Origin: [Mycobacterium] stephanolepidis
GTDB lineage: Bacteria; Actinomycetota; Actinomycetes; Mycobacteriales; Mycobacteriaceae
Direction: 5' to 3'
Length of the DNA: 64,000 nt
Assembly (NCBI RefSeq): GCF_002356335.1
Contig: NZ_AP018165.1
Coordinates: 1,736,001-1,800,000 of the forward strand
The translations under genes and the position numbers were made by a program. Positions 1-64,000 of the stretch are shown here, piece by piece (position 1 is the first letter of the stretch; the number at the start of each line of letters is the position of its first letter). Under the pieces are notes generated by a model. It saw nothing but the letters and a program-made list of their open reading frames with translations. It was not told the DNA's origin and made no database searches.

Positions 1-508
1 TCGTCAGAGCGAGGTCCACGATCTGCATACTTGGGTATTTTTCTGCGGTGGTGCAGGTTTCGTGACCGATTTGCATTAGCGAAGCTCGGTTTACCTCAGA
101 CACCGGTAGCCCTTGGCTGTAGATGTCCGCCAAATATTTCTCGTCGACTGCGGAAAGCTTGGCTGGAGTAGGACTTGGGCGTGTAGTCGCTGGCGCTGGG
201 GTTGTGGAGGCGCCTAGTGGGGTTGAAGGTGCAGCGACGAGTTCTGCCGCAGAGTGCGTTTCGGGTCTATCGTTTCGAAAGTAGACGTATGCGCCGCCGC
301 CAGCGAGCGCTGCGATGGCGGCAGTCGCGATGAATACGGTGCCGCTAATCAACCAGTTTCGGCTGCCAGGGTTGTCGTACGGTTCGGGCTCGTCAATGTC
401 ATCTGAATCTGACCAGGCCGTGGGTCCCGCCCCAACGACCCCGGTTTCCGCCCGGGCTGCACTTGCGGCCATCGTCGGCTCTTGCCCCACCTCGTCGTCA
501 GCTTCCAC
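1..508 (-). CDS. Membrane-anchored DUF732-like protein (3' end outside window)
   Basis: This minus-strand reading frame runs off the window edge, so only the N-terminal part is seen. A cytoplasmic acidic Pro/Asp-rich segment is followed by one membrane segment (about residues 55-78, Ala/Gly-rich), then an extracytoplasmic Ser/Thr/Pro linker. The visible outer domain begins DEKYLADIYSQG and contains one Cys, which resembles the DUF732 domain of small secreted mycobacterial proteins. The GTG at 508 has GGGAGG 11 bases upstream; an in-frame ATG at 472 is the alternative start. Function is unknown. It is transcribed away from the ESX-like cluster that begins at 709. Confidence 0.6.
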   Translation of the reverse strand, partial: MEADDEVGQEPTMAASAARAETGVVGAGPTAWSDSDDIDEPEPYDNPGSRNWLISGTVFIATAAIAALAGGGAYVYFRNDRPETHSAAELVAAPSTPLGASTTPAPATTRPSPTPAKLSAVDEKYLADIYSQGLPVSEVNRASLMQIGHETCTTAEKYPSMQIVDLALT

Positions 509-708
509 GGATCGTCGAGCCTCCCATTAACCCCTCTGGTGACCAGCGGATTCTACGCCGGGCCAAGATCACTCACTGCCATTTCGTTGCCCGGGTCCAG
601 TGCCCTACCCCGGTTGATGATTTTCTTGAAGATTGATGGAACCGAATCGGCTTTTGGGCCGTCGTAAATAGATGAATGCCAGTTGTGAGATGAAACGCGA
701 GGTCAGTA

Positions 709-1104
709 GTGAGCGTTCGGAACTATCAGTTCGACATGACAGGGATGAGTCCTGAGGAGCGTGAGCGCGCAGCCACGGGTGCACAGGGGATCTTGCACAT
801 GGAGGACGGCGCTGGCAAGACGATGGCGCAGAAGCTCCTGTTTGTGCGCGACCTGCTCAACGATGCGCTATCGAAAGCACGAGACCTCGATCGTGCCGAA
901 GGGTTCGGAGCATTACCGTCTGGCGACTACGTCAGCGGCTACTACAAGAAGCAGGCGGTCGAGGCCCGCACCAAGATCACGGCTGACCGGGACGCAGTGC
1001 AGAAACAGATCGACCACTTCTTGGGGATGGAGCTGCTGTACAAGAACCAGGATGACTACAACGCAGGGAACTTCGGCGCCTATCAAGCGAGCGTCGTCTA
1101 CTGA
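709..1104 (+). CDS. Small helical protein, first gene of ESX substrate-like cluster
   Basis: A 131-residue, charged, mostly helical soluble protein without signal peptide. GTG start with GAGG 7 bases upstream. I do not recognise a named family. Its size, heptad-like helices and position ahead of a lipoprotein, a PPE-like protein, a WXG100 protein and an NlpC/P60 hydrolase suggest an ESX-associated chaperone or substrate partner. It shares one base (TGATG) with the following lipoprotein gene, which suggests translational coupling. The proposed secretion role is inference from neighbours. Confidence 0.6.
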   Translation: MSVRNYQFDMTGMSPEERERAATGAQGILHMEDGAGKTMAQKLLFVRDLLNDALSKARDLDRAEGFGALPSGDYVSGYYKKQAVEARTKITADRDAVQKQIDHFLGMELLYKNQDDYNAGNFGAYQASVVY

Positions 1105-1697
1105 TGAATCGCTCTACGCTTGTGCCAACCGTGGCCGGAATGATCGCGCTCGCCGTTGCGGGCTGCACTGGATCGACCAGGGGTATAGCGAAGACCGAGC
1201 CGTCTTCCAGTTCCTCATCTGCGTCGGCGACGGTTACCAACACCTTGCTGGAGCCGCATCCAGCCCCGACAGACAACAACAACGGGACGAGCTTCGATCC
1301 GTGCCTCGCGTACTCAGCAGATGAGCTGAAATCCTGGGGCGTCATGCCGGGGTCGGTGAAAGATCTCGGTATCGGCGACACCATTCAGCGGGGCTGTAGG
1401 TGGTCTGGTGATGGCTGGGAGCTCCAGCAGCTCGTTATCGATCGGCCGGTGGACGACTACCTCAACCAGCAGCTGTTTGCGGGTTCTGAAGCGGTGATGA
1501 TCGAAGGGCTCAAAGCGGTCAAGTGGCGAGACGAAGCTGACCCGCAGCGGGTGTGTCACGTTGAGCTGCCTGCGGAGAGGTCGGCTGTCGGAGTGCTTGT
1601 CGGCGTCAACAGCCCGCAGGCGATGAAGGCCATTCCCGACGCTTGCGATAAGGCATTGAGCATCGCGGCTGATGTAGCGAAGAAATTACCCAAGTAA
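1104..1697 (+). CDS. DUF3558-type lipoprotein
   Basis: 197 residues with an N-terminal lipoprotein signal ending in a lipobox (VAGC, Cys about residue 21) followed by a Ser/Thr-rich tether. The outer domain contains the pattern DPC.AYS.DEL ... GC.W and a late Cys pair (VCHVEL, DAC), which is the layout of the actinobacterial DUF3558 lipoprotein family. The protein should be anchored to the outer face of the cytoplasmic membrane. Its start ATG overlaps the stop of the upstream gene by one base, and the next gene follows after 5 bases, so it is part of the cluster transcript. Molecular function unknown. Confidence 0.75.
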   Translation: MNRSTLVPTVAGMIALAVAGCTGSTRGIAKTEPSSSSSSASATVTNTLLEPHPAPTDNNNGTSFDPCLAYSADELKSWGVMPGSVKDLGIGDTIQRGCRWSGDGWELQQLVIDRPVDDYLNQQLFAGSEAVMIEGLKAVKWRDEADPQRVCHVELPAERSAVGVLVGVNSPQAMKAIPDACDKALSIAADVAKKLPK

Positions 1698-1702
1698 GGG
1701 AA

Positions 1703-2923
1703 GTGAATTCGGTGGTTGATGACGGATGGCCTAGCAGGTCGCACACTGACATCGTGGGCAAGCTTGGAGAGTTGAAGGCCGACAACGCGTTCACTCTGGC
1801 CAACGCATGGAGCGATGTGTACACCAAGCTCTCTGACGCGGCTAACTCCTACGGGAATGCCAAATCCAAACTGGCAGAGCCGGATTTTTGGACTGGTAAA
1901 GGCCCGGAGGCTGCGCTCGATGAGATGACCACCAAGGAACGCGAACTCACATCGGAGAGTGGGACGTCCGCCAAAGCGGGCAAGATGAGTACAGCCTTGT
2001 TCCAGGACGGAGAGGTGCTCTCGCAGTCTTCGCGGGTCGCGCAGGCGTATCCAGTGCCGCCTGATGACACCGATGCTGATTCCAAAAAGAGGCTGCTGGA
2101 GGCGGTTAGAGCTGAGGCACAGCGGCTTTACACCTCGCCGTTGGAGGCTGACCGGCCCAAGTTCACGGAAGACTCGAGTACCACTGCCGGTGGCCCAATG
2201 CCTGCTGGGCCTGGTGGCAATAACGGCGGCGGTGGTGGTTCTGGTTCGGGCGGTTCCGGCAGCGGTACTCAAACCCCGCCGTCATCCTCGGACGGCTTGG
2301 CCAGCAAGGACACCAAACCGCAACTTGCCGGTGGTGAGGGTCAGCAGGCTGGCGCAGGTCAAGGACAGGGTGGCCAGGGCAGTGGTTCCGGTGGCGGCAC
2401 TCCGGGTGGTGGTCAGGGCGCGGGTTCTGGTGGTGCTGGTTCTGGTTTGGGTTCTGGCTCAGGTAGTTCTGGCCTGCCGATCGGTAGCACGACTGCGGCT
2501 GGGTTTTCGCCGTCGTCGACGGGTACGGGTGTCGGTGGGTCGGGTTCGGGTGTGGGCGGGCCTGGCGGGCTGAGCGCGCTGCGCGGTGGGGCGGGCTTGC
2601 CGGGCGGTGCCGCCGGCGGGAACGGCCCTGGTATCAACCCGGCGGCGATGGGTGCGGCCGGTGTGCGTGGCGGCGGGCCCATGGGGATGATGGGCGCTCC
2701 TGGTGCGCATGGCCGCGGTGGCAAGGGCGAAGACGATGGCGAGAAGCCGACGCCGCAGATTCTGATCAACTACGACAACACGGACGAATTCCTGGGTGAC
2801 CTTCCCCCTGCCTCACCTGGTGTTATCGGTGACTGGTCCGAGCAGGAGAAAGCCGAAAAGGCCGCGCGGGAGCGGGAAGTGCGCCGCTACAAGGCTCTTG
2901 GCTGGGACGTGAAGTTCGAGTGA
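1703..2923 (+). CDS. Gly-rich PPE-like ESX-associated protein
   Basis: 406 residues in three parts. Residues about 1-140 are helical with a WTGKGPEAA motif that looks like the WXG turn of ESX substrates. Residues about 150-335 are low-complexity Gly/Ser/Ala/Pro. The conserved C-terminal tail of about 55 residues is charged and ends in a predicted helix (EQEKAEKAAREREVRRY). This is the layout of mycobacterial PPE-like or EspB-like substrates and of a family often found beside WXG100 genes. GTG at 1703 has an AAGGGA box only a few bases away, so the in-frame GTG at 1712 is an alternative start. Exact function unknown. Confidence 0.6.
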   Translation: MNSVVDDGWPSRSHTDIVGKLGELKADNAFTLANAWSDVYTKLSDAANSYGNAKSKLAEPDFWTGKGPEAALDEMTTKERELTSESGTSAKAGKMSTALFQDGEVLSQSSRVAQAYPVPPDDTDADSKKRLLEAVRAEAQRLYTSPLEADRPKFTEDSSTTAGGPMPAGPGGNNGGGGGSGSGGSGSGTQTPPSSSDGLASKDTKPQLAGGEGQQAGAGQGQGGQGSGSGGGTPGGGQGAGSGGAGSGLGSGSGSSGLPIGSTTAAGFSPSSTGTGVGGSGSGVGGPGGLSALRGGAGLPGGAAGGNGPGINPAAMGAAGVRGGGPMGMMGAPGAHGRGGKGEDDGEKPTPQILINYDNTDEFLGDLPPASPGVIGDWSEQEKAEKAAREREVRRYKALGWDVKFE

Positions 2924-2954
2924 CCACGGTCGGTATGCCGGAAGGGGTACGGCG

Positions 2955-3272
2955 ATGAGTGAGGCCTTCAATGTGAGGCCCGAAGATCTTCACCGGCACG
3001 GTGAGTCGATTCTTGACGCGGTGAAGATCTCCCGCGACGAGCATGCGGGCCAGCACGATCAGATCGAGGAGGCCTCTTCGGGTTGGATCGGTGAATCGGC
3101 CTCTGCCCTCATGGATCTACACAAGGCGTGGGTTGACCAGCGTGCGACGCTGCATCACCAACTTAACCAAGTTGGTATCGGCATGCAGGAAGACGCCAAG
3201 ACGTTCGCGGCCATGGAGGAGCGGAACCGTGGCTCGATCGGTAAGGCGAATCCCGCGGATGGGGGAGCTTAG
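2955..3272 (+). CDS. WXG100-family protein
   Basis: 105 residues, two helices separated by a WIG turn (SSGWIGESA, about residue 40), no signal peptide: the standard WXG100/EsxA-like helical hairpin of type VII secretion substrates. A strong GGAAGGGG ribosome binding site precedes the ATG. It lies directly upstream (3-base gap) of an NlpC/P60 hydrolase that itself has a helical WXG-like N-terminus, so the pair may be co-secreted. No EccC, EccD, MycP or other core component lies in the window, so the cognate ESX system must be elsewhere. Confidence 0.8.
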   Translation: MSEAFNVRPEDLHRHGESILDAVKISRDEHAGQHDQIEEASSGWIGESASALMDLHKAWVDQRATLHHQLNQVGIGMQEDAKTFAAMEERNRGSIGKANPADGGA

Positions 3273-3275
3273 GTC

Positions 3276-4637
3276 ATGGTGACCCCCGCTGATATCGAGA
3301 AGTGGAATCCGGACAAGCTGCTTGCTGTGATCGGGACCGCCGAGAGTGCTCACAAATCTCTGGAGAAACTTGGCGAGAATTACGACGGCACCAAACGGAG
3401 TTTGAATGACTGGGGTGGTTTGACGGCTGAGGCGTGGAAGGCCCAACACGGGAAGCTGCGTACCGATATCACTGAGCAGGGTCGGCAGGCTAAGGCTGTC
3501 GCTGACGCCATGAAGCCGCTCTATGACGAGGTTCTGGCCGTTAAGCGCGAGTACGAAGACATCAAGGGGACTGTCGAGCGAAACGCGTCATTCGACGGCT
3601 CGGGTGCCACCGTCCATTGGAAACTCAACCCGAATGGCACCATCAACACGGGTGGGGCGTCCCTGGATTACCAGTCCGCGATGGTCAAACAGGACCTCGA
3701 GCAACGTATGCAGAGGATTCTCGTTAAGGCGACGGCTGTCGATTCGGATATCGTAAATGCGTTGCATGCCATTACCTCCGGCGGTGTGCCAACCATCGGC
3801 GGCCAGGCGCCAGCAGACAAACCAAAGGACGAGCCCAAGCCCGCGCCGCAAGACCCATCGGTGTTGGCGTCTGGGCCCGTGGGTGGGCCGGATGGAAACC
3901 CGCCGTATCCCAATGGGGCCACGCCGACCATGATCCCCGGCAAGACAATTCCGATGGCCGATAACCCGCCTGGGTGGGATCAGAACATGGCTCCCGGACC
4001 GCAACGCGATCAGGCCTGGAAGGACTATCTGTCGGGTAAGAATCCGGACGGCAGCCAACGTGCACCCGGAACGCCGCCGCTGGCGTTGCCTAAGCCGGAG
4101 GCTGTGAGTGACAAGGGGTTACGTGTCATTGGTGCGGCCGGACGTCAGCAAGGCGTTTCGTATGCCTGGGGTGGCAACAAGTCTGTGGGCGGGCCAACTC
4201 AAGGGACGCTTGCGGGGGACCCGCCCGACGGCGGCGCGCACCGGTATCACGATGACCAGCGCACAGGGTTCGACTGCGGCGGGCTCGTGCGCTATTCGAC
4301 TCAACAGGGCGCTGGATACGATGTGTTCCAGCGGGCGGACGGTCTCGATTCTGGTGCGGGCACGGACCGGATCGACAAGAGTCAGCACCTGACGCCGGTA
4401 TCCGGCGGCGCCAGAATTCCATCCGGGAAGATCTCGAGTATTGCGCAGCCGGGCGACATTCTTGTCTTCGAGACTCCGGGCAGTGGCCATGAAGCATTTA
4501 GCGGGAACAACACTCAGCACACCGGTATATATGTCGGTAATGGGTACATGATCAACGCGCCTGAATCAGGAAAGCCTGTCAGGTTGGACAACGCGGATGA
4601 GGATAGCCGTATGACAGACGTATTGAGGCTCAAGTGA
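3276..4637 (+). CDS. ESX-linked NlpC/P60 peptidoglycan endopeptidase
   Basis: 453 residues. The first 170 or so are helical (with NDWGGLTAEAW resembling a WXG turn), then a Pro-rich linker, then a C-terminal NlpC/P60 fold. Visible catalytic positions are the Cys in GFDCGGLV and the His in TQHTGIYVG, with GVSYAWGG typical of the fold start. There is no Sec signal peptide, which fits export through ESX with the adjacent WXG100 protein. The reaction in this family is cleavage of the D-Glu-meso-DAP bond of stem peptides. The downstream lipoprotein overlaps it by 4 bases (GTGA). Confidence 0.8.
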   Translation: MVTPADIEKWNPDKLLAVIGTAESAHKSLEKLGENYDGTKRSLNDWGGLTAEAWKAQHGKLRTDITEQGRQAKAVADAMKPLYDEVLAVKREYEDIKGTVERNASFDGSGATVHWKLNPNGTINTGGASLDYQSAMVKQDLEQRMQRILVKATAVDSDIVNALHAITSGGVPTIGGQAPADKPKDEPKPAPQDPSVLASGPVGGPDGNPPYPNGATPTMIPGKTIPMADNPPGWDQNMAPGPQRDQAWKDYLSGKNPDGSQRAPGTPPLALPKPEAVSDKGLRVIGAAGRQQGVSYAWGGNKSVGGPTQGTLAGDPPDGGAHRYHDDQRTGFDCGGLVRYSTQQGAGYDVFQRADGLDSGAGTDRIDKSQHLTPVSGGARIPSGKISSIAQPGDILVFETPGSGHEAFSGNNTQHTGIYVGNGYMINAPESGKPVRLDNADEDSRMTDVLRLK

Positions 4638-5269
4638 TCAGGGTATTGCTTGTCGGACTGCTGATGGTGTTGGTGGGTTGCACGCAAGCACCCACTGCGA
4701 CAACGGAACCTCCCGCGCTGCCGGACAGTAGCACCCTGACTCTGAGTGTTGCGGACGTGCGCGAGATAACGCCGCCAGCACTCGAATCAGAACCCGAATT
4801 CGACCTGCATAAGCCATACACCGACCCGCAGCCTGATCTCGACATGTCTGTCGCGTGCCAAAAACTGTTCAACCAGGACCAGAAGTTCGGTGAGGGCTGG
4901 ACGAACTTCCGCACCCTCACATATTCCGGGCCGAGCAACATCGGAATCAAGCAGAGCATCGCTGTGTACCCAGACCGCAACGCAGCCCAATCGGTATTCG
5001 GCGGAATCCAGGACAACCTGTCGGCTTGCCAGAAAAGCTATCCCGTCGCGCGTTACGGCGCTCCGTACACGCTGAGCAAGCTGGCAGGCGACGACAAGAC
5101 CGTCATGGTCCAGTACGCCGACACCGTCAACGGACCGGGCAGTGTCGAGCTGTATCGATTGGACGAGCAAGTGATCATCGATATCAGCGCTGCGCACTTT
5201 TCCACCGACCCGCATGTGGCTGAAACCGTCCTGCAACGGATTCGAGAGAAACTGCGTTCTCGCGCGTGA
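4634..5269 (+). CDS. Lipoprotein of the ESX-like cluster, PknH-sensor-like fold possible
   Basis: 211 residues beginning with a short lipoprotein signal and lipobox (VLVGC, Cys about residue 16), then a Thr/Ser linker. The mature domain has two Cys (VACQKL, LSACQKSYPV) spaced as in mycobacterial periplasmic sensor-type lipoproteins (PknH C-terminal-like), but similarity is only suggestive. GTG start lies inside the stop of the NlpC/P60 gene, giving strict translational coupling. Probably extracytoplasmic and working with the hydrolase; function unproven. Confidence 0.65.
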   Translation: MIRVLLVGLLMVLVGCTQAPTATTEPPALPDSSTLTLSVADVREITPPALESEPEFDLHKPYTDPQPDLDMSVACQKLFNQDQKFGEGWTNFRTLTYSGPSNIGIKQSIAVYPDRNAAQSVFGGIQDNLSACQKSYPVARYGAPYTLSKLAGDDKTVMVQYADTVNGPGSVELYRLDEQVIIDISAAHFSTDPHVAETVLQRIREKLRSRA

Positions 5270-5288
5270 CCGCCAAAAGGTATGCCCA

Positions 5289-5765
5289 GTGACGAAGCCG
5301 CAGCCCCAACTAGATCCGTCGCGGCTGGAGCTGGCCGCGGGCTTGTACGACATGGCGGCCTGGCAGCTCGACGCATTCCTCGATGACGCTGCTGGCTACA
5401 GTATTTCGCCACAGGACGCCGCGAGCCTTCAGGCGCTGGTTGACCTGATGCGGTGGCAAGCCGAGGGGTACCGGCGCTGTGCGGTGAAGATGCGCGCCGA
5501 AGACGAGATGGTCGACGCCTACTTCGCAGGTGACGTGGTGGTGCCTAACACGGCGGCAGCTTTCGAGGCATCGATCACCCGTCCCGACCATCCGCCCTTC
5601 CCGAAGCGGTCCGAAGCCATCGATTATCAGCTGCTGCGGCCCGTGCGAGAACAACTCGAAGAGGCCCACACAGTGCTCTCTCGTGGCTCCAGGCCAGTGA
5701 TGGCCTATGCAGCTAAACAGGCTGCGGCGCTTTACTCTTGGTGTCATCCGACGTTGCTTGTATGA
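5289..5765 (+). CDS. Hypothetical helical protein, last gene of ESX-like cluster
   Basis: 158 residues from the GTG at 5289, preceded closely by AAAAGG. Largely helical, acidic, no signal peptide or membrane segment, no motif I recognise. It lies 19 bases after the lipoprotein gene and closes the co-directional run that starts at 709. A longer in-frame reading from 5214 would overlap the lipoprotein by 56 bases and is less likely. A possible 18-codon ORF overlaps its stop (5762-5818) but lacks independent support. Between 5819 and 5919 I see nothing convincing. Confidence 0.5.
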   Translation: MTKPQPQLDPSRLELAAGLYDMAAWQLDAFLDDAAGYSISPQDAASLQALVDLMRWQAEGYRRCAVKMRAEDEMVDAYFAGDVVVPNTAAAFEASITRPDHPPFPKRSEAIDYQLLRPVREQLEEAHTVLSRGSRPVMAYAAKQAAALYSWCHPTLLV

Positions 5766-5919
5766 CGATCGAAAACCTGCACGGAGCGAGCACGGGAAAC
5801 GGCATCTCGGAACCCTGATATGCCCACGTCACACCAGGTGCGTAGCGTAGCTCGCAAGGCCCTTGATGAGTTGGGACGCTCCAAGAGCATGCGCTGTACT
5901 GAGCGCACGCCGTCAAGCG

Positions 5920-6720
5920 CTACGCGATCATTGGATCGATCGCCGACCGCGGCACCAGCACCTGCAACGCCCCGTATGAGTCGGGCAAAATCGCGCCCTG
6001 GTCGAAGAAGAACATCACCCCTTCGTTGAGCACCGCGAAATTCTGGTAGTTCGATGGGTTGTACAGCGAAGCTGGTGAGAACGGCAACGGCGGCGGGGGA
6101 GGTGGTGGCGTCGTGGTAGTTGTCGACGTGGTGGTGGTCGGCTGTCCCGAGGTGGTCGTCGGCGTGGGAGTCGCGACCGGCGGCGGGGCCAGCTGCTGCT
6201 GCAGCTGAGCTTGGACGATCGGTGCCACGGTCTTCAGTGGATCGTCCACCCGCCACAATGGCGCACTGTCTTTATCGTCCTGCGCGACTGTGTAGAGAAT
6301 CGGCTTGCGATAGCTCTGGTCCCAGTTGTACGCCTTGTACGTCGTCTGCGCGCTGCCGGTGTTTTGGTACACCTTGAACACCACGGTCTGCGTCCCGCGC
6401 GGCGGAATCGCCGACGTGTATGCCGTCGGCTTGATGCTCAACTGATAGGGGGTGCTGCGGGCGGTACTGGACTTGGCCGTGTTGAGGAACGCGTCGCGCG
6501 TCTTGGCGACATATTCGGCGATCGGCTTCTGTTCCGGGTAGTTCAGCGGAATGGTGATGTCGACGCTGTATCCGGTATCGGAGAGGCGGATCTCACACGT
6601 TGTGCCGGTGTTATTGCCCTTCAGGTCGGCGCAGTAATCGTGCGGCGCCGCCACCGCCACGCCAGCAGAACCGAAGATGGTAGCAGCCGTGGCCAGCAAG
6701 GACGCGCTCACAGAGCGCAT
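5920..6720 (-). CDS. Secreted MPT64/RsiV-like protein
   Basis: About 266 residues from the ATG at 6720 (an in-frame GTG at 6735 is possible). A Sec signal peptide ends at AVAAP. The folded part (about 25-175) with YSVDITIPLNYP and Cys pair resembles the MPT64/RsiV (DUF3298) family of secreted mycobacterial antigens. It is followed by a Pro/Thr low-complexity linker and a C-terminal segment with NFAVLNEGVMFFFDQGAI, typical of the DUF3298 module. Known relatives are abundant secreted proteins. Divergent from the arylsulfatase, with 189 bases between. Confidence 0.8.
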   Translation of the reverse strand: MRSVSASLLATAATIFGSAGVAVAAPHDYCADLKGNNTGTTCEIRLSDTGYSVDITIPLNYPEQKPIAEYVAKTRDAFLNTAKSSTARSTPYQLSIKPTAYTSAIPPRGTQTVVFKVYQNTGSAQTTYKAYNWDQSYRKPILYTVAQDDKDSAPLWRVDDPLKTVAPIVQAQLQQQLAPPPVATPTPTTTSGQPTTTTSTTTTTPPPPPPPLPFSPASLYNPSNYQNFAVLNEGVMFFFDQGAILPDSYGALQVLVPRSAIDPMIA

Positions 6721-6909
6721 GGATAAGAAGGGCACGTCTGCACTCTAACTTCGCAAGGTGAACCAAGTGCCCGGACCGCAGAACTGAGCCACCGAACTGA
6801 CCTGCACCTTCGAAGCTCCTGATAATCGAATGGAAGCCCTCTCAGCAGGCCCGTTACCTCGCTACGATCACACCGTTCTTGGATCTTGAACCCCTACGAG
6901 GGAGCAGCC

Positions 6910-9270
6910 ATGGCGGGATCACCAGACTCTGGATTCAACGGCAAAATCGCGCTGGACATAAGGGATTCCGAGCCCGACTGGACTCCGTACGCCGCGCCCA
7001 CCGCACCCGAGGGTGCACCCAATGTTCTCTATCTCGTCTGGGACGACACCGGCATCGCCACCTGGGACTGCTTCGGCGGCCTGGTCGAGATGCCTGCCAT
7101 GAGCCGCATCGCGGAGCGCGGCGTGCGGCTCTCGCAGTTCCACACCACCGCACTGTGCTCACCCACGCGCGCATCGCTGCTCACCGGGCGTAACTCCACC
7201 ACTGTCGGCATGGCCACCATCGAGGAGTTCACCGACGGCTTCCCGAACTGCAGCGGCCGCATACCGTTCGACACCGCGCTGCTCTCCGAGGTGCTCGCCG
7301 AAAAGGGCTGGAACACCTACTGCGTCGGCAAGTGGCACCTGACTCCGCTCGAAGAGTCGAATCTCGCCGCCACCAAACGGCATTGGCCACTCAGTCGAGG
7401 ATTCGAGCGGTTCTACGGATTCATGGGCGGCGAGACCGACCAGTGGTACCCGGACCTGGTCTACGACAACCACCCCGTCCAGCCGCCCGCCACCCCGGAA
7501 GATGGCTACCACCTGTCCAAGGACATCGCCGACAAGACCATCGAATTCATTCGCGACGCCAAGGTGATCGCCCCCGACAAGCCGTGGTTCTCCTACGTGT
7601 GCCCCGGCGCCGGCCACGCCCCGCACCACGTCTTCAAGGAATGGGCAGACAAGTACGCCGGCAAATTCGACATGGGCTACGAGCTGTACCGCGAGATCGT
7701 GCTGGAGAACCAGAAGAAGCTCGGCATCGTCCCGTCGGATACCGAATTATCGCCCGTCAACCCGTATCTCGACGTCAAGGGACCCAACGGCGAACCTTGG
7801 CCGCTGCAAGACACCGTGCGCCCCTGGGACTCGCTCAACGACGAGGAGAAGCGGCTCTTCTCCCGCATGGCCGAGGTCTTCGCCGGATTCCTGAGCTACA
7901 CCGACGACCAGATAGGCCGCGTCCTGGACTACCTCGAAGAATCCGGCCAGCTCGACAACACCATCATCGTGGTGATCTCCGATAACGGTGCCAGCGGCGA
8001 GGGTGGCCCCAACGGCTCGGTCAACGAGGTCAAGTTCTTCAACGGCTACATCGACACCGTAGAGGAGAGCCTGCGCTTCTACGACAAACTCGGCGGCACC
8101 GAAACCTACAACCACTACCCAATCGGGTGGGCGATGGCATTCAACACCCCCTACAAGCTGTACAAGCGCTACGCCTCCCATGAGGGCGGCATTGCCGACA
8201 CCGCAATCATCAGCTGGCCTAAGGGAATCGCCGCACACGGTGAAGTCCGCGACACCTACGTGAACGTCAGCGATATCACTCCGACCATCTACGACCTGCT
8301 GGGCATCACCCCGCCCGACACCGTGAAGGGCATCGCCCAGAAACCACTCGACGGCATCAGTTTCACAGCGGCACTAAAGGATTCAAACGCGGACACCGGC
8401 AAGGACACGCAGTTCTACACGATGCTCGGCACTCGCGGCATTTGGCACAAGGGCTGGTTCGCGAACACCGTGCACGCCGCCACCCCGTCGGGATGGTCGA
8501 ACTTCGACAAGGACCGCTGGGAGCTGTTCCACATCGAATCCGATCGCAGCCAATGCCGCGACCTTGCGGACACCCACCCGGAGAAACTCGAAGAGCTCAA
8601 ACAACTCTGGTTCGACGAGGCCGCCAAGTACAACGGCCTGCCGCTGGCCGACCTGAACATCCTGGAAACCCTGACCCGGTGGCGGCCCTACCTGGTGGGG
8701 GAGCGCAAGTCCTTCATCTACTACCCGAATACCGCCGACCTGGGCATCGGCGCCGCCGTCGATATTCGCGGACAGTCCTTTTCGATCCTCGCCGAGGTTA
8801 CCGCGGACTCCGGAGCCGAGGGCGTCATCTTTAAACAGGGCGGCGCCCACGGCGGGCATGTCCTCTTCATCCAGGACGGGAAGCTGCACTACATCTACAA
8901 CTTCATGGGGGAGAAGGAGCAGAAGGTCTCCTCCACCGCTGCGGTGCCGTTGGGCGCGCACGTGCTCGGTGCTCGTTTCGCCAAGACCGGCACCGTCGCG
9001 GGCAGCCACACCCCGCTCGGGGACGTGACGCTCTTCATCGACGAGCAAGCCGTCGGATCGCTGAGTGCCGTCGAAATCCACCCGGGCACCTTCGGTCTCG
9101 CCGGTGCCAGCCTGTCCATCGGGCGCAACAGCGGCTCGGCGGTGTCCTCGGATTACAAGGCGCCGTACGCCTTCACCGGGGGAACCATCGCGCAGGTGGT
9201 CGTCGACATCTCCGGGGAGCCGTACGAAAACCTGGAGAAGAAACTCGCGATCGCCTTCGCGAAGGACTGA
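6910..9270 (+). CDS. Arylsulfatase
   Basis: 786 residues from the ATG at 6910, chosen because GAGGGAG lies just upstream; a longer in-frame start at 6886 exists. The N-terminal sulfatase fold shows WDDTG (metal-binding Asp pair) and the signature CSPTRASLLTGRN, whose Cys is the formylglycine precursor that a formylglycine-generating enzyme must modify. Further motifs are GKWHL and ISDNGAS. The C-terminal 250 residues are a beta-rich extension usual in large actinobacterial arylsulfatases. Reaction: hydrolysis of sulfate esters for sulfur scavenging. No signal peptide is evident, so it is probably cytoplasmic. No modifying enzyme or transporter is adjacent. Confidence 0.92.
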   Translation: MAGSPDSGFNGKIALDIRDSEPDWTPYAAPTAPEGAPNVLYLVWDDTGIATWDCFGGLVEMPAMSRIAERGVRLSQFHTTALCSPTRASLLTGRNSTTVGMATIEEFTDGFPNCSGRIPFDTALLSEVLAEKGWNTYCVGKWHLTPLEESNLAATKRHWPLSRGFERFYGFMGGETDQWYPDLVYDNHPVQPPATPEDGYHLSKDIADKTIEFIRDAKVIAPDKPWFSYVCPGAGHAPHHVFKEWADKYAGKFDMGYELYREIVLENQKKLGIVPSDTELSPVNPYLDVKGPNGEPWPLQDTVRPWDSLNDEEKRLFSRMAEVFAGFLSYTDDQIGRVLDYLEESGQLDNTIIVVISDNGASGEGGPNGSVNEVKFFNGYIDTVEESLRFYDKLGGTETYNHYPIGWAMAFNTPYKLYKRYASHEGGIADTAIISWPKGIAAHGEVRDTYVNVSDITPTIYDLLGITPPDTVKGIAQKPLDGISFTAALKDSNADTGKDTQFYTMLGTRGIWHKGWFANTVHAATPSGWSNFDKDRWELFHIESDRSQCRDLADTHPEKLEELKQLWFDEAAKYNGLPLADLNILETLTRWRPYLVGERKSFIYYPNTADLGIGAAVDIRGQSFSILAEVTADSGAEGVIFKQGGAHGGHVLFIQDGKLHYIYNFMGEKEQKVSSTAAVPLGAHVLGARFAKTGTVAGSHTPLGDVTLFIDEQAVGSLSAVEIHPGTFGLAGASLSIGRNSGSAVSSDYKAPYAFTGGTIAQVVVDISGEPYENLEKKLAIAFAKD

Positions 9271-9287
9271 AGCCAAGGACTAAGGGA

Positions 9288-9557
9288 TTAGGCGGGCCAG
9301 TCGGTGAGCTGTTCCCACTCACCGAAGGGCGGCTTCTTCGCGGCCTCGATCACGATCTGCGGGGTCACCGCCGAGCAGGGGTGGTACTCGTCGATCGCGA
9401 AGCCGCCTTGGCGGTCCTCGGGTGCGGTGCCATCCCAGATGTAGATCGGGCCGGGCTCCGCGGCGGCGGCCTCGGTGACTTCCTGACCGCACTCGGCGAC
9501 AGGCTCGTCACGACCAACACCGGTGTGCTTGCCATCGATACGCCGCCAGATGCTCAC
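9288..9557 (-). CDS. Small conserved hypothetical protein
   Basis: 89 residues from GTG at 9557, beginning SIWRRIDGK; a longer open frame to 9659 has poor composition. Trp-rich ends, two Cys, an IYIWDG motif, no signal peptide or membrane segment. It is convergent with the arylsulfatase. No family recognised; the frame shows typical mycobacterial codon bias, which supports coding. Confidence 0.5.
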   Translation of the reverse strand: MSIWRRIDGKHTGVGRDEPVAECGQEVTEAAAAEPGPIYIWDGTAPEDRQGGFAIDEYHPCSAVTPQIVIEAAKKPPFGEWEQLTDWPA

Positions 9558-9681
9558 GAATCGGATGCTACGCGCTGACGTGCGCTCTGGGCAGCCACAA
9601 CTTGACGAAGCGGTGAACTCACAGAACGAGTAGGTGTCTACTTGCGCCATCGCGGCCACACTGTGTCACCGTGGACTGGTG

Positions 9682-10452
9682 ATGAAAAAGTTTGGCGCGT
9701 TGGTGGTTGCCGCCGCGCTGCTGCTCGTGACCGCACCGCTGGCTTCCGCGTGGGGTCCGCAGGGGCACAGCATCGTGGGCGCGGTCGCCGATGCGCAGCT
9801 CACGCCCGCCGCCCGCGCCGAGGTTTCGCGCCTGCTGGCCGGACAAGCCACCCCGACGCTCGCGGGCGTGGCCAACTGGGCCGACCAGGTGCGCCCCAGC
9901 TGACCGAACACCGCACCCTGGCACTACGCCGATATCGCCGAGAACAACTGCCAATACGTGCCCGCGATCAATGGCGACAACGGCAACAACGTCATCGAAG
10001 CCATTCGCAACCAGACTGCGATCCTGGGCGACACCTCCAAAACGGATGCTGAACGCCAAGAGGCGCTGAAGTTCGTGGTGCATTTCGTCGGCGACATCCA
10101 CCAGCCGATGCACGACGCCTACGCCCGCGACCGCGGCGGCAACGACATCCCGCTCACCTACAACGGCCGCTCCACCAACCTGCATTCGGTGTGGGACAGC
10201 GGATTACTGAACACCCGCGGCCTCAACGACGCTCAGTACACCCAGGTGATCCAGGCCCTGCCCGCGCCCGATCTCGGCAGTACCGATCCCGTCGACTGGG
10301 CGCAGGACACCTGCCACATCGCCGTGGGCGTGTACCCGAACACCTCGACCATCGGCACCGACTACACCAACCAGTACCGGCCGATCGCCGAGGCGCAGCT
10401 GCGTCTGGCCGGTGATCGCCTGGCGCGCTTGATCAACGAGACGCTCAGTTAG
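9682..10452 (+). pseudogene. Secreted S1/P1-type nuclease with in-frame TGA stop
   Basis: A signal peptide (MKKFGALVV...ASA) is followed by mature WGPQGH, the Trp/His zinc ligands that start S1/P1 nucleases. The frame continues through NWADQV, then hits TGA at 9901-9903, and goes on without frame change into WHYADI, HFVGDIHQPMH and HSVWDSG, all ligand motifs of the family. Removing the stop gives a 256-residue protein, close to normal family length. The change looks like a CGA to TGA transition. The stop is followed by C, the leakiest UGA context, so some readthrough is conceivable. As written the product is a 73-residue fragment. Confidence 0.8.
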
Positions 10453-10459
10453 AGCGGAT

Positions 10460-11284
10460 CTACCAGACCCGCACGTAGTCGACGAGCATCTCGGCCGGGT
10501 AGGAACCACCCGACGGATCGCCACCACCGGAACCTGAAACCGCCAGGTTCAGCATCGGCTGCAGGGTGTAGCCCGGGTCGTTAAAGGGCCAATCGTCAAG
10601 GGAATTGGCGTCGACCGTCAGGTACGGCTCCATGCCGTCGTGGTAGTCCACCCAGAAGTACAGACCGGCCTCGGTCCAGGTGCAGCGCCAGGTGTGCCAG
10701 TTGCTGTCGATCGGCACCGGCAGCGTCTCGAACGAGGTGCCGTCCAGCCGCGCGTGCACCGTGGTGCCCGACGGCCAGTCGCGGTTGCCGTACCACTCGG
10801 CGAGGTCGATCTCGCCGCCGCGCTCGGGGTTGTCATTGAGCAGCCACCACGCCGGCCATGCGCCGTCGGTCAGGCAGTTGAACTTGATGCGCGCCTCGAA
10901 GGTGTGGCCGATGCTGCCGCGGAAGGTGCCGTGCAGCTTGCCGCTGAAGTACTTGTTGCCTTCCTTCGTCGCGCGGATCACCAGGTTGGATTTTCCGTCG
11001 AGGAAGATGTTGGTGCGGCTGTCGCGGTACTCGCCCATGTTTTCGGGGCGGTCCCAGAACACCGGGTTCTTGATCTTCTCGCGGAACTTGGCGGCCACCC
11101 ACTTGGAACCATCGGGTGCCGAACCGGCGGGACCGTCGAATTCGTCGCGGAAGACAAAGCCACTGGACTGGGCATCGGGGGGCGCCGCCGGGCTACGTCC
11201 CGGGTCGGCCTGAGCCGTCGGGAGGGGCAGGGCGGCTGCGGCGATGCCGAAGCCCATGGTCAGTATCAACTTACGGCGATCCAT
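10460..11284 (-). CDS. Secreted glycoside hydrolase family 16 (beta-glucanase-like)
   Basis: About 274 residues. An RR-containing N-terminus (MDRRKLILTMGFG) suggests Tat or Sec export. The GH16 core shows FRDEFDG near the start and the catalytic GEIDLAEW (E-x-D-x-x-E) about residue 165, with both acid and nucleophile Glu present. C-terminal strand MLVDYVRVW is typical. Family members cleave beta-1,3 or beta-1,3-1,4 glucans; mycobacterial Rv0315 is a relative. ATG at 11284 is used; an in-frame GTG is at 11293. The gene ends 7 bases from the nuclease stop, convergent. Confidence 0.9.
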   Translation of the reverse strand: MDRRKLILTMGFGIAAAALPLPTAQADPGRSPAAPPDAQSSGFVFRDEFDGPAGSAPDGSKWVAAKFREKIKNPVFWDRPENMGEYRDSRTNIFLDGKSNLVIRATKEGNKYFSGKLHGTFRGSIGHTFEARIKFNCLTDGAWPAWWLLNDNPERGGEIDLAEWYGNRDWPSGTTVHARLDGTSFETLPVPIDSNWHTWRCTWTEAGLYFWVDYHDGMEPYLTVDANSLDDWPFNDPGYTLQPMLNLAVSGSGGGDPSGGSYPAEMLVDYVRVW

Positions 11285-11350
11285 TTCGGGCACCCCGAAA
11301 CGATAATGGTTGAAACCCGCCGATGAACGCAGCCCCGCTTATTTTGGCTG

Positions 11351-11884
11351 CTAGTGGCGCGGAAGCATCCTCGCGAGTAATCCGTCCCGCAACCCGATCG
11401 TGTGAAACAGCACCGCGCTGACGTGGGCAACTATGCAGGCGAGCAACGCGTAGGCCACCCACGCATGCGCTTCGCGCAGCACGCCGTACCACCCGATGCT
11501 GGTCGGCACGATCGACGGAAAATGCAGTCCGGCGATCGTCACCGGAACCCCGGACGCCGAAACCAGCGCCCATCCGATGACCGGTTGCGCCAGGAACAGC
11601 GTGTACATCGCGAGTTCGGAACCGGCCGCGACGAACCGTTCCGGCTGCGCCAGAGACAACGGCGGCGGCTTGTGCCAGATCCGGTTCCCGACGCGCAGTA
11701 CCGCGAGCACCAACACCACCACGCCGACGGCCTTATGCCAGGCCAGCACCATCGGATAGTCGCCCAGCGATCCGACGAGCAAGGCGCCCAGCACCAACAT
11801 CGTGATGATCGAAACCGCCATCAGCCAATGCAGAAGCTGCGCCGCCAATCCGAAACGCTCGACACCCGTGGACTCAGTCATCAC
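11351..11884 (-). CDS. Cytochrome b561-like membrane protein
   Basis: 177 residues with four membrane segments and His residues placed as in the bacterial cytochrome b561 family: LLHWLMA in helix 1, AWHKAVG in helix 2, and HAWVAY and IVAHVS toward the C-terminus. Such proteins bind two hemes and pass electrons from quinol across the membrane. The start overlaps the stop of the catalase-family gene by 4 bases, so the two are translated together and probably form a peroxidase-electron donor pair. Confidence 0.85.
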   Translation of the reverse strand: MMTESTGVERFGLAAQLLHWLMAVSIITMLVLGALLVGSLGDYPMVLAWHKAVGVVVLVLAVLRVGNRIWHKPPPLSLAQPERFVAAGSELAMYTLFLAQPVIGWALVSASGVPVTIAGLHFPSIVPTSIGWYGVLREAHAWVAYALLACIVAHVSAVLFHTIGLRDGLLARMLPRH

Positions 11885-12912
11885 ATGTCCTGTCCGAACT
11901 GCTCCACCGGCGCGGGAGTCTCCCGCGCCCGGCGACGGAACGATTCCGCGTAGACGGCCGCACGCGCCGTAAGGATCGGATCATCGGATATCTCGATTCC
12001 GTTGGGCAACACCGTCGGATCGAAGTTGGTATCCCGAATACGTTCCTGCTCTTGAGGTATCGCGTGGCCGAGTATCAGCGTCCCGACGTTGACGTAACCG
12101 CGTTCCGAGGGCCAGGGCACGGACGGATCGTGTGTCGGGTCCTTGCCGGGGACTCCGAGCTGCAGCAACAGGTTGAACCGCAGCTCACCGGCACGCACTG
12201 TGTTCGCCAGTGTCCGAAACATCCAGTTAGGCCCGTTGCTCGGGCCGCCGCCGTTGATCTGTCCGACAGGTGCCACCCGCCACCGTGCGGGTATCCGTGC
12301 ACCGTCCTTGTTGACGAGAATGAACGTGTTGAGGCTGTTATAGGTGGCGCCCTCAAAAGACAACGCCTTGGGCGCTGCCTCGATCAGCTTCTGCGCGGCC
12401 GCGGCCGGCGGGTTATCACGCAGAAACGCCGCAGCAGCATCTTTGCCTGAACTCCGCGCGACCAACAGCCCGTAGAACATTTCGGGGGTCGGCGCCATGA
12501 ACACGGGCGCGGCCGCCATCGCGGTGCGCCACTGCTCACCGCCGGGAAGCGAAAACTCCAGGGCCAGTGCCTGTCCAGACCCGGTGTCCGGCTGATGCGG
12601 GTTCTGCCCGCCCACCGAGAACCGTCCGACGACAGGATGCACACCCTCGACGAACACCGACGCCGACGAGACCTCGGCGCCCGCGCCGTTGCTTTCGAAA
12701 CGGCCCGACACCGCAAGAGCTTTGGCGTGATTACGTCGATACCCGACGAACTTTCCGCCGGTCGCCTCGAACAGGTCGATGAAGGAACGCCCGGTCAGCC
12801 GCAGCCCGCCGCGACCCTCCAGAGCCAGGAAGCCACCCAGTCCCGTCACGGTGACGGCGCCGGCGGCGACCAGACCCACGAACATGCGCCGGTCCAGCTT
12901 GCGTTCGACCAC
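11881..12912 (-). CDS. Catalase-family peroxidase (SrpA-like), membrane anchored
   Basis: 343 residues. A Tat-like RRMFVGL start followed by a hydrophobic stretch indicates export or an N-terminal membrane anchor. The body is a minimal catalase fold: RRNHAKALAVSGRF carries the distal His, and RAAVYAESFRRR near the C-terminus carries the heme-ligand Tyr and its Arg. At about 340 residues it is the short catalase-related peroxidase class (srpA), not a full catalase. The coupled cytochrome b561 supplies a plausible electron route for reducing peroxides outside the membrane. The pairing role is inference. Confidence 0.88.
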   Translation of the reverse strand: MVERKLDRRMFVGLVAAGAVTVTGLGGFLALEGRGGLRLTGRSFIDLFEATGGKFVGYRRNHAKALAVSGRFESNGAGAEVSSASVFVEGVHPVVGRFSVGGQNPHQPDTGSGQALALEFSLPGGEQWRTAMAAAPVFMAPTPEMFYGLLVARSSGKDAAAAFLRDNPPAAAAQKLIEAAPKALSFEGATYNSLNTFILVNKDGARIPARWRVAPVGQINGGGPSNGPNWMFRTLANTVRAGELRFNLLLQLGVPGKDPTHDPSVPWPSERGYVNVGTLILGHAIPQEQERIRDTNFDPTVLPNGIEISDDPILTARAAVYAESFRRRARETPAPVEQFGQDM

Positions 12913-12962
12913 GAAACGAGCCTAATACGCGAATCTGAGAGCGCACCGAGGACAATGAAACG

Positions 12963-13631
12963 ATGATGAAGCGTCTCATCCTCGGTCTCGGATACGCCGC
13001 CCTCGGTCTCGGGTGTGCTCTCGGCCAGCTCGCGCCCGCCAGCGCAGACCCCGACATCCCACCCGTGAGTGACGCCGCGCGCGCCGCTGGACTGCTGGAC
13101 GTGCGCAGCGTCGTCCCCGACGCGATCATCGATCTGCGCTACGCCACCACCAACAACTTCACCGGTGTGCAGCTGTACCCCGCCAACGCCCGCTGCCTGG
13201 TGCACGAGTCGATGGCCCCCGGCCTCAAGACCGCCGCCGACACCCTGCGTACCAACGGCGAGCGGCTCGTCTTCTGGGACTGTTACCGCCCGCATGAGGT
13301 GCAGGTCCGCATGTTCCAGGTGGTGCCCAACCCGAACTGGGTCGCCAAGCCCGGCCAGTACGCCCGCAGCCACGAGGCCGGACGTTCGGTGGATGTCACC
13401 CTGGCCAACGCCCGGGGCCTGGTTGATATGGGCACCGGATTCGACGATTTCTCGCCGCGTTCCCTGGCCTACGCCACCGAGGGGGTGAGCGCCGATCAGC
13501 AGGCCAACCGAGCCCGCCTGCGCGGCGCCATGCAGGCGGGCGGCCTGCAGGTGTACTCGGGGGAGTGGTGGCACTTCGACGGCCCCGGAGCGGGTGAGGG
13601 CCGCCCCTTCCTGAACGCTCCCGTCAACTGA
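12963..13631 (+). CDS. Exported D-Ala-D-Ala dipeptidase (VanX/M15D-like)
   Basis: 222 residues with a cleavable signal peptide (ending PASADP). The M15D zinc site is complete: SHEAGRSVDV (H and D ligands in SxHxxGxxxD) and GEWWHFD (catalytic Glu and third His ligand). RYATTNNFTG and DCYRPHEVQ match VanX-type dipeptidases. Expected reaction: hydrolysis of D-alanyl-D-alanine released from or near the wall. No vanA or vanH homologue lies nearby, so this is a housekeeping or recycling dipeptidase rather than a vancomycin resistance gene. Divergent from the catalase gene. Confidence 0.9.
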   Translation: MMKRLILGLGYAALGLGCALGQLAPASADPDIPPVSDAARAAGLLDVRSVVPDAIIDLRYATTNNFTGVQLYPANARCLVHESMAPGLKTAADTLRTNGERLVFWDCYRPHEVQVRMFQVVPNPNWVAKPGQYARSHEAGRSVDVTLANARGLVDMGTGFDDFSPRSLAYATEGVSADQQANRARLRGAMQAGGLQVYSGEWWHFDGPGAGEGRPFLNAPVN

Positions 13632-13744
13632 CCACACGGTTGTCCCACTAGCCGGCAGAAATTGAGTAGTCCAGTACCCGGTGCGATGCCGCTCTACCGG
13701 AGTAATTTCCCTTTCGGGTCGAACGATCCCGCTGGGAGGTTGCC

Positions 13745-14443
13745 ATGCCTGCATCGCCGATTCCGCTCGCGGTGCTCGCGGGTTCTCTCCTGGTGGCCTG
13801 CGGCGGCACCGGGGAACCCGTCACCCGCACCGTGACGCAGACCGTCACCGATCAGACGACGATCACCCACGAGGGCGGTGGCTCGCACGAAAGTAGCGGC
13901 GGCGGTGGGTCGTCCACCTCCGGCAAGACGCCCAAGGACGACGGTCTCGCGTGGGTGCCCTACGGGCCCAAGGACCCTGCCTTCCCGACGCCGGGCTGGG
14001 ACGTCTACGTCTACTTCCTCAAACACGACTGCGACAGCCTCAAGAATGTCCAGAAACCCGAAGGCAACCTCTACGAGGCGGCGGTGGGGGTATGCCGGGC
14101 CGCGGTGAATGGCGAAGAGAGCCAATGGGATGTCGCGGCCAAGGCCTTCGCGGCTCGCGGTTCGGGTGTCGAGATCGGACCGGCCCAATGTGTCGATGAC
14201 ACCATCGCGGCCATGGTCAGCAAGCTCCTTGCCTGGCATGAGCAGAACCCGGGCCGCCAGCCCGAGCTGACGTACCCGCAGACCGACGGCCGGACCGCAT
14301 GCTCGAAGGACAACAACAGCTTCGTGCCCCCGGACGAGACCGATTCCTCCACAACCAGTTCCACAACATCGAGCACCACATCGAGCACGACGTCATCCAC
14401 GACCACCTCGAGCACGACAACCACCACCACGCCGACGCGGTGA
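13745..14443 (+). CDS. Putative lipoprotein with Thr/Ser-rich C-terminal tail
   Basis: 232 residues. Lipobox LVAC gives a lipidated Cys about residue 19, followed by a Thr-rich then Gly/Ser-rich tether. The globular part (about 65-190) has Cys at DCDSL, GVCRAA, AQCVDD and TACSK, suggesting two disulfides. The last 35 residues are repeated Thr-Ser-Ser units, probably O-glycosylated as in other mycobacterial exported proteins. Strong GGGAGG upstream of the ATG. No family recognised. Confidence 0.7.
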   Translation: MPASPIPLAVLAGSLLVACGGTGEPVTRTVTQTVTDQTTITHEGGGSHESSGGGGSSTSGKTPKDDGLAWVPYGPKDPAFPTPGWDVYVYFLKHDCDSLKNVQKPEGNLYEAAVGVCRAAVNGEESQWDVAAKAFAARGSGVEIGPAQCVDDTIAAMVSKLLAWHEQNPGRQPELTYPQTDGRTACSKDNNSFVPPDETDSSTTSSTTSSTTSSTTSSTTTSSTTTTTTPTR

Positions 14444-14445
14444 GG

Positions 14446-15393
14446 TCAGTGCGAGAACTGCCAGTGCACCGAATCGTCCTCGTCCAGCACGATGATGCTG
14501 CCGTTCTGGACGGTCCACCCCTCGGTCATCAGGAACAACCGACCCCCGGACTCGGCGAGCAGCCGTAATCCCGTGGTGCGGTACAGCGTCTTGGGTCCGG
14601 TGGTGATCTCCTCGGTGCGCACCACGGGCGAATCGATACCCAACGGGCTCTCGCTGACCGCCGTCGCGCGGGGCAACGACGACACCGAGTCCTCATAGCG
14701 CTGCGCATACCCCCGCCCGACGATATCGGCGTATCCCTGCACGGCCCAGAACATCGCTGCCGCAATCACAATGCCGACGAGCACGGCCTCCAGCACATCT
14801 GGGGGACGGGCAATGGCATTGCGGGGGCGCGCGCGTTCCTGCCCCCGGCGGCTCAGATGTCTGCCGTACACCGCCAATGCCGTGCCGATCGCGATCATGA
14901 GCGGCCACACCACCGTCCCGGGTTCCCAGGTGCGCGTAAATGCGGGCAGCACCACACCCAGGATGGCGATGCCCAGCCCGCCGAGCATGGTCACTCGGCA
15001 GATCACCCGGATCGTGTCGGTCATACCGTCGCGCTCAATCTTGTCGGTCACCGCGCGATGCGCTGCCAGCCAGACGATTCCGATGACCGCCGACGCCAGG
15101 ATCGGCAGATACAGGGTGCTGATGCTGCGCAGCACATAGTCCTGAGTGGTGAAGCGGAACAGGCTCACCTCGATGCCCATCCACCGGGACTGCGCATCGC
15201 TGCGTGCCCAACCGAAATACAGCAGCAGCGCGGTGATCATCGTCAACGGTGTTCCCACCGTGGTGATCACGGCGATGACGGGGCGAAGGATCGACACCGT
15301 ATCCGGCGAGTCCTCAGCAGCCGGGGCATCAACCTTTCCCGGCGCATCGTCAGGTTGACGCGCTGGCTCCTCCGACGCTGCATCGGCCGGCAT
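14446..15393 (-). CDS. Multi-pass membrane protein, unknown function
   Basis: 315 residues. A Pro/Ala/Asp-rich cytoplasmic N-terminus of about 35 residues is followed by five predicted membrane helices (about 36-62, 87-112, 130-155, 160-180, 205-228) and a C-terminal extracytoplasmic beta-rich domain of about 85 residues ending VHWQFSH. Members of this layout are common in mycobacteria without assigned function. Convergent with the lipoprotein gene, with only 2 bases between stops. Confidence 0.65.
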   Translation of the reverse strand: MPADAASEEPARQPDDAPGKVDAPAAEDSPDTVSILRPVIAVITTVGTPLTMITALLLYFGWARSDAQSRWMGIEVSLFRFTTQDYVLRSISTLYLPILASAVIGIVWLAAHRAVTDKIERDGMTDTIRVICRVTMLGGLGIAILGVVLPAFTRTWEPGTVVWPLMIAIGTALAVYGRHLSRRGQERARPRNAIARPPDVLEAVLVGIVIAAAMFWAVQGYADIVGRGYAQRYEDSVSSLPRATAVSESPLGIDSPVVRTEEITTGPKTLYRTTGLRLLAESGGRLFLMTEGWTVQNGSIIVLDEDDSVHWQFSH

Positions 15394-15430
15394 GGCAGCA
15401 TGCTACGCGCGACGGCCCTGACCTGGGAGG

Positions 15431-15468
15431 AAAATTCCCTTGCCGCCCAAGCCCGCTGCACCTAACCT
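15431..15468 (+). promoter_or_regulatory. WhiB7-type promoter upstream of ABC-F gene
   Basis: AAAATT at 15431-15436 lies 3 bases before TTGCCG (15440-15445); a 17-base spacer leads to TAACCT (15463-15468). An AT-rich block 3 bp upstream of a sigma-A -35 is the published signature of WhiB7-activated mycobacterial promoters. The predicted start of transcription is near 15475, giving a leader of about 107 nt. Confidence 0.55.
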
Positions 15469-15502
15469 GGCTGGCGTCCTCGTCCCCGACGAAAGGTACG
15501 AC

Positions 15503-15573
15503 ATGGATCTGTGAGGTCTGGCATTGCGCCGACGCGCCATCGCGCGATCTCGGCGACCCCACCTCACAGGAAG
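15503..15573 (+). promoter_or_regulatory. Leader ORF plus SD-sequestering hairpin (candidate translational attenuator)
   Basis: A three-codon ORF (Met-Asp-Leu-stop, 15503-15514) has its own AAAGG site. Its last codon and stop lie in CTGTGAGGT (15509-15517), which is perfectly complementary to ACCTCACAG (15561-15569). The second arm overlaps the AGGAAG ribosome binding site (15568-15573) of the ABC-F gene. A ribosome stalled on the leader would melt the stem and free the site, the logic known from drug-inducible resistance leaders. Pairing is seen directly; regulation is inferred. Confidence 0.5.
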
Positions 15574-15581
15574 TCCCCTCC

Positions 15582-17168
15582 ATGTCTGCTGTCATCTCCT
15601 CGAACGCTCTCACCTACACACATCCCGACGGTTCCGTCGTTCTCGACGGACTCGACATGCTGGTTCCGGCGGGCCGCTCCGGGCTGGTCGGAGTCAACGG
15701 CTCCGGCAAGTCCACACTGCTCAAGCTCATCGCGGGAGAGCTATCCCCGACCTCGGGAATGGTCCACACCTCGGGCCATATCGGTTATCTGCCACAGGAT
15801 CTCACCATCCGCGCCGATCAGTCGGTACCCGACCTGCTCGGTCTGACGCCGGTGCTGGCGGCCATCGCGGCCATCGAGAACGGGTCCACCGATCAGGCCG
15901 ACTTCGACATCGTCGGGGACGACTGGGACCTGGCCGAGCGGGTACGTGCCGAGCTGGACCGGCTCGGACTCCCCGCGGCGGTGCTGGACCGCACGCTCGG
16001 AGATCTGTCCGGAGGCGAGGTGATCCGGCTCGGTCTGGCCCGGCTGCTGTTGCGGAACCCCGACGTGCTGCTGCTGGACGAGCCGACCAACAACCTCGAC
16101 GGCGAATCCCGTCGGCACCTTTACGACCTGGTGTCGTCCTGGCCGCGCACGCTGCTGGTGGTCAGCCACGATCGTGAACTACTGGAGCATGTGGAACGCA
16201 TCGGCGATCTGCGGGAGGGCGCCGTCACCTGGTACGGCGGCGGATACAGCGACTACGCGGCCGCGATCACTGCCGAGCAGGAGGCTGCCGCCCAGGCGAT
16301 CTCGACGGCCAAGGCCGACGTGCGCCGCGAGCGCCGCGACCTGGCCGAGGCCGAACGGGTGATCGCGCAGCGGCGCCGCTACGGCGCCAAGATGCAGGCC
16401 AACAAGCGCGAACCCAAGATCGTGATGGGGCTGCGCAAGCGGGCCGCACAGGAATCGGCGGCAGCACTCAAACAAACCCAGACCGACCGGCTGGACAAGG
16501 CCCGCGAGACGCTGGACGAGGCACAGACCCGGCTGCGTGCCGACCGCTCCATCCGCATCGACCTGCCGGGCACCGAGGTTCCCGCCGGGCGCGTGGTCCT
16601 GAGCACCGACAACCTGGTGCTGCGCCACGGGGTGGCGGCACATCTGGATCTTCGTGGGCCCCAGCGGGTGGGGTTGGTGGGGCCCAACGGTTCGGGAAAG
16701 AGCACCCTGCTGCACACCATTGCGGGAACCATTCCGGCGGCCGAAGGCACTGCGACGGTGCATGTTCCGTTGGGTCTGCTTCCGCAACGCCTTGACCTGC
16801 TCGATGATGCGCTCAGCGTCGCCGACAACGTGGCGCTCCGCGCTCCGCATGCCGGCATGAATGCCGTCCGCGCGCGGCTGGCGCGATTTCTGTTCCGTGG
16901 CAATGCCGCCGACAGGCTGGTCGGTGCGCTGTCCGGTGGTGAACGGTTCCGGGCGACGCTGGCGGCGGTGCTGCTGGCAGACCCCGCGCCGCAGCTGCTG
17001 CTCCTCGACGAACCCACCAACAACCTGGACTTCGCCTCCTACGACGCCCTGGTGTCGGGGCTGGGGGAGTACCGGGGGGCCGTGGTCGTGGCCAGCCACG
17101 ACCTTGGATTCCTCGACGACATCGGTGCCGTGCAGACGGACTGGAGGACGGAACCGGAAATCGGGTAG
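15582..17168 (+). CDS. ABC-F ATPase (ribosome-protection type)
   Basis: 528 residues, two ABC domains and no membrane segments. Domain 1: Walker A GVNGSGKST (about 38-46), signature LSGGE, Walker B LLLDEPTNN. Domain 2: GPNGSGKST, LSGGERFR, LLLDEPTNN. Between them lies a basic helical linker of about 80 residues (the P-site tolerance motif region). This is the class-2 ABC-F layout whose members bind the ribosomal E site and dislodge macrolides, lincosamides or related drugs; Rv1473 of M. tuberculosis is a likely relative. The WhiB7-like promoter and attenuator upstream support a drug-inducible resistance role. Confidence 0.9.
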   Translation: MSAVISSNALTYTHPDGSVVLDGLDMLVPAGRSGLVGVNGSGKSTLLKLIAGELSPTSGMVHTSGHIGYLPQDLTIRADQSVPDLLGLTPVLAAIAAIENGSTDQADFDIVGDDWDLAERVRAELDRLGLPAAVLDRTLGDLSGGEVIRLGLARLLLRNPDVLLLDEPTNNLDGESRRHLYDLVSSWPRTLLVVSHDRELLEHVERIGDLREGAVTWYGGGYSDYAAAITAEQEAAAQAISTAKADVRRERRDLAEAERVIAQRRRYGAKMQANKREPKIVMGLRKRAAQESAAALKQTQTDRLDKARETLDEAQTRLRADRSIRIDLPGTEVPAGRVVLSTDNLVLRHGVAAHLDLRGPQRVGLVGPNGSGKSTLLHTIAGTIPAAEGTATVHVPLGLLPQRLDLLDDALSVADNVALRAPHAGMNAVRARLARFLFRGNAADRLVGALSGGERFRATLAAVLLADPAPQLLLLDEPTNNLDFASYDALVSGLGEYRGAVVVASHDLGFLDDIGAVQTDWRTEPEIG

Positions 17169-17262
17169 TGCGGTACGCACGTCCGGAGGGCTAGTTCACA
17201 CGCACGCTGAGCTCGTCATGTTCCAGAACCGCGCACCTGCGGCCATGTCAAGGAGACTCACG

Positions 17263-18297
17263 ATGTGTTTCATTATCCCCCAAGATGTCCTGCTGCGATT
17301 GGCCGACGATGACAGCGTCGCCGACGATTCGCGCACGGCCCTGGCCGCCACGGCCGCATCCGAAACGGCCTGGCGCACATTGCGCGACGCGCACACCGAG
17401 GCCACCCAGGCCGGGCAGCTGGCCCGCGCCGATGCGTTCGTCGCCGTAGCCAGGGCACTGGCCACCGCGCCCGGCACCCCGGTGTTCGACTGCAAGCACA
17501 CCACCTCGCTGCCCGGTATCACGATTGCGAATCCGGGCACCTCCACCGATGCCTCCGCCAAGCACGCGTTCACCGAAACCGCTGCGGTCGCAAAGTTTTA
17601 CAAGGACTGCTTCGGGCGCAACTCCGTGGACGACGAAGGCATGACCCTGGTGTCCTCCGTGCACTACAGCGTGAACTACTCCAACGCGTTCTGGAACGGC
17701 TCGCAGATGACCTACGGCGACGGGGACGGTGAGATCTTCGTCGACTTCACCGGATCCAACGACGTGATCGGCCACGAGCTGACGCACGGCGTCACCCAAT
17801 ACACGGCGGGCCTGCTCTACAAGAACGAGGCCGGTGGTCTCAACGAGAGCATGTCGGATGTGTTCGGATCGATGTTCCGGCAGTGGAGCGCCGGACAAAC
17901 GGTCGACCAAGCCGACTGGCTGATCGGCAAGGACATCATGGGTCCGCGTGCCCTCGCCAAGGGCTACACCTGCCTGCGCGATATGTCCGATCCGGGCGCC
18001 CGGCACTGCCTGGCACCGCAGCCGTCGCACTATCGCGACTACGTGCCCGGCAGCGACCCGCATGAGAGCAGCGGCATCCCCAACTACGCGTTCTACCTCG
18101 CGGCGACCAAGCACGGCGGATACTCCTGGCAGGACGTGGGCACCGTCTGGTACGAGGCTCTGACCAGCCCGAAGGCCCGTCCCAACATGAAGATGAAGGC
18201 CTTCGCGAACCTGACGCGTGAGATCTCCGCGGCCAATGCGGCCGCCGAATCGGTGCATAAGGCGATTGACGACGCGTGGACCGCGGTCGGGCTGTAG
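17263..18297 (+). CDS. Protealysin-like M4 metallopeptidase, copy 1
   Basis: 344 residues from the ATG at 17263, which follows AAGGAGA. It has no signal peptide but a short N-terminal segment starting MCFIIPQ, the hallmark of the small protealysin-type propeptide. Zinc site: HELTH (about 171-175) and downstream GGLNESMSD with the third ligand Glu. The active-site His lies in the YVPGSDPHESSG region. Protealysin-like enzymes are cytoplasmic or exported without Sec signals and autoprocess. The downstream gene encodes an emfourin-like inhibitor 10 bases away, so the protease and its inhibitor are co-expressed. Confidence 0.92.
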   Translation: MCFIIPQDVLLRLADDDSVADDSRTALAATAASETAWRTLRDAHTEATQAGQLARADAFVAVARALATAPGTPVFDCKHTTSLPGITIANPGTSTDASAKHAFTETAAVAKFYKDCFGRNSVDDEGMTLVSSVHYSVNYSNAFWNGSQMTYGDGDGEIFVDFTGSNDVIGHELTHGVTQYTAGLLYKNEAGGLNESMSDVFGSMFRQWSAGQTVDQADWLIGKDIMGPRALAKGYTCLRDMSDPGARHCLAPQPSHYRDYVPGSDPHESSGIPNYAFYLAATKHGGYSWQDVGTVWYEALTSPKARPNMKMKAFANLTREISAANAAAESVHKAIDDAWTAVGL

Positions 18298-18307
18298 CGT
18301 CGCCGTC

Positions 18308-18571
18308 ATGGTGGAGTACCTCATCGACAGACGGGGCGGATTCACCGGGCTTCCGGCCAGCGGTACGTGTACTGACCAGAGCTTGGACCCCGAGGCGCGA
18401 CGTGCACTGGATGGACTGTTGGACAGCCCCGGGTCGCTTCCGGGCGACCCGGGTGCCGACCGCTTCACCTACACGGTGACCCGGGTCAGCGGGTCTGATC
18501 GGACCACGCGGGCCATCCCGGAAAGTCTGCTGCCCGACGCCGTTCGGCAGGTCGTCAAAGAGCGAATCTGA
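18308..18571 (+). CDS. Emfourin-like inhibitor of protealysin-type proteases
   Basis: 87 residues, no signal peptide. The pattern MVEYLIDRRGGFTG, then Leu-rich helix, then DRFTYTVTRV and a C-terminal helix LLPDAVRQVVKERI matches the small emfourin family, slow-binding protein inhibitors encoded next to protealysin-like M4 peptidases. It lies between two such peptidase genes here. Expected role: keeping the peptidases inactive in the cytoplasm. Family assignment is from pattern and context, not alignment. Confidence 0.7.
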   Translation: MVEYLIDRRGGFTGLPASGTCTDQSLDPEARRALDGLLDSPGSLPGDPGADRFTYTVTRVSGSDRTTRAIPESLLPDAVRQVVKERI

Positions 18572-18652
18572 CGGACGGCTGACGCGGCGGGACCTGACAG
18601 TTCACCGCTCGCGCCGAGCGGGCATCCGCATTGCCGGGTAGGCTGATTCGCA

Positions 18653-19684
18653 ATGTGCAACCGTTTCATCATCCCCCCGGCCGTACTGACGCGACTGGCT
18701 GAGGATGGTGACATCGCCGAAGACTCACGGGTCGCGCTGCTGGACACCGCGGCATCCGAATTGTCTTGGCGCACCTTGCGTAATGCGCACACGCGAGCCA
18801 CCCGGACGGCAAGCGGCAACACCATCAGCGCCGCCATCACGGCATTGGCCAAGGTCCCCGAAACACCGGTGTTCGATTGCCGGCAGACCACCTCGCTGCC
18901 GGGTGTCGCCGTGGCCGATCCGGCCACATCCAAGGACGCCACCGCCGCGCGGGCGTTCACCGAAACGGCTGACGTCGTGCGGTTCTACCGGGAGTGCTTC
19001 GGGCGCAACTCCGTTGACAACGCCGGCATGACGCTGATCTCGTCCGTCCACTACGGCGTCAAGTACGCCAACGCGTTCTGGAACGGTTCGCAGATGGCCT
19101 ACGGCGACGGTGACGGCCAGCTGTTTCTGGACTTCACCAAGGCCAACGATGTGATCGGTCATGAACTCACACACGGGGTTACACAATTCACCGCGGGTCT
19201 GAACTACGAGAACGAGGCCGGGGCATTGAACGAGAGCGTCTCGGATGTCTTCGGTTCGATGTTCCGGCAGTGGCAAGCAGGTCAGAGCGCGGACAAGGCC
19301 GACTGGCTGATCGGCAAGGACATCCTGGGTCCGCGTGCCCTCGCCAAGGGGTACACCTGCCTGCGGGACCTCGCCGATCCCGCTGCCGAGCACTGCCTCT
19401 CGCCGCAACCGGCCCACTATCGCGACTATGTGCCCGGCAGTGATCCGCATGACGGCAGCGGAATCCCCAACCACGCGTTCTACCTCGCGGCGACCAAACA
19501 CGGCGCCAAATCCTGGGAAGCAGTGGGGACGGTCTGGTACGAGGCGCTGACCAGCCCGAAGGCCCGCAAGAACATGACGTTCAAGGCTTTCGCCAAACTC
19601 ACCCGGCAGATCGCGGCGGGCCGCCCCGGTGCCGACTCACCCGCCAGCGCAGTCGACGCGGCCTGGACCGAGGTCGGGCTCTAG
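18653..19684 (+). CDS. Protealysin-like M4 metallopeptidase, copy 2
   Basis: 343 residues and clearly a paralogue of the copy at 17263. The propeptide start MCNRFIIPPAV keeps the PP motif. Zinc site HELTH followed by GALNESVSD; YVPGSDPHDGSG carries the conserved His. Differences are scattered, so the duplication is not recent. Position after the inhibitor gene suggests one inhibitor serves both. It ends overlapping the 3' end of a convergent small secreted protein gene by 4 bases. Confidence 0.92.
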   Translation: MCNRFIIPPAVLTRLAEDGDIAEDSRVALLDTAASELSWRTLRNAHTRATRTASGNTISAAITALAKVPETPVFDCRQTTSLPGVAVADPATSKDATAARAFTETADVVRFYRECFGRNSVDNAGMTLISSVHYGVKYANAFWNGSQMAYGDGDGQLFLDFTKANDVIGHELTHGVTQFTAGLNYENEAGALNESVSDVFGSMFRQWQAGQSADKADWLIGKDILGPRALAKGYTCLRDLADPAAEHCLSPQPAHYRDYVPGSDPHDGSGIPNHAFYLAATKHGAKSWEAVGTVWYEALTSPKARKNMTFKAFAKLTRQIAAGRPGADSPASAVDAAWTEVGL

Positions 19685-19980
19685 TCGCCCACATCCCAGT
19701 AGTTGGGGCAGGACACGTCGACATACACCGTCGTATTGGCCTTGACCTGCGTGCCCGAGCGGTCGGGGTTGTTGATCCCGTTGACGGTGCAATACACCAG
19801 CGGGGTCAAGGTATTGCCGTTTACCCAGTTGATCTGGACCTCGTACCCCTGACTTTCCAGCGCCGAGATGGTTTCGCTGGCCGAGCCGGACCCGGCCACC
19901 GGCCAGTTGGGGTCCGCGGCCGCCATCGGCGCAAGTGACAGCGCCATCACCGCCGACACCACCACCGCTACGAACCGCAT
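19681..19980 (-). CDS. Small secreted protein, PASTA-like
   Basis: 99 residues from the ATG at 19980, preceded by GGAGGAGG. Signal peptide ends MAAADP. The mature 75-residue domain has a helix followed by strands with two Cys (VYCTVNG, VSCPNYW) and DTISAL/ESQGYEVQINW features that resemble a single PASTA domain or the DUF732-sized secreted proteins of mycobacteria. Probably exported and disulfide-bonded. Function unknown. Confidence 0.65.
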   Translation of the reverse strand: MRFVAVVVSAVMALSLAPMAAADPNWPVAGSGSASETISALESQGYEVQINWVNGNTLTPLVYCTVNGINNPDRSGTQVKANTTVYVDVSCPNYWDVGD

Positions 19981-20055
19981 GACGAACCTCCTCCACCATG
20001 TTAGCTCGCTCGGCTGAGGCAAGATGGGACCTCACATCCCATGAAGGAGAGACCG

Positions 20056-21195
20056 ATGACGTTCTCGTCCGAGCACAACGATTTCCGCAGTACCGTCCGC
20101 CGGTACATCGAAGAGAAGATCAACCCCCACGTCGACGAGTGGGAACGCGAGCAGATGATGCCGCTGCACGACGTGATCGCCGATATGGCCAAACTGGGAC
20201 TGGTCGGCCTCGAGTACGACCTCGAATACGGCGGACAGGGCGCCGATCACCTCTTCACGCTGGTGCTGGCCGAGGAACTGGGCCGGGTGGATCACGGCTC
20301 TTTCCCGATGGCCTTCGGAGTGCACATCGCGATGGCGACGCCCTCACTGCACAAGCACGGCACCGATGAGCTCAAGCGCGAATTCCTGGCTCCGGCGCTG
20401 CAGGGCGAGCAGGTCGCCGCGATCGCGGTGACCGAGCCCGACGCCGGATCCGATGTGGCCGGCATCAAGACCCACGCCCGCCGCGACGGCGACGACTGGG
20501 TGATCAACGGCTCAAAGATGTTCATCACCAACTCCGTTCAGGCCGACTGGCTGTGCGTGCTGGCCCGCACCTCAGATGAGGGCGGATACGCGGGGATGAG
20601 CCAGATCATCGTCCCCACCAAGACGCCCGGATACCAGGTGCGCAAGCTCGACAAACTGGGCATGCACGCCTCCGACACCGGTCTGATCACCTTCGACGAC
20701 GTGCGGGTGCCGGTGTCCAACACCATCGGCGAGATTGGCCGCGGATTCCAGCAGCAGATGTCGCAGTTCGTCATGGAGCGCATGTTCGGGGCCTACGGCA
20801 TACCCGCCAGCGTGAACAGGGCGTTGCAGCGCACCAAGGAATATGCGTTGGCGCGCCACGTGTTTGGCAAGCCACTGACCAAGAATCAGCATCTGGCCTA
20901 CCAGTACGCGGGGCTGGCAGCGCGGGCCGACATGCTGGAGGTCTACAACCGCGACATCGCCGGCCGGTACATGGCGGGGGAGAACGTCACCCGCAAGGTC
21001 ACCATCGCCAAGCTCACCGCCGGACCGTTGGTTCGCGAGGCCGGTGACTGGTGCCTGCAGGTGCACGGCGGCATGGGGTACATGACCGAGACGTGGACAT
21101 CGCGGTTCTTCCGGGATCAGCGTCTGCTCAGCATCGGCGGCGGCGCCGACGAGGTGATGATGCGGGTGCTGTCCCAGATCGACGGATTCTCCTGA
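20056..21195 (+). CDS. Acyl-CoA dehydrogenase (FadE type)
   Basis: 379 residues from the ATG at 20056, which has AAGGAGA immediately upstream; ATG at 20041 lacks a site. Standard ACAD order: helical N-terminal domain, beta domain with AIAVTEPDAGSDVAG (FAD and substrate binding), and helical C-terminal domain with QVHGGMGYM. The C-terminal loop reads IGGGADEVMM, without Glu at the medium-chain catalytic position, so the base would be elsewhere as in isovaleryl or long-chain types. Catalyses alpha-beta oxidation of an acyl-CoA. Stand-alone gene. Confidence 0.9.
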   Translation: MTFSSEHNDFRSTVRRYIEEKINPHVDEWEREQMMPLHDVIADMAKLGLVGLEYDLEYGGQGADHLFTLVLAEELGRVDHGSFPMAFGVHIAMATPSLHKHGTDELKREFLAPALQGEQVAAIAVTEPDAGSDVAGIKTHARRDGDDWVINGSKMFITNSVQADWLCVLARTSDEGGYAGMSQIIVPTKTPGYQVRKLDKLGMHASDTGLITFDDVRVPVSNTIGEIGRGFQQQMSQFVMERMFGAYGIPASVNRALQRTKEYALARHVFGKPLTKNQHLAYQYAGLAARADMLEVYNRDIAGRYMAGENVTRKVTIAKLTAGPLVREAGDWCLQVHGGMGYMTETWTSRFFRDQRLLSIGGGADEVMMRVLSQIDGFS

Positions 21196-21239
21196 GACTG
21201 GGGCTGAACGGGAATCGGGCGGAGAAAGCCCCTCCGATG

Positions 21240-21298
21240 TGCCCACGTCTATGCGACAACCCGGTGTCGCCGCGAAAGTTGTCGCATAGACGCGGGCA
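21240..21298. repeat. Long intergenic palindrome
   Basis: Two 21-base arms (21240-21260 and 21278-21298) pair at 20 of 21 positions with a 17-base loop. There is no T-tract. It lies between the ends of convergent genes (acyl-CoA dehydrogenase and isochorismatase), so it could act as a bidirectional terminator or be a dispersed palindromic element. Confidence 0.65.
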
Positions 21299-21331
21299 CT
21301 AGGGGCATGTCCCGGGAATCTCTGGGTGCCC

Positions 21332-21967
21332 TCAGACCCGTGCTAGCTCCTGTTCCACCGACGCCACGTCGGCGACGTTCACTCCGATGAGTGTCAGATC
21401 GCGCAGCCGCTCCGGCGTGACCTGCGAGGTGGCGTCCTCGACCAGGACCGCGCGGTAATCCCGCTCGGAGGCGTCGAACAGCGTGGCGCGCGGGCAGTTC
21501 GGCAGATTGCAGCCCGCCACCACGACGGTCGAAACACCCCGGTCACGCAGGTGCTGCTCCAGCTCGGTCCGGTAGAAGGCGCTCCAGCGGGGCTTGAACA
21601 CAATGTGCTCCGCGGGGCCGACTTCCTGAAACCCGCCCGCCAACAGCAGCTCTGAGTCCAGCTGAGCGTCGTGTGGCAGCAACTCGGTAGGGATCTGGGA
21701 ACCGTCGGTGCCGGGTGCGGCCACCTCGCGGCCGGCGAGAATGTCTGCGCGACGGGGCAGATCGGTGTCGGTGCCGCCCGGTACATAGAGCCGCACCACG
21801 TGCACGATCTGCCGACCGGCCCTGCGGAAGGCCGCGATCAGCCGACCGAGCGCGGGAATTCGATCAGCGGTACCGGGCACCGCCATGGCGCCGGAGACGA
21901 ACTCCGCCTGCACATCGATGACCACCAAGGCTGAACTGTCCCATTGGGGAGCGACGAAGCTTGTCAC
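21332..21967 (-). CDS. Isochorismatase-family cysteine hydrolase
   Basis: 211 residues of the isochorismatase fold. VVIDVQAEF has the catalytic Asp, HIVFKPRWSAF carries the catalytic Lys, and VAGCNLPNCPRATLFDA has the nucleophilic Cys, so the triad is complete. Such enzymes hydrolyse amides or vinyl ethers (nicotinamidase, N-carbamoyl amidases); the substrate cannot be told. Stand-alone gene convergent with the dehydrogenase. Confidence 0.85.
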   Translation of the reverse strand: MTSFVAPQWDSSALVVIDVQAEFVSGAMAVPGTADRIPALGRLIAAFRRAGRQIVHVVRLYVPGGTDTDLPRRADILAGREVAAPGTDGSQIPTELLPHDAQLDSELLLAGGFQEVGPAEHIVFKPRWSAFYRTELEQHLRDRGVSTVVVAGCNLPNCPRATLFDASERDYRAVLVEDATSQVTPERLRDLTLIGVNVADVASVEQELARV

Positions 21968-21999
21968 TCCCCAACACTAGGTGCCCAACCCGGCAGCGC

Positions 22000-24483
22000 C
22001 TACACCTGAACGGTGACCGGCTGCACACCCCAGATCTGGTCGCAGTACTCGGAGATGGCTCGGTCCGAGGAGAACTTGCCGCCGCGTGCGGTGTTGAGGA
22101 TCGACATCCGCGTCCACGCCGTCACGTCGTGCCAGGCCTCGGAAACCCGCTCCTGGCATCCGATGTACGAGGAGTAGTCGGCCAGCACCAGGAACGGGTC
22201 GTGACCGCGCAGCGAGTCCACGATCGGCGCGAACACCGACGGATCTCCACCCGAGAAATGGCCACTGGCAATCAGATCCAGCACGGCGCGGAGTTCATCG
22301 TTGAGTTCGACGAAGTCCTCCGGCCGGTATCCCTCGTGCACCAGGCGCTGCACCTCGTCCACGGTCAGGCCGAACAGGAAGAAGTTCTCGGCGCCTGCCT
22401 CCTCGCGCATCTCGACGTTGGCGCCATCAAGCGTGCCGATGGTCAGCGCCCCATTGAGCATGAACTTCATGTTCCCGGTGCCCGAGGCTTCCTTGCCCGC
22501 CGTCGAAATCTGCTCCGAGAGATCGGCCGCCGGATAGATCAGGTGCGCGCTCTTGACGTTGAAATTGGGCAGGAACGCCACCTTGAGGTACTGGCTGACG
22601 TGCGGGTCGTTGTTGACGGTCTCGGCCACCGCGTTGATGAGCTTGATGATTCGCTTGGCCATGAAGTACCCCGGTGCGGCCTTGCCGCCGAAGATGAAGG
22701 CGCGCGGCGCGATCCGCAGATCCGGGTTCTGCTTGAGCCGGTGGTACAGCGTCACGATGTGCAGCACGTTGAGGTGCTGACGCTTGTACTCGTGGATTCG
22801 CTTGACCTGGATGTCGAACATCCAGTTGGGATCCAGATCCACCCCGGTGGTCGCCAGCACGTACTCGGCGAGCCGGGCCTTGTTGAGGCGCTTGACCTCT
22901 CGCCATTGCATCCGGAACGACGAGTCCTCGGCGTACGGTTCCAGCTCGCGCAGCCGATCCAGGTCGGAGATCCAGCCCTCGCCGATGGCGTCGTCGAGCA
23001 GCTCCCGCAGGCCCGGATTAGCCAGCGCCAGGAACCGGCGCGGCGTCACCCCGTTGGTCTTATTACTGAACCGCTCCGGCCACAACTCGTAGAAGTCCTT
23101 GAGCACGCTCTCCTTGAGCAGCTCCGAATGCAGCGCGGCCACACCGTTGATGGCGTGGCTGCCGACGGTGGCCAGGTGCGCCATCCGCACACTCTTGCCG
23201 CCCTCCTCGCCGATGAGCGACATGCGCCGCACCCGGGCGTCATCACCGGGGAATCGGGAGCGGACCTCGTCCAGGATCCGGCGGTTGATCTCGTAGATGA
23301 TCTCCAGGTGCCGAGGCAGCGATTCGGCGAACAGTCCCAGCGGCCACGTCTCCAGCGCCTCGGGCAGCAGGGTGTGGTTGGTGTACCCGAAGGCCGCCAC
23401 CGTGATCTCCCAGGCCTCGTCCCAGCCCAGGCCACGCTCGTCGACCAGCAGCCGCATCAACTCGGCAACGCCGATGGACGGGTGAGTGTCGTTGAGCTGT
23501 AGGGCGAATTGCTCGGCGAGCTCGTTGACCGGACGCTCGGCCACATCCTCCAGGATGTGCAGCACGCGCTGCAGCGAGCAGGAGACGAAGAAGTGCTGCT
23601 GCAGCAGCCGCGGCCGCTTACCGGCCTCGGGTTCGTCATTGGGATAGAGCACCTTGGTGACGGTTTCGGAGGACACCTCGTCCTCGACGGCCTTGTAGTA
23701 ATCGCCGGCGTTGAAGGCGTCCAGCTCGAAGGACTGCACGGCCCGGGCACTCCACAGCGTCAGCGTATTGCAGGTGTTCACGCCGTAGCCCTGGATGGGG
23801 GTGTCGTACGGGATGCCCTTGAGGAAGCGCTGCGGGACCCAGCGCGCCCGGAAGTGTCCGTCCTCATCCAGATACTGCTCGGTGTGCCCGCCCCATCCGA
23901 CGATGAAGTTGAGGTCGGGTTTGGCGATTTCCCAAGGGTTTCCGTTGTCGAGCCAGTTGTCGGTCTTCTCGACCTGCCACCCGTCGCGGATCTCCTGATC
24001 GAAGATCCCGTACTCGTACCGGATGCCGTAGCCGATCGCGGGGCGATCCAGGGTGGCCAGTGAGTCCATGTAGCAGGCCGCCAGCCGGCCCAGGCCGCCG
24101 TTGCCCAGACCGGGCTCTTCCTCGCACTCGAGCACCTCGTCGAGGTCCTGGCCCAGGGCCGAGAGGGCATCGCGCGCCTGCTGCTCGATCTGCAGGTTCA
24201 GCAGGTTGTTGCCCAGTTGCGGCCCCATCAGGAACTCCGCCGACAGATACACCGCCACCTTGCGGCTCAGATCCAGGTAGGTCTGCATGCTGGCAATCCA
24301 GCGCTGCTGCATGCGATCTCGGACCGCGAGCGCCAGGGCGCGGTAGTAGTGCGCAGGGGTGAGCACGCTTGCCGGACGTCCGATCGAGTACCGCAGATGA
24401 TCGATGACGGCTCTCTGCAGAGTGTCGGCATTCAGGCCGGTGCGGGAGTGCTCGTCATGGTCAAGCTCGGCGGAGTGCGTCAT
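22000..24483 (-). CDS. glgP: Glycogen phosphorylase
   Basis: 827 residues, normal family length. The PLP-binding region EASGTGNMKFMLNG (Lys at the Schiff-base position) and GGKAAPGY match GT35 phosphorylases; LEPGLGNGG-type sequence EEEPGLGNGGLGRLAACY is at residues about 115-132. Reaction: phosphorolysis of alpha-1,4 glucan to glucose-1-phosphate. No other glycogen genes are adjacent. Strong translation signal is not obvious upstream of the ATG at 24483. Confidence 0.95.
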   Translation of the reverse strand: MTHSAELDHDEHSRTGLNADTLQRAVIDHLRYSIGRPASVLTPAHYYRALALAVRDRMQQRWIASMQTYLDLSRKVAVYLSAEFLMGPQLGNNLLNLQIEQQARDALSALGQDLDEVLECEEEPGLGNGGLGRLAACYMDSLATLDRPAIGYGIRYEYGIFDQEIRDGWQVEKTDNWLDNGNPWEIAKPDLNFIVGWGGHTEQYLDEDGHFRARWVPQRFLKGIPYDTPIQGYGVNTCNTLTLWSARAVQSFELDAFNAGDYYKAVEDEVSSETVTKVLYPNDEPEAGKRPRLLQQHFFVSCSLQRVLHILEDVAERPVNELAEQFALQLNDTHPSIGVAELMRLLVDERGLGWDEAWEITVAAFGYTNHTLLPEALETWPLGLFAESLPRHLEIIYEINRRILDEVRSRFPGDDARVRRMSLIGEEGGKSVRMAHLATVGSHAINGVAALHSELLKESVLKDFYELWPERFSNKTNGVTPRRFLALANPGLRELLDDAIGEGWISDLDRLRELEPYAEDSSFRMQWREVKRLNKARLAEYVLATTGVDLDPNWMFDIQVKRIHEYKRQHLNVLHIVTLYHRLKQNPDLRIAPRAFIFGGKAAPGYFMAKRIIKLINAVAETVNNDPHVSQYLKVAFLPNFNVKSAHLIYPAADLSEQISTAGKEASGTGNMKFMLNGALTIGTLDGANVEMREEAGAENFFLFGLTVDEVQRLVHEGYRPEDFVELNDELRAVLDLIASGHFSGGDPSVFAPIVDSLRGHDPFLVLADYSSYIGCQERVSEAWHDVTAWTRMSILNTARGGKFSSDRAISEYCDQIWGVQPVTVQV

Positions 24484-24540
24484 GTCAACACCGTGCCATC
24501 GAATCGCGCACGGGAAAACCGGAAATAGGCGACCGGCAGG

Positions 24541-25518
24541 TTACTGGGGGGTGACCACCACCCGCACCCCGGACGGCTCCTTTGCCGACCAGACGGTCTC
24601 GATATCGGCCAGCGGCCGGGCCAGCGTCTGTAGCTGCAGGTCACCGCCGTCGACCATGGCGAACAGCTTCGGCAACGCCTCTGCGCGCGCCTGCATCAGA
24701 GCCTCGGGCGGCACGCTGCCGATCCCGACACCGGACAACGTGATGCCGGTGCTGCGCAAGGTCGAAGCGTTCACGCTGATTGTCTCGCCGGTCATCGCGC
24801 CGATCTGCACGAAGCGGGTGGCATGGAAATGTGCCGACGGGTGGCTGGCCGCGAGCGCGTTCAGGGTCTGCTCGGCGGGGGAGCCCCACAGATAGTCCAG
24901 CACCGCATCGAACGGGCGTGCCGCGTGCCGCGCGGTGATGCTCTCGGCGAGGTCATCGCTGCCCAGCGTGACGACATCGTCGGCTCCCACCGTGCGCAAC
25001 CAGTCCAGCCGCTCGGCGTTACGGCCCGCGACCGTCACGTGCCCGGCATCGAACACCGATTTCGCGAGCTGCACCGCCAGTGAGCCGGTGACGCCGGTGG
25101 CTCCGAGCACCAGCACGTGCTGGCCGGGCTGCACGGCGGCGCCATGGGACAGGGCCAACCAGGCCGATATTCCCGGGTTGGGGATCGCGGCGGCCGTCAC
25201 CGAATCGACGTGCTCGGGCACCTCGACGGCACCGGCCGGGTACACGACGGTGCGTTCGGCCATCATCCCGTACGGCGCGAGTGATCCGCTGTACACCCGC
25301 TTGCCGTTGGCCAGCCGGGCGACACCGTCGACTCCGGCGATCGCGGGAAGGCTGATCTCCTTGCTGCTGTAGTGCCTTCCGGAGATGACGGCCCGAGTCA
25401 GGTTGGTCAGGGCCGAGGCCTCCACGGTGGCGATCTCGGTGCCGTCGGTGGGCTGCGGGTCCGGGAAGTCGGTGTAGGCGGGCTGCTGTCCCCATTCATG
25501 CACGACTGCTGCCTTCAT
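24541..25518 (-). CDS. NADPH:quinone reductase-like MDR oxidoreductase
   Basis: 325 residues, zinc-free medium-chain dehydrogenase fold. The cofactor motif VLVLGATGVTGSLAVQLAK (AxGxxG type) sits about residue 140. AGVDGVARL and VVYPAGAVEVP are typical of the quinone oxidoreductase branch. Divergent from a MarR gene with two operator-like palindromes in the 83-base gap, so expression is probably induced by an electrophile or quinone that releases the repressor. Confidence 0.85.
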   Translation of the reverse strand: MKAAVVHEWGQQPAYTDFPDPQPTDGTEIATVEASALTNLTRAVISGRHYSSKEISLPAIAGVDGVARLANGKRVYSGSLAPYGMMAERTVVYPAGAVEVPEHVDSVTAAAIPNPGISAWLALSHGAAVQPGQHVLVLGATGVTGSLAVQLAKSVFDAGHVTVAGRNAERLDWLRTVGADDVVTLGSDDLAESITARHAARPFDAVLDYLWGSPAEQTLNALAASHPSAHFHATRFVQIGAMTGETISVNASTLRSTGITLSGVGIGSVPPEALMQARAEALPKLFAMVDGGDLQLQTLARPLADIETVWSAKEPSGVRVVVTPQ

Positions 25519-25545
25519 GGCGCACTCCTCAAAGTTTCTGTAGAA

Positions 25546-25565
25546 ATGGTTTCCATCGAAACCAT
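25546..25565. promoter_or_regulatory. MarR operator, copy 1
   Basis: A perfect inverted repeat of ATGGTTTC and GAAACCAT with a 4-base centre, located 28 bases upstream of the quinone reductase start and within the divergent promoter region. A second, imperfect copy covers the MarR gene start. Repression of both genes by the adjacent MarR protein is the simplest reading. Confidence 0.6.
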
Positions 25566-25601
25566 ATGAATAATGTACGGCGCGCGCCGCCGGATGGCAA
25601 T

Positions 25602-25619
25602 ATGGTTTCCATGAAAACC
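25602..25619. promoter_or_regulatory. MarR operator, copy 2 (imperfect)
   Basis: ATGGTTTCC followed by ATGAAAACC repeats the half-sites of the operator at 25546 with mismatches. It overlaps the candidate start codons of the MarR gene (25602 and 25611), which would give tight autoregulation. Confidence 0.45.
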
Positions 25620-26123
25620 AAGTCGGCGCTGATCGCCAGCATCAACACGCTGGTGGGTGCGGTGGGGGACAAGTTCGAACCGGACGAGGACTCCGATGCC
25701 GAGCGCGATTTCATGGCGCAGCGGTGCCCGCGCCGGATGGAGCACCTCGTCAGAACGCTGCCGACGTTGTCGCTACATCTGCTGGCGGCGATTGCCGAGG
25801 GGCCGGTGAGTGTGGTGGGTCTGGCGGCGCGCTCGGGCCAGCTCAAGGGCACGGTGTCCAAGCATGTGCAGCGGCTGGTGGACGGGGGCTGGGTCGAGCG
25901 TGTGCCGATTCCCGGTAACCGTAAGGAGATTGAGCTCGTCCTGACCGCCGACGGCGGCATCGTCGTCGACGTGCACAGCACCTTGCATGAGGAGATGGAG
26001 CATGGTGTGCGCGACTTCCTGCAGCGTTACAGCAATGCCGATCTACAGGTTGTCGAGAAGGTGCTGCAGGACCTACTGGCCTCTGGCAGGGACGGTGTGC
26101 GGATCGTGGCGGACGAGGGTTAG
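25602..26123 (+). CDS. MarR-family transcriptional regulator
   Basis: 173 residues from ATG 25602 (GGATGG 5 bases upstream); ATG 25611 is an alternative. The winged-helix core shows LIGLAAR-like VVGLAARSGQLKGTVSKHVQ as recognition helices followed by a wing (RVPIPGNRKEIELVLT). A conserved CPRRMEHLVR segment contains one Cys that could serve as a redox switch. Likely repressor of the divergent quinone reductase through the palindromes in the shared promoter. Its stop overlaps the convergent carotenoid oxygenase gene by 4 bases. Confidence 0.85.
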   Translation: MVSMKTKSALIASINTLVGAVGDKFEPDEDSDAERDFMAQRCPRRMEHLVRTLPTLSLHLLAAIAEGPVSVVGLAARSGQLKGTVSKHVQRLVDGGWVERVPIPGNRKEIELVLTADGGIVVDVHSTLHEEMEHGVRDFLQRYSNADLQVVEKVLQDLLASGRDGVRIVADEG

Positions 26124-27610
26124 GCCGGTATCCAGTTGCCGTGGAACTGGAAGGGTATGCGCGCCGGAAGATGAACGGTTGCAACCTTTTCCATCGACTG
26201 AGCATCGACGATCAACATGTTGCTCAGTTGAGTACTGCGGTCGTACTCGTATCCGATCAGCACCCCGTCACCCTCCTCGGCATCCGCGGAACGCGGCACG
26301 GGGGAGAACTCGCCGGGTATGTGTCCGGCCTCCAGCTTGTGTTCGGTGGTGCCACCGTCGGTGAGGTCGTAGCGGATCAGTGAGGCACGCGCGTCATCGA
26401 GGCTTTGCAGGGTGTCGATATCGGTATCGCCGACGCTCGTGGTGAATCCGTATCGGTGCGGCAGGCTGACCCGGCGCGGGTCGACCATGGGGAACTCCTG
26501 GAGCCGTTCGTCGGTCCATGATTCCTTGACCACACCGGTCTCCAGGTCGACCTCCCACCGGTGCAGCCGTGGGCGCCCCGTCCCCAGCACGTCGGCGATG
26601 TTGTACTCCGAGTCGTCTTCGGGTCCGGTGATCCGGCAGGCGTCGATGACGATGGTGCCGTCCGCTTCGTGTGCGTTGAGGGTGTGGAACACATAGCAGG
26701 GTTCGATCTCGAACCAGCGCACCGTCGCGGGCCCCTGGCGGGGTATCACGCCAATTCGGCTGGGATGGGAGGCTTTCCAGCGCAGGGGAACCTCGGCGGT
26801 CTTGGGTAGGGGTGCGCGGGCCACCAGCGAGCCGAGCAGCGCGGGCGGCTCGAATCGGCCGAGGAGCCCTGCCGCCATCCGAGTGATGAACGTCGGCGTC
26901 GCCGCGGGTGCCACCTTGCGCGTCAGGAGGTTGAGGTCGATCACCAGTGGGCAGTCGAAGATCATCACGTAGTTCTCGCTCAGGGCGATGTCGTGCAGCA
27001 ATGGCCTGCCCGGCACGTCCAGGGGCACACTCTTGCGCACCGTGCCGTCCGGGCCGATCACCACATAGCGCGCCACTGCCGGTCCGACGAGTTGGTAGGT
27101 GACTGCGTGCAACTCGCCGGTGACCGGATCCAGCTTGGGATGCCCGGTGTACCCGCCTTCCAGCGTGCGGCCGAAATCGCAGGTCCCGACGGTCTCGAGG
27201 TCATCGTCGAGCTCATAGGGCGCCAGACCGCCCTCGGCGCTGACGATCGTCTTACCGGCGAAGCCATACACATTCGTCTGCGGAGACACGGTCGTCACCC
27301 CGGCGCGATAGTTGGCCGGTTTCGGCTTCTCGCCGAGCAGTCTGGATACCTTCGGCGTGCGCACCCACCGGCTCCGGTACCACTCGGCGCGGCCATCGCG
27401 CAGCCGCACGCCGTGCACCATGCCGTCGCCGGTCGCGCCGAATACCGAGTAGTTGTCGGGGTCATATTGTCCGGGAAGGGGATTGGGACCGGTCCGGACG
27501 TAACGTCCGTTCAGGAACTTCGGTATCTCACCGGTGACCTGTAGGCCGGTTGCTGTTGTCTCCCGATCGACCGGGAGCACGGGCTCGTCGGAAAGTAGAT
27601 CTATTTCCAT
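26120..27610 (-). CDS. Carotenoid cleavage oxygenase family protein
   Basis: 496 residues from ATG 27610, which has AAAGGA 7 bases upstream; a longer in-frame ATG at 27634 lacks one. The RPE65/CCO seven-blade propeller is recognisable from FLNGRYVRTGPNP, GDGMVHGVRL, YTGHPKLD (His ligand), PLLHDIALSENY (His ligand), YVFHTLNAHE (His ligand) and IPFQFHGNWIP at the C-terminus (His ligand). All four iron-binding His are present. Members cleave carotenoids, apocarotenoids or stilbenes with O2. Mycobacterial Rv0654 is a relative. The TetR gene upstream may regulate it. Confidence 0.9.
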   Translation of the reverse strand: MEIDLLSDEPVLPVDRETTATGLQVTGEIPKFLNGRYVRTGPNPLPGQYDPDNYSVFGATGDGMVHGVRLRDGRAEWYRSRWVRTPKVSRLLGEKPKPANYRAGVTTVSPQTNVYGFAGKTIVSAEGGLAPYELDDDLETVGTCDFGRTLEGGYTGHPKLDPVTGELHAVTYQLVGPAVARYVVIGPDGTVRKSVPLDVPGRPLLHDIALSENYVMIFDCPLVIDLNLLTRKVAPAATPTFITRMAAGLLGRFEPPALLGSLVARAPLPKTAEVPLRWKASHPSRIGVIPRQGPATVRWFEIEPCYVFHTLNAHEADGTIVIDACRITGPEDDSEYNIADVLGTGRPRLHRWEVDLETGVVKESWTDERLQEFPMVDPRRVSLPHRYGFTTSVGDTDIDTLQSLDDARASLIRYDLTDGGTTEHKLEAGHIPGEFSPVPRSADAEEGDGVLIGYEYDRSTQLSNMLIVDAQSMEKVATVHLPARIPFQFHGNWIPA

Positions 27611-27706
27611 GTCGACATCCTTTGGCTGCGTCATTGAAGCTAGAACGTAGAGTCAAGCTCGACGGTAGACCCAATGAATGGGTATGGCAAGGATGGAATC
27701 CGGTGA

Positions 27707-28327
27707 CTACGAGTCGGTGGTCAGCGCGGCCGGATAGGCGGCGGAGACCCCCGCGATGATGAAGGTCGCGCACGTGCGCACCGCGACCGCAGGGTCGATG
27801 TGGTGGGTGATCGCGGTCAGCACTCCCGACATGATCGCCCGTGCGCTCATGGTCGCCAGCAGCAGGCGCCGGTGCGCCGCGGCCTCGTCCTGCGCCGGAT
27901 CCCCGAGCTGGAAGATGGACATGATGCGGGACACGGCGTCGGTGAGAACCTGTTCGTCGAACCCGGGCACCCGTGGCGCCGTGCTATCGGCCAGCAATTG
28001 CATGCCCAAGGGCCGAGCGGCCGCATGGTTGAAGAACGGCTCCAGGGCCGCGCTCAGTGATGCTGTCGGGTCGTTCAGGTCGAGGTTTTCCGGCATCGAC
28101 ACGTCGTCGAAGATCGCCCGCATGAGGTTGGCCTCGCGTCCGACGAGCCGGATGAGGAGTCCGTCCTTGGAGCCGAAATGTGCGTAGAGCGTTTGTTTGG
28201 TCACCTGGCCGGACGCCACTATCTGATCCATAGTGACTGTCCCGCAACCCTGTTCGGCCACAACGGGTAACACCAGATCGAGTAACTCGTCATCGGTGGG
28301 CCGATAGCCGGGGCTGCGTGACGTCAC
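27707..28327 (-). CDS. TetR-family regulator
   Basis: 206 residues from GTG 28327. N-terminal helix-turn-helix: TMDQIVASGQVTKQTLYAHFGSK, the canonical TetR recognition pattern (TLYxHFxSK). The C-terminal ligand domain is helical and has a TetR_C-like FEQVLT region. It lies 97 bases upstream of the carotenoid oxygenase gene on the same strand, so the oxygenase is a likely target. No clear ribosome binding site, so the exact start is uncertain. Confidence 0.85.
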   Translation of the reverse strand: MTSRSPGYRPTDDELLDLVLPVVAEQGCGTVTMDQIVASGQVTKQTLYAHFGSKDGLLIRLVGREANLMRAIFDDVSMPENLDLNDPTASLSAALEPFFNHAAARPLGMQLLADSTAPRVPGFDEQVLTDAVSRIMSIFQLGDPAQDEAAAHRRLLLATMSARAIMSGVLTAITHHIDPAVAVRTCATFIIAGVSAAYPAALTTDS

Positions 28328-28356
28328 TGCAGTACCGTAACCGCTTGGGGTGGCGG

Positions 28357-28950
28357 TTAGTCGAGCACTTTGATGGATAGCGTGGGTTTCGGCGTATCTC
28401 CGTGCTCCAGCCGGTCCCACACTGCGTCGATCAGCGGTTGCAGCAGCAGTGCGCCCATCTGCCGAACCATCACGGACACAACCTGAGTGGATTCGGGACG
28501 ATCGGTGGGGGCCATGCCCTCTTCGCGGAGTGTGGCCACCTCGTCGCGGGTCAGCTGAATCAGCGCGGTCAACATGCTCAACTGTTCTTCGGAAGGCTCG
28601 AGCACGGCCCGGCGCACGTAGTTCACGATCGGGGGATTGGCCTTGAGCATCGCGACGACGGCGGCGTCGCGGGCCGCGGCGAGCTTGCGCGGGTCCTTCT
28701 CTTCGTCGACCGATCGCAACGCTTCGACGTGGTAGTCGACTACCAGCTGATCCACGGCCTGACGCAAGCCGGCCTTGGTCTTGAAATGGTGTTGCACCAG
28801 TCCCAGCGTCACCCCGGCCGCGGATGCGACCGCGCGCAACGAAATTCGCTCCTCGCCGTACTGGGCGTACAAATCCAGCGCGGTATTGCGAATGCGCGCC
28901 TTCGCGGTCAAGTCCTCGTCAGTCGCGCGCGGGTTTGCCATGAGCCTCAT
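28357..28950 (-). CDS. TetR-family regulator of the divergent acyl-CoA dehydrogenase/thiolase operon
   Basis: 197 residues from ATG 28950 with AAGGGG upstream; ATG 28941 is possible. HTH: SLRAVASAAGVTLGLVQHHFKTK (QHHFKTK in place of YHHFxSK). The open frame continues far upstream across the divergent gene but that extension is antisense. A palindrome in the 72-base divergent gap suggests control of the adjacent fadE-thiolase pair. Confidence 0.85.
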   Translation of the reverse strand: MRLMANPRATDEDLTAKARIRNTALDLYAQYGEERISLRAVASAAGVTLGLVQHHFKTKAGLRQAVDQLVVDYHVEALRSVDEEKDPRKLAAARDAAVVAMLKANPPIVNYVRRAVLEPSEEQLSMLTALIQLTRDEVATLREEGMAPTDRPESTQVVSVMVRQMGALLLQPLIDAVWDRLEHGDTPKPTLSIKVLD

Positions 28951-28984
28951 CGTACCGCACCCCTTTACAAACGAATCTGAAACG

Positions 28985-28996
28985 ATACACTTGTAT
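28985..28996. promoter_or_regulatory. Candidate TetR operator
   Basis: ATACA and TGTAT arms around a CT centre, placed between the divergent TetR and acyl-CoA dehydrogenase starts and 27 bases before the dehydrogenase ATG. Its position is right for repression of both genes. Confidence 0.45.
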
Positions 28997-29022
28997 TGTC
29001 TCGACGAGGAGGTCACTGACAG

Positions 29023-30183
29023 ATGTCTGCACTTTTCCCGGCTTATCGCGCGTCCTGGGAGACCGATGCGCACCGCGACCTGCGCAAGCATGCCGCCGAG
29101 TTCCTGCGCAAGGAGTCCACGCCCAACCAGGAACGCTGGAGCGCCCAGCATCAGGTTGACCGCGAGTTCTGGAACAAGCTGGGCGACGCCGGTCTGCTCG
29201 GCCTGGACCTGCCCGAGGAATATGGCGGCGCGGGAGGCGATTTCGGCTTTTCGGCGGTGGTCGCCGAGGAGCTGGCACTGGCCCAGGACACCGCGACGGG
29301 CTGGGGCGTGCACTCGCCGATCGTCGCGCACTACATCAATACCTATGGCAATGCCGAGCAGAAGGACCGCTGGATGCCGGGCATCATCAGCGGTGACCTG
29401 GTGTTGGCCATCGCCATGACCGAGCCCGGAACGGGTTCGGATCTGCAAGGGGTGCGCACCAGCGCGGTCCGGGATGGCGACCACTACGTGATCAACGGCT
29501 CGAAGACGTTCATTTCCAATGGCACACACTGTGACCTGCTGGTGATCGTGGCCAAGACCGATCCATCCCAGGGGGCCAAGGGGATATCGCTCATCGTCGC
29601 CGAGACCAAGGACTTACCCGGATTCGAGCGTGGCCGGGTGCTGGAGAAGGTGGGGCAGCACGGGCAGGACACCCGCGAGCTGTTCTTCAGCGATATGCGG
29701 GTGCCGGTGGCCAACCGGCTCGGCGAGGAAGACGGACAGGGGTTCATCCAACTCATGACCCAGCTGGCGCGCGAGCGCCTCATCATCGCCTCGGGGAACG
29801 CCGGCATGGCCGAGGCCGCGGTGCTGGAGTCGATCACGTACACCAAGGAGCGTGAGGCATTCGGCCAGCCGCTCATCAAGTTTCAGAACACCAGGTTTCA
29901 GCTGGCCGAGCTGAAGGCCGAGGTGCTGTCCATCAAGACAACCGTCGACTGGTGCATCCAGAACTACATCGACGGTGCCAATGACCCCGCAACGGCTTCG
30001 ATGGCCAAGCTGGTGGCCACCGACAAGGGGGTTGCCGTGGTCGATCGATGCGTCCAGTTCTTCGGCGGATACGGCTACATGATGGAGTACCCGATCGCCC
30101 GTGCGTACGCCGCCGCACGCGTCAACAAAATCTACGGCGGCACAAGCGAAATCATGAAAGAACTCATCTCGCGGTCTCTGTGA
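29023..30183 (+). CDS. Acyl-CoA dehydrogenase, long-chain type
   Basis: 386 residues with GAGGAGG upstream of the ATG. The FAD/substrate motif AIAMTEPGTGSDLQG and C-terminal RVNKIYGGTSEIMKELI match long-chain acyl-CoA dehydrogenases, where the catalytic Glu is on an internal helix rather than in the YxGT loop. Followed after 22 bases by a thiolase gene and divergent from a TetR regulator, which suggests one inducible beta-oxidation-type operon. Substrate unknown. Confidence 0.9.
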   Translation: MSALFPAYRASWETDAHRDLRKHAAEFLRKESTPNQERWSAQHQVDREFWNKLGDAGLLGLDLPEEYGGAGGDFGFSAVVAEELALAQDTATGWGVHSPIVAHYINTYGNAEQKDRWMPGIISGDLVLAIAMTEPGTGSDLQGVRTSAVRDGDHYVINGSKTFISNGTHCDLLVIVAKTDPSQGAKGISLIVAETKDLPGFERGRVLEKVGQHGQDTRELFFSDMRVPVANRLGEEDGQGFIQLMTQLARERLIIASGNAGMAEAAVLESITYTKEREAFGQPLIKFQNTRFQLAELKAEVLSIKTTVDWCIQNYIDGANDPATASMAKLVATDKGVAVVDRCVQFFGGYGYMMEYPIARAYAAARVNKIYGGTSEIMKELISRSL

Positions 30184-30205
30184 CCCGGCACGGTAAGGAG
30201 CAGCA

Positions 30206-31414
30206 GTGAAGCAGCAGAACAAGGTTTTCGTCGTCGGCGTCGGCATGACGAAGTTCGAGAAGCCCGGAAGCCGTGAGGGCTGGGACTATCCGGCCATGGT
30301 CAAGGAGAGCGGAACCAAGGCACTCGATGACGCCGGGGTGCGCTATGAACAGATTGAGCAGGCCTTCGTCGGAAACGTGTACGGGGATTCGTGTTCCGGG
30401 CATCGCGCCCTCTACGAGCTGGGCCACACCGGAATCCCGATCTACAACGTCAACAGCAACTGCTCGACAGGATCGACCGCACTGTTCATGGCGGCCAACG
30501 CCATTCGTAGCGGTCAATCGGACGTCGTGCTGGCCGCCGGGTTCGAGAAGATGGAACGCGGATCGCTGAGCATGAAGTACACCGATCGCGAGTCACCCTT
30601 GATGCCGCAGATCAACCGTCTCGGTGAGCTGACGCCGCCGCAGATGCCCATGACCGCGTGGATGTTCGCCGCCGCCGCCGAGGAATACATGCGCGAGTAC
30701 GGCCTGACCGCCGAGCAGTTGGCGTGGATCGGCTACAAGAACCACAAGCATTCGGTGAACAACCCGTACAGCCAGTTTCAGGACGAGTACTCACTGGAAG
30801 ACATCCTGTCGTCACGGAGCATTGTGGCGCCGTTGACCAAGCTGCAGTGCTCGCCCACCTCGGACGGATCGGCGGCAGCCATCGTGGCCGGCGAGGAGTT
30901 CGTCGACAAGCACGGACTCGCCGATCAAGCCGTCGAGATCGTCGGACAGGCCACCGTCACCGACCGGGCCGACACCTTTGACGGCACCGCGGCGGGCATC
31001 GTCGGCGCACACATGAACAAGGCGGCGATCGCCGCCGTCTACGAGCAGGCGCAGATCGGCCCCGAGGATATCGACGTGGTGGAGCTACACGACTGCTTCT
31101 CGGCCAACGAGGTCCTGGTGTACGAGGCGCTCGGGTTCTGCGAGCAGGGGGAGGCCGGCAAGCTGATCGACAACGAGGACACCACCTTTGGTGGCAAGTG
31201 GGTGGTCAACCCGTCGGGTGGCTTGATCTCCAAGGGGCATCCGCTGGGTGCCACCGGGCTGGCCCAATGCGCGGAACTGAACTGGCAGCTACGCGGGCAG
31301 GCCGATAAGCGTCAGGTCGCGGGCGCCGCCACCAAGAATGGTGTGGCGCTGCAACACAACATCGGGCTGGGTGGCTCGGTGGTGGTGACCGCATACCGCC
31401 CGGCGCAGCGTTAG
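30206..31414 (+). CDS. Thiolase of the SCP-x/lipid-transfer class
   Basis: 402 residues. The acylation Cys lies in [24 protein letters not shown] and [14 protein letters not shown] give the His and downstream active-site features of the SCP-x thiolase branch, which lacks the classical C-terminal CGG motif. AAGGAG precedes the GTG. Such proteins cleave branched or sterol-derived 3-ketoacyl-CoA. Co-transcribed with the acyl-CoA dehydrogenase. Its stop overlaps the convergent monooxygenase gene by 4 bases. Confidence 0.88.
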
Positions 31415-32784
31415 GCGGCGTGCACCAGCCCGGACCGGGCGAACCGTCCGGCGGGGGAGAACCGCTCCAGGATGGCGTCGGCGGGTTCCCCCGCCCATTC
31501 GGTGATGAGTTCCTTGGCCGCCTCGATCGAGGTCACTGCCTCGAACGGCTTCGGATCATCGAGCAGGCTGAAGAGTTTGGATGCGAATCCCTCGTGCACA
31601 TGGCCCGCCGCGAATAACAGATCGCCATAGTCGTGCAGCTCGTCGTCGCCGAGATAGAGCCGGGTCACCAACTGCGCGGCACGCGCCCGCCGGTTGTAGA
31701 ACTCCTCGAAAGCCGCAGTGAGCCAGGCGGTGTCGAAGGGCCCGTCGTGCGCGGCGGCCTTGTGAACCAGCGCCGCGGCCTGCACCAGGCCGCCCTGCGC
31801 GCCCTGACCGGCGATCGGGTCATAGGCGACCGCGGTGTCGCCGAGCGCCGCCACGGGATGTCCGCCGGCGGTGTGTCCCACTCCGTGCCGCACCAGCTGC
31901 GTGACGGCGCCGGTGATCCACGAATGCGGATCCTCCTCGATGACGTTGAGCGACAACACCTCCGGAAGATCCCAGTCGATGTACTCGCGATGCACGTCGG
32001 TGACGGCCTGTAGTGCGGAGGCGGCGCTGTCGACGGCCGAGTACCGCCGTTCCCAGTCGCTACCGAGTTTGGCCCAGGTGAGGAACGACCACGACGGTCC
32101 GGCATCTTTGTGCAAGTAGGGGCCCCACCATGCCTCGCCCTGATCGGTGATGAACGAGAACGCGCTGTGGCGTCCACCGGCGGGCCCCCGGTGCGCGAAG
32201 ACATCGGGCCCGTGTCCCAAGCCCGCGACCGTCAACATCAGCAGCCGGCGTTGGGGACGGTCATACACCGTGCGGGAGGCATCCACCGGGAACAGCGAGG
32301 ACAACCCGCCGCGGCCGGTTGCCACCAGCGTCAGGTCGTGGACGGCGGCGATCGCGTCGAGCCTTTCCGGATCCACCTGCTCGACGACAAGACGTCCGCC
32401 GCGCTCCTGGAACTGGATGAGGCGATCATCGGCCTTGAGCCGGGTATCGACGGCGACACCCCGCGTGCCGCGGTCGAAGTCGGCATCGAAGGCGATGACC
32501 TCGGGACGGCCGGGTTCGCCGCCGTCGACCAGGCGCACGCTGAGTCCGGTCGAGGTGGGGCCGGGCTCCAGGTAGCTGGTCAGCCCCAGGCTCGCCTCGG
32601 CACGTTGCGCCTCGCCGAATATCAGCGCGGTGCCGGTGGCCGGCACGTCCTCACGCAAACTCCGTTGGTCCCGGTCGCTGTAGATCGTGACGTCAAAACC
32701 CTTGTCCAGCAGCCCCAATGCGGCCGTGGCGCCGGTCTGTCCCGCGCCGATGATGGCCGCCTTGCGCCCGTGTCGTGTCGTCAT
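31411..32784 (-). CDS. FAD-dependent monooxygenase, styrene monooxygenase StyA-like
   Basis: 457 residues from ATG 32784. FAD dinucleotide motif [16 protein letters not shown] at the N-terminus, second FAD motif [20 protein letters not shown] toward the C-terminus. The overall pattern matches the two-component StyA-like epoxidase group, which needs a separate flavin reductase; none is adjacent. Substrate unknown. Confidence 0.8.
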
Positions 32785-32858
32785 GCCGCCACTATCGGCG
32801 TGTGGCCTTATGTGCGAAAGGCACCCGCTCATGGTGATTGCAAGGTCCATAATCGGGT

Positions 32859-33923
32859 GTGCAAAATCGGCAACAGCTAGAGCCAGGGTTTCAGTACCTG
32901 CTGGTTACCGATGCGCTTCGAGGCGCTGGGCAGTTGAGGCAGCTCAAGGTTGGCATCGGGGTCTTGTGCTTCTCGATCGTGCTGTTTGCTGGGGCCACCC
33001 AGTTCATCCCGTTGGGGCCACAGGGTGTGTGGCCACGCAGCATTCAGGCCATCGCGGCCGCCGTAGCGGTAATCGTCGGCCTGTGTTGGATCATGTTTCC
33101 CTGGCCGAGCCGACGCGGCATGGTCGCGTTTGTCATCTGGGCGGATGTCACCCTGGCGATAGCGGCAGCCACATTTTCCGACCCGACTGCCAGGCTTTCC
33201 GCGGTCGTGTATCTGAGCCTGGTCGGCCTTCTTCCCACCTTCTTCCTCGGAAGACGCGCGCTGGTGCGTCACTGCGGCTTCGCCCTGGCGTTGTTCGGTG
33301 GGCTGGTAACCATGAACATCCTGGTCGACGGTGCGACCTGGTCCTCGCAGTTCACCTACGGTGCACCCGCACTGGCCGCGGTGGTGCTGATGCCGGCCAT
33401 CATCCAAGTGGTTCTCGAAGGAGGCCGCGACTCGATCCTGGCCGCGGCGGTATCGGCGAACCGCGATCCGCTGACGGGCCTGTTGAACCGTCGGGGGGTG
33501 ACCACCGCGATCGACCTGCTGCACCAAGACCGCATCGATGCCGTCAACGTCGTTGTGGTGCTGATGGATGTGGACGGACTCAAGCAACTCAACGACTCCC
33601 GCGGCCACGGCGCCGGCGATGAGATCTTGAAGGCAGTGGCAGCCATGCTGACCGCGCGCACGCGGGTCGGCGAAATCGCCGCACGCATCGGCGGTGACGA
33701 GTTCCTGGTCGTCGCGTTTCCCGGACGTGCCGAGGACATCGAGAGCACGGTGCGCCGCGTGAGCACGCCGCGCGCGGGCATCGACTCGTGGAGCGTGAGC
33801 GTCGGCGCCGCCTGGCAGTCTCGAGTTGGAGGCGGAATTGACCTGGATTCGCTTGTCCAACAGGCAGATTACGAGCTGTACAAGGTGAAAAGCTCGCGCG
33901 GGATGTTAGATCCCCAGCACTGA
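32859..33923 (+). CDS. Membrane diguanylate cyclase (GGDEF)
   Basis: 354 residues. The first 190 contain about six membrane helices, a mycobacterial MASE-like sensor. The C-terminal GGDEF domain starts RDPLTGLLNRRG and has an intact RIGGDEFLV active site with no RxxD inhibitory site apparent. Reaction: two GTP to cyclic di-GMP. No EAL domain is present, so this is a synthesis-only enzyme. Start upstream of the first helix at ATG-like GTG 32859 (MQNRQQLEPG). Confidence 0.9.
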   Translation: MQNRQQLEPGFQYLLVTDALRGAGQLRQLKVGIGVLCFSIVLFAGATQFIPLGPQGVWPRSIQAIAAAVAVIVGLCWIMFPWPSRRGMVAFVIWADVTLAIAAATFSDPTARLSAVVYLSLVGLLPTFFLGRRALVRHCGFALALFGGLVTMNILVDGATWSSQFTYGAPALAAVVLMPAIIQVVLEGGRDSILAAAVSANRDPLTGLLNRRGVTTAIDLLHQDRIDAVNVVVVLMDVDGLKQLNDSRGHGAGDEILKAVAAMLTARTRVGEIAARIGGDEFLVVAFPGRAEDIESTVRRVSTPRAGIDSWSVSVGAAWQSRVGGGIDLDSLVQQADYELYKVKSSRGMLDPQH

Positions 33924-33930
33924 TCCGCCG

Positions 33931-35019
33931 TTAGAGCACGACCACCGAGCGCAGCACCTGCCCGTGATGCATTTTCTCGAAGGCTTCTTCGATATCACCG
34001 ATGTTGATGCGTTCGGTGACGAAGCGATCCAGGGGGAGCCGGCCCTGCTGGTGCAGGCTGACCAGGGTGGGGAAGTCCCGTTCGGGTAGGCAGTCGCCGT
34101 ACCAAGAGGATTTCAGCGATCCGCCGCGGGAGAAGAAGTCGATCAGCGGCATCTCGAGTTTCATGTCGGGGGTGGGGACCCCCACCAGCACGACGGTGCC
34201 CGCCAGGTCACGGGCGTAGAACGCCTGCTTCCAGGTTTCCGGGCGGCCCACCGCATCGATCACGACATCGGCACCGAACTCATCGGTGAGTTCCTGCACA
34301 GCGGTCACCACATCGTCGACCGTGCGGGCGTTGATGGTGTCGGTGGCTCCGAAGTCCTTGGCCCAGGCCAGTTTGGTGTCGTCGGTGTCGATGGCGATGA
34401 TCTTGCGTGCCCCGGCCAGCTTGGCGCCGGCGATGGCGGCGTCCCCGACCCCGCCGCATCCGATGACCGCGACCGAATCATCGCGGCCGACGTTGCCGGT
34501 GTTGACGGCAGCACCCAAACCGGCCATCACACCGCAACCCAGCAGGCCGACCACGGCCGGATCGGCGGTGGGGTCGACCTTGGTGCATTGGCCGGCGTGC
34601 ACCAGCGTCTTCTCGATGAACGCGCCGATGCCCAGGGCGGGGGTCAGCTCGGTGCCGTCGGTCAACGTCATCTTCTGAGTCGCGTTGAACGTGTCGAAGC
34701 AGTACTGCGGGCGTCCGCGCTTGCAGGCCCGGCACACCCCGCACACCGCTCGCCAGTTCAGGATCACGAAATCACCCGGCTCGACAGTGGTTACGCCCTC
34801 GCCGACGGTCTCCACGATCCCGGCTGCCTCATGGCCCAACAGGAACGGGAACTCGTCGTTGATACCGCCCTCGCGGTAGGTCAGATCGGTGTGGCAGACG
34901 CCGCACGCCTGCACCTTCACCACAACCTCACCGGGGCCCGGATCGGGAACCACGATGTCCACCAATTCCACCGGAGCCTTCACCGACCGAGCGATCACAC
35001 CGCGCACAGTTTGAGACAT
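33931..35019 (-). CDS. mscR: S-(hydroxymethyl)mycothiol dehydrogenase
   Basis: 362 residues, zinc-containing class III-like alcohol dehydrogenase. Catalytic zinc ligands in [10 protein letters not shown] and GHEAAG; structural zinc Cys cluster [15 protein letters not shown]; Rossmann [14 protein letters not shown]. The match to the mycothiol-dependent formaldehyde dehydrogenase/S-nitrosomycothiol reductase of actinobacteria (Rv2259) is good, and its neighbours (beta-lactamase-like, DUF3145) are the same as in M. tuberculosis. Role: formaldehyde and S-nitrosothiol detoxification with mycothiol. Confidence 0.9.
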
Positions 35020-35043
35020 GCGTCAGACGCTACAGTCCCAGGC

Positions 35044-35862
35044 ATGGGTGCCCTCGACCTCGTCACCGATTGGCCAGTACCCACCGTCGCCGCCGCGGTG
35101 GTGGGGCCGGAGGGGATAAGGGCCCAAACCGGCCCTGTCACGCACCAATTCGCGCTCGCATCGGTCACCAAACCATTGGTGGCCCGGGCCGCACAGGTGG
35201 CGCTGGAGGAAGGTGCCGTGGAGCTTGCGACGCCGGCCGGCCCGCCCGATTCGACTGTCGAACATCTGCTGGCGCACGCGTCGGGGCTGTCAATGCTCTC
35301 CGACGCCGTCATAGCCAAGCCCGGTACTCGCCGGGTGTATTCGAACTACGGCTTCGCGGTGCTGGCGCATACGGTGCAGGCCGGGTCCACCATCGAGTTC
35401 GGTCAGTACCTCCATGAGGCGGTGTTCGAGCCACTCGGTATGGGGCACACGGTGTTGCCCGGCGGAGCAGACACCGCCGGGTACGGGGGAGCCTCCACCG
35501 TCGTGGACCTGGTGGCCTTCGCCGGCGAGCTGCTGCGTCCGCGTCTTGTGACGGCCGAGACGCATCAGCGTGCGACGAACGTCGTCTTCCCGGGATTGGA
35601 CGGGGTGCTGCCCGGCTACGGCGTGCAACGCCCCAACGACTGGGGGCTGGGCTTTGAGATCAAGGGCACCAAGATTCCGCACTGGACCGGTACCGAGAAT
35701 TCACCGGCCACCTACGGCCACTTCGGGCAGTCCGGCACGTTCCTATGGGTGGACCCGATCGCCGATCTGGCACTCGTCGTGCTGACCGACAGGCCCTTCG
35801 ACGGTTGGGCCAACCAGCTGTGGCCACAGCTCTCCGACGCCGTGCTGGCCGAGTTCGGGTAG
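35044..35862 (+). CDS. Serine beta-lactamase/penicillin-binding-like hydrolase
   Basis: 272 residues from ATG 35044. SVTK (S-x-x-K nucleophile, about residue 42), YSNYG (Y-x-N) and a GHFGQSGT C-terminal motif place it in the class C beta-lactamase-like serine hydrolases. No signal peptide, so cytoplasmic esterase or peptidase activity is more likely than beta-lactam resistance. Counterpart of Rv2257c by position; divergent from mscR with 24 bases between. Confidence 0.85.
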   Translation: MGALDLVTDWPVPTVAAAVVGPEGIRAQTGPVTHQFALASVTKPLVARAAQVALEEGAVELATPAGPPDSTVEHLLAHASGLSMLSDAVIAKPGTRRVYSNYGFAVLAHTVQAGSTIEFGQYLHEAVFEPLGMGHTVLPGGADTAGYGGASTVVDLVAFAGELLRPRLVTAETHQRATNVVFPGLDGVLPGYGVQRPNDWGLGFEIKGTKIPHWTGTENSPATYGHFGQSGTFLWVDPIADLALVVLTDRPFDGWANQLWPQLSDAVLAEFG

Positions 35863-35933
35863 GGGTTCTGAAACTCTCAGGAAGCCGTTACCTCAAATTG
35901 GGCTCTGGGACTGGCGCAACACGCGCACCACAG

Positions 35934-35964
35934 GGCACAATGGTGTCACAAGGCACATTGGTGT
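35934..35964 (+). repeat. Tandem 13-bp direct repeats upstream of DUF3145 gene
   Basis: GGCACAATGGTGT (35934-35946) and GGCACATTGGTGT (35952-35964) differ at one base and start 18 bases apart. They lie about 80-110 bases before the DUF3145 start. Spacing near two helical turns suggests binding of a dimeric regulator. Confidence 0.45.
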
Positions 35965-36040
35965 AATTCGGTAACACGCTCTGAAAGCTTCGCGAGTCGT
36001 TGGGGAAGACGTCCTCGTCGAAGACAAAGGAGCACTACGA

Positions 36041-36583
36041 ATGCACGCGTCGCCTCAGTTCGCCGACTCGACAACCGGCGTGGTGTATGTCCATGCCTCT
36101 CCGGCTGCGGTGTGCCCGCACGTCGAGTGGGCTTTGTCGTCGACCCTGTCGGCGATCTCATCGAGCCGCCCGGCGGAAGTCTCGCTGCGCTGGCAGGCAC
36201 AACCGGCCATGCCGGGGCAGCTGCGCGCCGTCACCAACTGGGTGGGGCCCGTCGGCACGGGTGCGCGCCTGGCCAACGCCCTGCGCTCATGGCCCGTGCT
36301 GCGCTTCGAGGTCACCGAGGATGCCAGCGATGGCGTGGACGGTCAGCGCTTCAGCCACGTCCCGCAGCTGGGCATGTGGAGCGGCAGCACGAGCGCCAAC
36401 GGCGACATCATGGTCAGCGAGATGCGGTTGCGCACGTTGTTGGACGGGGATATGCGATCGGACCCCGGCAGCATCACCGCCGAACTCGACAACATGCTGG
36501 GCACCGCGTGGGATGACGCGTTGGAGCCGTACCGCAGCGGCGGCGACGGCGCCGAGGTCACCTGGCTCCGCGGAGTCGGCTAA
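36041..36583 (+). CDS. DUF3145 domain protein
   Basis: 180 residues, counterpart of Rv2256c. Starts GVVYVHASPAAVCPHVEWAL and includes LRFEVTEDAS and MVSEMRLR, the known pattern of the actinobacterial DUF3145 family. No signal peptide. AAAGGAG precedes the ATG. The family is broadly conserved in actinobacteria but has no assigned function. Position near the fatty-acid block is conserved. Confidence 0.85.
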   Translation: MHASPQFADSTTGVVYVHASPAAVCPHVEWALSSTLSAISSSRPAEVSLRWQAQPAMPGQLRAVTNWVGPVGTGARLANALRSWPVLRFEVTEDASDGVDGQRFSHVPQLGMWSGSTSANGDIMVSEMRLRTLLDGDMRSDPGSITAELDNMLGTAWDDALEPYRSGGDGAEVTWLRGVG

Positions 36584-36587
36584 AGCC

Positions 36588-36995
36588 TCAGCTCTTGTTG
36601 GCGTTGCCGATCAGGCGGCTCACCAAGAAACCGATGTACGCAAGGCCGCCGAGGCTGCCCACGATGCGGGTGCGCCGGAACGCCAGCGCAAGCCCGAGCA
36701 GCAGCTCGGTGACGCCGTTCTGGTAGACCCAGCGGCGGGTGTCCTCCGGGAAGGCGACCTTGGAGAGAGACTCGAACGGCTGGGGCGCGATGAAATGCGC
36801 GACACCGGTGGCTGCCAGTCCGGCGCCGCCCGCCCGGAATCCGATACCTGCGAGGCGAATGCCCAGGCGCACCAGATTCTCGATGAGCGCCGACAGTCGC
36901 TGAAACAGGCTCGGCCCGACCTTCGTCGTGACGAGCGTCGCGGTCGGCTGACCGTCGACAAACAACTTGAGTGCCTTCTTGCGCCGAAGTGCCAT
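36588..36995 (-). CDS. Small membrane protein, DoxX-like
   Basis: 135 residues, basic N-terminus followed by about three membrane helices (residues about 45-65, 88-105, 110-128) with GVTELLLGLALAF and GLAYIGFLVSRLIG. Resembles DoxX/DUF4267-type small membrane proteins. Convergent with DUF3145 with 4 bases between stops. Function unknown. Confidence 0.6.
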   Translation of the reverse strand: MALRRKKALKLFVDGQPTATLVTTKVGPSLFQRLSALIENLVRLGIRLAGIGFRAGGAGLAATGVAHFIAPQPFESLSKVAFPEDTRRWVYQNGVTELLLGLALAFRRTRIVGSLGGLAYIGFLVSRLIGNANKS

Positions 36996-37054
36996 TCCCC
37001 AGACTCCCTTGTCGATTATGTGAATGAAACGTCACTCTAACAGTAGGGGAATGG

Positions 37055-37887
37055 CTAGGCGTCGGCTTGTCGCGCGGCGACGTCGATGCCGAACGTCTCC
37101 ACCAGGAAGCTCACGATCGCGGGTGTCACCCGGCGCGGCCAGAACCGCAACGTGGCCAACGTTCCAGCCGAAACCACTTGCGCACCAACAATATCGATAG
37201 CCAGATTGTGTGCATCGGCCGCCGGATGCAGCGGGTCGGCGGTGAGCGAGAGGATCATGGTGGCGCATCAACGGCCCGCCGCACCGCGCGTGGCGGTGCC
37301 ATCCGGCCCACCAGCATGCCCTTCATGAACGCCGCCGAGCGCGACGGCGGAGCGGTCAGGAACGAGCGAATCAAGCCCAGGGTGGGCTGCTCGGTTTCGG
37401 GGAACGATCGGGCCACCGCACCTACCAGCCACACCAGTGGCCGACCAAGGGTGAACACGGTGAGCCCGGCCGACCACAGGTACCCCGCGACGCCGATACC
37501 GTGCTCCAGGAACGGACCCTCCAGCAGCAGTCCGGCCACCCGCTCGGGTGCCAAGGCCGCAGCCTCCACCGAGATGTTCGCGCCCACGGAGGTGCCACCG
37601 AGCACCGCGCGTTCGATACCCAGGGCATCCAGGGCGCCGATGAGTTGGCGGCCCAAGGCTTGTGAGTTGTAGCGGTCCGGCTCGAGCGGGCGCTCATCGG
37701 CGGTAGTGCCGAGCAGATCCAGGCAGATCACCCGAAAGCCGCGCTCGGCCAACTCCTTGGCCCAGGCGTGCTCCAGGTAATGCGAGGTGAGGAAGGCGTG
37801 TGACAGCACCACAACGCGGTCCCCGGAACCGAACTGGCGATATGCCAGCCGGTGTCCGTCGACCGTGACCGTGGTGCCGACTATCAC
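37055..37887 (-). pseudogene. Alpha/beta hydrolase split by a frameshift
   Basis: Two reading frames that join head to tail. Part one (37887-37255, GTG start overlapping accD6 stop by 4 bases) has VVLSHAFL oxyanion region and nucleophile elbow GGTSVGAN. Part two (37258-37055) starts MILSLTADPLHPAADAH, which carries the catalytic Asp/His region. The overlap is ATGA. One extra base at CCACC would give a continuous DAPxMILSLTADPLHP of normal hydrolase form. As written the triad is separated, so the gene is broken, rescued by frameshifting, or mis-sequenced. Confidence 0.7.
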
Positions 37888-39305
37888 AGCGGGATGTTCT
37901 TGTGCCGGCCGCGCCGCGAAGGCGCTTCGGCGAGGGCGCGGGTCAGCACCGCGCGGGTCTGCGACGGCTCGATCTCCTCGTCGACGACGCCGATCTCGAT
38001 GGCGCGATCCACGCCACCGGCGATCCGCTCGTGCTCGAGGGCCAGCTCCTCATGCAGGGCCTCGCGCTCCTCTTCGGGGGCGGCGGCCAGCTGCTTCTTG
38101 TGCAGGATGCCCACGGCGGCCTTGGCGCCCATGACGGCGACCTCGGCGTCCGGCCATGCGAACACCTTGGTGGCGCCCAGCGAGCGGGAGTTCATGGCGA
38201 TGTAGGCACCGCCGTAGATCTTGCGGGTCACCAGCGTGACACGCGGAACTGTGGCCTCACCGAACGCGTGCAGCAGCTTGGCGCCGCGACGCACCACACC
38301 GCCCCACTCCTGGCCCACGCCGGGCAGGTAGCCCGGCACGTCCACGAGCACGATCAGCGGAATGCCGAAGGCGTTGCACAGGCGCACGAAACGCGCTGCC
38401 TTCTCGGCGCTTTCGGAGTTCAGGCAGCCACCCAGACGCAGTGGGTTGTTGGCCAGCACGCCGACGCTTCGCCCGGCCAGGCGGCCCAGGCCGATGACCA
38501 TCGACGGTGCCCACTTGCCCTGGAACTCCTCGAACGGGTCGTCCCCGTCGAGCAGTGCGTTGACGATCGGATGTACGTCGTAGGCGCGCTTGGCCGACTC
38601 GGGCAGCAGTGCGCGCAGGTCGGTGTGATCGGCCTCGGCGCGGTTGCGATCGAAAACACCCTGCTGGCAGAAGAACCCGACCAGCTTGCGACCACGGGCA
38701 TAGGCGTCTAACTCATCGTCGGCGACGATGTGGCACACACCCGACTTCTTGTGGTGGGCTTCGGGCCCACCCAGGGTGGCCATGTCGACGTCCTCGCCGG
38801 TGACGCTGCGGACCACGTCGGGTCCGGTGACGAACACGCGGCTCTCCGGCGCCATGATGATGACGTCGGTCAGTGCCGGGCCGTACGCCGCACCGCCGGC
38901 GGCGAAGCCGACGACGATCGAGATCTGCGGGATGTAACCCGAGGCGCGGATCATGGCCTCGAAGACCAGCCCGACGGCGTGCAGGGCCGAAACCCCTTCG
39001 GCCAGACGGGCACCGCCGGAGTGCCAGATACCCACGATCGGGCTCTGCTCCTCGATGGCGGTGTCGTAGGCGTTGACGATGTGGCGGCAGCCCTCGATAC
39101 CCATGGCGCCGCCCATGACGGTGCCGTCGGTGCAGAAGGCGATGGTCCTGACTCCGTTGACCGTGCCACCGGCGGCCAGCACACCCGAGCGGTCACGCTC
39201 GTGCAGCAGCTCGACGGTGCCGTCATCGAAGAACGTGCTCAGCCGGAGCAACGGATCGCGCGGATCGAGCGATTCGTCGATGGCCTCGGGAGCCAGGATC
39301 GTCAT
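37884..39305 (-). CDS. accD6: Acyl-CoA carboxylase beta subunit AccD6
   Basis: 473 residues, carboxyltransferase with both crotonase-like halves: IVGIWHSGGARLAEG in the N-half and VLVDVPGYLPGVGQE plus GGAYIAMNSRSLGA in the C-half. It is the last enzyme gene of the fabD-acpM-kasA-accD6 operon, which makes malonyl-CoA for fatty and mycolic acid elongation together with an AccA3 subunit encoded elsewhere. Its stop overlaps the hydrolase start. Confidence 0.95.
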   Translation of the reverse strand: MTILAPEAIDESLDPRDPLLRLSTFFDDGTVELLHERDRSGVLAAGGTVNGVRTIAFCTDGTVMGGAMGIEGCRHIVNAYDTAIEEQSPIVGIWHSGGARLAEGVSALHAVGLVFEAMIRASGYIPQISIVVGFAAGGAAYGPALTDVIIMAPESRVFVTGPDVVRSVTGEDVDMATLGGPEAHHKKSGVCHIVADDELDAYARGRKLVGFFCQQGVFDRNRAEADHTDLRALLPESAKRAYDVHPIVNALLDGDDPFEEFQGKWAPSMVIGLGRLAGRSVGVLANNPLRLGGCLNSESAEKAARFVRLCNAFGIPLIVLVDVPGYLPGVGQEWGGVVRRGAKLLHAFGEATVPRVTLVTRKIYGGAYIAMNSRSLGATKVFAWPDAEVAVMGAKAAVGILHKKQLAAAPEEEREALHEELALEHERIAGGVDRAIEIGVVDEEIEPSQTRAVLTRALAEAPSRRGRHKNIPL

Positions 39306-39323
39306 CTTGAGCCTCTCTGGTGC

Positions 39324-40577
39324 TTAGTACTTGCCAAAGGCAAGCGCAACGTTGTGCCCGCCGAATCCGAACGAGTTATTGATTGCGTATTTAAAATCCC
39401 CGTGACGCGGCTCTCCCGCAACGACATCCAGGTCGATTTCGGGATCAAGGTTGTCAAGATTGAGCGTCGGCGGGATAACGCCGTCGCGCAGTGCGAGCAC
39501 GGTGAGCACCGATTCCAGGGCGCCGACGGCACCAATCGAGTGGCCGAGCGCAGACTTGGGCGCATACACCGCGGCGTGCTGCACACCGGCGACGTGGATG
39601 GCGTTGGCCTCGGCGACATCGCCGATGGGGGTGGCCGTACCGTGCGCGTTGATGTGGTCAATGTCCTTGGGGGACAGGCCAGCTGTCTGGATTGCGCGGG
39701 TCATCGCCGCACCGGCGCGCACACCATCGGGGCCGGGGGCCACCATGTGGTAGGCGTCGGAGGTGATGCCGGCGCCCATGATGCGGGCCAGGATCTGCGC
39801 GCCACGAGCCTTGGCGTGCTCTTCGGTCTCGATGACCATGAGCGCACCGGCCTCGCCGAACACGAATCCGTCGCGGTCCTTATCGAACGGACGAGAAGCC
39901 TTCTCCGGCTCATCATTTCGGGTCGACATGGCGCGCATCATGGAGAACGCGGCGATCGGCAGGGCTTCGATCATGCCCTCCACGCCACCGCAGACGACCA
40001 TGTCGGCATCGCCCATCACGATCTGGCGCCACGCGTGTGCGATGGCCTCGGAGCCGGAGGAACACGCCGACACCGGCGTGATGACACCCGCGCGGGCACC
40101 GACCTCCAGGCCCACCACCGCGGCGGCACCGTTGGGCATGCACATCTGGACGGCGAGCGGCGAAACCTTGCGAATGCCATGCTCATTCATGGTGTCGTAG
40201 GTTTCGACGATGCGCTCGCCACCGCCGAGCCCGGTACCGATGACGACGCCAAGGCGGTCCTTGTCGATGTCATCGGGCGTGCCGGCGTTCTGCCACACCT
40301 GACGGCCTACGAGCAGCGCCATGCGCTGCACGTAGGCCATCCGGCGAAGCTCCAACCGGGTCATGTGGTTGTCGATGGGCTCCTTGAGGTGCCCACCGAT
40401 CCACACGGGCAGACCGAACTTCTCGACGAATTCGTCTTCGAGAACCTCGATGCCGCTCTCCCCGGCGATCAATCCCTTCCACGTGCCCTCGATGTCAGGC
40501 GCGATAGATGTCGTTGCGGCGAGAGCCGTCACAACGACGTTGGGGAAGCCACCGTTGGCAGTGGAAGGGGTTGTCAC
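39324..40577 (-). CDS. kasA: Beta-ketoacyl-ACP synthase I, KasA
   Basis: 417 residues. Catalytic Cys in [12 protein letters not shown], His residues in [11 protein letters not shown] and [15 protein letters not shown], and the N-terminal [16 protein letters not shown] and [12 protein letters not shown] match KasA rather than KasB. Role: condensing malonyl-AcpM with acyl-AcpM in FAS-II to build meromycolate chains. Unlike in M. tuberculosis, accD6 follows directly, with no kasB between. Confidence 0.95.
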
Positions 40578-40582
40578 TAGTC

Positions 40583-40882
40583 CTAGCCCTCCAGCTGCGC
40601 GCGGATGTTGGCTGCGGCCTCGGGGTTTTCCTGCTCGAGCTTCTCGATGTAGTTGACGACATCGCCAACGGTCCGCAGACCGGCCAGATCCTCATCGGGG
40701 ATCTTCACGCCGTACTTGTCCTCGGTCTGGACGGCGATCTCAACCATCGACAGCGAGTCGATGTCCAGGTCGTCGACGAACGACTTCTCGAGGGTGACCT
40801 CGGAGGGCTCGATACCGGTGACCTCTTCGATGATCTCGGCGAGACCGGCGACGATGCGATCTTTTTCTTCTGCGGTGGCCAC
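40583..40882 (-). CDS. acpM: Meromycolate extension acyl carrier protein AcpM
   Basis: 99 residues from GTG 40882, which has GGGAG 7 bases upstream; the open frame to 40966 is not coding-like. The phosphopantetheine Ser is in [12 protein letters not shown]. The body is nearly identical in pattern to AcpM ([22 protein letters not shown]) but the C-terminal extension ends early at RAQLEG, shorter than the M. tuberculosis protein. Carries growing chains for KasA. Ends 5 bases before kasA. Confidence 0.93.
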
Positions 40883-41009
40883 TCGGTGGCTCCCTTCGGT
40901 GTTGTGGACTGCGGGTGCAGCCCTGGGGTGAACTCTGTGTTGTGGAACGGGATGAGTGAGCGGCACTGCCCGCCCATCCTGGGTACTACTTATTTGGTGG
41001 GTTGGCCGC

Positions 41010-41918
41010 TTACAGCTCGGCCAGGGCGTCGAGGTCTTCGAGGGATTTCAGGGCCTGGTTGGTGACGCCACGCATCTCGCGCTTCGCGATGCCGGCCAGC
41101 GCGCCTGAGGGCGGTAGCTCCACAACGGCCTGTACATCTGCCGTCTTGAAGTATTCAGTGCACAGATCCCAGCGCACCGGGGAGGTGAGCTGGTTGATCA
41201 GCTTCTCCATGGCGTCGGCGCCGGAGGCGACGGGGGTGCCATCGAAGTTGGACAGCAAGGTGGTGACCGGCTCAGACGGGATGATCGCGGCCGCTGCGGC
41301 GGCGTACGCCTCCTGCGCGGGAGCCATGAAGTGAGTGTGGAAGGCGCCTGCGGTGGCGAGCTGGCGCACGCGCGCCTTGGCCGGGGGATCCTCGGCCAGC
41401 TTCTCCAGCGCGGTGATGCGGCCGGCGGCGACGATCTGTCCGACGGCGTTGCGGTTGGCGGGGATCAGCTCCAGGGCCTCCAGGCGCTCCAGCACCTCGG
41501 CCTCGTCGCCGCCCAGCACGGCGGACATGCCGGTCGGGTCCAGCGCGCAGGCCTTGGCCATCTCGGCGCCACGGGTGGCGGCCAGAGCGACGGCGTCATC
41601 GGCGGAGATGACCCCGGCGATGGCGTAGGCGGCGATCTCACCGACGGAGTGGCCGGCGACCACGGTGGTCTTGGCGTTGAGGTGGCCGCGCTTGGTCAGC
41701 TCGTCATAGGCCAGCAGGGTCAGCGCGACGACCAACGGCTGAGTGATCGAGGTATCGGTGATCTCTTCGGCGGTGGCGGTGGTTCCCAGGCGCACCAGAT
41801 CGAGTCCGCTGGCCTTTGACCACTGCTCAACCTGGTCGGTGGCACCGGGCAATTCGAGCCACGGTGTCAGCATGCCGGGAGTCTGGGATCCCTGTCCGGG
41901 AGCGAGCAGCGCAATCAC
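41010..41918 (-). CDS. fabD: Malonyl-CoA:ACP transacylase FabD
   Basis: 302 residues. LLAPGQGSQTPGM at the N-terminus and active-site VVAGHSVGEIAAYA with the nucleophilic Ser; AGAFHTHFMAPA has the catalytic His. Loads malonyl groups onto AcpM. First gene of the FAS-II operon, separated from fasR by 159 bases that contain a hairpin. Confidence 0.94.
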   Translation of the reverse strand: MIALLAPGQGSQTPGMLTPWLELPGATDQVEQWSKASGLDLVRLGTTATAEEITDTSITQPLVVALTLLAYDELTKRGHLNAKTTVVAGHSVGEIAAYAIAGVISADDAVALAATRGAEMAKACALDPTGMSAVLGGDEAEVLERLEALELIPANRNAVGQIVAAGRITALEKLAEDPPAKARVRQLATAGAFHTHFMAPAQEAYAAAAAAIIPSEPVTTLLSNFDGTPVASGADAMEKLINQLTSPVRWDLCTEYFKTADVQAVVELPPSGALAGIAKREMRGVTNQALKSLEDLDALAEL

Positions 41919-41991
41919 GTATTTAAGAGAACACTGTGAAGGGCCGTTTGCGCCGTGTAAGAGAAAATGAATCTTGTCTTAAGTATTTGTG

Positions 41992-42013
41992 GGATGCCTA
42001 CAAAAAGGCATCC
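41992..42013. terminator. Short hairpin between fasR and fabD
   Basis: GGATGCC and GGCATCC arms (7 bp) around an 8-base A-rich loop, 64-85 bases downstream of the fasR stop and about 75 bases before fabD on the transcribed minus strand. On that strand the loop is T-rich, but there is no T-run after the stem. It may terminate or attenuate fasR transcription before the FAS-II operon. Confidence 0.35.
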
Positions 42014-42077
42014 GTTGCGACCCGATCTATACCGTCTCGCAATGTGGGACCTCGCAGGTGACCAGCGAGTAACCCGT

Positions 42078-43358
42078 CTAAGCCTTAATGACATTGATTG
42101 TGACTGGTGTGATTCCTGGTTCAGGAGTGAACACCTCGGCGTGGTCCTGAGCCAGTCTGCCGACGGTTGCCGCGACGCGCAACACATAGGCATCACGCGG
42201 GGATGTTGGGTCTCTACCGGTGAAATCGGTGATTCGCTTAAGTCGATAGCGCACAGTATTTGGGTGAACAAACAGTGCGCGGGCGCACGCCTCGATGGCG
42301 CCCCCGGAATCTAGGTAGGCGTCGAGAGTTTCGGTGAGCGCCGGGCCGGCATCGCCGAGCGGGCGCATCACTTCGGTGTTGAGGGCCGCGATGGCGGCCT
42401 TGTCGCCCAGGAGCGCCCGTTCGGGCAGCAGCTCGCGCGAGGACACCGGGCGGGGTGCGCCGCGCCACCCCGACACCGCGTCCATGCCCGAGAGTGCCTC
42501 CACGGCGCTGGTGTGTGAGGCGCTGAGGGTGCCCGCCGTGGGCCCGATGACCACCGGACCGTCGGAGAAGATTGTCAAGAGATCGACCACGAACTTGTTG
42601 TGGGCCGTGATCGGACCTGACGCGATGGTGAGCAGCCGGGTGCCCTGGATGACCGCAAGTGCCCCGCGACCGTGCCGCTGCGCGACCTCATGAACCAATG
42701 TGGTTGCGTTGGCGATGATTTCCGGACGGGGAGTTCCGACGATGACCGTCGCCGGCGCGGTGGTGTCCCAGTTGAGTGCCGCGGCGCGGGACAGCATGTC
42801 CGGTCCGGTGTCACCGCGTACCACCGCGTCGACCACCGTCGCCTCCAGGCGAGAGTCCCAGGCTCCGCGGGTCTCGGCGGCTTCCGCGTACACGCTGGCG
42901 GCCCCGAATGCGAGATCACGGCTGTACCGCAGGATGCCCTCGGTCAGCGTCACCAGCTGCTCATCGTTACGCGCGAGCAGGGGCAATACCTCTTCGAAGA
43001 ACTCCATGGCAGTGCGCACCATGTCGACGGAATGGCGCAGTGCCAGGCGTTTGGCGAGGTCCTGGGGAACCACCTCGAAGGCCTGCATGGTGAAACCGAC
43101 CGTGCCCTCGGGGTCGCGTATCCACTCGACGAAGTTGTTGATCGCCGTCTGGACCACCAGCGCAACGCTGGAGCGCTGCGAGGCCTCCAGGTCGGTGAAG
43201 AAGGGCAGGCGGTCTTCCATGACATGGACGGCCTCGGTGGAGAGCCGACCGGAGTACTGCTTGATCCGGTGCAGAAGAGCCTCGGGCACCTCGGCCCTTT
43301 CGCGGGGCTTGCGGGCCGCGCGAAATCCGCGAGGAGAGGTCGCCGAATTGTCGGGCAT
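42078..43358 (-). CDS. fasR: PucR-type regulator FasR
   Basis: 426 residues, counterpart of Rv2242. N-terminal helical ligand region, central GGDEF-like degenerate domain, and C-terminal helix-turn-helix with LFVHPNTVRYRLKRITDFTG, the signature of the PucR/CdaR group. In mycobacteria this protein is an activator of the fatty acid synthase promoter that responds to long-chain acyl-CoA. Located upstream of fabD and downstream of aceE on the same strand, so pyruvate oxidation and fatty-acid synthesis genes lie together. Confidence 0.9.
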   Translation of the reverse strand: MPDNSATSPRGFRAARKPRERAEVPEALLHRIKQYSGRLSTEAVHVMEDRLPFFTDLEASQRSSVALVVQTAINNFVEWIRDPEGTVGFTMQAFEVVPQDLAKRLALRHSVDMVRTAMEFFEEVLPLLARNDEQLVTLTEGILRYSRDLAFGAASVYAEAAETRGAWDSRLEATVVDAVVRGDTGPDMLSRAAALNWDTTAPATVIVGTPRPEIIANATTLVHEVAQRHGRGALAVIQGTRLLTIASGPITAHNKFVVDLLTIFSDGPVVIGPTAGTLSASHTSAVEALSGMDAVSGWRGAPRPVSSRELLPERALLGDKAAIAALNTEVMRPLGDAGPALTETLDAYLDSGGAIEACARALFVHPNTVRYRLKRITDFTGRDPTSPRDAYVLRVAATVGRLAQDHAEVFTPEPGITPVTINVIKA

Positions 43359-43408
43359 CCCTAAAAGGTACCCCGGATTCCTAGTGGGAAACCGCCAAAT
43401 CTAGGGAG

Positions 43409-46198
43409 TTACGCGCTACCGGTGTCCTTAAAGGACACGTCTGCGGCCGACACGTCGTCGATCTTGTACTGCGCGGCTGCCCGCACGGCGGCCTCGCGGT
43501 CGACAGCACCCTCGTCGGCCAGTGCCTCGAGCACCGCGACCACGACCGATTCGGCATCGGTGTTGAAGTACCGGCGTGCGGCGGGGCGGGTGTCAGATAT
43601 GCCGAACCCGTCGGCGCCGAGCGTCCGGTACGTCCCGGGCACCCACGGCCGGATCTGCTCGGGCACCGCGTGCATCCAGTCCGAGACCGCCACCTTGGGC
43701 CCCCGGGCGCCCTCCAGTGCCTTCGTCACGTACGGAACGACCTTGGGGCGGTCCGGGTGGCGCAACGCCTGGTGATCGATGGCCAGGCCGTCGCGGTTGA
43801 GCTCACCCCAGGACGTCACCGACCACACGTCGGCTGCCACATCCCACTGTTCGGCCAGCAGATCCGCCGCGCGCAGCGCGTCGGGCAGCGACACCCCAGA
43901 GGCCAGGATCTGCGCCTGATGCGTGCGCGCCTCGGGCGCCACGCGGAACTTGTAGATACCCCGCCGGATGCCCTCGACATCGACGTTCTCCGGCTCGGCC
44001 GGCTGCACATACGGCTCGTTGTACAGCGTGATGTAGAAGTACACGTTCTCGCTGTTCTCGCCGTACATCCGCTGCAGGCCGTGCTGGACGATATGGGCGA
44101 TCTCGTAGGCGAACGCCGGATCGTAAGCCACCACAGCGGGATTGGTGCTGGCCAGCAGCAGCGAGTGGCCATCGGCGTGCTGCAGCCCCTCGCCGGTCAG
44201 CGTGGTGCGCCCGGCCGTGGCACCCAGGACGAACCCGCGCGCCATCTGATCGGCCGCAGCCCACAGACCGTCACCGGTGCGCTGGAAACCGAACATCGAA
44301 TAGAAGATGTACAGCGGGATCATCGGCTCGTCGTGGGTCGAGTACGACGTGCCCACCGCGGTGAACGAGGCGGTGGAACCGGCCTCGTTGATGCCCTCAT
44401 GCAGGATCTGACCCTGCGCGCTTTCCTTGTACGCCAGCATCAGATCGGCATCCACCGCGGTGTACAGCTGGCCGTTGCGGTTGTAGATCTTCAACGACGG
44501 GAACCAGGAGTCCATGCCGAACGTGCGGGCCTCGTCCGGAATGATCGGGACGATGCGGCTGCCAATGTTCTTGTCGCGCAACAGTTCCTTGAAGGTACGC
44601 ACTAGCGCCATGGTGGTGGCGACTTCCTGCTTGCCCGAGCCCTTCTTCACCGAGGCGTAGACCTCCGAACCCGGCAGGGTGAGCGGACGCGACTTGGTGC
44701 GCCGCGACGGCACGAATCCGCCCAGCGCGCGGCGCCGGTCGAGCATGTAGCGGATCTCCGGCGCCTCCGGGCCCGGGTGGTAGTACGGCGGCAGGTACGG
44801 GTTCTCTTCAAGCTGCGCGTCCGAGATCGGGATGCGCTGCTTGTCGCGGAAATCCTTGAGGTCGTCGAGGGTCAGCTTCTTCATCTGGTGGGTGGCGTTG
44901 CGGCCCTCGAAGTGCTTGCCCAGGGTGTAGCCCTTGATGGTCTTGGCCAAGATGACCGTCGGCTGACCCTTGTGCTCGGTGGCCGCACGGTAGGCGGCAT
45001 ACACCTTGCGGTAGTCGTGGCCGCCGCGCTTGAGATTCCAAACCTGGGCGTCGCTAAGGTCTTTCACCAGCTCCTTGGTGCGCGGATCGCGCCCGAAGAA
45101 GTGTTCGCGAACGTAGGCGCCATCGTTGGCCTTGTAGGTCTGGTAGTCGCCGTCGGCGGTGGTGTTCATCAGATTGACCAGCGCGCCGTCACGGTCGGCG
45201 TGCAGCAGGGCATCCCATTCGCGGCCCCACACGACCTTGATGACGTTCCAGCCGGCGCCGCGGAAGAAGGACTCCAGCTCCTGGATGATCTTGCCGTTAC
45301 CGCGCACCGGACCGTCCAAACGCTGCAGGTTGCAGTTCACGACGAACGTCAGGTTGTCCAGGCCCTCGGTCGCGGCGATATGCGCCAGGCCGCGCGATTC
45401 GGGCTCGTCCATCTCGCCGTCGCCGAGGAACGCCCACACCCGCTGATCGGAGGTGTCCTTGATGCCGCGGTCGCGCAGGTAGTGGTTGAACCGTGCCTGC
45501 ATGATCGCGTTCATCGGGCCCAAGCCCATGGAAACCGTTGGGAATTGCCAGAAATCGGGCATGAGGCGCGGGTGCGGGTAGGACGGCAGGCCGCCGCCGG
45601 GGTGGCTCTTCTCCTGCCGGAACCCGTCGAGCTGATCGGTGGTCAACCGGCCTTCCAGGAAGGCGCGGGCGTAGATACCGGGGGAGGCGTGACCCTGGAT
45701 GAAGATCTGGTCGCCGCCGCCCGGGTGGGCGTTACCGCGGAAGAAGTGGTTGAAACCGACCTCGTAGAGAGCCGCCGAGGAGGCGTAGGTCGAAATATGG
45801 CCGCCCACACCGACCCCTGGTCGTTGCGCGCGGTGCACCATGATCGCGGCGTTCCACCGGATCCACGCGCGGAAGCGGCGCTCGGTGTCCTCGTCACCGG
45901 GGAACCACGGCTCATTCTCGGTGGCGATGGTGTTCACGTAGTCGGTGGACGTCAGCGCGGGGATGGCCACGCGACCGGCGTTCGCCCGCTCCAGCAGCCG
46001 CAGCATCAGGTACCGCGCCCGGGCGGGACCCGAGCGGGCCAGCAGGCCGTCAAACGACTCCAGCCACTCCGTCGTCTCGTCCGGGTCGATATCGGGCAGG
46101 TACGACGCCACGCCCTCGCGGATCACCCGAACGCGCTCGGATTGATTTGAGACGCTTGAATTTCCGGCCAGGTCCTGGCGAGCGAACTCCGTGGTCAA
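43409..46198 (-). CDS. aceE: Pyruvate dehydrogenase E1 component (homodimeric)
   Basis: 929 residues from a TTG start at 46198 with AAGGAG 8 bases upstream. The thiamine diphosphate motif starts [12 protein letters not shown] and the substrate region has [20 protein letters not shown] and [10 protein letters not shown], as in AceE. Decarboxylates pyruvate and acetylates the lipoyl domain of E2 (encoded elsewhere), supplying acetyl-CoA. The long antisense open frames across it are shadows. Confidence 0.96.
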
Positions 46199-46338
46199 CT
46201 TTTCTGCTCCTTAGGGGTGGGGGTGCAGATCTCAGTCACAATCAGATCGGTACTCCCATCGTGCCGCAAGTCACTTGCTACTAGCGAGTCTGGTCTAGTC
46301 ACCAGGTCCAGAGCTGCTCCAGCAGGTACCGTCATGAC

Positions 46339-46896
46339 ATGCGTATGGCGGCGCTGTGGATCGCGCTGGCGGCCATCTGTGCTGGGGTGGTGGCGGGCTG
46401 CACCGTGACCACGGGAGGGCGCGCGTCGGCCCCCAGCGAATCTGTGTCGGAGTACCGCACGTACGTCTCGCAGTCCATCGAGACGTCGCGATCCGAGGAA
46501 TCCAAGCGCCAAGAGACATCGCGGGCACAAGCCCAGGCCGACGCGTGTGAGACGTTCGCGATGACATCGAATGCCGCCGTTTCGGCAGGTAATGAGCTCA
46601 TCTCCGTCATGAACGACGAGGGCGGGTACGGGTCGAGTGCGGAGGCCAAGGTGGGGCCGGTCATCAATGCGCTCAACACCAGCGCCGGACAGATCGACTC
46701 CGTCAAGGCGAAGGCACAGACTGACGAGCTGCGCGATGCGCTGACGCAGTACGTCGATCAGTCCCGAAAACTGGCCGGAGCGTTCGATAATCGGTTGAGC
46801 AGTGGCACTCTCAACTCTGTCGTTCGTACTTTCAACGACGCGCGGGAGCGTGCCGGGAAGATCTGCGAACCGCTTCTGCAGACAAAAGGCCGATAG
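46339..46896 (+). CDS. Putative lipoprotein, Rv2240c-like position
   Basis: 185 residues. Signal with lipobox VVAGC (Cys about residue 21), then a Ser/Glu-rich helical domain with two Cys (DACETF and KICEPLL) that could form one disulfide. Divergent from aceE and followed by DUF3052, as Rv2240c is in M. tuberculosis. Extracytoplasmic, function unknown. Confidence 0.65.
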   Translation: MRMAALWIALAAICAGVVAGCTVTTGGRASAPSESVSEYRTYVSQSIETSRSEESKRQETSRAQAQADACETFAMTSNAAVSAGNELISVMNDEGGYGSSAEAKVGPVINALNTSAGQIDSVKAKAQTDELRDALTQYVDQSRKLAGAFDNRLSSGTLNSVVRTFNDARERAGKICEPLLQTKGR

Positions 46897-46987
46897 TGCC
46901 TGACGAGGATTGCCACTGGCATGCGACGATGTGAGCATTCATCCCAAGTGCGAAAGCACGCACCCGTGAATAAGGAGGGGCCGAACG

Positions 46988-47413
46988 GTGGTCGCGGCGG
47001 CTGACGCCTCGAACTATGCCCACAAGCTGGGCATCCAGCGAGATCAGCTTGTGCAGGAGCTGGGCTGGGATGAGGACACGGATGACGACATCCGGGCTGA
47101 CATCGAAGACGCATGCGGTTCGGAGCTTCTTGACGAGAGCTCCGACGATGTCATCGATGTGGTCCTGTTGTGGTGGCGCGATGACGACGGCGACCTGGTC
47201 GACGCGTTGATGGACGCCATCACTCCACTGGCTGAGGACGGCGTGATCTGGGTGTTGACGCCCAAGACCGGTAAGCCGGGCCATGTGCAGCCTTCGGAAA
47301 TCGCCGAGTCGGCTCCGCCGGCGGGCCTGGTACAGACCTCCTCGGTCAATCTGGGGGACTGGAGCGCGACGCGTCTGGTACAGCCGAAGTCGTCGCGCGG
47401 CGGGCGGCGCTGA
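46988..47413 (+). CDS. DUF3052 family protein
   Basis: 141 residues, GTG start with AAGGAGGGG just upstream. Pattern YAHKLGIQRDQLVQELGWDED and DVVLLWWRDDDGDLVDALMDA is the actinobacterial DUF3052 family (Rv2239c). C-terminus basic and variable. Conserved neighbour of ahpE, whose start shares one base with its stop. Function not established. Confidence 0.88.
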   Translation: MVAAADASNYAHKLGIQRDQLVQELGWDEDTDDDIRADIEDACGSELLDESSDDVIDVVLLWWRDDDGDLVDALMDAITPLAEDGVIWVLTPKTGKPGHVQPSEIAESAPPAGLVQTSSVNLGDWSATRLVQPKSSRGGRR

Positions 47414-47874
47414 TGCTGCCTGTCGGGACCATCGCACCCGATTTCACTCTGCGGAACCAGAACAACCAGCCCGTCAGCCTGAGCGATTTTCGCGGCAAGA
47501 AGGCCGTGCTGCTGGTGTTCTTCCCGTTGGCGTTCACCGGGGTCTGCCAGGGCGAGCTGGACCATGTGCGCGACCACATCGGCGACTTCGAGAACGACGA
47601 TGTGCAGATCATCGGGTTGTCGGTGAGCGCCGGGCCGATCCACAAGATCTGGTCGAGCTACAGCGGCTTCACCTTCCCGATCCTGTCGGACTTCTGGCCA
47701 CACGGAGCTGTTGCCGAGGCGTATGGGGTGCTCAACGAGAAGGCCGGATATCCAAACCGCGGGACTTTCGTGGTGGATGCCGACGGAATCATCCGATTCG
47801 CCGAGATGCTGGATCCCGGGCAAGCCCGTGACCAGGCGGGTTGGGTAGAAGCGTTGGCCGCGCTACATTCGTGA
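47413..47874 (+). CDS. ahpE: One-Cys peroxiredoxin AhpE
   Basis: 153 residues. Peroxidatic Cys in PLAFTGVCQGELD (P-x3-T-x2-C), Arg and other active-site features present, no resolving Cys evident. AhpE-type enzymes reduce peroxides and peroxynitrite and are recycled by mycothiol/mycoredoxin. Translationally coupled to DUF3052 through TGATG. The tRNA-Val gene follows 31 bases later. Confidence 0.93.
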   Translation: MLPVGTIAPDFTLRNQNNQPVSLSDFRGKKAVLLVFFPLAFTGVCQGELDHVRDHIGDFENDDVQIIGLSVSAGPIHKIWSSYSGFTFPILSDFWPHGAVAEAYGVLNEKAGYPNRGTFVVDADGIIRFAEMLDPGQARDQAGWVEALAALHS

Positions 47875-47905
47875 GCTGATTCCCACGTTGGCGACGACGT
47901 GGACC

Positions 47906-47980
47906 GGGCGTGTAGCTCAGTGGTAGAGCTCTGGTTTTACACACCAGCGGTCGGGGGTTCGAAACCCTCCGCGCCCACCA
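47906..47980 (+). tRNA. tRNA-Val (anticodon UAC), host of integrated element
   Basis: A 75-nt cloverleaf: 7-bp acceptor stem, D arm GCTC/GAGC, anticodon stem CTGGT/ACCAG with anticodon TAC at 47938-47940, T arm with TTCGAAA loop, encoded CCA. The segment from 47936 on is also the left attachment repeat, so integration preserved the gene. Confidence 0.95.
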
Positions 47981-47981
47981 A
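47936..47981 (+). repeat. Attachment core, left copy (attL)
   Basis: 46-bp segment from the anticodon loop to one base past CCA. It is identical to 57364-57409 by base-by-base reading. This is the usual crossover region of tRNA-targeting tyrosine integrases and marks the left boundary of the element. Confidence 0.9.
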
Positions 47982-48019
47982 TAACGTTGCAGTTCAGAGG
48001 CATTTATCGCTTCGGCCGA

Positions 48020-48048
48020 CAACCCCCGTTGTGCCGAGAGTGAGCCAA
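48020..48048 (+). repeat. Integrase arm-type site, attL side
   Basis: 29-bp segment matching 57218-57246 at 27 of 29 positions in direct orientation. It sits 39 bases inside the left attachment core. In the excised circle the two copies would flank the core, as lambda-type arm sites do. Confidence 0.55.
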
Positions 48049-48133
48049 CAGCGTGTAAATCTTGGCGGATAGACGGCTGTCGATACGTGTGTCGGGCAGA
48101 TCCCGGAACTGGTAGGTCGATACCGTTGGTGCC

Positions 48134-49051
48134 GTGAGCATGCGTGCGGACAACCTGACGGGCTCCCGTTTTGAGGAGATCCTCATTCACCTTGAGACAC
48201 AACTGCTCGCTGAACTGCCAAAGGCTCGGGCGGAGACAAGTCACGCTGGAGACAAAGGCGCCAAGGTCGAGGCTGCGACTCGCGATTTATTGAGCAAAAG
48301 GCTCCCGTCTCACCTATCGGTGGGTTGTGGGAAGGTCTACGACGCATTTGGCGGTGAGTCAGGACAGACCGACCTGGTTATCGCGAACCAAGACCAGCCG
48401 TTTACGTATCCCCGGCATGTGCCAGGCGAATATCTGCTTGAGGGAGTGTCCGCAGTTGGTGAGATCAAGTCCAAGTTGACCCTTTCGGAGGTCAAGAAGT
48501 CGATTGCTCTCGCGACTAAATACAAGTCGCTGCGACCGATTCGTCGCTCTACGGACAAGCCAAGCAACGTATCTCAGTACATGGACGAGACCGACGAAAT
48601 GCCGCCGTTTTTTCTGCTTGCCTTTGAGAGTTCGGTCTCGATCACCAAATTGACAGAACTACTTAGTGCGGTGCCGGACGTGCCACCTCCGCCCGATAAG
48701 AGCTTCCCCGATGATCATCCACAGCCCCCGATTGATGCTGTATGCATCTTGGGAAAGGGGGTTCTCTGGAACCTGCGGTGCGGCGATGGCGGGATCAAGT
48801 TCGCCGTATCTAGCGGTCCTGACAAGGGGAGATTGATCACAGGCTGGTTCGGATTTGAAACCGCCGCGCCATTGGCTTGGACGTTAAGCTGGCTACATCT
48901 CGCAATGCCGAGGATTACTCGCAGCTACCCAGTTCTGGGTCCGTACATCGTGCCAGGTAATCGAGTCGTTACGTTCTCGCCGAGCGATTCGGGCGCAGCC
49001 ACCTTGGAAGAATCAATCATTAAAGGCACTGCGCGGCAAGCGAAGTCCTGA
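48134..49051 (+). CDS. DUF6602-like putative PD-(D/E)xK nuclease, satellite cargo
   Basis: 305 residues, GTG start. A helical start with Glu47 (AKVEAATRDLL), then SGQTDLVIA (Asp80) and SAVGEIKSKL (Glu110-x-Lys112) reproduce the E...D...ExK layout of PD-(D/E)xK nucleases. The overall pattern resembles DUF6602 proteins, which occur in mobile elements and defence loci. It is the first gene inside attL, on the opposite strand to integrase, with AT-richer composition than the core. A defence or superinfection role is plausible but unproven; no methylase partner is present. Confidence 0.6.
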   Translation: MSMRADNLTGSRFEEILIHLETQLLAELPKARAETSHAGDKGAKVEAATRDLLSKRLPSHLSVGCGKVYDAFGGESGQTDLVIANQDQPFTYPRHVPGEYLLEGVSAVGEIKSKLTLSEVKKSIALATKYKSLRPIRRSTDKPSNVSQYMDETDEMPPFFLLAFESSVSITKLTELLSAVPDVPPPPDKSFPDDHPQPPIDAVCILGKGVLWNLRCGDGGIKFAVSSGPDKGRLITGWFGFETAAPLAWTLSWLHLAMPRITRSYPVLGPYIVPGNRVVTFSPSDSGAATLEESIIKGTARQAKS

Positions 49052-49056
49052 TTCGT

Positions 49057-50463
49057 TCAGCCTTTGACGAAGCCTCGTGACCGGCCCAGCAACGCATCAC
49101 CGGCGGATGCCAGCGCGTCGTCGTACACGTGCCCGTAGACACGCAGCGTCATTGCCGGGTCGTGGCCCAACCACTTAGCGGTCGCGGCGACCGTAGTTCC
49201 GCCGTCAAGCAGCATGGTCGCGGCGGTGTGTCGTGCGTCGTGAAGCCGGATGACCGGCACTCCCGCGATCTCGCAATGGCTGCGGAACATTTTGGAATAC
49301 GTCTCGGGTCGGATGGGAGTCCCATCCTCGGCGACGGCGACCAGGCCGGTATCCGGCCAGCATTCGCCAACGGCCAACCGTTCGGATGCCTGCTGTGTCT
49401 TGAGCGCCCGTAGTGCCGCCAAAATGTCGGCGGGCATAGGCAGCACCCGGCGTGAGCGCAGGGACTTTGGGTCGCCGGTTACGGTGCCCTGACCAGCGAC
49501 AATGACGCGACCCTGGGCAATACTGACGGTCCCGGCGCTGAAATCAACGTCTGTCCAACGCAATCCCAGAACCTCGGATCGGCGCAGCCCGGCGAGTGTG
49601 AGTAGCCAGCACGCAACCAGGCGGTTATCGGTGACGTGCTCGCGGAACTGTGCCGCCGCTTCTGGTGTCCACGTGGACATTTCGCGGTTGGTGACCTTGG
49701 GCCGCTCGACTAGGCGGGCAACGTTGCGGGCCACCAGGCCGCGAGCCATGGCGTCATCGAGTGCATGCGACAGCACGCCGAGCATGGTCACGACAGTGCG
49801 GTTGCTGACCCCGCCTCCGACCTTGGGTCGCACTGGGTCGCCAGGCTGTGCGGCGGCATACCGACCGCGCCCGACCCGCAGCACGTCACCGCTGGCTACC
49901 AGCCGCTCTAAAGCCTTGGTTCCGGGATTGCCAAACGCGGCGAATAACTCGCCATACGCCGCACCATTGGGCTGTGCGCGTAGATAGGCGAGAACCTCAG
50001 CGCCGCGATGACCTCGCTTGTCGCGTTGTGCGGTTGGTTCACCGGACAGCCGCAGCGTGACCAATGAGTCAACATCGGCTGTACGCAGGTGTTGGAGAGG
50101 TATTGCTCCGAGATGCTCAATCACGGGCTTGAGGTGGTCGCGGTATCCGGCGCGGGTGTTGGGGCGCACGTCGCGCCGCCCATCGAGCCACTCGTTTAGG
50201 TACTCGGTGACGGTTGTCCGATCACGTCTGACAAACGTGCCCGCCGCGACTTCGGTAGTGACGCGCCGGTACTCGCTGCGGGCTTTGGCCAGTGTCGGAA
50301 AGGTGAAGCGTTGACGCTCACGCGATCCGTCGGGACGGATGCCAATGTCTACCTGAAATGCGTAGGTGGTGGTGCCGTTCTTGGCTGTCCGCTTAGTGAT
50401 CGGATCGGTGCGCCGGGTTCGCTTACGCGGCTGTGGTGCTGCGGTGTCTTCGGGCATGGTCAC
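49057..50463 (-). CDS. Tyrosine integrase with inserted winged-helix-like segment
   Basis: 468 residues. N-terminal arm-binding domain (about 20-80), core-binding domain starting about 83, catalytic domain 262-468. Catalytic residues: Arg294 (GLRRSE), Lys333 (DPKSLRS), His408-x-x-Arg411 (HDARH), His434 (WLGHD), Tyr443 (RVYGHVY). The core-binding domain is interrupted at about 142-218 by a segment with EVLAYLRAQPNGAAYGEL and LERLVASGDVLRVGRGRY that reads as a winged helix. It overlaps the upstream minus-strand gene by 4 bases. Expected to recombine attP with the tRNA-Val gene. Confidence 0.95.
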   Translation of the reverse strand: MTMPEDTAAPQPRKRTRRTDPITKRTAKNGTTTYAFQVDIGIRPDGSRERQRFTFPTLAKARSEYRRVTTEVAAGTFVRRDRTTVTEYLNEWLDGRRDVRPNTRAGYRDHLKPVIEHLGAIPLQHLRTADVDSLVTLRLSGEPTAQRDKRGHRGAEVLAYLRAQPNGAAYGELFAAFGNPGTKALERLVASGDVLRVGRGRYAAAQPGDPVRPKVGGGVSNRTVVTMLGVLSHALDDAMARGLVARNVARLVERPKVTNREMSTWTPEAAAQFREHVTDNRLVACWLLTLAGLRRSEVLGLRWTDVDFSAGTVSIAQGRVIVAGQGTVTGDPKSLRSRRVLPMPADILAALRALKTQQASERLAVGECWPDTGLVAVAEDGTPIRPETYSKMFRSHCEIAGVPVIRLHDARHTAATMLLDGGTTVAATAKWLGHDPAMTLRVYGHVYDDALASAGDALLGRSRGFVKG

Positions 50464-51047
50464 TTCTCCTCGGTTGTAGCGGCTTCGTTGGTGGCCCAGT
50501 CGCGGGGGAGGAATCCACGACGTTTGGCCTCCGCGATCCAGCGGTCAACTGTCGGAATGGATGCCGGTCCGAGCTGTTCGCGGACGTATTCGCGTGGCCG
50601 CTCACCGATCGTGCGGGCAGCGATGAGTAGGTCGGCAACTTGCCGGTAGTGGACGTCATCCAACTTGCGGCGCTTGCCGCCGTCGGGTGCCCGCTCCGGC
50701 CGCAGGTCGAGAGTCGGATTGCGTAGTTCGGCCACAGTGGTAAACGCGCCATCCATGCGCGCGATCCACTGCGCCGCCGCATTGGCCAGTCGTCGCACCG
50801 GGACTTGCCGGATTGCGGCCGGACCGATCTCGACGGCGGTGATGTCGGCGGGGAGTAGGTGGAGTTCCACCAATTTCGGTGCACCGCTGCCTGTTTGAAG
50901 GCCTACTCGGTATCGGTGAGGATGCCCGACCAGACGCAGCTCAATCAGGCCGTCGGGGTTACCGCGCGTGCCGCTGACGCGGCGGATGCTCTCCGGAATC
51001 ACGTCACCCTTGATCGCTCTCGGCTGGTAGCGACTATCAGAACTCAT
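50460..51047 (-). CDS. Putative element regulator upstream of integrase
   Basis: 195 residues from ATG 51047. N-terminal half has a small beta-rich domain (GLIELRLVGHPHRYRVG), C-terminal half is basic and helical with RTIGERPREYVREQLG and SIPTVDRWIAEAKRRGFLP, which resembles a helix-turn-helix as seen in actinophage small DNA-binding proteins. Coupled to integrase by a 4-base overlap and divergent from excisionase, so a repressor or recombination-directionality role is likely. No named family recognised. Confidence 0.55.
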   Translation of the reverse strand: MSSDSRYQPRAIKGDVIPESIRRVSGTRGNPDGLIELRLVGHPHRYRVGLQTGSGAPKLVELHLLPADITAVEIGPAAIRQVPVRRLANAAAQWIARMDGAFTTVAELRNPTLDLRPERAPDGGKRRKLDDVHYRQVADLLIAARTIGERPREYVREQLGPASIPTVDRWIAEAKRRGFLPRDWATNEAATTEEK

Positions 51048-51105
51048 ACAAAAACGATAGCAGATTGCCTGGACGAATATCACTTATCAGGGCACGATTG
51101 GGGGC

Positions 51106-51315
51106 ATGACCACACAGATATCGCCCACGTTGGACGAATTACGAAGCGGCCCGCCGACTTTGAGTGTTGAGCAGGCGGGCCGGTACCTCGGTGTCAGCCG
51201 CGCCTACGCCTATTCGATGGCCCGCGAGGGGCGGCTGCCGGTGATCGAACTCGGCACCCGGCGCGTGCGGGTACCCACGGCAGCGCTGCTCAAAATGCTG
51301 GGCGATCGCGATTAG
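51106..51315 (+). CDS. Excisionase/MerR-like DNA-binding protein
   Basis: 69 residues. TLSVEQAGRYLGVSRAYAYSMAREGRLPVIELGTRRVRVP is the helix-turn-helix plus wing of the excisionase/MerR family (HTH_17), with C-terminal AALLKMLGD. First rightward gene of the element, directly opposite the integrase operon. Expected to bend attachment DNA for excision or control the divergent promoters. Confidence 0.85.
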   Translation: MTTQISPTLDELRSGPPTLSVEQAGRYLGVSRAYAYSMAREGRLPVIELGTRRVRVPTAALLKMLGDRD

Positions 51316-51407
51316 GACTCGGCGGCGACCTGGGCTCGGGCCTGTCCACAGCAAGCTCTAGCAGCCCGGTCGTCGTCGTGAATCACCTAGTTTGCGAAAT
51401 GAAAATG

Positions 51408-51442
51408 AATACGCCCCCGGTTCCGACAACCGAGGGCGTATT
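51408..51442 (+). promoter_or_regulatory. Stable hairpin before the RepA-like gene
   Basis: AATACGCCC/GGGCGTATT and inner CGGTT/AACCG arms form a 14-bp stem with one mismatch and a 5-base loop. It ends 20 bases before the GTG start and just before the AGAGG site (51451-51455). No T-run follows, so translational or copy-number control is likelier than termination. Confidence 0.5.
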
Positions 51443-51462
51443 CCGAGATGAGAGGCCGACCA

Positions 51463-52902
51463 GTGCCCCAACAGTCAAAGGTTACCGCGAATGCCGCCAA
51501 TGGCGCGAGTGGCAACAAGGCTCCGTTTGGGTCCGTAGCAGTGGACCCGACCGCCGCAACCGCCGCGCGTTTGGATAAATGGCGTCCACACAGCTTCGCG
51601 GTAGCCGACCTCGGCACCGACGAGTGGGCACGTAATCTCCGGTTCAAGATCGAACGCACAAACGCTTACCGCAATCCCACTGTCGATGATCCGAAACTGT
51701 TTGTCCCCGGCCCCGATTGCGTGGCTGCGGGTGCCACCGACGGCCAGTTGAACGCGCTGCATCGACTGACGCCCAGTGAGGTCGCCGAGCTGCGAATTCG
51801 CGCCGCCGCGATCCGGCATGACTGCCGCAAACAAGTGGACGTGCTCGCTCGCAGCATCGCCAGCGAGCGCGACGCGGTGCCGACCCCTGAACCCGTTGGG
51901 CTCGATGCGCTGCTGACCGAGCCGGACGAGGACGCCGCCTATCGTGTCGGCGAACTGTGGCCGACCGGCGGCAGGGTGCTGCTGTCGGCGCCATACAAGG
52001 CGGGCAAATCGACGCTGGTGGGAAACGTAATTCGCGCACTGGCCGATGGCGGGCCGCTGCTGGGCCGGTTCGACACGACACCGGTCGGCAAGGTCGTGCT
52101 CATCGACACTGAACTGGACCGGCGCACCCTGCGCCGCTGGCTGCGAGATCAGGGCATCCGCAACACAGCGGTGGTATCGGTGGTCTCGCTGCGTGGTGCG
52201 GTGTCCGCATTCGACATTCTCGACCCCGCGACCCGTGCCGAGTGGGCTCAGCGCCTCGCGGGTGCCGATGTGGTGATTCTGGACTGCCTTCGCCCTGTGA
52301 TCGACGCCTTGGGGCTGTCGGAGGACAAAGACGCGGGCAAGGTGCTGGTGGCGTTCGATGCGCTCCTGGCCGAGGTCGGCGCAGATGAGGGCATGGTGGT
52401 AACCCACATGGGCCACCAGAACGGCCCGGCCCGCGAACGTGCTCGCGGTGATTCACGCCTGATGGACTGGGCCGACTCACTGTGGAAGATCGTTCGGGGC
52501 GGCGACGACACCGACGACGACACCGCGCGTTCGTCGTTCTTCTCCGCACTGGGGCGTGATGTGGCGCTGCCGGAAGGCAAGTTGGCGTTCAACTCCGACA
52601 CACGGCATCTGACCTTTGAGGGTGGCAGCCGCCGTGACTCGGTAGGCCGTGAGGCTGTACCGGAGCTGCTGGCGATGGTCGCCGCCGAACCCGGCATGTT
52701 GTCCAAGCGCGCCGCCGTGGAGCGGCTGATGGACGACCACGGCGTCGCCCGGTATGTCGCCCGGTCTGCCGTTGACGCCGCTGTGAAAGACAAGTCGGTG
52801 ATCGTGATTCCGGGGGCTCGCCGCGCTCAACTTCTCGCACCGGCAGGCGACGACGCACCGCCAATCGACCCGTTATTCCATGCCCTGGACACCCCGAAAT
52901 GA
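51463..52902 (+). CDS. RepA/RecA-like AAA ATPase, putative replication helicase
   Basis: 479 residues from GTG 51463 (AGAGG 7 bases upstream); an ATG at 51448 lies right after the hairpin. The N-terminal 160 residues are of unknown fold. Walker A APYKAGKST, Walker B DVVILDCLRPV, and VVTHMGHQNG with GDSRLMDWADSLWKI match the RepA/RecA-like hexameric ATPase group used by plasmids and satellites. A C-terminal winged-helix-like domain (LSKRAAVERLMDDHGVARYVARSAVDAAV) follows. It sits directly before the iteron array, which suggests element replication. Confidence 0.8.
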   Translation: MPQQSKVTANAANGASGNKAPFGSVAVDPTAATAARLDKWRPHSFAVADLGTDEWARNLRFKIERTNAYRNPTVDDPKLFVPGPDCVAAGATDGQLNALHRLTPSEVAELRIRAAAIRHDCRKQVDVLARSIASERDAVPTPEPVGLDALLTEPDEDAAYRVGELWPTGGRVLLSAPYKAGKSTLVGNVIRALADGGPLLGRFDTTPVGKVVLIDTELDRRTLRRWLRDQGIRNTAVVSVVSLRGAVSAFDILDPATRAEWAQRLAGADVVILDCLRPVIDALGLSEDKDAGKVLVAFDALLAEVGADEGMVVTHMGHQNGPARERARGDSRLMDWADSLWKIVRGGDDTDDDTARSSFFSALGRDVALPEGKLAFNSDTRHLTFEGGSRRDSVGREAVPELLAMVAAEPGMLSKRAAVERLMDDHGVARYVARSAVDAAVKDKSVIVIPGARRAQLLAPAGDDAPPIDPLFHALDTPK

Positions 52903-52914
52903 CATCGAGTGAAC

Positions 52915-53032
52915 GAGTGCGCCGTCAGTGTGCCGGGCACAGTCGTGCAGTAGTGCGCCAGTGTGCCTATAGGGCACTGGCACTACTGCGCACGCACAGG
53001 GCAGTGAAATTCTCCGGCGCACTGGCGCACTC
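52915..53032. other. Candidate replication origin with iterons and nested palindromes
   Basis: AGTGYGCC occurs four times forward (52916-52923, 52927-52934, 52952-52959, 52960-52967) and twice inverted as GGCGCACT (53016-53023, 53024-53031), with two shorter GGCACT half-sites between (52973-52978, 52979-52984). The outer and inner copies pair to form nested imperfect palindromes around CCTATAGGG. The 266-base gap between the RepA-like and next gene holds nothing else. This is typical of an origin bound by the adjacent replication protein. Confidence 0.55.
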
Positions 53033-53168
53033 GAAGCCGAGATGTGAAGAGGCGGTGGCAGCGGTGACGTAAACCGAATCAGTCCGCGCGCGGTGCCTCG
53101 GCTGCGTGCGGCGGCGGCAAGACAGACAGACCAGAAATCCCAACACATTCAGAATCGAGGAACGAATC

Positions 53169-53462
53169 ATGAGCCATCCGACACCCGACCCCGACATCCG
53201 CGCGGCGATCTTGAATGCGCTCACCGACGAGTATCAGCCGTGGGCAGCCGTGCGGCGGCGCATCCCTGGCAGCGACGAGACCCTGACGGCGGTTCTTCAC
53301 GAGATGTTCGAGGACTACCGACTCACTCTCATGAAGATCAGCGGCTCCCCGATAGTGCGACTGGTGTCTGACCTCGACCTGATGGGTGCCGCCGCTGAGC
53401 GAGACCGTCTGCGTCAGATGGGCTGGCCGCGTTCCCGCTGCCGCGAATTTCTCGCGGTCTGA
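53169..53462 (+). CDS. Small element protein, winged-helix-like
   Basis: 97 residues from ATG 53169 (GAGG 9 bases upstream). Helical, with AILNALTDEYQPWAAVRRRI then ILHEMFEDYRLTLMKI-type pattern, which could be a small winged helix. C-terminus RQMGWPRSRCREFLAV. No family recognised. First gene after the candidate origin. Confidence 0.5.
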   Translation: MSHPTPDPDIRAAILNALTDEYQPWAAVRRRIPGSDETLTAVLHEMFEDYRLTLMKISGSPIVRLVSDLDLMGAAAERDRLRQMGWPRSRCREFLAV

Positions 53463-53516
53463 CCCCGCACACATGTCCGGCTTAACCTGTCCGACCCCTA
53501 GAAAGGACGACACATC

Positions 53517-54236
53517 ATGTCCATCCCCGACAGGCCCGAGGCCGAGGAGAGGCAGCGCGCCGCCCACGCGCTGGACCTTCGGACTTCCGGCATGACGTAT
53601 GCGGCCGTGGCCGTCGAACTCGGATACTCCGACGAGAGCGGTCCACGAAAGGCGGTGGACCGGCTGCTATCTCGCATCGAGCACGAGGGCGCGTCCGAGC
53701 TCCGTCAACTGGAGGGGCAGCGCCTTGACGCCATGCAGCGGGCCATTTGGACACAGGCATGCGAAGGCGATATTGATTCGATCAAGGCGGTGCTGAGCGT
53801 CATGGCCCGACGCGCCAAGTTGTTCGGCATCGATGCGCCGCAGCGTGTGCAAGTGGGCGCTGATCCGGTCTCGGACCGGCAGTACGCCGAGCGGCTGACC
53901 GAACTCGTCGGTGGACTGAACCCTCGCAGCCTGCGCGACATTCTGGCGCAGTCTCCCGGCGGTGGGCCTGTGCTGGCTGCTGCGCGCCGAACGGCATCAG
54001 GTGCGGAAGATTCCCCGCCGGAGGCAGATTCGCCACTCTGCGGCCCGCTCAGCGGCGAAACGGGGACTCTTGACGAGGGTTGGTCCAATGTGGGCGGCGC
54101 TGATGGTGCTCTCACCCCCTTGCCGGATGAACCAGACGACGCCGACGATTTCAGCGACGTTCCACCGGCGGTCGCGGTGGCAGCGGAGAAGGCAGCGATG
54201 GCGGTCGTCGCCGACTGGCGAGGTGCGCACCGATGA
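53517..54236 (+). CDS. TerS-like small terminase/HTH protein
   Basis: 239 residues. The N-terminus AHALDLRTSGMTYAAVAVELGY is the helix-turn-helix of actinophage small terminase-like proteins, followed by RLLSRIEHEGASELRQLEGQRLD and a helical region ending LFGIDAP, also typical. The C-terminal 100 residues are acidic and Pro/Ser-rich. No large terminase accompanies it. Phage satellites carry stand-alone TerS homologues to redirect helper packaging, so this is a candidate for that function. The next gene overlaps by 4 bases. Confidence 0.6.
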   Translation: MSIPDRPEAEERQRAAHALDLRTSGMTYAAVAVELGYSDESGPRKAVDRLLSRIEHEGASELRQLEGQRLDAMQRAIWTQACEGDIDSIKAVLSVMARRAKLFGIDAPQRVQVGADPVSDRQYAERLTELVGGLNPRSLRDILAQSPGGGPVLAAARRTASGAEDSPPEADSPLCGPLSGETGTLDEGWSNVGGADGALTPLPDEPDDADDFSDVPPAVAVAAEKAAMAVVADWRGAHR

Positions 54237-54559
54237 ATCGAAACTGGCTGGGGAGGCTGCGGGATCGCGGGGCCTCCACGCCCGAACCCTCTTCGGTTCC
54301 AACCGAAGAGACCACCATCGCCCCGGACGAAGCACGGACGGAAGTCGAGGAATCGGAGACCTCGACGGGCGAACCGGTTCGGCTGTTCGGATCGCAATAC
54401 CGGATCAAGATCGATCAGGCCGACGTGATCGCCGAGCGCTTTGGCCCCTCGGGCATCGGGCGCACCGTCGGAGGCAATGGCACCGACCGGTTCCGACGGC
54501 GGCGCGACGCTATGGTGCGCAGTCGGGGTTATGGCGAGGTCCTATTCGGCGACGACTAG
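54233..54559 (+). CDS. Small acidic-to-basic element protein
   Basis: 108 residues, ATG overlapping the TerS-like stop (ATGA). N-terminal half is Glu/Thr-rich and probably disordered; C-terminal half has GSQYRIKIDQADVIAERFG and a basic RFRRRRDAMVRSRGYGE tail suggesting nucleic-acid binding. No family recognised. Coupling to the TerS-like gene suggests a shared packaging or regulatory function. Confidence 0.5.
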   Translation: MNRNWLGRLRDRGASTPEPSSVPTEETTIAPDEARTEVEESETSTGEPVRLFGSQYRIKIDQADVIAERFGPSGIGRTVGGNGTDRFRRRRDAMVRSRGYGEVLFGDD

Positions 54560-54658
54560 GGAAAATCGCGAAAGGTGTTGCGCAAGGCGGTATTTAAGAC
54601 TCGCCGATAAGGTGGCAGTCGCCGCTGCGGTGCACCGTCGAGTGTCACGATGGACTGC

Positions 54659-54889
54659 ATGAACGCGACAATCGTTGACCCCGCGAGCCGTTCGGCGTCG
54701 AGCTGGAGTGCCACCCTCGCGTCGTTGAAATCGCGCGGAGCGCCGGACACCGACGCCCGCGTCATCGAGGCCCGCCAAGGCCTCGCCTTCCATCGGGTTG
54801 CCCGAGCCGTCGAGCGCGAACGGGGGCAGCTCAGCCGTGCTGGTGCCGAACGCCTTCGCTCGGCGATCAGCGAGGCGGTGACCTCGTGA
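54659..54889 (+). CDS. Small helical element protein
   Basis: 76 residues from ATG 54659. Two charged helices (TLASLKSRGAPDTDARVIEAR and LAFHRVARAVERERGQL), no motif known. A 16-codon ORF (GTG 54612, AAGG upstream) ends with a stop overlapping this ATG, which supports 54659 over the in-frame ATG at 54650. The following gene overlaps by 4 bases (GTGA). The preceding 100-base gap holds only that mini-ORF. Confidence 0.5.
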   Translation: MNATIVDPASRSASSWSATLASLKSRGAPDTDARVIEARQGLAFHRVARAVERERGQLSRAGAERLRSAISEAVTS

Positions 54890-55557
54890 ATCTCCGGACG
54901 CTGCGCAACCGACCAGCCGCCCCGAAGGCACCACCGTCACCTGTGTTCTCGCAGGCTGAGCTACGGGGGCGGCGTCGGAAGCACCTCCCGATCCACCTGG
55001 GCGGGTCCTGGTCACTGAGCGGCGAAGTTCGTGAGGTCTGCGGACCGGTCGCACACGAAGTGTCGAGACTGCCCAGGCCCTCGGCGGTTCGCAAGGGCGT
55101 TGACGGGGTGGCCGATGCGGTCGCGGACGTTGTCGCGGCATCCGCGCAGCTGTTGCTAACATCGAATGCGCCGGACAGCACCCGACAGGCTGCGGCCGAT
55201 ATTCTCGCCCGCCCGCACGTGCCTGAAATCACCGCTGAGCAGCTCTCCAGCGGAACGTGGGCGCATATCCTGGCTACCTATGCCGATCAGGTCAGCACCC
55301 CGCTTGCAAAGTTGCTGGCAAGTGCACATCCTCCGGGTGCCGACGCGCTGCGGGGCAACCCGAGCGCCTCCGAGCGGATCGAGAGAGCGCTGCGTGGGCT
55401 GGATGCGGCGGTGCTGGTTCTGGAGCGGGCGCTGCCGAGAATCGCTGAGCGGCAAGCGCTCCCGAGTATTTCGGAGTTCAACGCCGCGCTGCGGGCTCAG
55501 GTTGACGCCGAACGCCAAGCGCGAGTTGAACGCAAGCTGACGGGGGTGCCCTCATGA
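54886..55557 (+). CDS. Element protein of unknown function
   Basis: 223 residues, GTG start overlapping the upstream stop. Basic Pro-rich N-terminus, then an Ala/Val-rich helical middle (GVDGVADAVADVVAASAQLLL) and a C-terminal coiled-coil-like helix (ALRAQVDAERQARVERKL). No signal peptide. Similar small helical proteins occur in actinophage early regions, but I do not recognise the family. Overlaps the next gene by 4 bases. Confidence 0.5.
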   Translation: MNLRTLRNRPAAPKAPPSPVFSQAELRGRRRKHLPIHLGGSWSLSGEVREVCGPVAHEVSRLPRPSAVRKGVDGVADAVADVVAASAQLLLTSNAPDSTRQAAADILARPHVPEITAEQLSSGTWAHILATYADQVSTPLAKLLASAHPPGADALRGNPSASERIERALRGLDAAVLVLERALPRIAERQALPSISEFNAALRAQVDAERQARVERKLTGVPS

Positions 55558-55757
55558 GTTATCACCCGCCCGAAACACCTGGTCAGTGCCGTATTTGCGC
55601 GGGGCCATGCGCGACATACAAGGGTTCCGTCCACCGCTGGACCTGCGTGAGCTGCTTGACCGCGTACATCGCGAACGGTGCTCAACGTCGCACCGAACGT
55701 GAGCACCAAGGGCCGGTCCTGCGCCACCGCTCCGAAACTATCTCTCCAGTGCGATGA
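55554..55757 (+). CDS. Small zinc-ribbon-like protein
   Basis: 67 residues. CRICAGPC and WTCVSC give a Cys-x2-Cys...Cys-x2-Cys zinc ribbon pattern of the kind found in phage and satellite DNA-binding accessory proteins. ATG overlaps the preceding stop (ATGA), and its own stop overlaps a 32-codon gene. Probably nucleic-acid or protein binding. Confidence 0.55.
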   Translation: MSYHPPETPGQCRICAGPCATYKGSVHRWTCVSCLTAYIANGAQRRTEREHQGPVLRHRSETISPVR

Positions 55758-55852
55758 AAGGTGACCCCGAGGTCGGTCGCGGTCTGGCTGCGGGCCGCGC
55801 GGCCAACCTCGGGATTCACCGCACCCAACTCACAGAACGGATATCGCAATGA
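55754..55852 (+). CDS. 32-residue microprotein in overlapping operon
   Basis: ATG 55754 overlaps the zinc-ribbon stop by ATGA and the TGA at 55850-55852 overlaps the next ATG by ATGA. The product begins MKGDPEVGRGLAAGRAANLG and ends with TERISQ. Four-base junctions on both sides are unlikely by chance and argue that it is a real, translationally coupled gene. Function unknown. Confidence 0.5.
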   Translation: MKGDPEVGRGLAAGRAANLGIHRTQLTERISQ

Positions 55853-56445
55853 CGATCACCACCACACCCCGCCTGCCGACCCGCGCCGATCTGGCGCGGC
55901 GGCTTAAAACCCGTGAGCTTGATGAACTCGACATTGCCGTGCATGAGGCGGCGCACACCGTCTCCGGCATCCTGAGCGGCGGCACCCTGGCCACTGCCTT
56001 GGTCACCCGTCCGGGCCGCGTCGTCCAGCACGTCCATGGCCTCACCAAGTTCCGTAATACGTTTGACCCCTACGCCCATGCGAACGTTGCCTATTGCGGG
56101 CCGTGGGGGCAGGCCACGTGGCTTGACGGCCTGCGCCGTCCCACGGTGGCGACGGTGGACGCGCTGCTGGCAGCTGGTGGGCGATGCGACGCCGCCGCCA
56201 TCGACGCGTCGGGGGGTATGCGCCGAACCATCGACGTACCCGCACTAGAGCACCTGATGGGCCGCTGCTGGCCGAACGTCCTCGGTCTGGCAGGGCAGCT
56301 GTACTCACGCGGTGAGATCACCCACGACGACGCCCTCGCCGCGCTTGGATTGAGCCGCGATAACGCCCCCATGGGCCTGGCATGCATCAAGGCCGGAGAA
56401 CGGCCTGGCACCTTCCGAATCCACGAGCCGCACATGCGCTTCTGA
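55849..56445 (+). CDS. HExxH putative metallopeptidase
   Basis: 198 residues. VHEAAHTVSGILSGG holds an HExxH zinc motif like that of the M41/M50 peptidase-like proteins seen in actinophages and integrated elements; ANVAYCGPWGQATW resembles the downstream region of those proteins. No AAA domain or membrane segment is present, so it is a stand-alone domain. It could process a regulator or phage protein. Activity is inferred. Confidence 0.6.
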   Translation: MTITTTPRLPTRADLARRLKTRELDELDIAVHEAAHTVSGILSGGTLATALVTRPGRVVQHVHGLTKFRNTFDPYAHANVAYCGPWGQATWLDGLRRPTVATVDALLAAGGRCDAAAIDASGGMRRTIDVPALEHLMGRCWPNVLGLAGQLYSRGEITHDDALAALGLSRDNAPMGLACIKAGERPGTFRIHEPHMRF

Positions 56446-56487
56446 TTCGCGTACTTCCGTCGGCGGCGTGACGTATGGTCCGCCGAT

Positions 56488-57189
56488 GTGACCACCGAAA
56501 ACGCCGATGACAAGGCTAGTTTGCCTGCCAATTCCAAGATGAGCCGCGCGGAGTTGTTCGCTCTGCTCGGCGCGGTGTTCGGCGTCCTCCCGATCTTGCT
56601 CTGCGCGATGCGAGTGATGATCGTGGCGCGCGGCGAACTCAACTCGCTGCGCACGCTAGTGCAGAACCTCGACGTGAAGGCGTTGGTGCTCGCCACCCTT
56701 CTTCCTGTCGGCGGCACTGTGATGCTCTGGGTGCAATTCGCTCTGCTCATGTCGTTGTTAACAAAAGGCGCTCATGATCAGTATAAAAGAATCCTTGGGA
56801 CATCGTTTATATGTTTGCTCCCATTCACTATTGCCATCCTGGGGATTGGCACGCCGACGCGCCAGTTGCTCATAAACATCGCGCTACTGGTCTTGCTCAT
56901 CATCGCGATGCTTGCGGCAAACAGGATGCGAGGAATGCTAAGGAGCCTGGTCATCTGGTTGTGTGCCGTTGGGATGATGGTCGGCGTGGCCGCAGTAGTT
57001 GGCACCGTCGTTACCCAAAGCGACTTGTGGGTTCCTTTTGAACGCATCGCGCTGGAGGACGGATCGGTTGTCGAGGGGTACATCCTCGGTGTGGACGAGG
57101 AATGGACCCGCTACATGGACTCGCGTGACCGCAGCATTCATATCGTTCACACCGACAAGGTGAAGACACGCGACCTGATCAACAGATGA
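56488..57189 (+). CDS. Multi-pass membrane protein at the right end of the element
   Basis: 233 residues, GTG start. After a 20-residue cytoplasmic start there are about five membrane helices (about 22-45, 62-85, 100-120, 125-143, 150-172), then a 60-residue soluble C-terminal domain (SVVEGYILGVDEEWTRYMD). Codon use is AT-richer than the neighbouring satellite genes, as for the DUF6602 gene at the other end. The place next to attR and the membrane topology suggest superinfection exclusion or abortive-infection cargo. No family recognised. Confidence 0.55.
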   Translation: MTTENADDKASLPANSKMSRAELFALLGAVFGVLPILLCAMRVMIVARGELNSLRTLVQNLDVKALVLATLLPVGGTVMLWVQFALLMSLLTKGAHDQYKRILGTSFICLLPFTIAILGIGTPTRQLLINIALLVLLIIAMLAANRMRGMLRSLVIWLCAVGMMVGVAAVVGTVVTQSDLWVPFERIALEDGSVVEGYILGVDEEWTRYMDSRDRSIHIVHTDKVKTRDLINR

Positions 57190-57217
57190 CGGGTGCTCCG
57201 CGAACGCCCGTTCGATT

Positions 57218-57246
57218 CAACCCCCGCTGTGCCGAGAGTGTGCCAA
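57218..57246 (+). repeat. Integrase arm-type site, attR side
   Basis: Direct copy (27 of 29) of 48020-48048, located 117 bases inside the right attachment core. The 174-base region between the last gene and attR contains nothing else I can identify. Confidence 0.55.
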
Positions 57247-57363
57247 GACGCACATATTCGTGCGGTCACGCAGTGGAAAAATCGATACCAAACCCGCTGC
57301 CTTGCATGCGGTTATGTGGACGCGATGACACGTACGGATACGCACTAGACGGTGCTAATCGCA

Positions 57364-57409
57364 TTTACACACCAGCGGTCGGGGGTTCGAAACCCTCCGC
57401 GCCCACCAA
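57364..57409 (+). repeat. Attachment core, right copy (attR)
   Basis: Second copy of the 46-bp tRNA-Val 3' segment. It lacks the 5' half of a tRNA, so it is a junction scar and not a gene. Chromosomal genes resume at 57421. Confidence 0.9.
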
Positions 57410-57420
57410 GAAGTGCGGGT

Positions 57421-57891
57421 CTATCTCGCTGTCTGCCACAGTTGTGGTCGCGTTCTTTCGAGGTAGTTCCCCAGATCTGTCAGAGCCTGGCTTGCCGATC
57501 CGCTGTAGAAGCGATACAGGAAACGTTCGTGGGGATCGGCGGTCTGCACCCCAGACAGGTTCCAGTTCAGGATCGTGCCTCCGTAATGGTCTGTGAATGC
57601 CACCTGTTGTACCCACCGAGCAGACGGTCCGCGCGAGGCCTCCGCTTCTAGCGTGGTGACCCAAAGCTTTTGTGGTTCAACCGCAATGACCTTGCAATCG
57701 AAGTTGCCATTAAAGCGCGTGCCCAAGATCGGCAGACATCTGAGGTTGAACTTTTTGCCGACAACGGGTTCGTAGCCGGTTGCGTCGAACGACCAAAGAC
57801 CGGGCTCGTCGGGGGCGGGATCTTCGAGGCCCACGAAAACGGACCACACTCTATCCACGGACGCCGGGTAGCAACGCTTGATGAACGGCAT
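57421..57891 (-). CDS. SRPBCC-family protein
   Basis: 156 residues. The start FIKRCYPASVDRVWSVFVGL and VIAVEPQKLWVTTLEAE and ending FLYRFYSGSASQALTDLGNYLE match the SRPBCC/polyketide cyclase-like helix-grip fold, which binds hydrophobic ligands. No signal peptide. First chromosomal gene right of the element, so before integration it lay near ahpE and tRNA-Val. Ligand unknown. Confidence 0.75.
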   Translation of the reverse strand: MPFIKRCYPASVDRVWSVFVGLEDPAPDEPGLWSFDATGYEPVVGKKFNLRCLPILGTRFNGNFDCKVIAVEPQKLWVTTLEAEASRGPSARWVQQVAFTDHYGGTILNWNLSGVQTADPHERFLYRFYSGSASQALTDLGNYLERTRPQLWQTAR

Positions 57892-58011
57892 GTGACCTCT
57901 CGATGCGCCTTTGCCCGACCGCGCCTCACTCTACTGGGGCCACATTGAGAGATTTGCTGGGGTGTCGAAAGGTCGATAGGGGCGCCGACGGGTCGCTAAA
58001 GGCCGACGTCG

Positions 58012-58506
58012 TCAGAACATTGTGTTGCCGTTGGCCGACTCCGCCGGAACGTCCTGAATCACGTCCCAGTGCTCGACGATCTTGCCCCCATCAACGCGGA
58101 AGATGTCGACTACCGCTTGTCCGCGGTCCTGCGGATCGTTGGTCGAATGCACGTGCAGGTAGACCAAATCGCCGTCGACCGCGCTGCGCACGACCTTGGC
58201 CGCGGCCCCAGGATGCTCGGCGAAGAATCCCGCGAAGTAGGACACGAACGGCGCCTTGCCGTCCGGCACATCGGGGTTGTGCTGCCGGTAGTCGTCGGTC
58301 ACTACCTCGGCGGCCTGCTGCACCTCGTGCTTGTTGAAGAACCGGTCGTAGAAGTTGAGGACCAGCTGACGGTTGGCCTCTTGGCGGCCACTATCGCGCC
58401 CGTCGGATGCCGAAACGTCCGAATGCCCGCATGCGGACACGAGGCCGCCGGTGCCGGATAACGCCAGCGCCAGCGCGACAGTAGCCAGGGTCAGTGGTCT
58501 TCTCAT
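58012..58506 (-). CDS. Secreted SnoaL/NTF2-like lipoprotein
   Basis: 164 residues from ATG 58506. Lipobox-like LVSAC gives a possible lipid anchor at residue about 26. The mature domain NFYDRFFNKHEVQQAAEVVTDDYRQHNPDVPDG and IVEHWDVIQDVP is a typical SnoaL-like/NTF2 fold (ester cyclase-related). Exported; ligand or substrate unknown. Confidence 0.8.
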   Translation of the reverse strand: MRRPLTLATVALALALSGTGGLVSACGHSDVSASDGRDSGRQEANRQLVLNFYDRFFNKHEVQQAAEVVTDDYRQHNPDVPDGKAPFVSYFAGFFAEHPGAAAKVVRSAVDGDLVYLHVHSTNDPQDRGQAVVDIFRVDGGKIVEHWDVIQDVPAESANGNTMF

Positions 58507-58534
58507 CTCGCTACTTTCCCATCCCACACGAGGC

Positions 58535-58954
58535 TCAGTCCAAGTCGGCGAGAGCCTTGCGTGCGGCCTCGAGTTCGGCTTCCAGAGCGGCGACCTTGGC
58601 AGCCTGCTGGGATCGCGCTTCCTCGATTACCGCGTCGATGGGGGTGGAGAGATCCTCGTGCAGTTCCTTGGCGGCGCGCGAGACGGCGGCCGCCGCGACG
58701 GCTAGGTTGCGAGCCAGGTAGGTGCTGCCCTGTTTGAGTTCGGCGTGCCATTCGCCGTCGGCGGTACCGGTGACGGTGAGGGTTAGTTCGAGAGTCTTGG
58801 TTCTCTTGCCCGTGGCCTTTTTCGGGGTCGCCTTCTGCGGCTGCTCCTCGGTGGGAGCTTCGGCGATCGGCGCAACAGGGCTCACCAGAACCTCGGAAGT
58901 GCTTGGCTCGGTGTCCAATACGTCTACCGCTGGAGTGTCTACAGTCATCGTCAC
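58535..58954 (-). CDS. Conserved protein with C-terminal coiled coil
   Basis: 139 residues from GTG 58954, which follows AAGGAG by 6 bases. Acidic Pro/Thr-rich start, a KKATGKRTK basic linker, a beta-rich segment (LELTLTVTGTADGEWHAEL), then a long helix with heptads ending LEAELEAARKALADLD. Similar proteins are known in mycobacteria without function. Cytoplasmic. Confidence 0.6.
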   Translation of the reverse strand: MTMTVDTPAVDVLDTEPSTSEVLVSPVAPIAEAPTEEQPQKATPKKATGKRTKTLELTLTVTGTADGEWHAELKQGSTYLARNLAVAAAAVSRAAKELHEDLSTPIDAVIEEARSQQAAKVAALEAELEAARKALADLD

Positions 58955-59388
58955 AATCGGCTCCTTCTGAAGTTTCGCGCGCGGGTGGCGGGCAGTGGGA
59001 GTCATTAGAACACACGTTCGATAGATCGGGGCAACTCGCCGCGCACGCGGTTGGGCTCGCTCGCGGTGGGGCGCACGACGCTCCGCGTGCTCATCAGCGC
59101 CGGTTAGCAGGCAAACACCTCAGGGTTGCCTTCCAGCAACCGCGGGCACGGACTCCTGTTCATGTTTGAGTCACAGCGAAGACCGCCTCTCGCGATATTT
59201 CCGCAGATCCAGGCTGGCTGAGTGACCTAATCCTCTGGTGGCTTGCCGAGTCGTGCGTTGGGTGTTCGCTGCGGTCGCTCCGGAAAGGTTTCCGGTAACG
59301 ATGCTGACACCTTTTTGCTCCTATTGCCGGTGACCTCGTCATAGTTCGCGATCTTGAAGGCGCAAACTGTGACGAAACAGTCTCAGTG

Positions 59389-59417
59389 TTGACAAGAGAG
59401 GGTCTCGGCCTTAGATT
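59389..59417 (+). promoter_or_regulatory. Sigma-A-like promoter for MspA-type operon
   Basis: TTGACA (59389-59394), 17-base spacer, TAGATT (59412-59417). The predicted start is near 59424, about 120 bases before the porin ATG. The rest of the 588-base gap 58955-59542 shows no other gene or structure that I can support. Confidence 0.6.
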
Positions 59418-59542
59418 CTGCACCATTGCCATGTGATGTGTTTTCGCAGGAAGACGCATTGAGTGGCATTGCCCCTCAAAGGGCAAGTGCACGGGGGTTC
59501 GACCCGATCGGGTTAGGACGGGACACGGAGGGGTTCGGTTTC

Positions 59543-60271
59543 ATGAAGTTGCCATATTTGGCACGTCGAAGCTGTTTCACTTCCATCGCAGCGTCTGTCG
59601 CTGCTGCGATGGGGCTTATGGTGGGCGTTTCTGACGCCGCTGCGGATCCGCAGGGGATGCCGGACCAGTACCAGCAGTTCGTCACGGACGACGGCTGGAC
59701 AGTTGGTCTGACGCTGACCAACGAGGTCATCGATCACATCGACAACATCGCGGGTGCGAGCAACTCTTGGCAGGCGCGCGTGTCCTATCGAGCAGAAGCA
59801 ACTATCACGGGCTCGGGGTCCGCTGTCATTCAAGATGCGCAGTTGGAGACCGGGTACTTCGTGGGTTGCCGCACCGACTCCTCGTCGGGTGTGGAGTTGG
59901 GCGGCGATCTCGGTTTGACGCTCTCGCAGCAGGTCTTTGGCCAGGGCTATGGCGGTGGCTACGGACAGGGCAGTCAGAGCGGTGGCGGTGGTGGCGGCTT
60001 CGGTGGTGTGTCGGGCGGTGGTTCGTTGGGTGCCCAGGAGCACATCGGCGGCTACATGCGCGTGCTGCTCAAGCCAGGTGGTCTGGCTCAGCTGCCGATG
60101 GACCGGATCAACTTCCGGAACATGCGGGCGGTCTCGCAGGTGCGTAACCAGAACGTCGAAGCCGATGGTTGCGGTGGCCAGGTGAAGATCCAGTCCTTCG
60201 CGACGTTCCGGATCCGCACCGAGAACGGCAACGACACCCAGACCATCTACGGCGAGCCCAAGGATCTGTGA
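59543..60271 (+). CDS. MspA-family porin variant
   Basis: 242 residues from ATG 59543 (GGAGGGG upstream); an in-frame ATG at 59426 is less likely because the signal peptide starts at MKLPYLARR. Mature part: DGWTVGLTLTNE, TGYFVGC, YMRVLLKPGG, MPMDR-like LPMDRINFRNM, and DGCGGQVKIQSFATFR followed by YGEPKDL, all features of the MspA fold. A Gly-rich stretch of about 30 residues replaces part of the barrel region where MspA has its strands. Two Cys are conserved. Likely an outer-membrane protein; channel function uncertain. Stop overlaps the next start by TGATG. Confidence 0.75.
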   Translation: MKLPYLARRSCFTSIAASVAAAMGLMVGVSDAAADPQGMPDQYQQFVTDDGWTVGLTLTNEVIDHIDNIAGASNSWQARVSYRAEATITGSGSAVIQDAQLETGYFVGCRTDSSSGVELGGDLGLTLSQQVFGQGYGGGYGQGSQSGGGGGGFGGVSGGGSLGAQEHIGGYMRVLLKPGGLAQLPMDRINFRNMRAVSQVRNQNVEADGCGGQVKIQSFATFRIRTENGNDTQTIYGEPKDL

Positions 60272-61548
60272 TGACTATCCGTACCCGTGGTGCCGCGCTG
60301 ATGGTCGCGCTGGCTTTCGTTTCAGCAATCGTGATGGGTTCTGCTCCAAGGACTTTGGCAGACCCCATCCAGCCGCCGCCCCCGAAGCCGATTCCGTATC
60401 CGGTGGCCCAGCCCGATGATCTGCCGCGCATATCCCCGATCGGTGGGGCTCAGGTGAAGACGAACACGCCGTTGGGCCTCGGGCCGGGAACCGGTCGGCC
60501 GTTGGCGGCGGGACGTGAACGCTCCAACGTCACGATCTCGCCATCGCCGACCGATGGCACCCACCTGCCGACGGCGATCGCCGGTAAGGATGTCGTCCTG
60601 CATCTGCCGCAGGAGCGTGAGCTCACACCGGCGCAGTGGGGAGACGGTGGCGCGGCGACTTTCACCTCTCGTGACACTGATTACCGGATTTCCCCGTTCG
60701 CCGGGGGTGGTGCCGATGTGAATATCATCCGGCGCACCATCTTCACGCCGGAGAACTTCACCTTCGGCCTGCGGGTTCCTGAGGGCACCCACGTGCGCCA
60801 GGGGAGCAATGTGGTGCTGGTTGAGTCCGACGCCGCGCCGGGACTGCCGGCCACGACTATCGCGACGTTGTCGGTACCGGTGGCACGCGATGCCAAGGGC
60901 AATCCGGTGCAGGTGAACCCGGTGATCCACGGCGACTACATGTACCAGCAGTCCAACTTGGCGCTGGATCTTGGACCCGCGGACATCTTCGCGTTCCCGA
61001 TCACGATCACGCTTTCCTACCGGGCGTCGTCGATCCCGGCCAGTGGTCAGCTGGCCACTGACTGGGAGGGGCTGCCCGAGGGTGGTGGCCCGCCAGAGGC
61101 GAAGAAGGCCGCGCAAATCATTGGTGCACCAGGCGATTACGTGGTTGATCCCGGCGGTGCTTACCGGCCTGCCAGTGTTGATCCGGTGCTGTACGCCCAG
61201 CGGCATGCCGATCGCTGCCTGTCCGGGCCCAACGAGTTCCGATCCGAGGACGGACGGACGGCCGACTTCTGGACTTCATGCCAGCGGCAGGCGATGTGCC
61301 TGGATGTCACGCCGGCCCAGATGTCGGTGGATGTGTGCAAGAACCAGGCGTTCGCCAACATGTCGGCGCAGTGCACCGCCACGTTTGGGCAGACTGGGCC
61401 CGACTACGAGGCATGCCTCAACGTCGCCAACGGTCATGCGGCGTGGTCCAAGGAGAACTTGCTAGGCGGTTGGGTATGTCAACCCGCCGGGCCAGGTGCC
61501 AACACCAGGTTCTTGCCCTCGAACAACAACCGTTACTGCAGTAGCTGA
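60271..61548 (+). CDS. Secreted Cys-rich protein linked to MspA-type porin
   Basis: 425 residues. Signal peptide ends TLADP, then a Pro-rich segment and a beta-rich domain (about 90-270). The C-terminal 120 residues contain eight Cys (DRCL, TSCQRQAMCLD, DVCKNQ, AQCTATF, EACLN, WVCQP), probably forming four disulfides. No family recognised. ATG overlaps the porin stop, so the two are co-translated and probably act together at the cell surface. Confidence 0.65.
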   Translation: MTIRTRGAALMVALAFVSAIVMGSAPRTLADPIQPPPPKPIPYPVAQPDDLPRISPIGGAQVKTNTPLGLGPGTGRPLAAGRERSNVTISPSPTDGTHLPTAIAGKDVVLHLPQERELTPAQWGDGGAATFTSRDTDYRISPFAGGGADVNIIRRTIFTPENFTFGLRVPEGTHVRQGSNVVLVESDAAPGLPATTIATLSVPVARDAKGNPVQVNPVIHGDYMYQQSNLALDLGPADIFAFPITITLSYRASSIPASGQLATDWEGLPEGGGPPEAKKAAQIIGAPGDYVVDPGGAYRPASVDPVLYAQRHADRCLSGPNEFRSEDGRTADFWTSCQRQAMCLDVTPAQMSVDVCKNQAFANMSAQCTATFGQTGPDYEACLNVANGHAAWSKENLLGGWVCQPAGPGANTRFLPSNNNRYCSS

Positions 61549-61567
61549 TTGGTAGGGGAGAACTGCT

Positions 61568-61862
61568 ATGACGCCAATGAAGTCGCATAAGGCACAAATT
61601 CCCGCAGGCCTCCGGCGCGCGCTGGCTGCTGTGGCGATTATTGCTGTGGCGATGTCGGGCTGGCAGCTAAACACGAACTCCCCAAATGGGATTGGCGTGA
61701 TGGGTCTGCCCGGCGCGACCGCTGATCCGACCGGTCCTCCGGGGCCGACTGGTGATCCAGGCGGCATGAATGGCGGTCAGTTCCAGCCGCCAGGTCTGCC
61801 ACCGCAGCAGTCGGACTACCAGGGCGGTATCAACCAACCGCCGCTCGATCAGAAGGGTCTGG
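61568..61862 (+). pseudogene. N-terminal fragment of secreted Pro/Gln-rich protein (IS-interrupted)
   Basis: About 98 residues: signal sequence (RRALAAVAIIAVAM), then GLPGATADPTGPPGPTG and Gln/Pro-rich sequence ending QPPLDQKGL, where the IS begins. Third gene of the MspA-type operon. The reading frame resumes on the other side of the IS at 63124 with similar low-complexity composition, so both parts are taken as one gene. Confidence 0.7.
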
Positions 61863-61924
61863 TGCACGGATAGGTGACAACTGAGATGGCTTGCCCTGTG
61901 GGGTGGGCCTGGAAGGATGTCGCT

Positions 61925-62230
61925 GTGCCGAAGCCGTTTCCTGCAGAGTTCCGTGCCGATGTGGTGCGAATTGCCCGTGATCGCGATGCTGGTGTGACGT
62001 TGGAGCAGGTCGCTGCTGATTTCGGTATTCACCCGATGACGCTGTCGAAATGGATACGCCAATCCGATGTCGATGAGGGGGTTCGCCCTGGTGTGACCGC
62101 CACTGAGTCCGCCGAGAACCGCGAACTCAAGAAGCGAGTCCGGTTGCTGGAGCAGGAAAATGAGGTGTTGCGGCGGGCGGCGGCCTATTTGTCGCAGGCC
62201 AACCTCAAGCTGGGTCAGTCCCCAAAATGA
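61925..62230 (+). CDS. IS3-family transposase OrfA
   Basis: 101 residues from GTG 61925 (VPKPFPAEFRADVVRIA); an in-frame GTG-type upstream start at 61874 would add 17 residues. HTH: TLEQVAADFGIHPMTLSKWI, followed by a leucine-zipper-like helix (NRELKKRVRLLEQENEVLRR). It ends at an A-run (CCAAAATGATG), where a -1 frameshift or coupled initiation would produce OrfAB. Confidence 0.9.
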   Translation: MPKPFPAEFRADVVRIARDRDAGVTLEQVAADFGIHPMTLSKWIRQSDVDEGVRPGVTATESAENRELKKRVRLLEQENEVLRRAAAYLSQANLKLGQSPK

Positions 62231-63102
62231 TGTACCCGCTCGTTCGTGAGCTGGCCGCCGACGGTGTTCCCGTCACGGTGACGTGCCGGGTCCTCAAAAT
62301 CGCTCGTCAGCCATTTTATCGCTGGTGTGCTGGCCCGGTCACTGGAACTGAGTGGGTGCAAGCGTCAGTGACGAACGCGGTCTATGACGCCCACCGTGAT
62401 GACCCCGAGTTCGGCTACCGATTCCTCGCTGATGAAGTCCGGGCCGCGGGAATCGCTGTGTCTGACCGGACGGTGTGGAAACGCTGCCGCGAGAACCGCT
62501 GGTGGTCGGCATTCGGCAAGAAACGCAGCCGTGTCGGCAAGAAACCAGGCCCACCTGTTCACAACGATCTGGTATGCCGCAATTTCACCGCAACCACCCC
62601 AAACATGTTGTGGTTGACCGATATCACCGAACACCGGACCAGCGAAGGCAAGCTCTATCTGTGCGCGATCAAGGACGTGTTCTCCAACCGCATCGTCGGC
62701 TATTCCATCAGTAACCGCATGAAAGCTGCCCTAGCGGTGACCGCGCTCAACAATGCGGTGGCCCGCCGTGGCGATGTGAGTGGGTGCATCGTCCACAGCG
62801 ACCGGGGCAGCCAATTTCGGTCCCGAAAATTCGTGCATACCCTCAACCGGCACAACATGATTGGCTCCATGGGCCGGATTGGCGCCGCCGGTGATAACGC
62901 CGCGATGGAGTCCTTCTTTTCCCTGCTGCAAAAGAACGTCCTGAATCGGCGCCGATGGAACACCCGCGACGAACTACGGACAGCGATCGTGACCTGGATC
63001 GAACGCACCTACCACCGCCGCCGACGCCAACCCGCCCTCGGCAAGTTGACCCCCATCGAATACGAGACCATCATGACCACACCGGCCAATCAGGCCGCCT
63101 AA
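62227..63102 (+). CDS. IS3-family transposase OrfB (DDE)
   Basis: 291 residues. DDE residues: Asp in WLTDITEH, Asp in VHSDRGSQF, and Glu in NAAMESFFSLLQKN about 35 residues later. The HTH_21 segment DDPEFGYRFLADEVRAAG lies ahead of the catalytic core. Overlaps orfA by ATGA. Full length, so the element should be functional. Confidence 0.95.
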   Translation: MMYPLVRELAADGVPVTVTCRVLKIARQPFYRWCAGPVTGTEWVQASVTNAVYDAHRDDPEFGYRFLADEVRAAGIAVSDRTVWKRCRENRWWSAFGKKRSRVGKKPGPPVHNDLVCRNFTATTPNMLWLTDITEHRTSEGKLYLCAIKDVFSNRIVGYSISNRMKAALAVTALNNAVARRGDVSGCIVHSDRGSQFRSRKFVHTLNRHNMIGSMGRIGAAGDNAAMESFFSLLQKNVLNRRRWNTRDELRTAIVTWIERTYHRRRRQPALGKLTPIEYETIMTTPANQAA

Positions 63103-63123
63103 AGACTGTCACCTATCCGTGCA

Positions 63124-64000
63124 GCAGACCCGAACAATGGCATCTCGATCTACAACACCGGTGCTCAGGGGGCGCCCCAGCAGGCTGGGCAGCAAGGCGC
63201 GCAGCAAGGCAACCCGGGTCAGCAGCCTCAGCACGGAACTCAGATACCTGATTACCAGACGGCAACTCCGTACACCCAAGGGCCCGGCAAAGCGAACCCG
63301 GACTATCAAGCACCGCAACAGGGAAACCAGGCGCAGCAGCCGCAACAAGGCCAGCAACAGCAGCCTTCTGAGAACTCGTCCAACGACTCGGAGGGGCAGC
63401 AGAATGACTCGAACAAAGAATGCCAGGAAGTAGCGGAGTATCTCGATATCGCTGAGCCGGTCACGTCCACGGCTGGTGCCGCTGGGCAGCGTATCGGTGG
63501 CCAGATTCAGCCTGGCCGTCACAATTCTCCAGGCGGCGGGTGCGAATGTAGCGGAAAACCAGCTCAGAAGCAGCAAGCGAACGACCAAAACGGCGATGAG
63601 ACCGAAGATCAGAACAACGCATGCGGTGACCGTGCCGGCTATTCCAATCCGCTCGCATCGGCACCTGTTGCTCAGTCGCCGGACAGTCCGTATCAGCGAG
63701 GCTTTTGGCTCGTGGATTGGAGCAAAACCGGCCAGATTCCTAGTTCAATCGCTATCGACCCAAATACGCCGGGATACACCGGTGGTACAACAGTTCCTGA
63801 CATAAATAGTCCTTCAAGCTTAAAGCATGTATACGCGTTCCGTATTGTTGGTGCGAGCCCGGCGGGAAACCCAACTACATTGAACTCCGGTGGCATTGAC
63901 TATCCGGCTCAATACATGAATTTCTCCTACGAGATGATGACCTATGAAGTGTTGGCTACTAAGAACCGGGCTGGCAAGTTTGCCTATCCGCTGACCCTAT
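63124..64000 (+). pseudogene. C-terminal part of IS-interrupted secreted protein (continues outside window)
   Basis: Open to the window edge (frame starting GCA 63121-63123). Sequence begins ADPNNGISIYNTG, continues about 110 residues of Gln/Pro/Gly-rich repeats (QQGAQQGNPGQ), then a Cys-containing segment (KECQEVAEYLDI, GGGCECSG, NACGDRAGY) and a folded part beginning RGFWLVDWSKTGQ. It lacks its own start and signal peptide. The downstream boundary and function are unknown. Confidence 0.65.

Follow-up and report, generated by a model that had tools for sequence, protein, structure and literature searches.

A compact, phage-satellite-like island at a tRNA-Val gene of [Mycobacterium] stephanolepidis and its relatives in other Mycobacterium genomes

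A 9.43-kb island in the genome of [Mycobacterium] stephanolepidis is probably a PICI-like phage satellite that relies on a small terminase (TerS) for packaging, and it appears to belong to a family that has a compact form lacking the large terminase (TerL). We would put the chance that this is correct at about three in four. In the open-access papers that we searched, we found no description of this family. By the window, we mean the whole stretch of 64,000 nucleotides that was analysed (GCF_002356335.1, contig NZ_AP018165.1, 1,736,001-1,800,000, forward strand); coordinates are those of the window.

The island sits at the sole tRNA gene that ARAGORN finds in the window, and its left attachment repeat is the 3' part of that gene (Table 1). 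The direct repeats, taken as 47936-47984 and 57364-57412, agree at 48 of 49 positions (46 exact) with a spacing of 9428, so the earlier note was correct about the coordinates and about the 46-bp repeats that bound a 9.4-kb segment. In the closest genome that we compared (G001, with flanks 95.3% and 93.5% identical), the tRNA-Val gene is followed by different DNA without island markers.

Table 1. Features of the island and its integration site, in window coordinates.
Feature	Position	Strand	Evidence
tRNA-Val(tac), integration site	47906..47980	+	ARAGORN
Left attachment repeat, 46 bp exact	47936..47981	+	repeat comparison
p1, cargo: DUF6602, PD-(D/E)XK/NucC-like nuclease; possible defence gene	48134..49051	+	PF20247 E 2e-18
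Tyrosine integrase	49057..50463	-	PF00589 E 3e-17; phrog_1 E 2e-59
p3, conserved, between int and xis; candidate regulator	50460..51047	-	HTH-like C-terminus by eye only
Excisionase / AlpA-like HTH protein (xis)	51106..51315	+	TIGR01764 above its cut-off, HTH_17; opposite in direction to p3 and int
AAA_25 replication ATPase (RepA/DnaB-like helicase)	51448..52902	+	PF13481 E 3e-20
Iteron cluster (AGTGYGCC, both strands); candidate origin of replication	52916..53031	.	motif count
p6, small conserved protein	53169..53462	+	in 13/49 p10 loci
Small terminase (TerS), long type	53517..54236	+	phrog_645 E 1e-32; synteny of homologues
p8, small protein	54233..54559	+	no family (Pfam, PADLOC)
p9, conserved with p10	54650..54889	+	p9 or p9b in 46/49 p10 loci
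p10, family signature protein, all-helical	54886..55557	+	AF2 pLDDT 91.8
p11, CxxC zinc-ribbon-like	55554..55757	+	cysteines seen directly; 32/49 p10 loci
p12, HExxH putative metallopeptidase	55849..56445	+	46/49 p10 loci
p13, membrane protein (by eye), cargo	56488..57189	+	weak 2TM-effector match E 0.02 (PADLOC)
Right attachment repeat, 46 bp exact	57364..57409	+	repeat comparison

The integrase and p3 point leftward, and xis, the ATPase and TerS point rightward. The ATPase matches proteins annotated as "DnaB-like dsDNA helicase" in five M. abscessus/chelonae prophage records at 48-50%, and no primase was found in the island. Just downstream, the iteron cluster has seven copies of 7-8 bases (AGTGYGCC/GGGCACT type), and no other 150-bp window that we sampled across the 64 kb has as many GTGCGCC copies when one mismatch is allowed. 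Clusters of at least five GTGYGCC occur in 4 of 39 ATPase-bearing loci (the window, G157, G040 and L163), each time just past the 3' end of the ATPase gene. The candidate regulator p3, which is present in 16 of 49 p10 loci, finds no family in Pfam (E <= 1) or NCBIfam (E <= 0.1) and matches no repressor family.

Among the 13 island proteins, we found no portal, capsid, protease, TerL or other phage structural or lytic gene, nor a pentamer homologue, so that TerS is the sole terminase; sister islands with TerL or a pentamer homologue differ in this respect. (Ten of the 13 proteins were scanned in Pfam, PHROGs and NCBIfam and the other three in Pfam only, two of these also in PADLOC.) The gene set that the earlier note had read from the letters is thereby supported, along with the motif count and synteny: integrase, excisionase, RepA-like ATPase, iterons and a TerS-like gene in a satellite-like island without structural, portal, large-terminase or conjugation genes.

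We assign the gene at 53517-54236 as a probable TerS mainly from the synteny of its homologues, which bears out the earlier "TerS-like" label. In phages KimJongPhill and P1312, the homologue lies directly upstream of TerL and overlaps it, and seven of eight prophage head regions have a short-type TerS, with c10, that starts 3.2-5.3 kb ahead of TerL. In Sour, Dori and prophiT49-1, the linear map places the homologue apart from TerL, and its annotation is DNA-binding/HTH protein or "Rnase E", which is also the PHROGs name of phrog_645; for the short TerS, the match of Dori/T46 type spans no more than roughly one third of the query. The evidence from the fold is supportive only. The AF2 model has an HTH and a long hairpin, and the VIA rows that cover both parts are the TerS of G20C/P74-26, with middling Z (6-7) and an rmsd near 9, while Foldseek gave no PDB match at E <= 0.001.

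The earlier note proposed a search for co-occurring tRNA islands across Mycobacteriales, and within Mycobacterium the outcome is positive: p10 has strong matches in 41 of 297 genomes, after 2 of 43 were dropped as weak (E ~3e-4, within frames of 1181 and 1340 aa). We fetched 49 p10 loci and made the ORF calls ourselves; the loci were not drawn at random, some are pieces of contigs, and one (G069a) is degraded. Of these loci, 43 have TerS, 46 have p12, 37 have TerL and 34 have a homologue of the phage "major capsid pentamer protein"; TerL was not seen in 12, in some because the contig ends. No locus matches the portal or hexamer-capsid (MCP) markers (0/49). In eight prophage head regions, each viewed over 12-20 kb only, the same markers detect a portal in all eight and a capsid in seven. 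The 41 genomes do contain 51 HK97-capsid and 12 SPP1-portal matches, and where one shares a contig with p10 the two are at least 26 kb apart. Between the outermost markers there are 63 unlabelled ORFs of at least 200 aa (L126x left out), for which 25 of 81 matched families were listed; of ten scanned singly, one (L185:6125-7966) resembles a minor tail protein. So the idea of islands without packaging or shell genes holds for portal and hexamer but not for TerL and pentamer. The earlier note had counted structural genes in relatives of the element against a satellite, and this is touched by our results, because TerL is present in the majority of sister islands, as is a pentamer homologue.

The relatives vary in size and content. 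G157 is an 8.45-kb bounded island at tRNA-Ala that repeats the gene order of the window island, and G046 is an 8.66-kb bounded island at tRNA-Val in which another helicase replaces the ATPase and a pentamer homologue is present. Ten TerL-bearing islands with both ends at a tRNA (Val, Ala, Arg, Asn or Leu) span 14.6-17.2 kb. The window island is of a compact subtype with a long TerS, no TerL and no pentamer homologue. TerL was seen in 0 of 6 loci with the long TerS and in 34 of 39 with the short one (Fisher 6e-5, uncorrected for kinship and with G140 and E740 as near-copies); five short-TerS islands likewise show no TerL. In G293, G089, G160 and G272, p6 is directly upstream of TerL.

Any functions that we give to p9-p13 are guesses. 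The HExxH motif is present in all 9 p12 members listed, and a p12 relative has weak M50/M41 matches under the Pfam cut-offs. In G040 and L191, p12 starts with a stretch that resembles the N-terminal 60 residues of phage major capsid proteins (for G040 against prophiT48-1, 57% over 54 aa, E 5e-15). In L166 and L187, p10 is joined to the pentamer homologue; because each join is a single open frame with an internal ATG, it may be a mere lost stop. A p10 relative from G089 has no match among 50,697 phage records. A defence cargo of its own, as the earlier note had it, is no more than suggested by the nuclease-like p1 (in PADLOC, PD_DExK at E 2e-22 and NucC-type models at E 8e-13 and 8e-6) and the membrane protein p13, a singleton among the regions clustered.

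Could the island be a wreck of something larger? It might be a reduced, immobile derivative of a TerL-bearing satellite that lost TerL and the pentamer and was kept for its cargo. It is only 9.4 kb, it has cargo at both ends, and it lacks the TerL that most p10 loci have, as well as a pentamer homologue. We nevertheless consider this unlikely: int, xis, the ATPase, TerS and p9-p12 are all open frames, a similar compact order recurs at another tRNA (G157) and with another helicase (G046), and a distinct long TerS that occurs without TerL is expected of a TerS that serves a helper's TerL. That the island is a prophage that lost its head, tail and lysis genes seems quite improbable to us. TerS, the helicase and, in relatives, TerL and the pentamer do have phage homologues, and prophage head regions with the order TerS-c10-TerL exist. 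However, the architecture recurs in 41 genomes, the main island genes have no internal stop, and the p10 and p12 queries found no match in the phage records. Also, in a TerL tree made by a quick method without bootstrap and with a long-branch warning, the 11 nearest phage or prophage TerLs group into a single clade (SH-aLRT 99) that sits within the 36 island TerLs. The island TerLs fall outside that clade, and their apparently deep lineages speak against recent prophage decay. (In the pentamer tree, phage and island rows are intermixed.)

AICEs also have a tRNA site, an integrase, an excisionase and a replication initiator, so an integrative element moved by conjugation would share these features. 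But packaging genes are present, and for the proteins scanned in Pfam and NCBIfam there is no match to a relaxase, to FtsK/TraB or to any other family linked to conjugation; we give an AICE-like element hardly any credence.

If the island is a PICI-like satellite, we infer its induction, excision, replication and packaging, its helper, and the role of p9-p12 as follows. The integrase and excisionase would move it into and out of tRNA-Val, and the AAA_25 ATPase would replicate it from the iteron cluster. TerS would mark its DNA for the large terminase of a helper, whose shell might be remodelled. p9-p10-p11-p12 would form a module peculiar to the family, with assembly of the helper's head as its most likely target. 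Larger members also carry TerL and, in many cases, a pentamer homologue. The likely helpers resemble cluster B, Sourvirus (Sour), Dori or prophiT46-2 phages and would supply portal, hexamer and tail and, for the window island, TerL as well.

A more specific proposal, to which we give somewhat less than even odds, is that the family has no shell of its own but has its own motor (TerS and mostly TerL), often its own version of the pentamer, and p10 with the HExxH protein (which in two islands is joined to a capsid-protein N-terminus). It would rebuild the helper's head from the vertices, while the helper contributes hexamer, portal and tail, and the window island would be a stripped form with TerS and p9-p12. 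A pentamer protein encoded by a satellite would be a route of capsid remodelling for which we found no description in the open-access papers that we searched. More broadly, the family would be a widespread one in Mycobacterium and would bear on the susceptibility of mycobacteria to phages. Because the candidate helpers are among well-studied laboratory phages, hijacking could be tested directly.

How does the island compare to known satellites? In the sections of Fillol-Salom et al. 2018 (PMC6092414) that we drew on, PICIs and SaPIs have a leftward int, a rightward regulator and rep, a replication module with an origin, TerS in some, and no structural or lytic genes. The layout of the window island is similar, with the candidate iteron cluster just after its AAA_25 gene. 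As traits of a PICI we also considered a divergent regulatory gene pair with int beside the repressor (here int and p3 point leftward, and p3 matches no repressor family), a size around 15 kb (versus 9.43 kb here), induction by a phage with packaging into phage-like particles, att sites that prophages never use, and packaging by the element's own TerS or a helper cos or pac site, for which the island would use its TerS, judging by synteny. The island differs in its AAA_25 ATPase, where that paper describes a primase/Rep; the sections that we drew on do not name the p9-p12 module, and sister islands have TerL and pentamer.

The earlier idea of a new satellite family needs a qualification: candidate mycobacterial PICIs and phiRv1/phiRv2 had been published before (Abad et al. 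2023, PMC10654092). As far as the portion consulted goes, these are integrase-bearing Mycobacterium islands, some at tRNAs, that are proposed as satellites, but they are defined by integrase plus major capsid protein. The window island has no capsid protein and falls outside that definition, and a search of this kind cannot see the family. Capsid-forming PICIs, as described in the part of PMC10690885 that we used, encode their own capsid, portal, protease and terminases, whereas the window island has only TerS. Three cousins that share its ATPase (G082, at 60% for the ATPase and 80% for Xis and with a head module; G048, at 68%; and G035) likewise carry head genes. The Streptomyces satellites MulchRoom and MiniFlayer (same source and extent) are also actinobacterial satellites with terminase genes and are related to Zuko and KimJongPhill, and a TerS of the same family as that of the island occurs in KimJongPhill; with portal, capsid and scaffold genes but no primase, these satellites have a different architecture. 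Finally, the cluster B, Sour, Dori and prophiT46-2-like phages have homologues of TerS, TerL and the pentamer in complete phage records of ~60-70 kb, and we view them as candidate helpers of the family rather than as members.

The exact repeats that bound the island show that it integrated at tRNA-Val. Between them lie 13 genes, in the order DUF6602 cargo, integrase, p3, excisionase, AAA_25 ATPase, then an iteron cluster, p6, the gene resembling a small terminase (TerS), p8, p9, p10 (the signature protein of the island family), p11, p12 (an HExxH protein), and a membrane protein. Family scans of these 13 proteins (10 in one set and 3 separately) found no structural or conjugative genes. In the nearest genome compared (G001), the flanks match those of the window at 95.3% and 93.5%, and the interval from the tRNA to the right flank holds about 10.4 kb of different DNA that lacks the island markers. 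So the tRNA-Val site is a variable insertion point.

Coordinates in the window and in loci from other genomes (genome in brackets)
Feature	Locus	Position	Details
tRNA-Val(tac), sole tRNA of the 64-kb window	window	47906-47980	
Repeat of the tRNA-Val 3' part	window	57364	46 bp exact; 48/49 over longer match; spacing 9428
Unrelated 10.4-kb insertion at same tRNA-Val	L123 (G001)	4090-14508	resolvase-like gene (by eye)
Window-island relative, cargo	L034 (G140)	12442-17980	AAA_5, DUF2357/PDDEXK_7 (McrBC-like), C5 methyltransferase
Minor-tail-like protein (phrog_746) within p10 island	L185 (G024)	6125-7966	beside phosphatase-like gene (by eye)
5.0-kb element at tRNA-Leu	L187 (G200)	8757-13793	only family markers: integrase, p9, p10 in one frame with pentamer homolog, p12

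PHROGs files the TerS-like protein under "Rnase E," and its homologs in 202 phage records (148 from Mycobacterium and 22 from Gordonia) are annotated, among the matches listed, as HTH/DNA-binding, "Rnase E," or hypothetical. On the linear map, the homolog in phage Sour is distant from the large terminase (TerL), as are the short-type homologs in Dori and prophiT49-1. Foldseek with the predicted structure was negative. Nevertheless, we consider it well supported that this gene is TerS, with a putative action in packaging, because of synteny, placement, and predicted fold. In the Streptomyces phage KimJongPhill, and likewise in the Thermobifida phage P1312, a family homolog lies directly upstream of TerL and overlaps it; the KimJongPhill gene is annotated as terminase small subunit. 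Both homologs connect to the window protein by way of P0017, whose match to it has E = 3e-9. Of 8 prophage head regions from the genus, 7 have the short-type TerS starting 3.2-5.3 kb before TerL (hit start to hit start). The predicted fold is an HTH plus a long helical hairpin, and the VIA-align rows that cover both are the small terminases of G20C and P74-26.

Relatives of the ATPase occur in 53 of 297 genomes of the genus and p10 in 43 (41 strong). Outside the genus p10 is rare: at E ≤ 1e-10 it was found in 3 of 397 genomes of the order, two of them within the genus. It is also present in Williamsia and Nocardia loci. We classified 49 p10 loci (the window, further genomes, Williamsia, and Nocardia), some of them cut by contig ends. 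TerS was found in 43, c10 (a marker accompanying the short TerS) in 40, p12 in 46, the ATPase in 33, integrase in 32, TerL in 37, and the pentamer homolog (c23) in 34. None of the 49 had a marker for portal, protease, scaffold, or major capsid; as a control, portal was recovered in 8/8 and capsid in 7/8 prophage head regions. The 41 p10 genomes contain 51 HK97-type capsid matches (in 26 genomes) and 12 SPP1-type portal matches (in 10); where such a match shares a contig with p10, the shortest distance to a p10 gene is 26 kb. In PHROGs scans, one of which listed 25 of 81 families, large unlabeled island ORFs matched recombinases, methyltransferases, primases, helicases, and nucleases, plus the single minor-tail-like protein of L185.

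The long TerS of the window is shared with G157, G140, E740, Nocardia, and G046 (G140, whose integrase is split over two ORFs, and E740 are near-copies). None of these six loci has TerL or c10 within the stretch covered, while short-TerS loci have TerL in 34/39 cases and c10 in 39/39. The window island also lacks c23. With both ends at a tRNA, ten TerL-bearing islands span 14.6-17.2 kb, three long-TerS islands 8.45, 8.66, and 9.43 kb (the window), and three further TerL-less islands 5.0, 14.6, and 16.1 kb.

Several proteins resemble those of phages. TerL of the G089 island shares 56-59% identity with its counterparts in prophiT46-2, prophiT49-1, Dori, and kin among the matches listed. The short TerS of G293 matches only 7 phage records, with roughly one third of the protein covered, and all 7 are within the nine best TerL records. 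In a quick TerL tree of 57 rows (36 from islands, 10 from phages, 7 from prophages, and 4 unclear) that carries long-branch warnings, the 11 closest sequences of phages and prophages form one clade nested among several deep island clades, and six other phages fall outside it. Phage rows are scattered over several places in the pentamer tree, as if pentamer proteins had been exchanged with different phages. c23 matches 501 phage records (469 Mycobacterium), equal in number to TerL's but not necessarily the same records. Along its full length, the c23 of G160 shares 66% identity with the "major capsid pentamer protein" of Phunky, whose gene adjoins the hexamer gene. The p12 of G040 and L191 opens with a segment resembling the N-terminal 60 residues of major capsid proteins from phages (for G040, with matches in 8/8 prophage head regions), and in L166 and L187 a single open frame spans p10 and c23. 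Such features link the p10-c23-p12 module to heads. The prophage head regions (L206, L209-L213, L217, and L224) have the order TerS-c10-TerL-portal-MuF-capsid, with TerS not seen in L212; these prophages are candidate helpers.

Once integrated, the island would be excised by its integrase and excisionase and replicated with its ATPase and iterons (the motif and its position are common to the window, G157, G040, and L163, or 4 of 39 ATPase loci). Packaging would proceed through the putative action of TerS, p9-p12 may remodel the head, and a helper phage would probably be involved.

In the available text of Abad et al. 2023 (PMC10654092), mycobacterial candidates are defined by integrase plus capsid. 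In passages from this paper, Fillol-Salom 2018 (PMC6092414), the Streptomyces satellite paper (PMC10690885), the PICMI paper, a PLoS Biology review, and an actinobacterial prophage survey, found by open-access searches, we saw no description of islands that combine TerS and TerL with a pentamer protein while lacking hexamer and portal. SaPIs with TerS use the TerL of their helper, and we infer that the window subtype likewise needs its helper's TerL. A cousin with the same ATPase and Xis (G082) has TerL, portal, protease, scaffold, and capsid, with no tail genes among its scanned ORFs; G048 and G035 have this ATPase too, along with most of the head markers (protease is absent in G035). Because such cousins carry head genes, mobility and packaging modules seem to have been swapped between satellite types. 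The cousin islands (L033 from G082, L036 from G048, L059 from G035, and L078) have the same ATPase plus TerL, portal, scaffold, and capsid markers and, apart from L059, a protease marker, with 10.5-13.7 kb between tRNA repeats. They resemble capsid-forming PICIs in having their own head markers.
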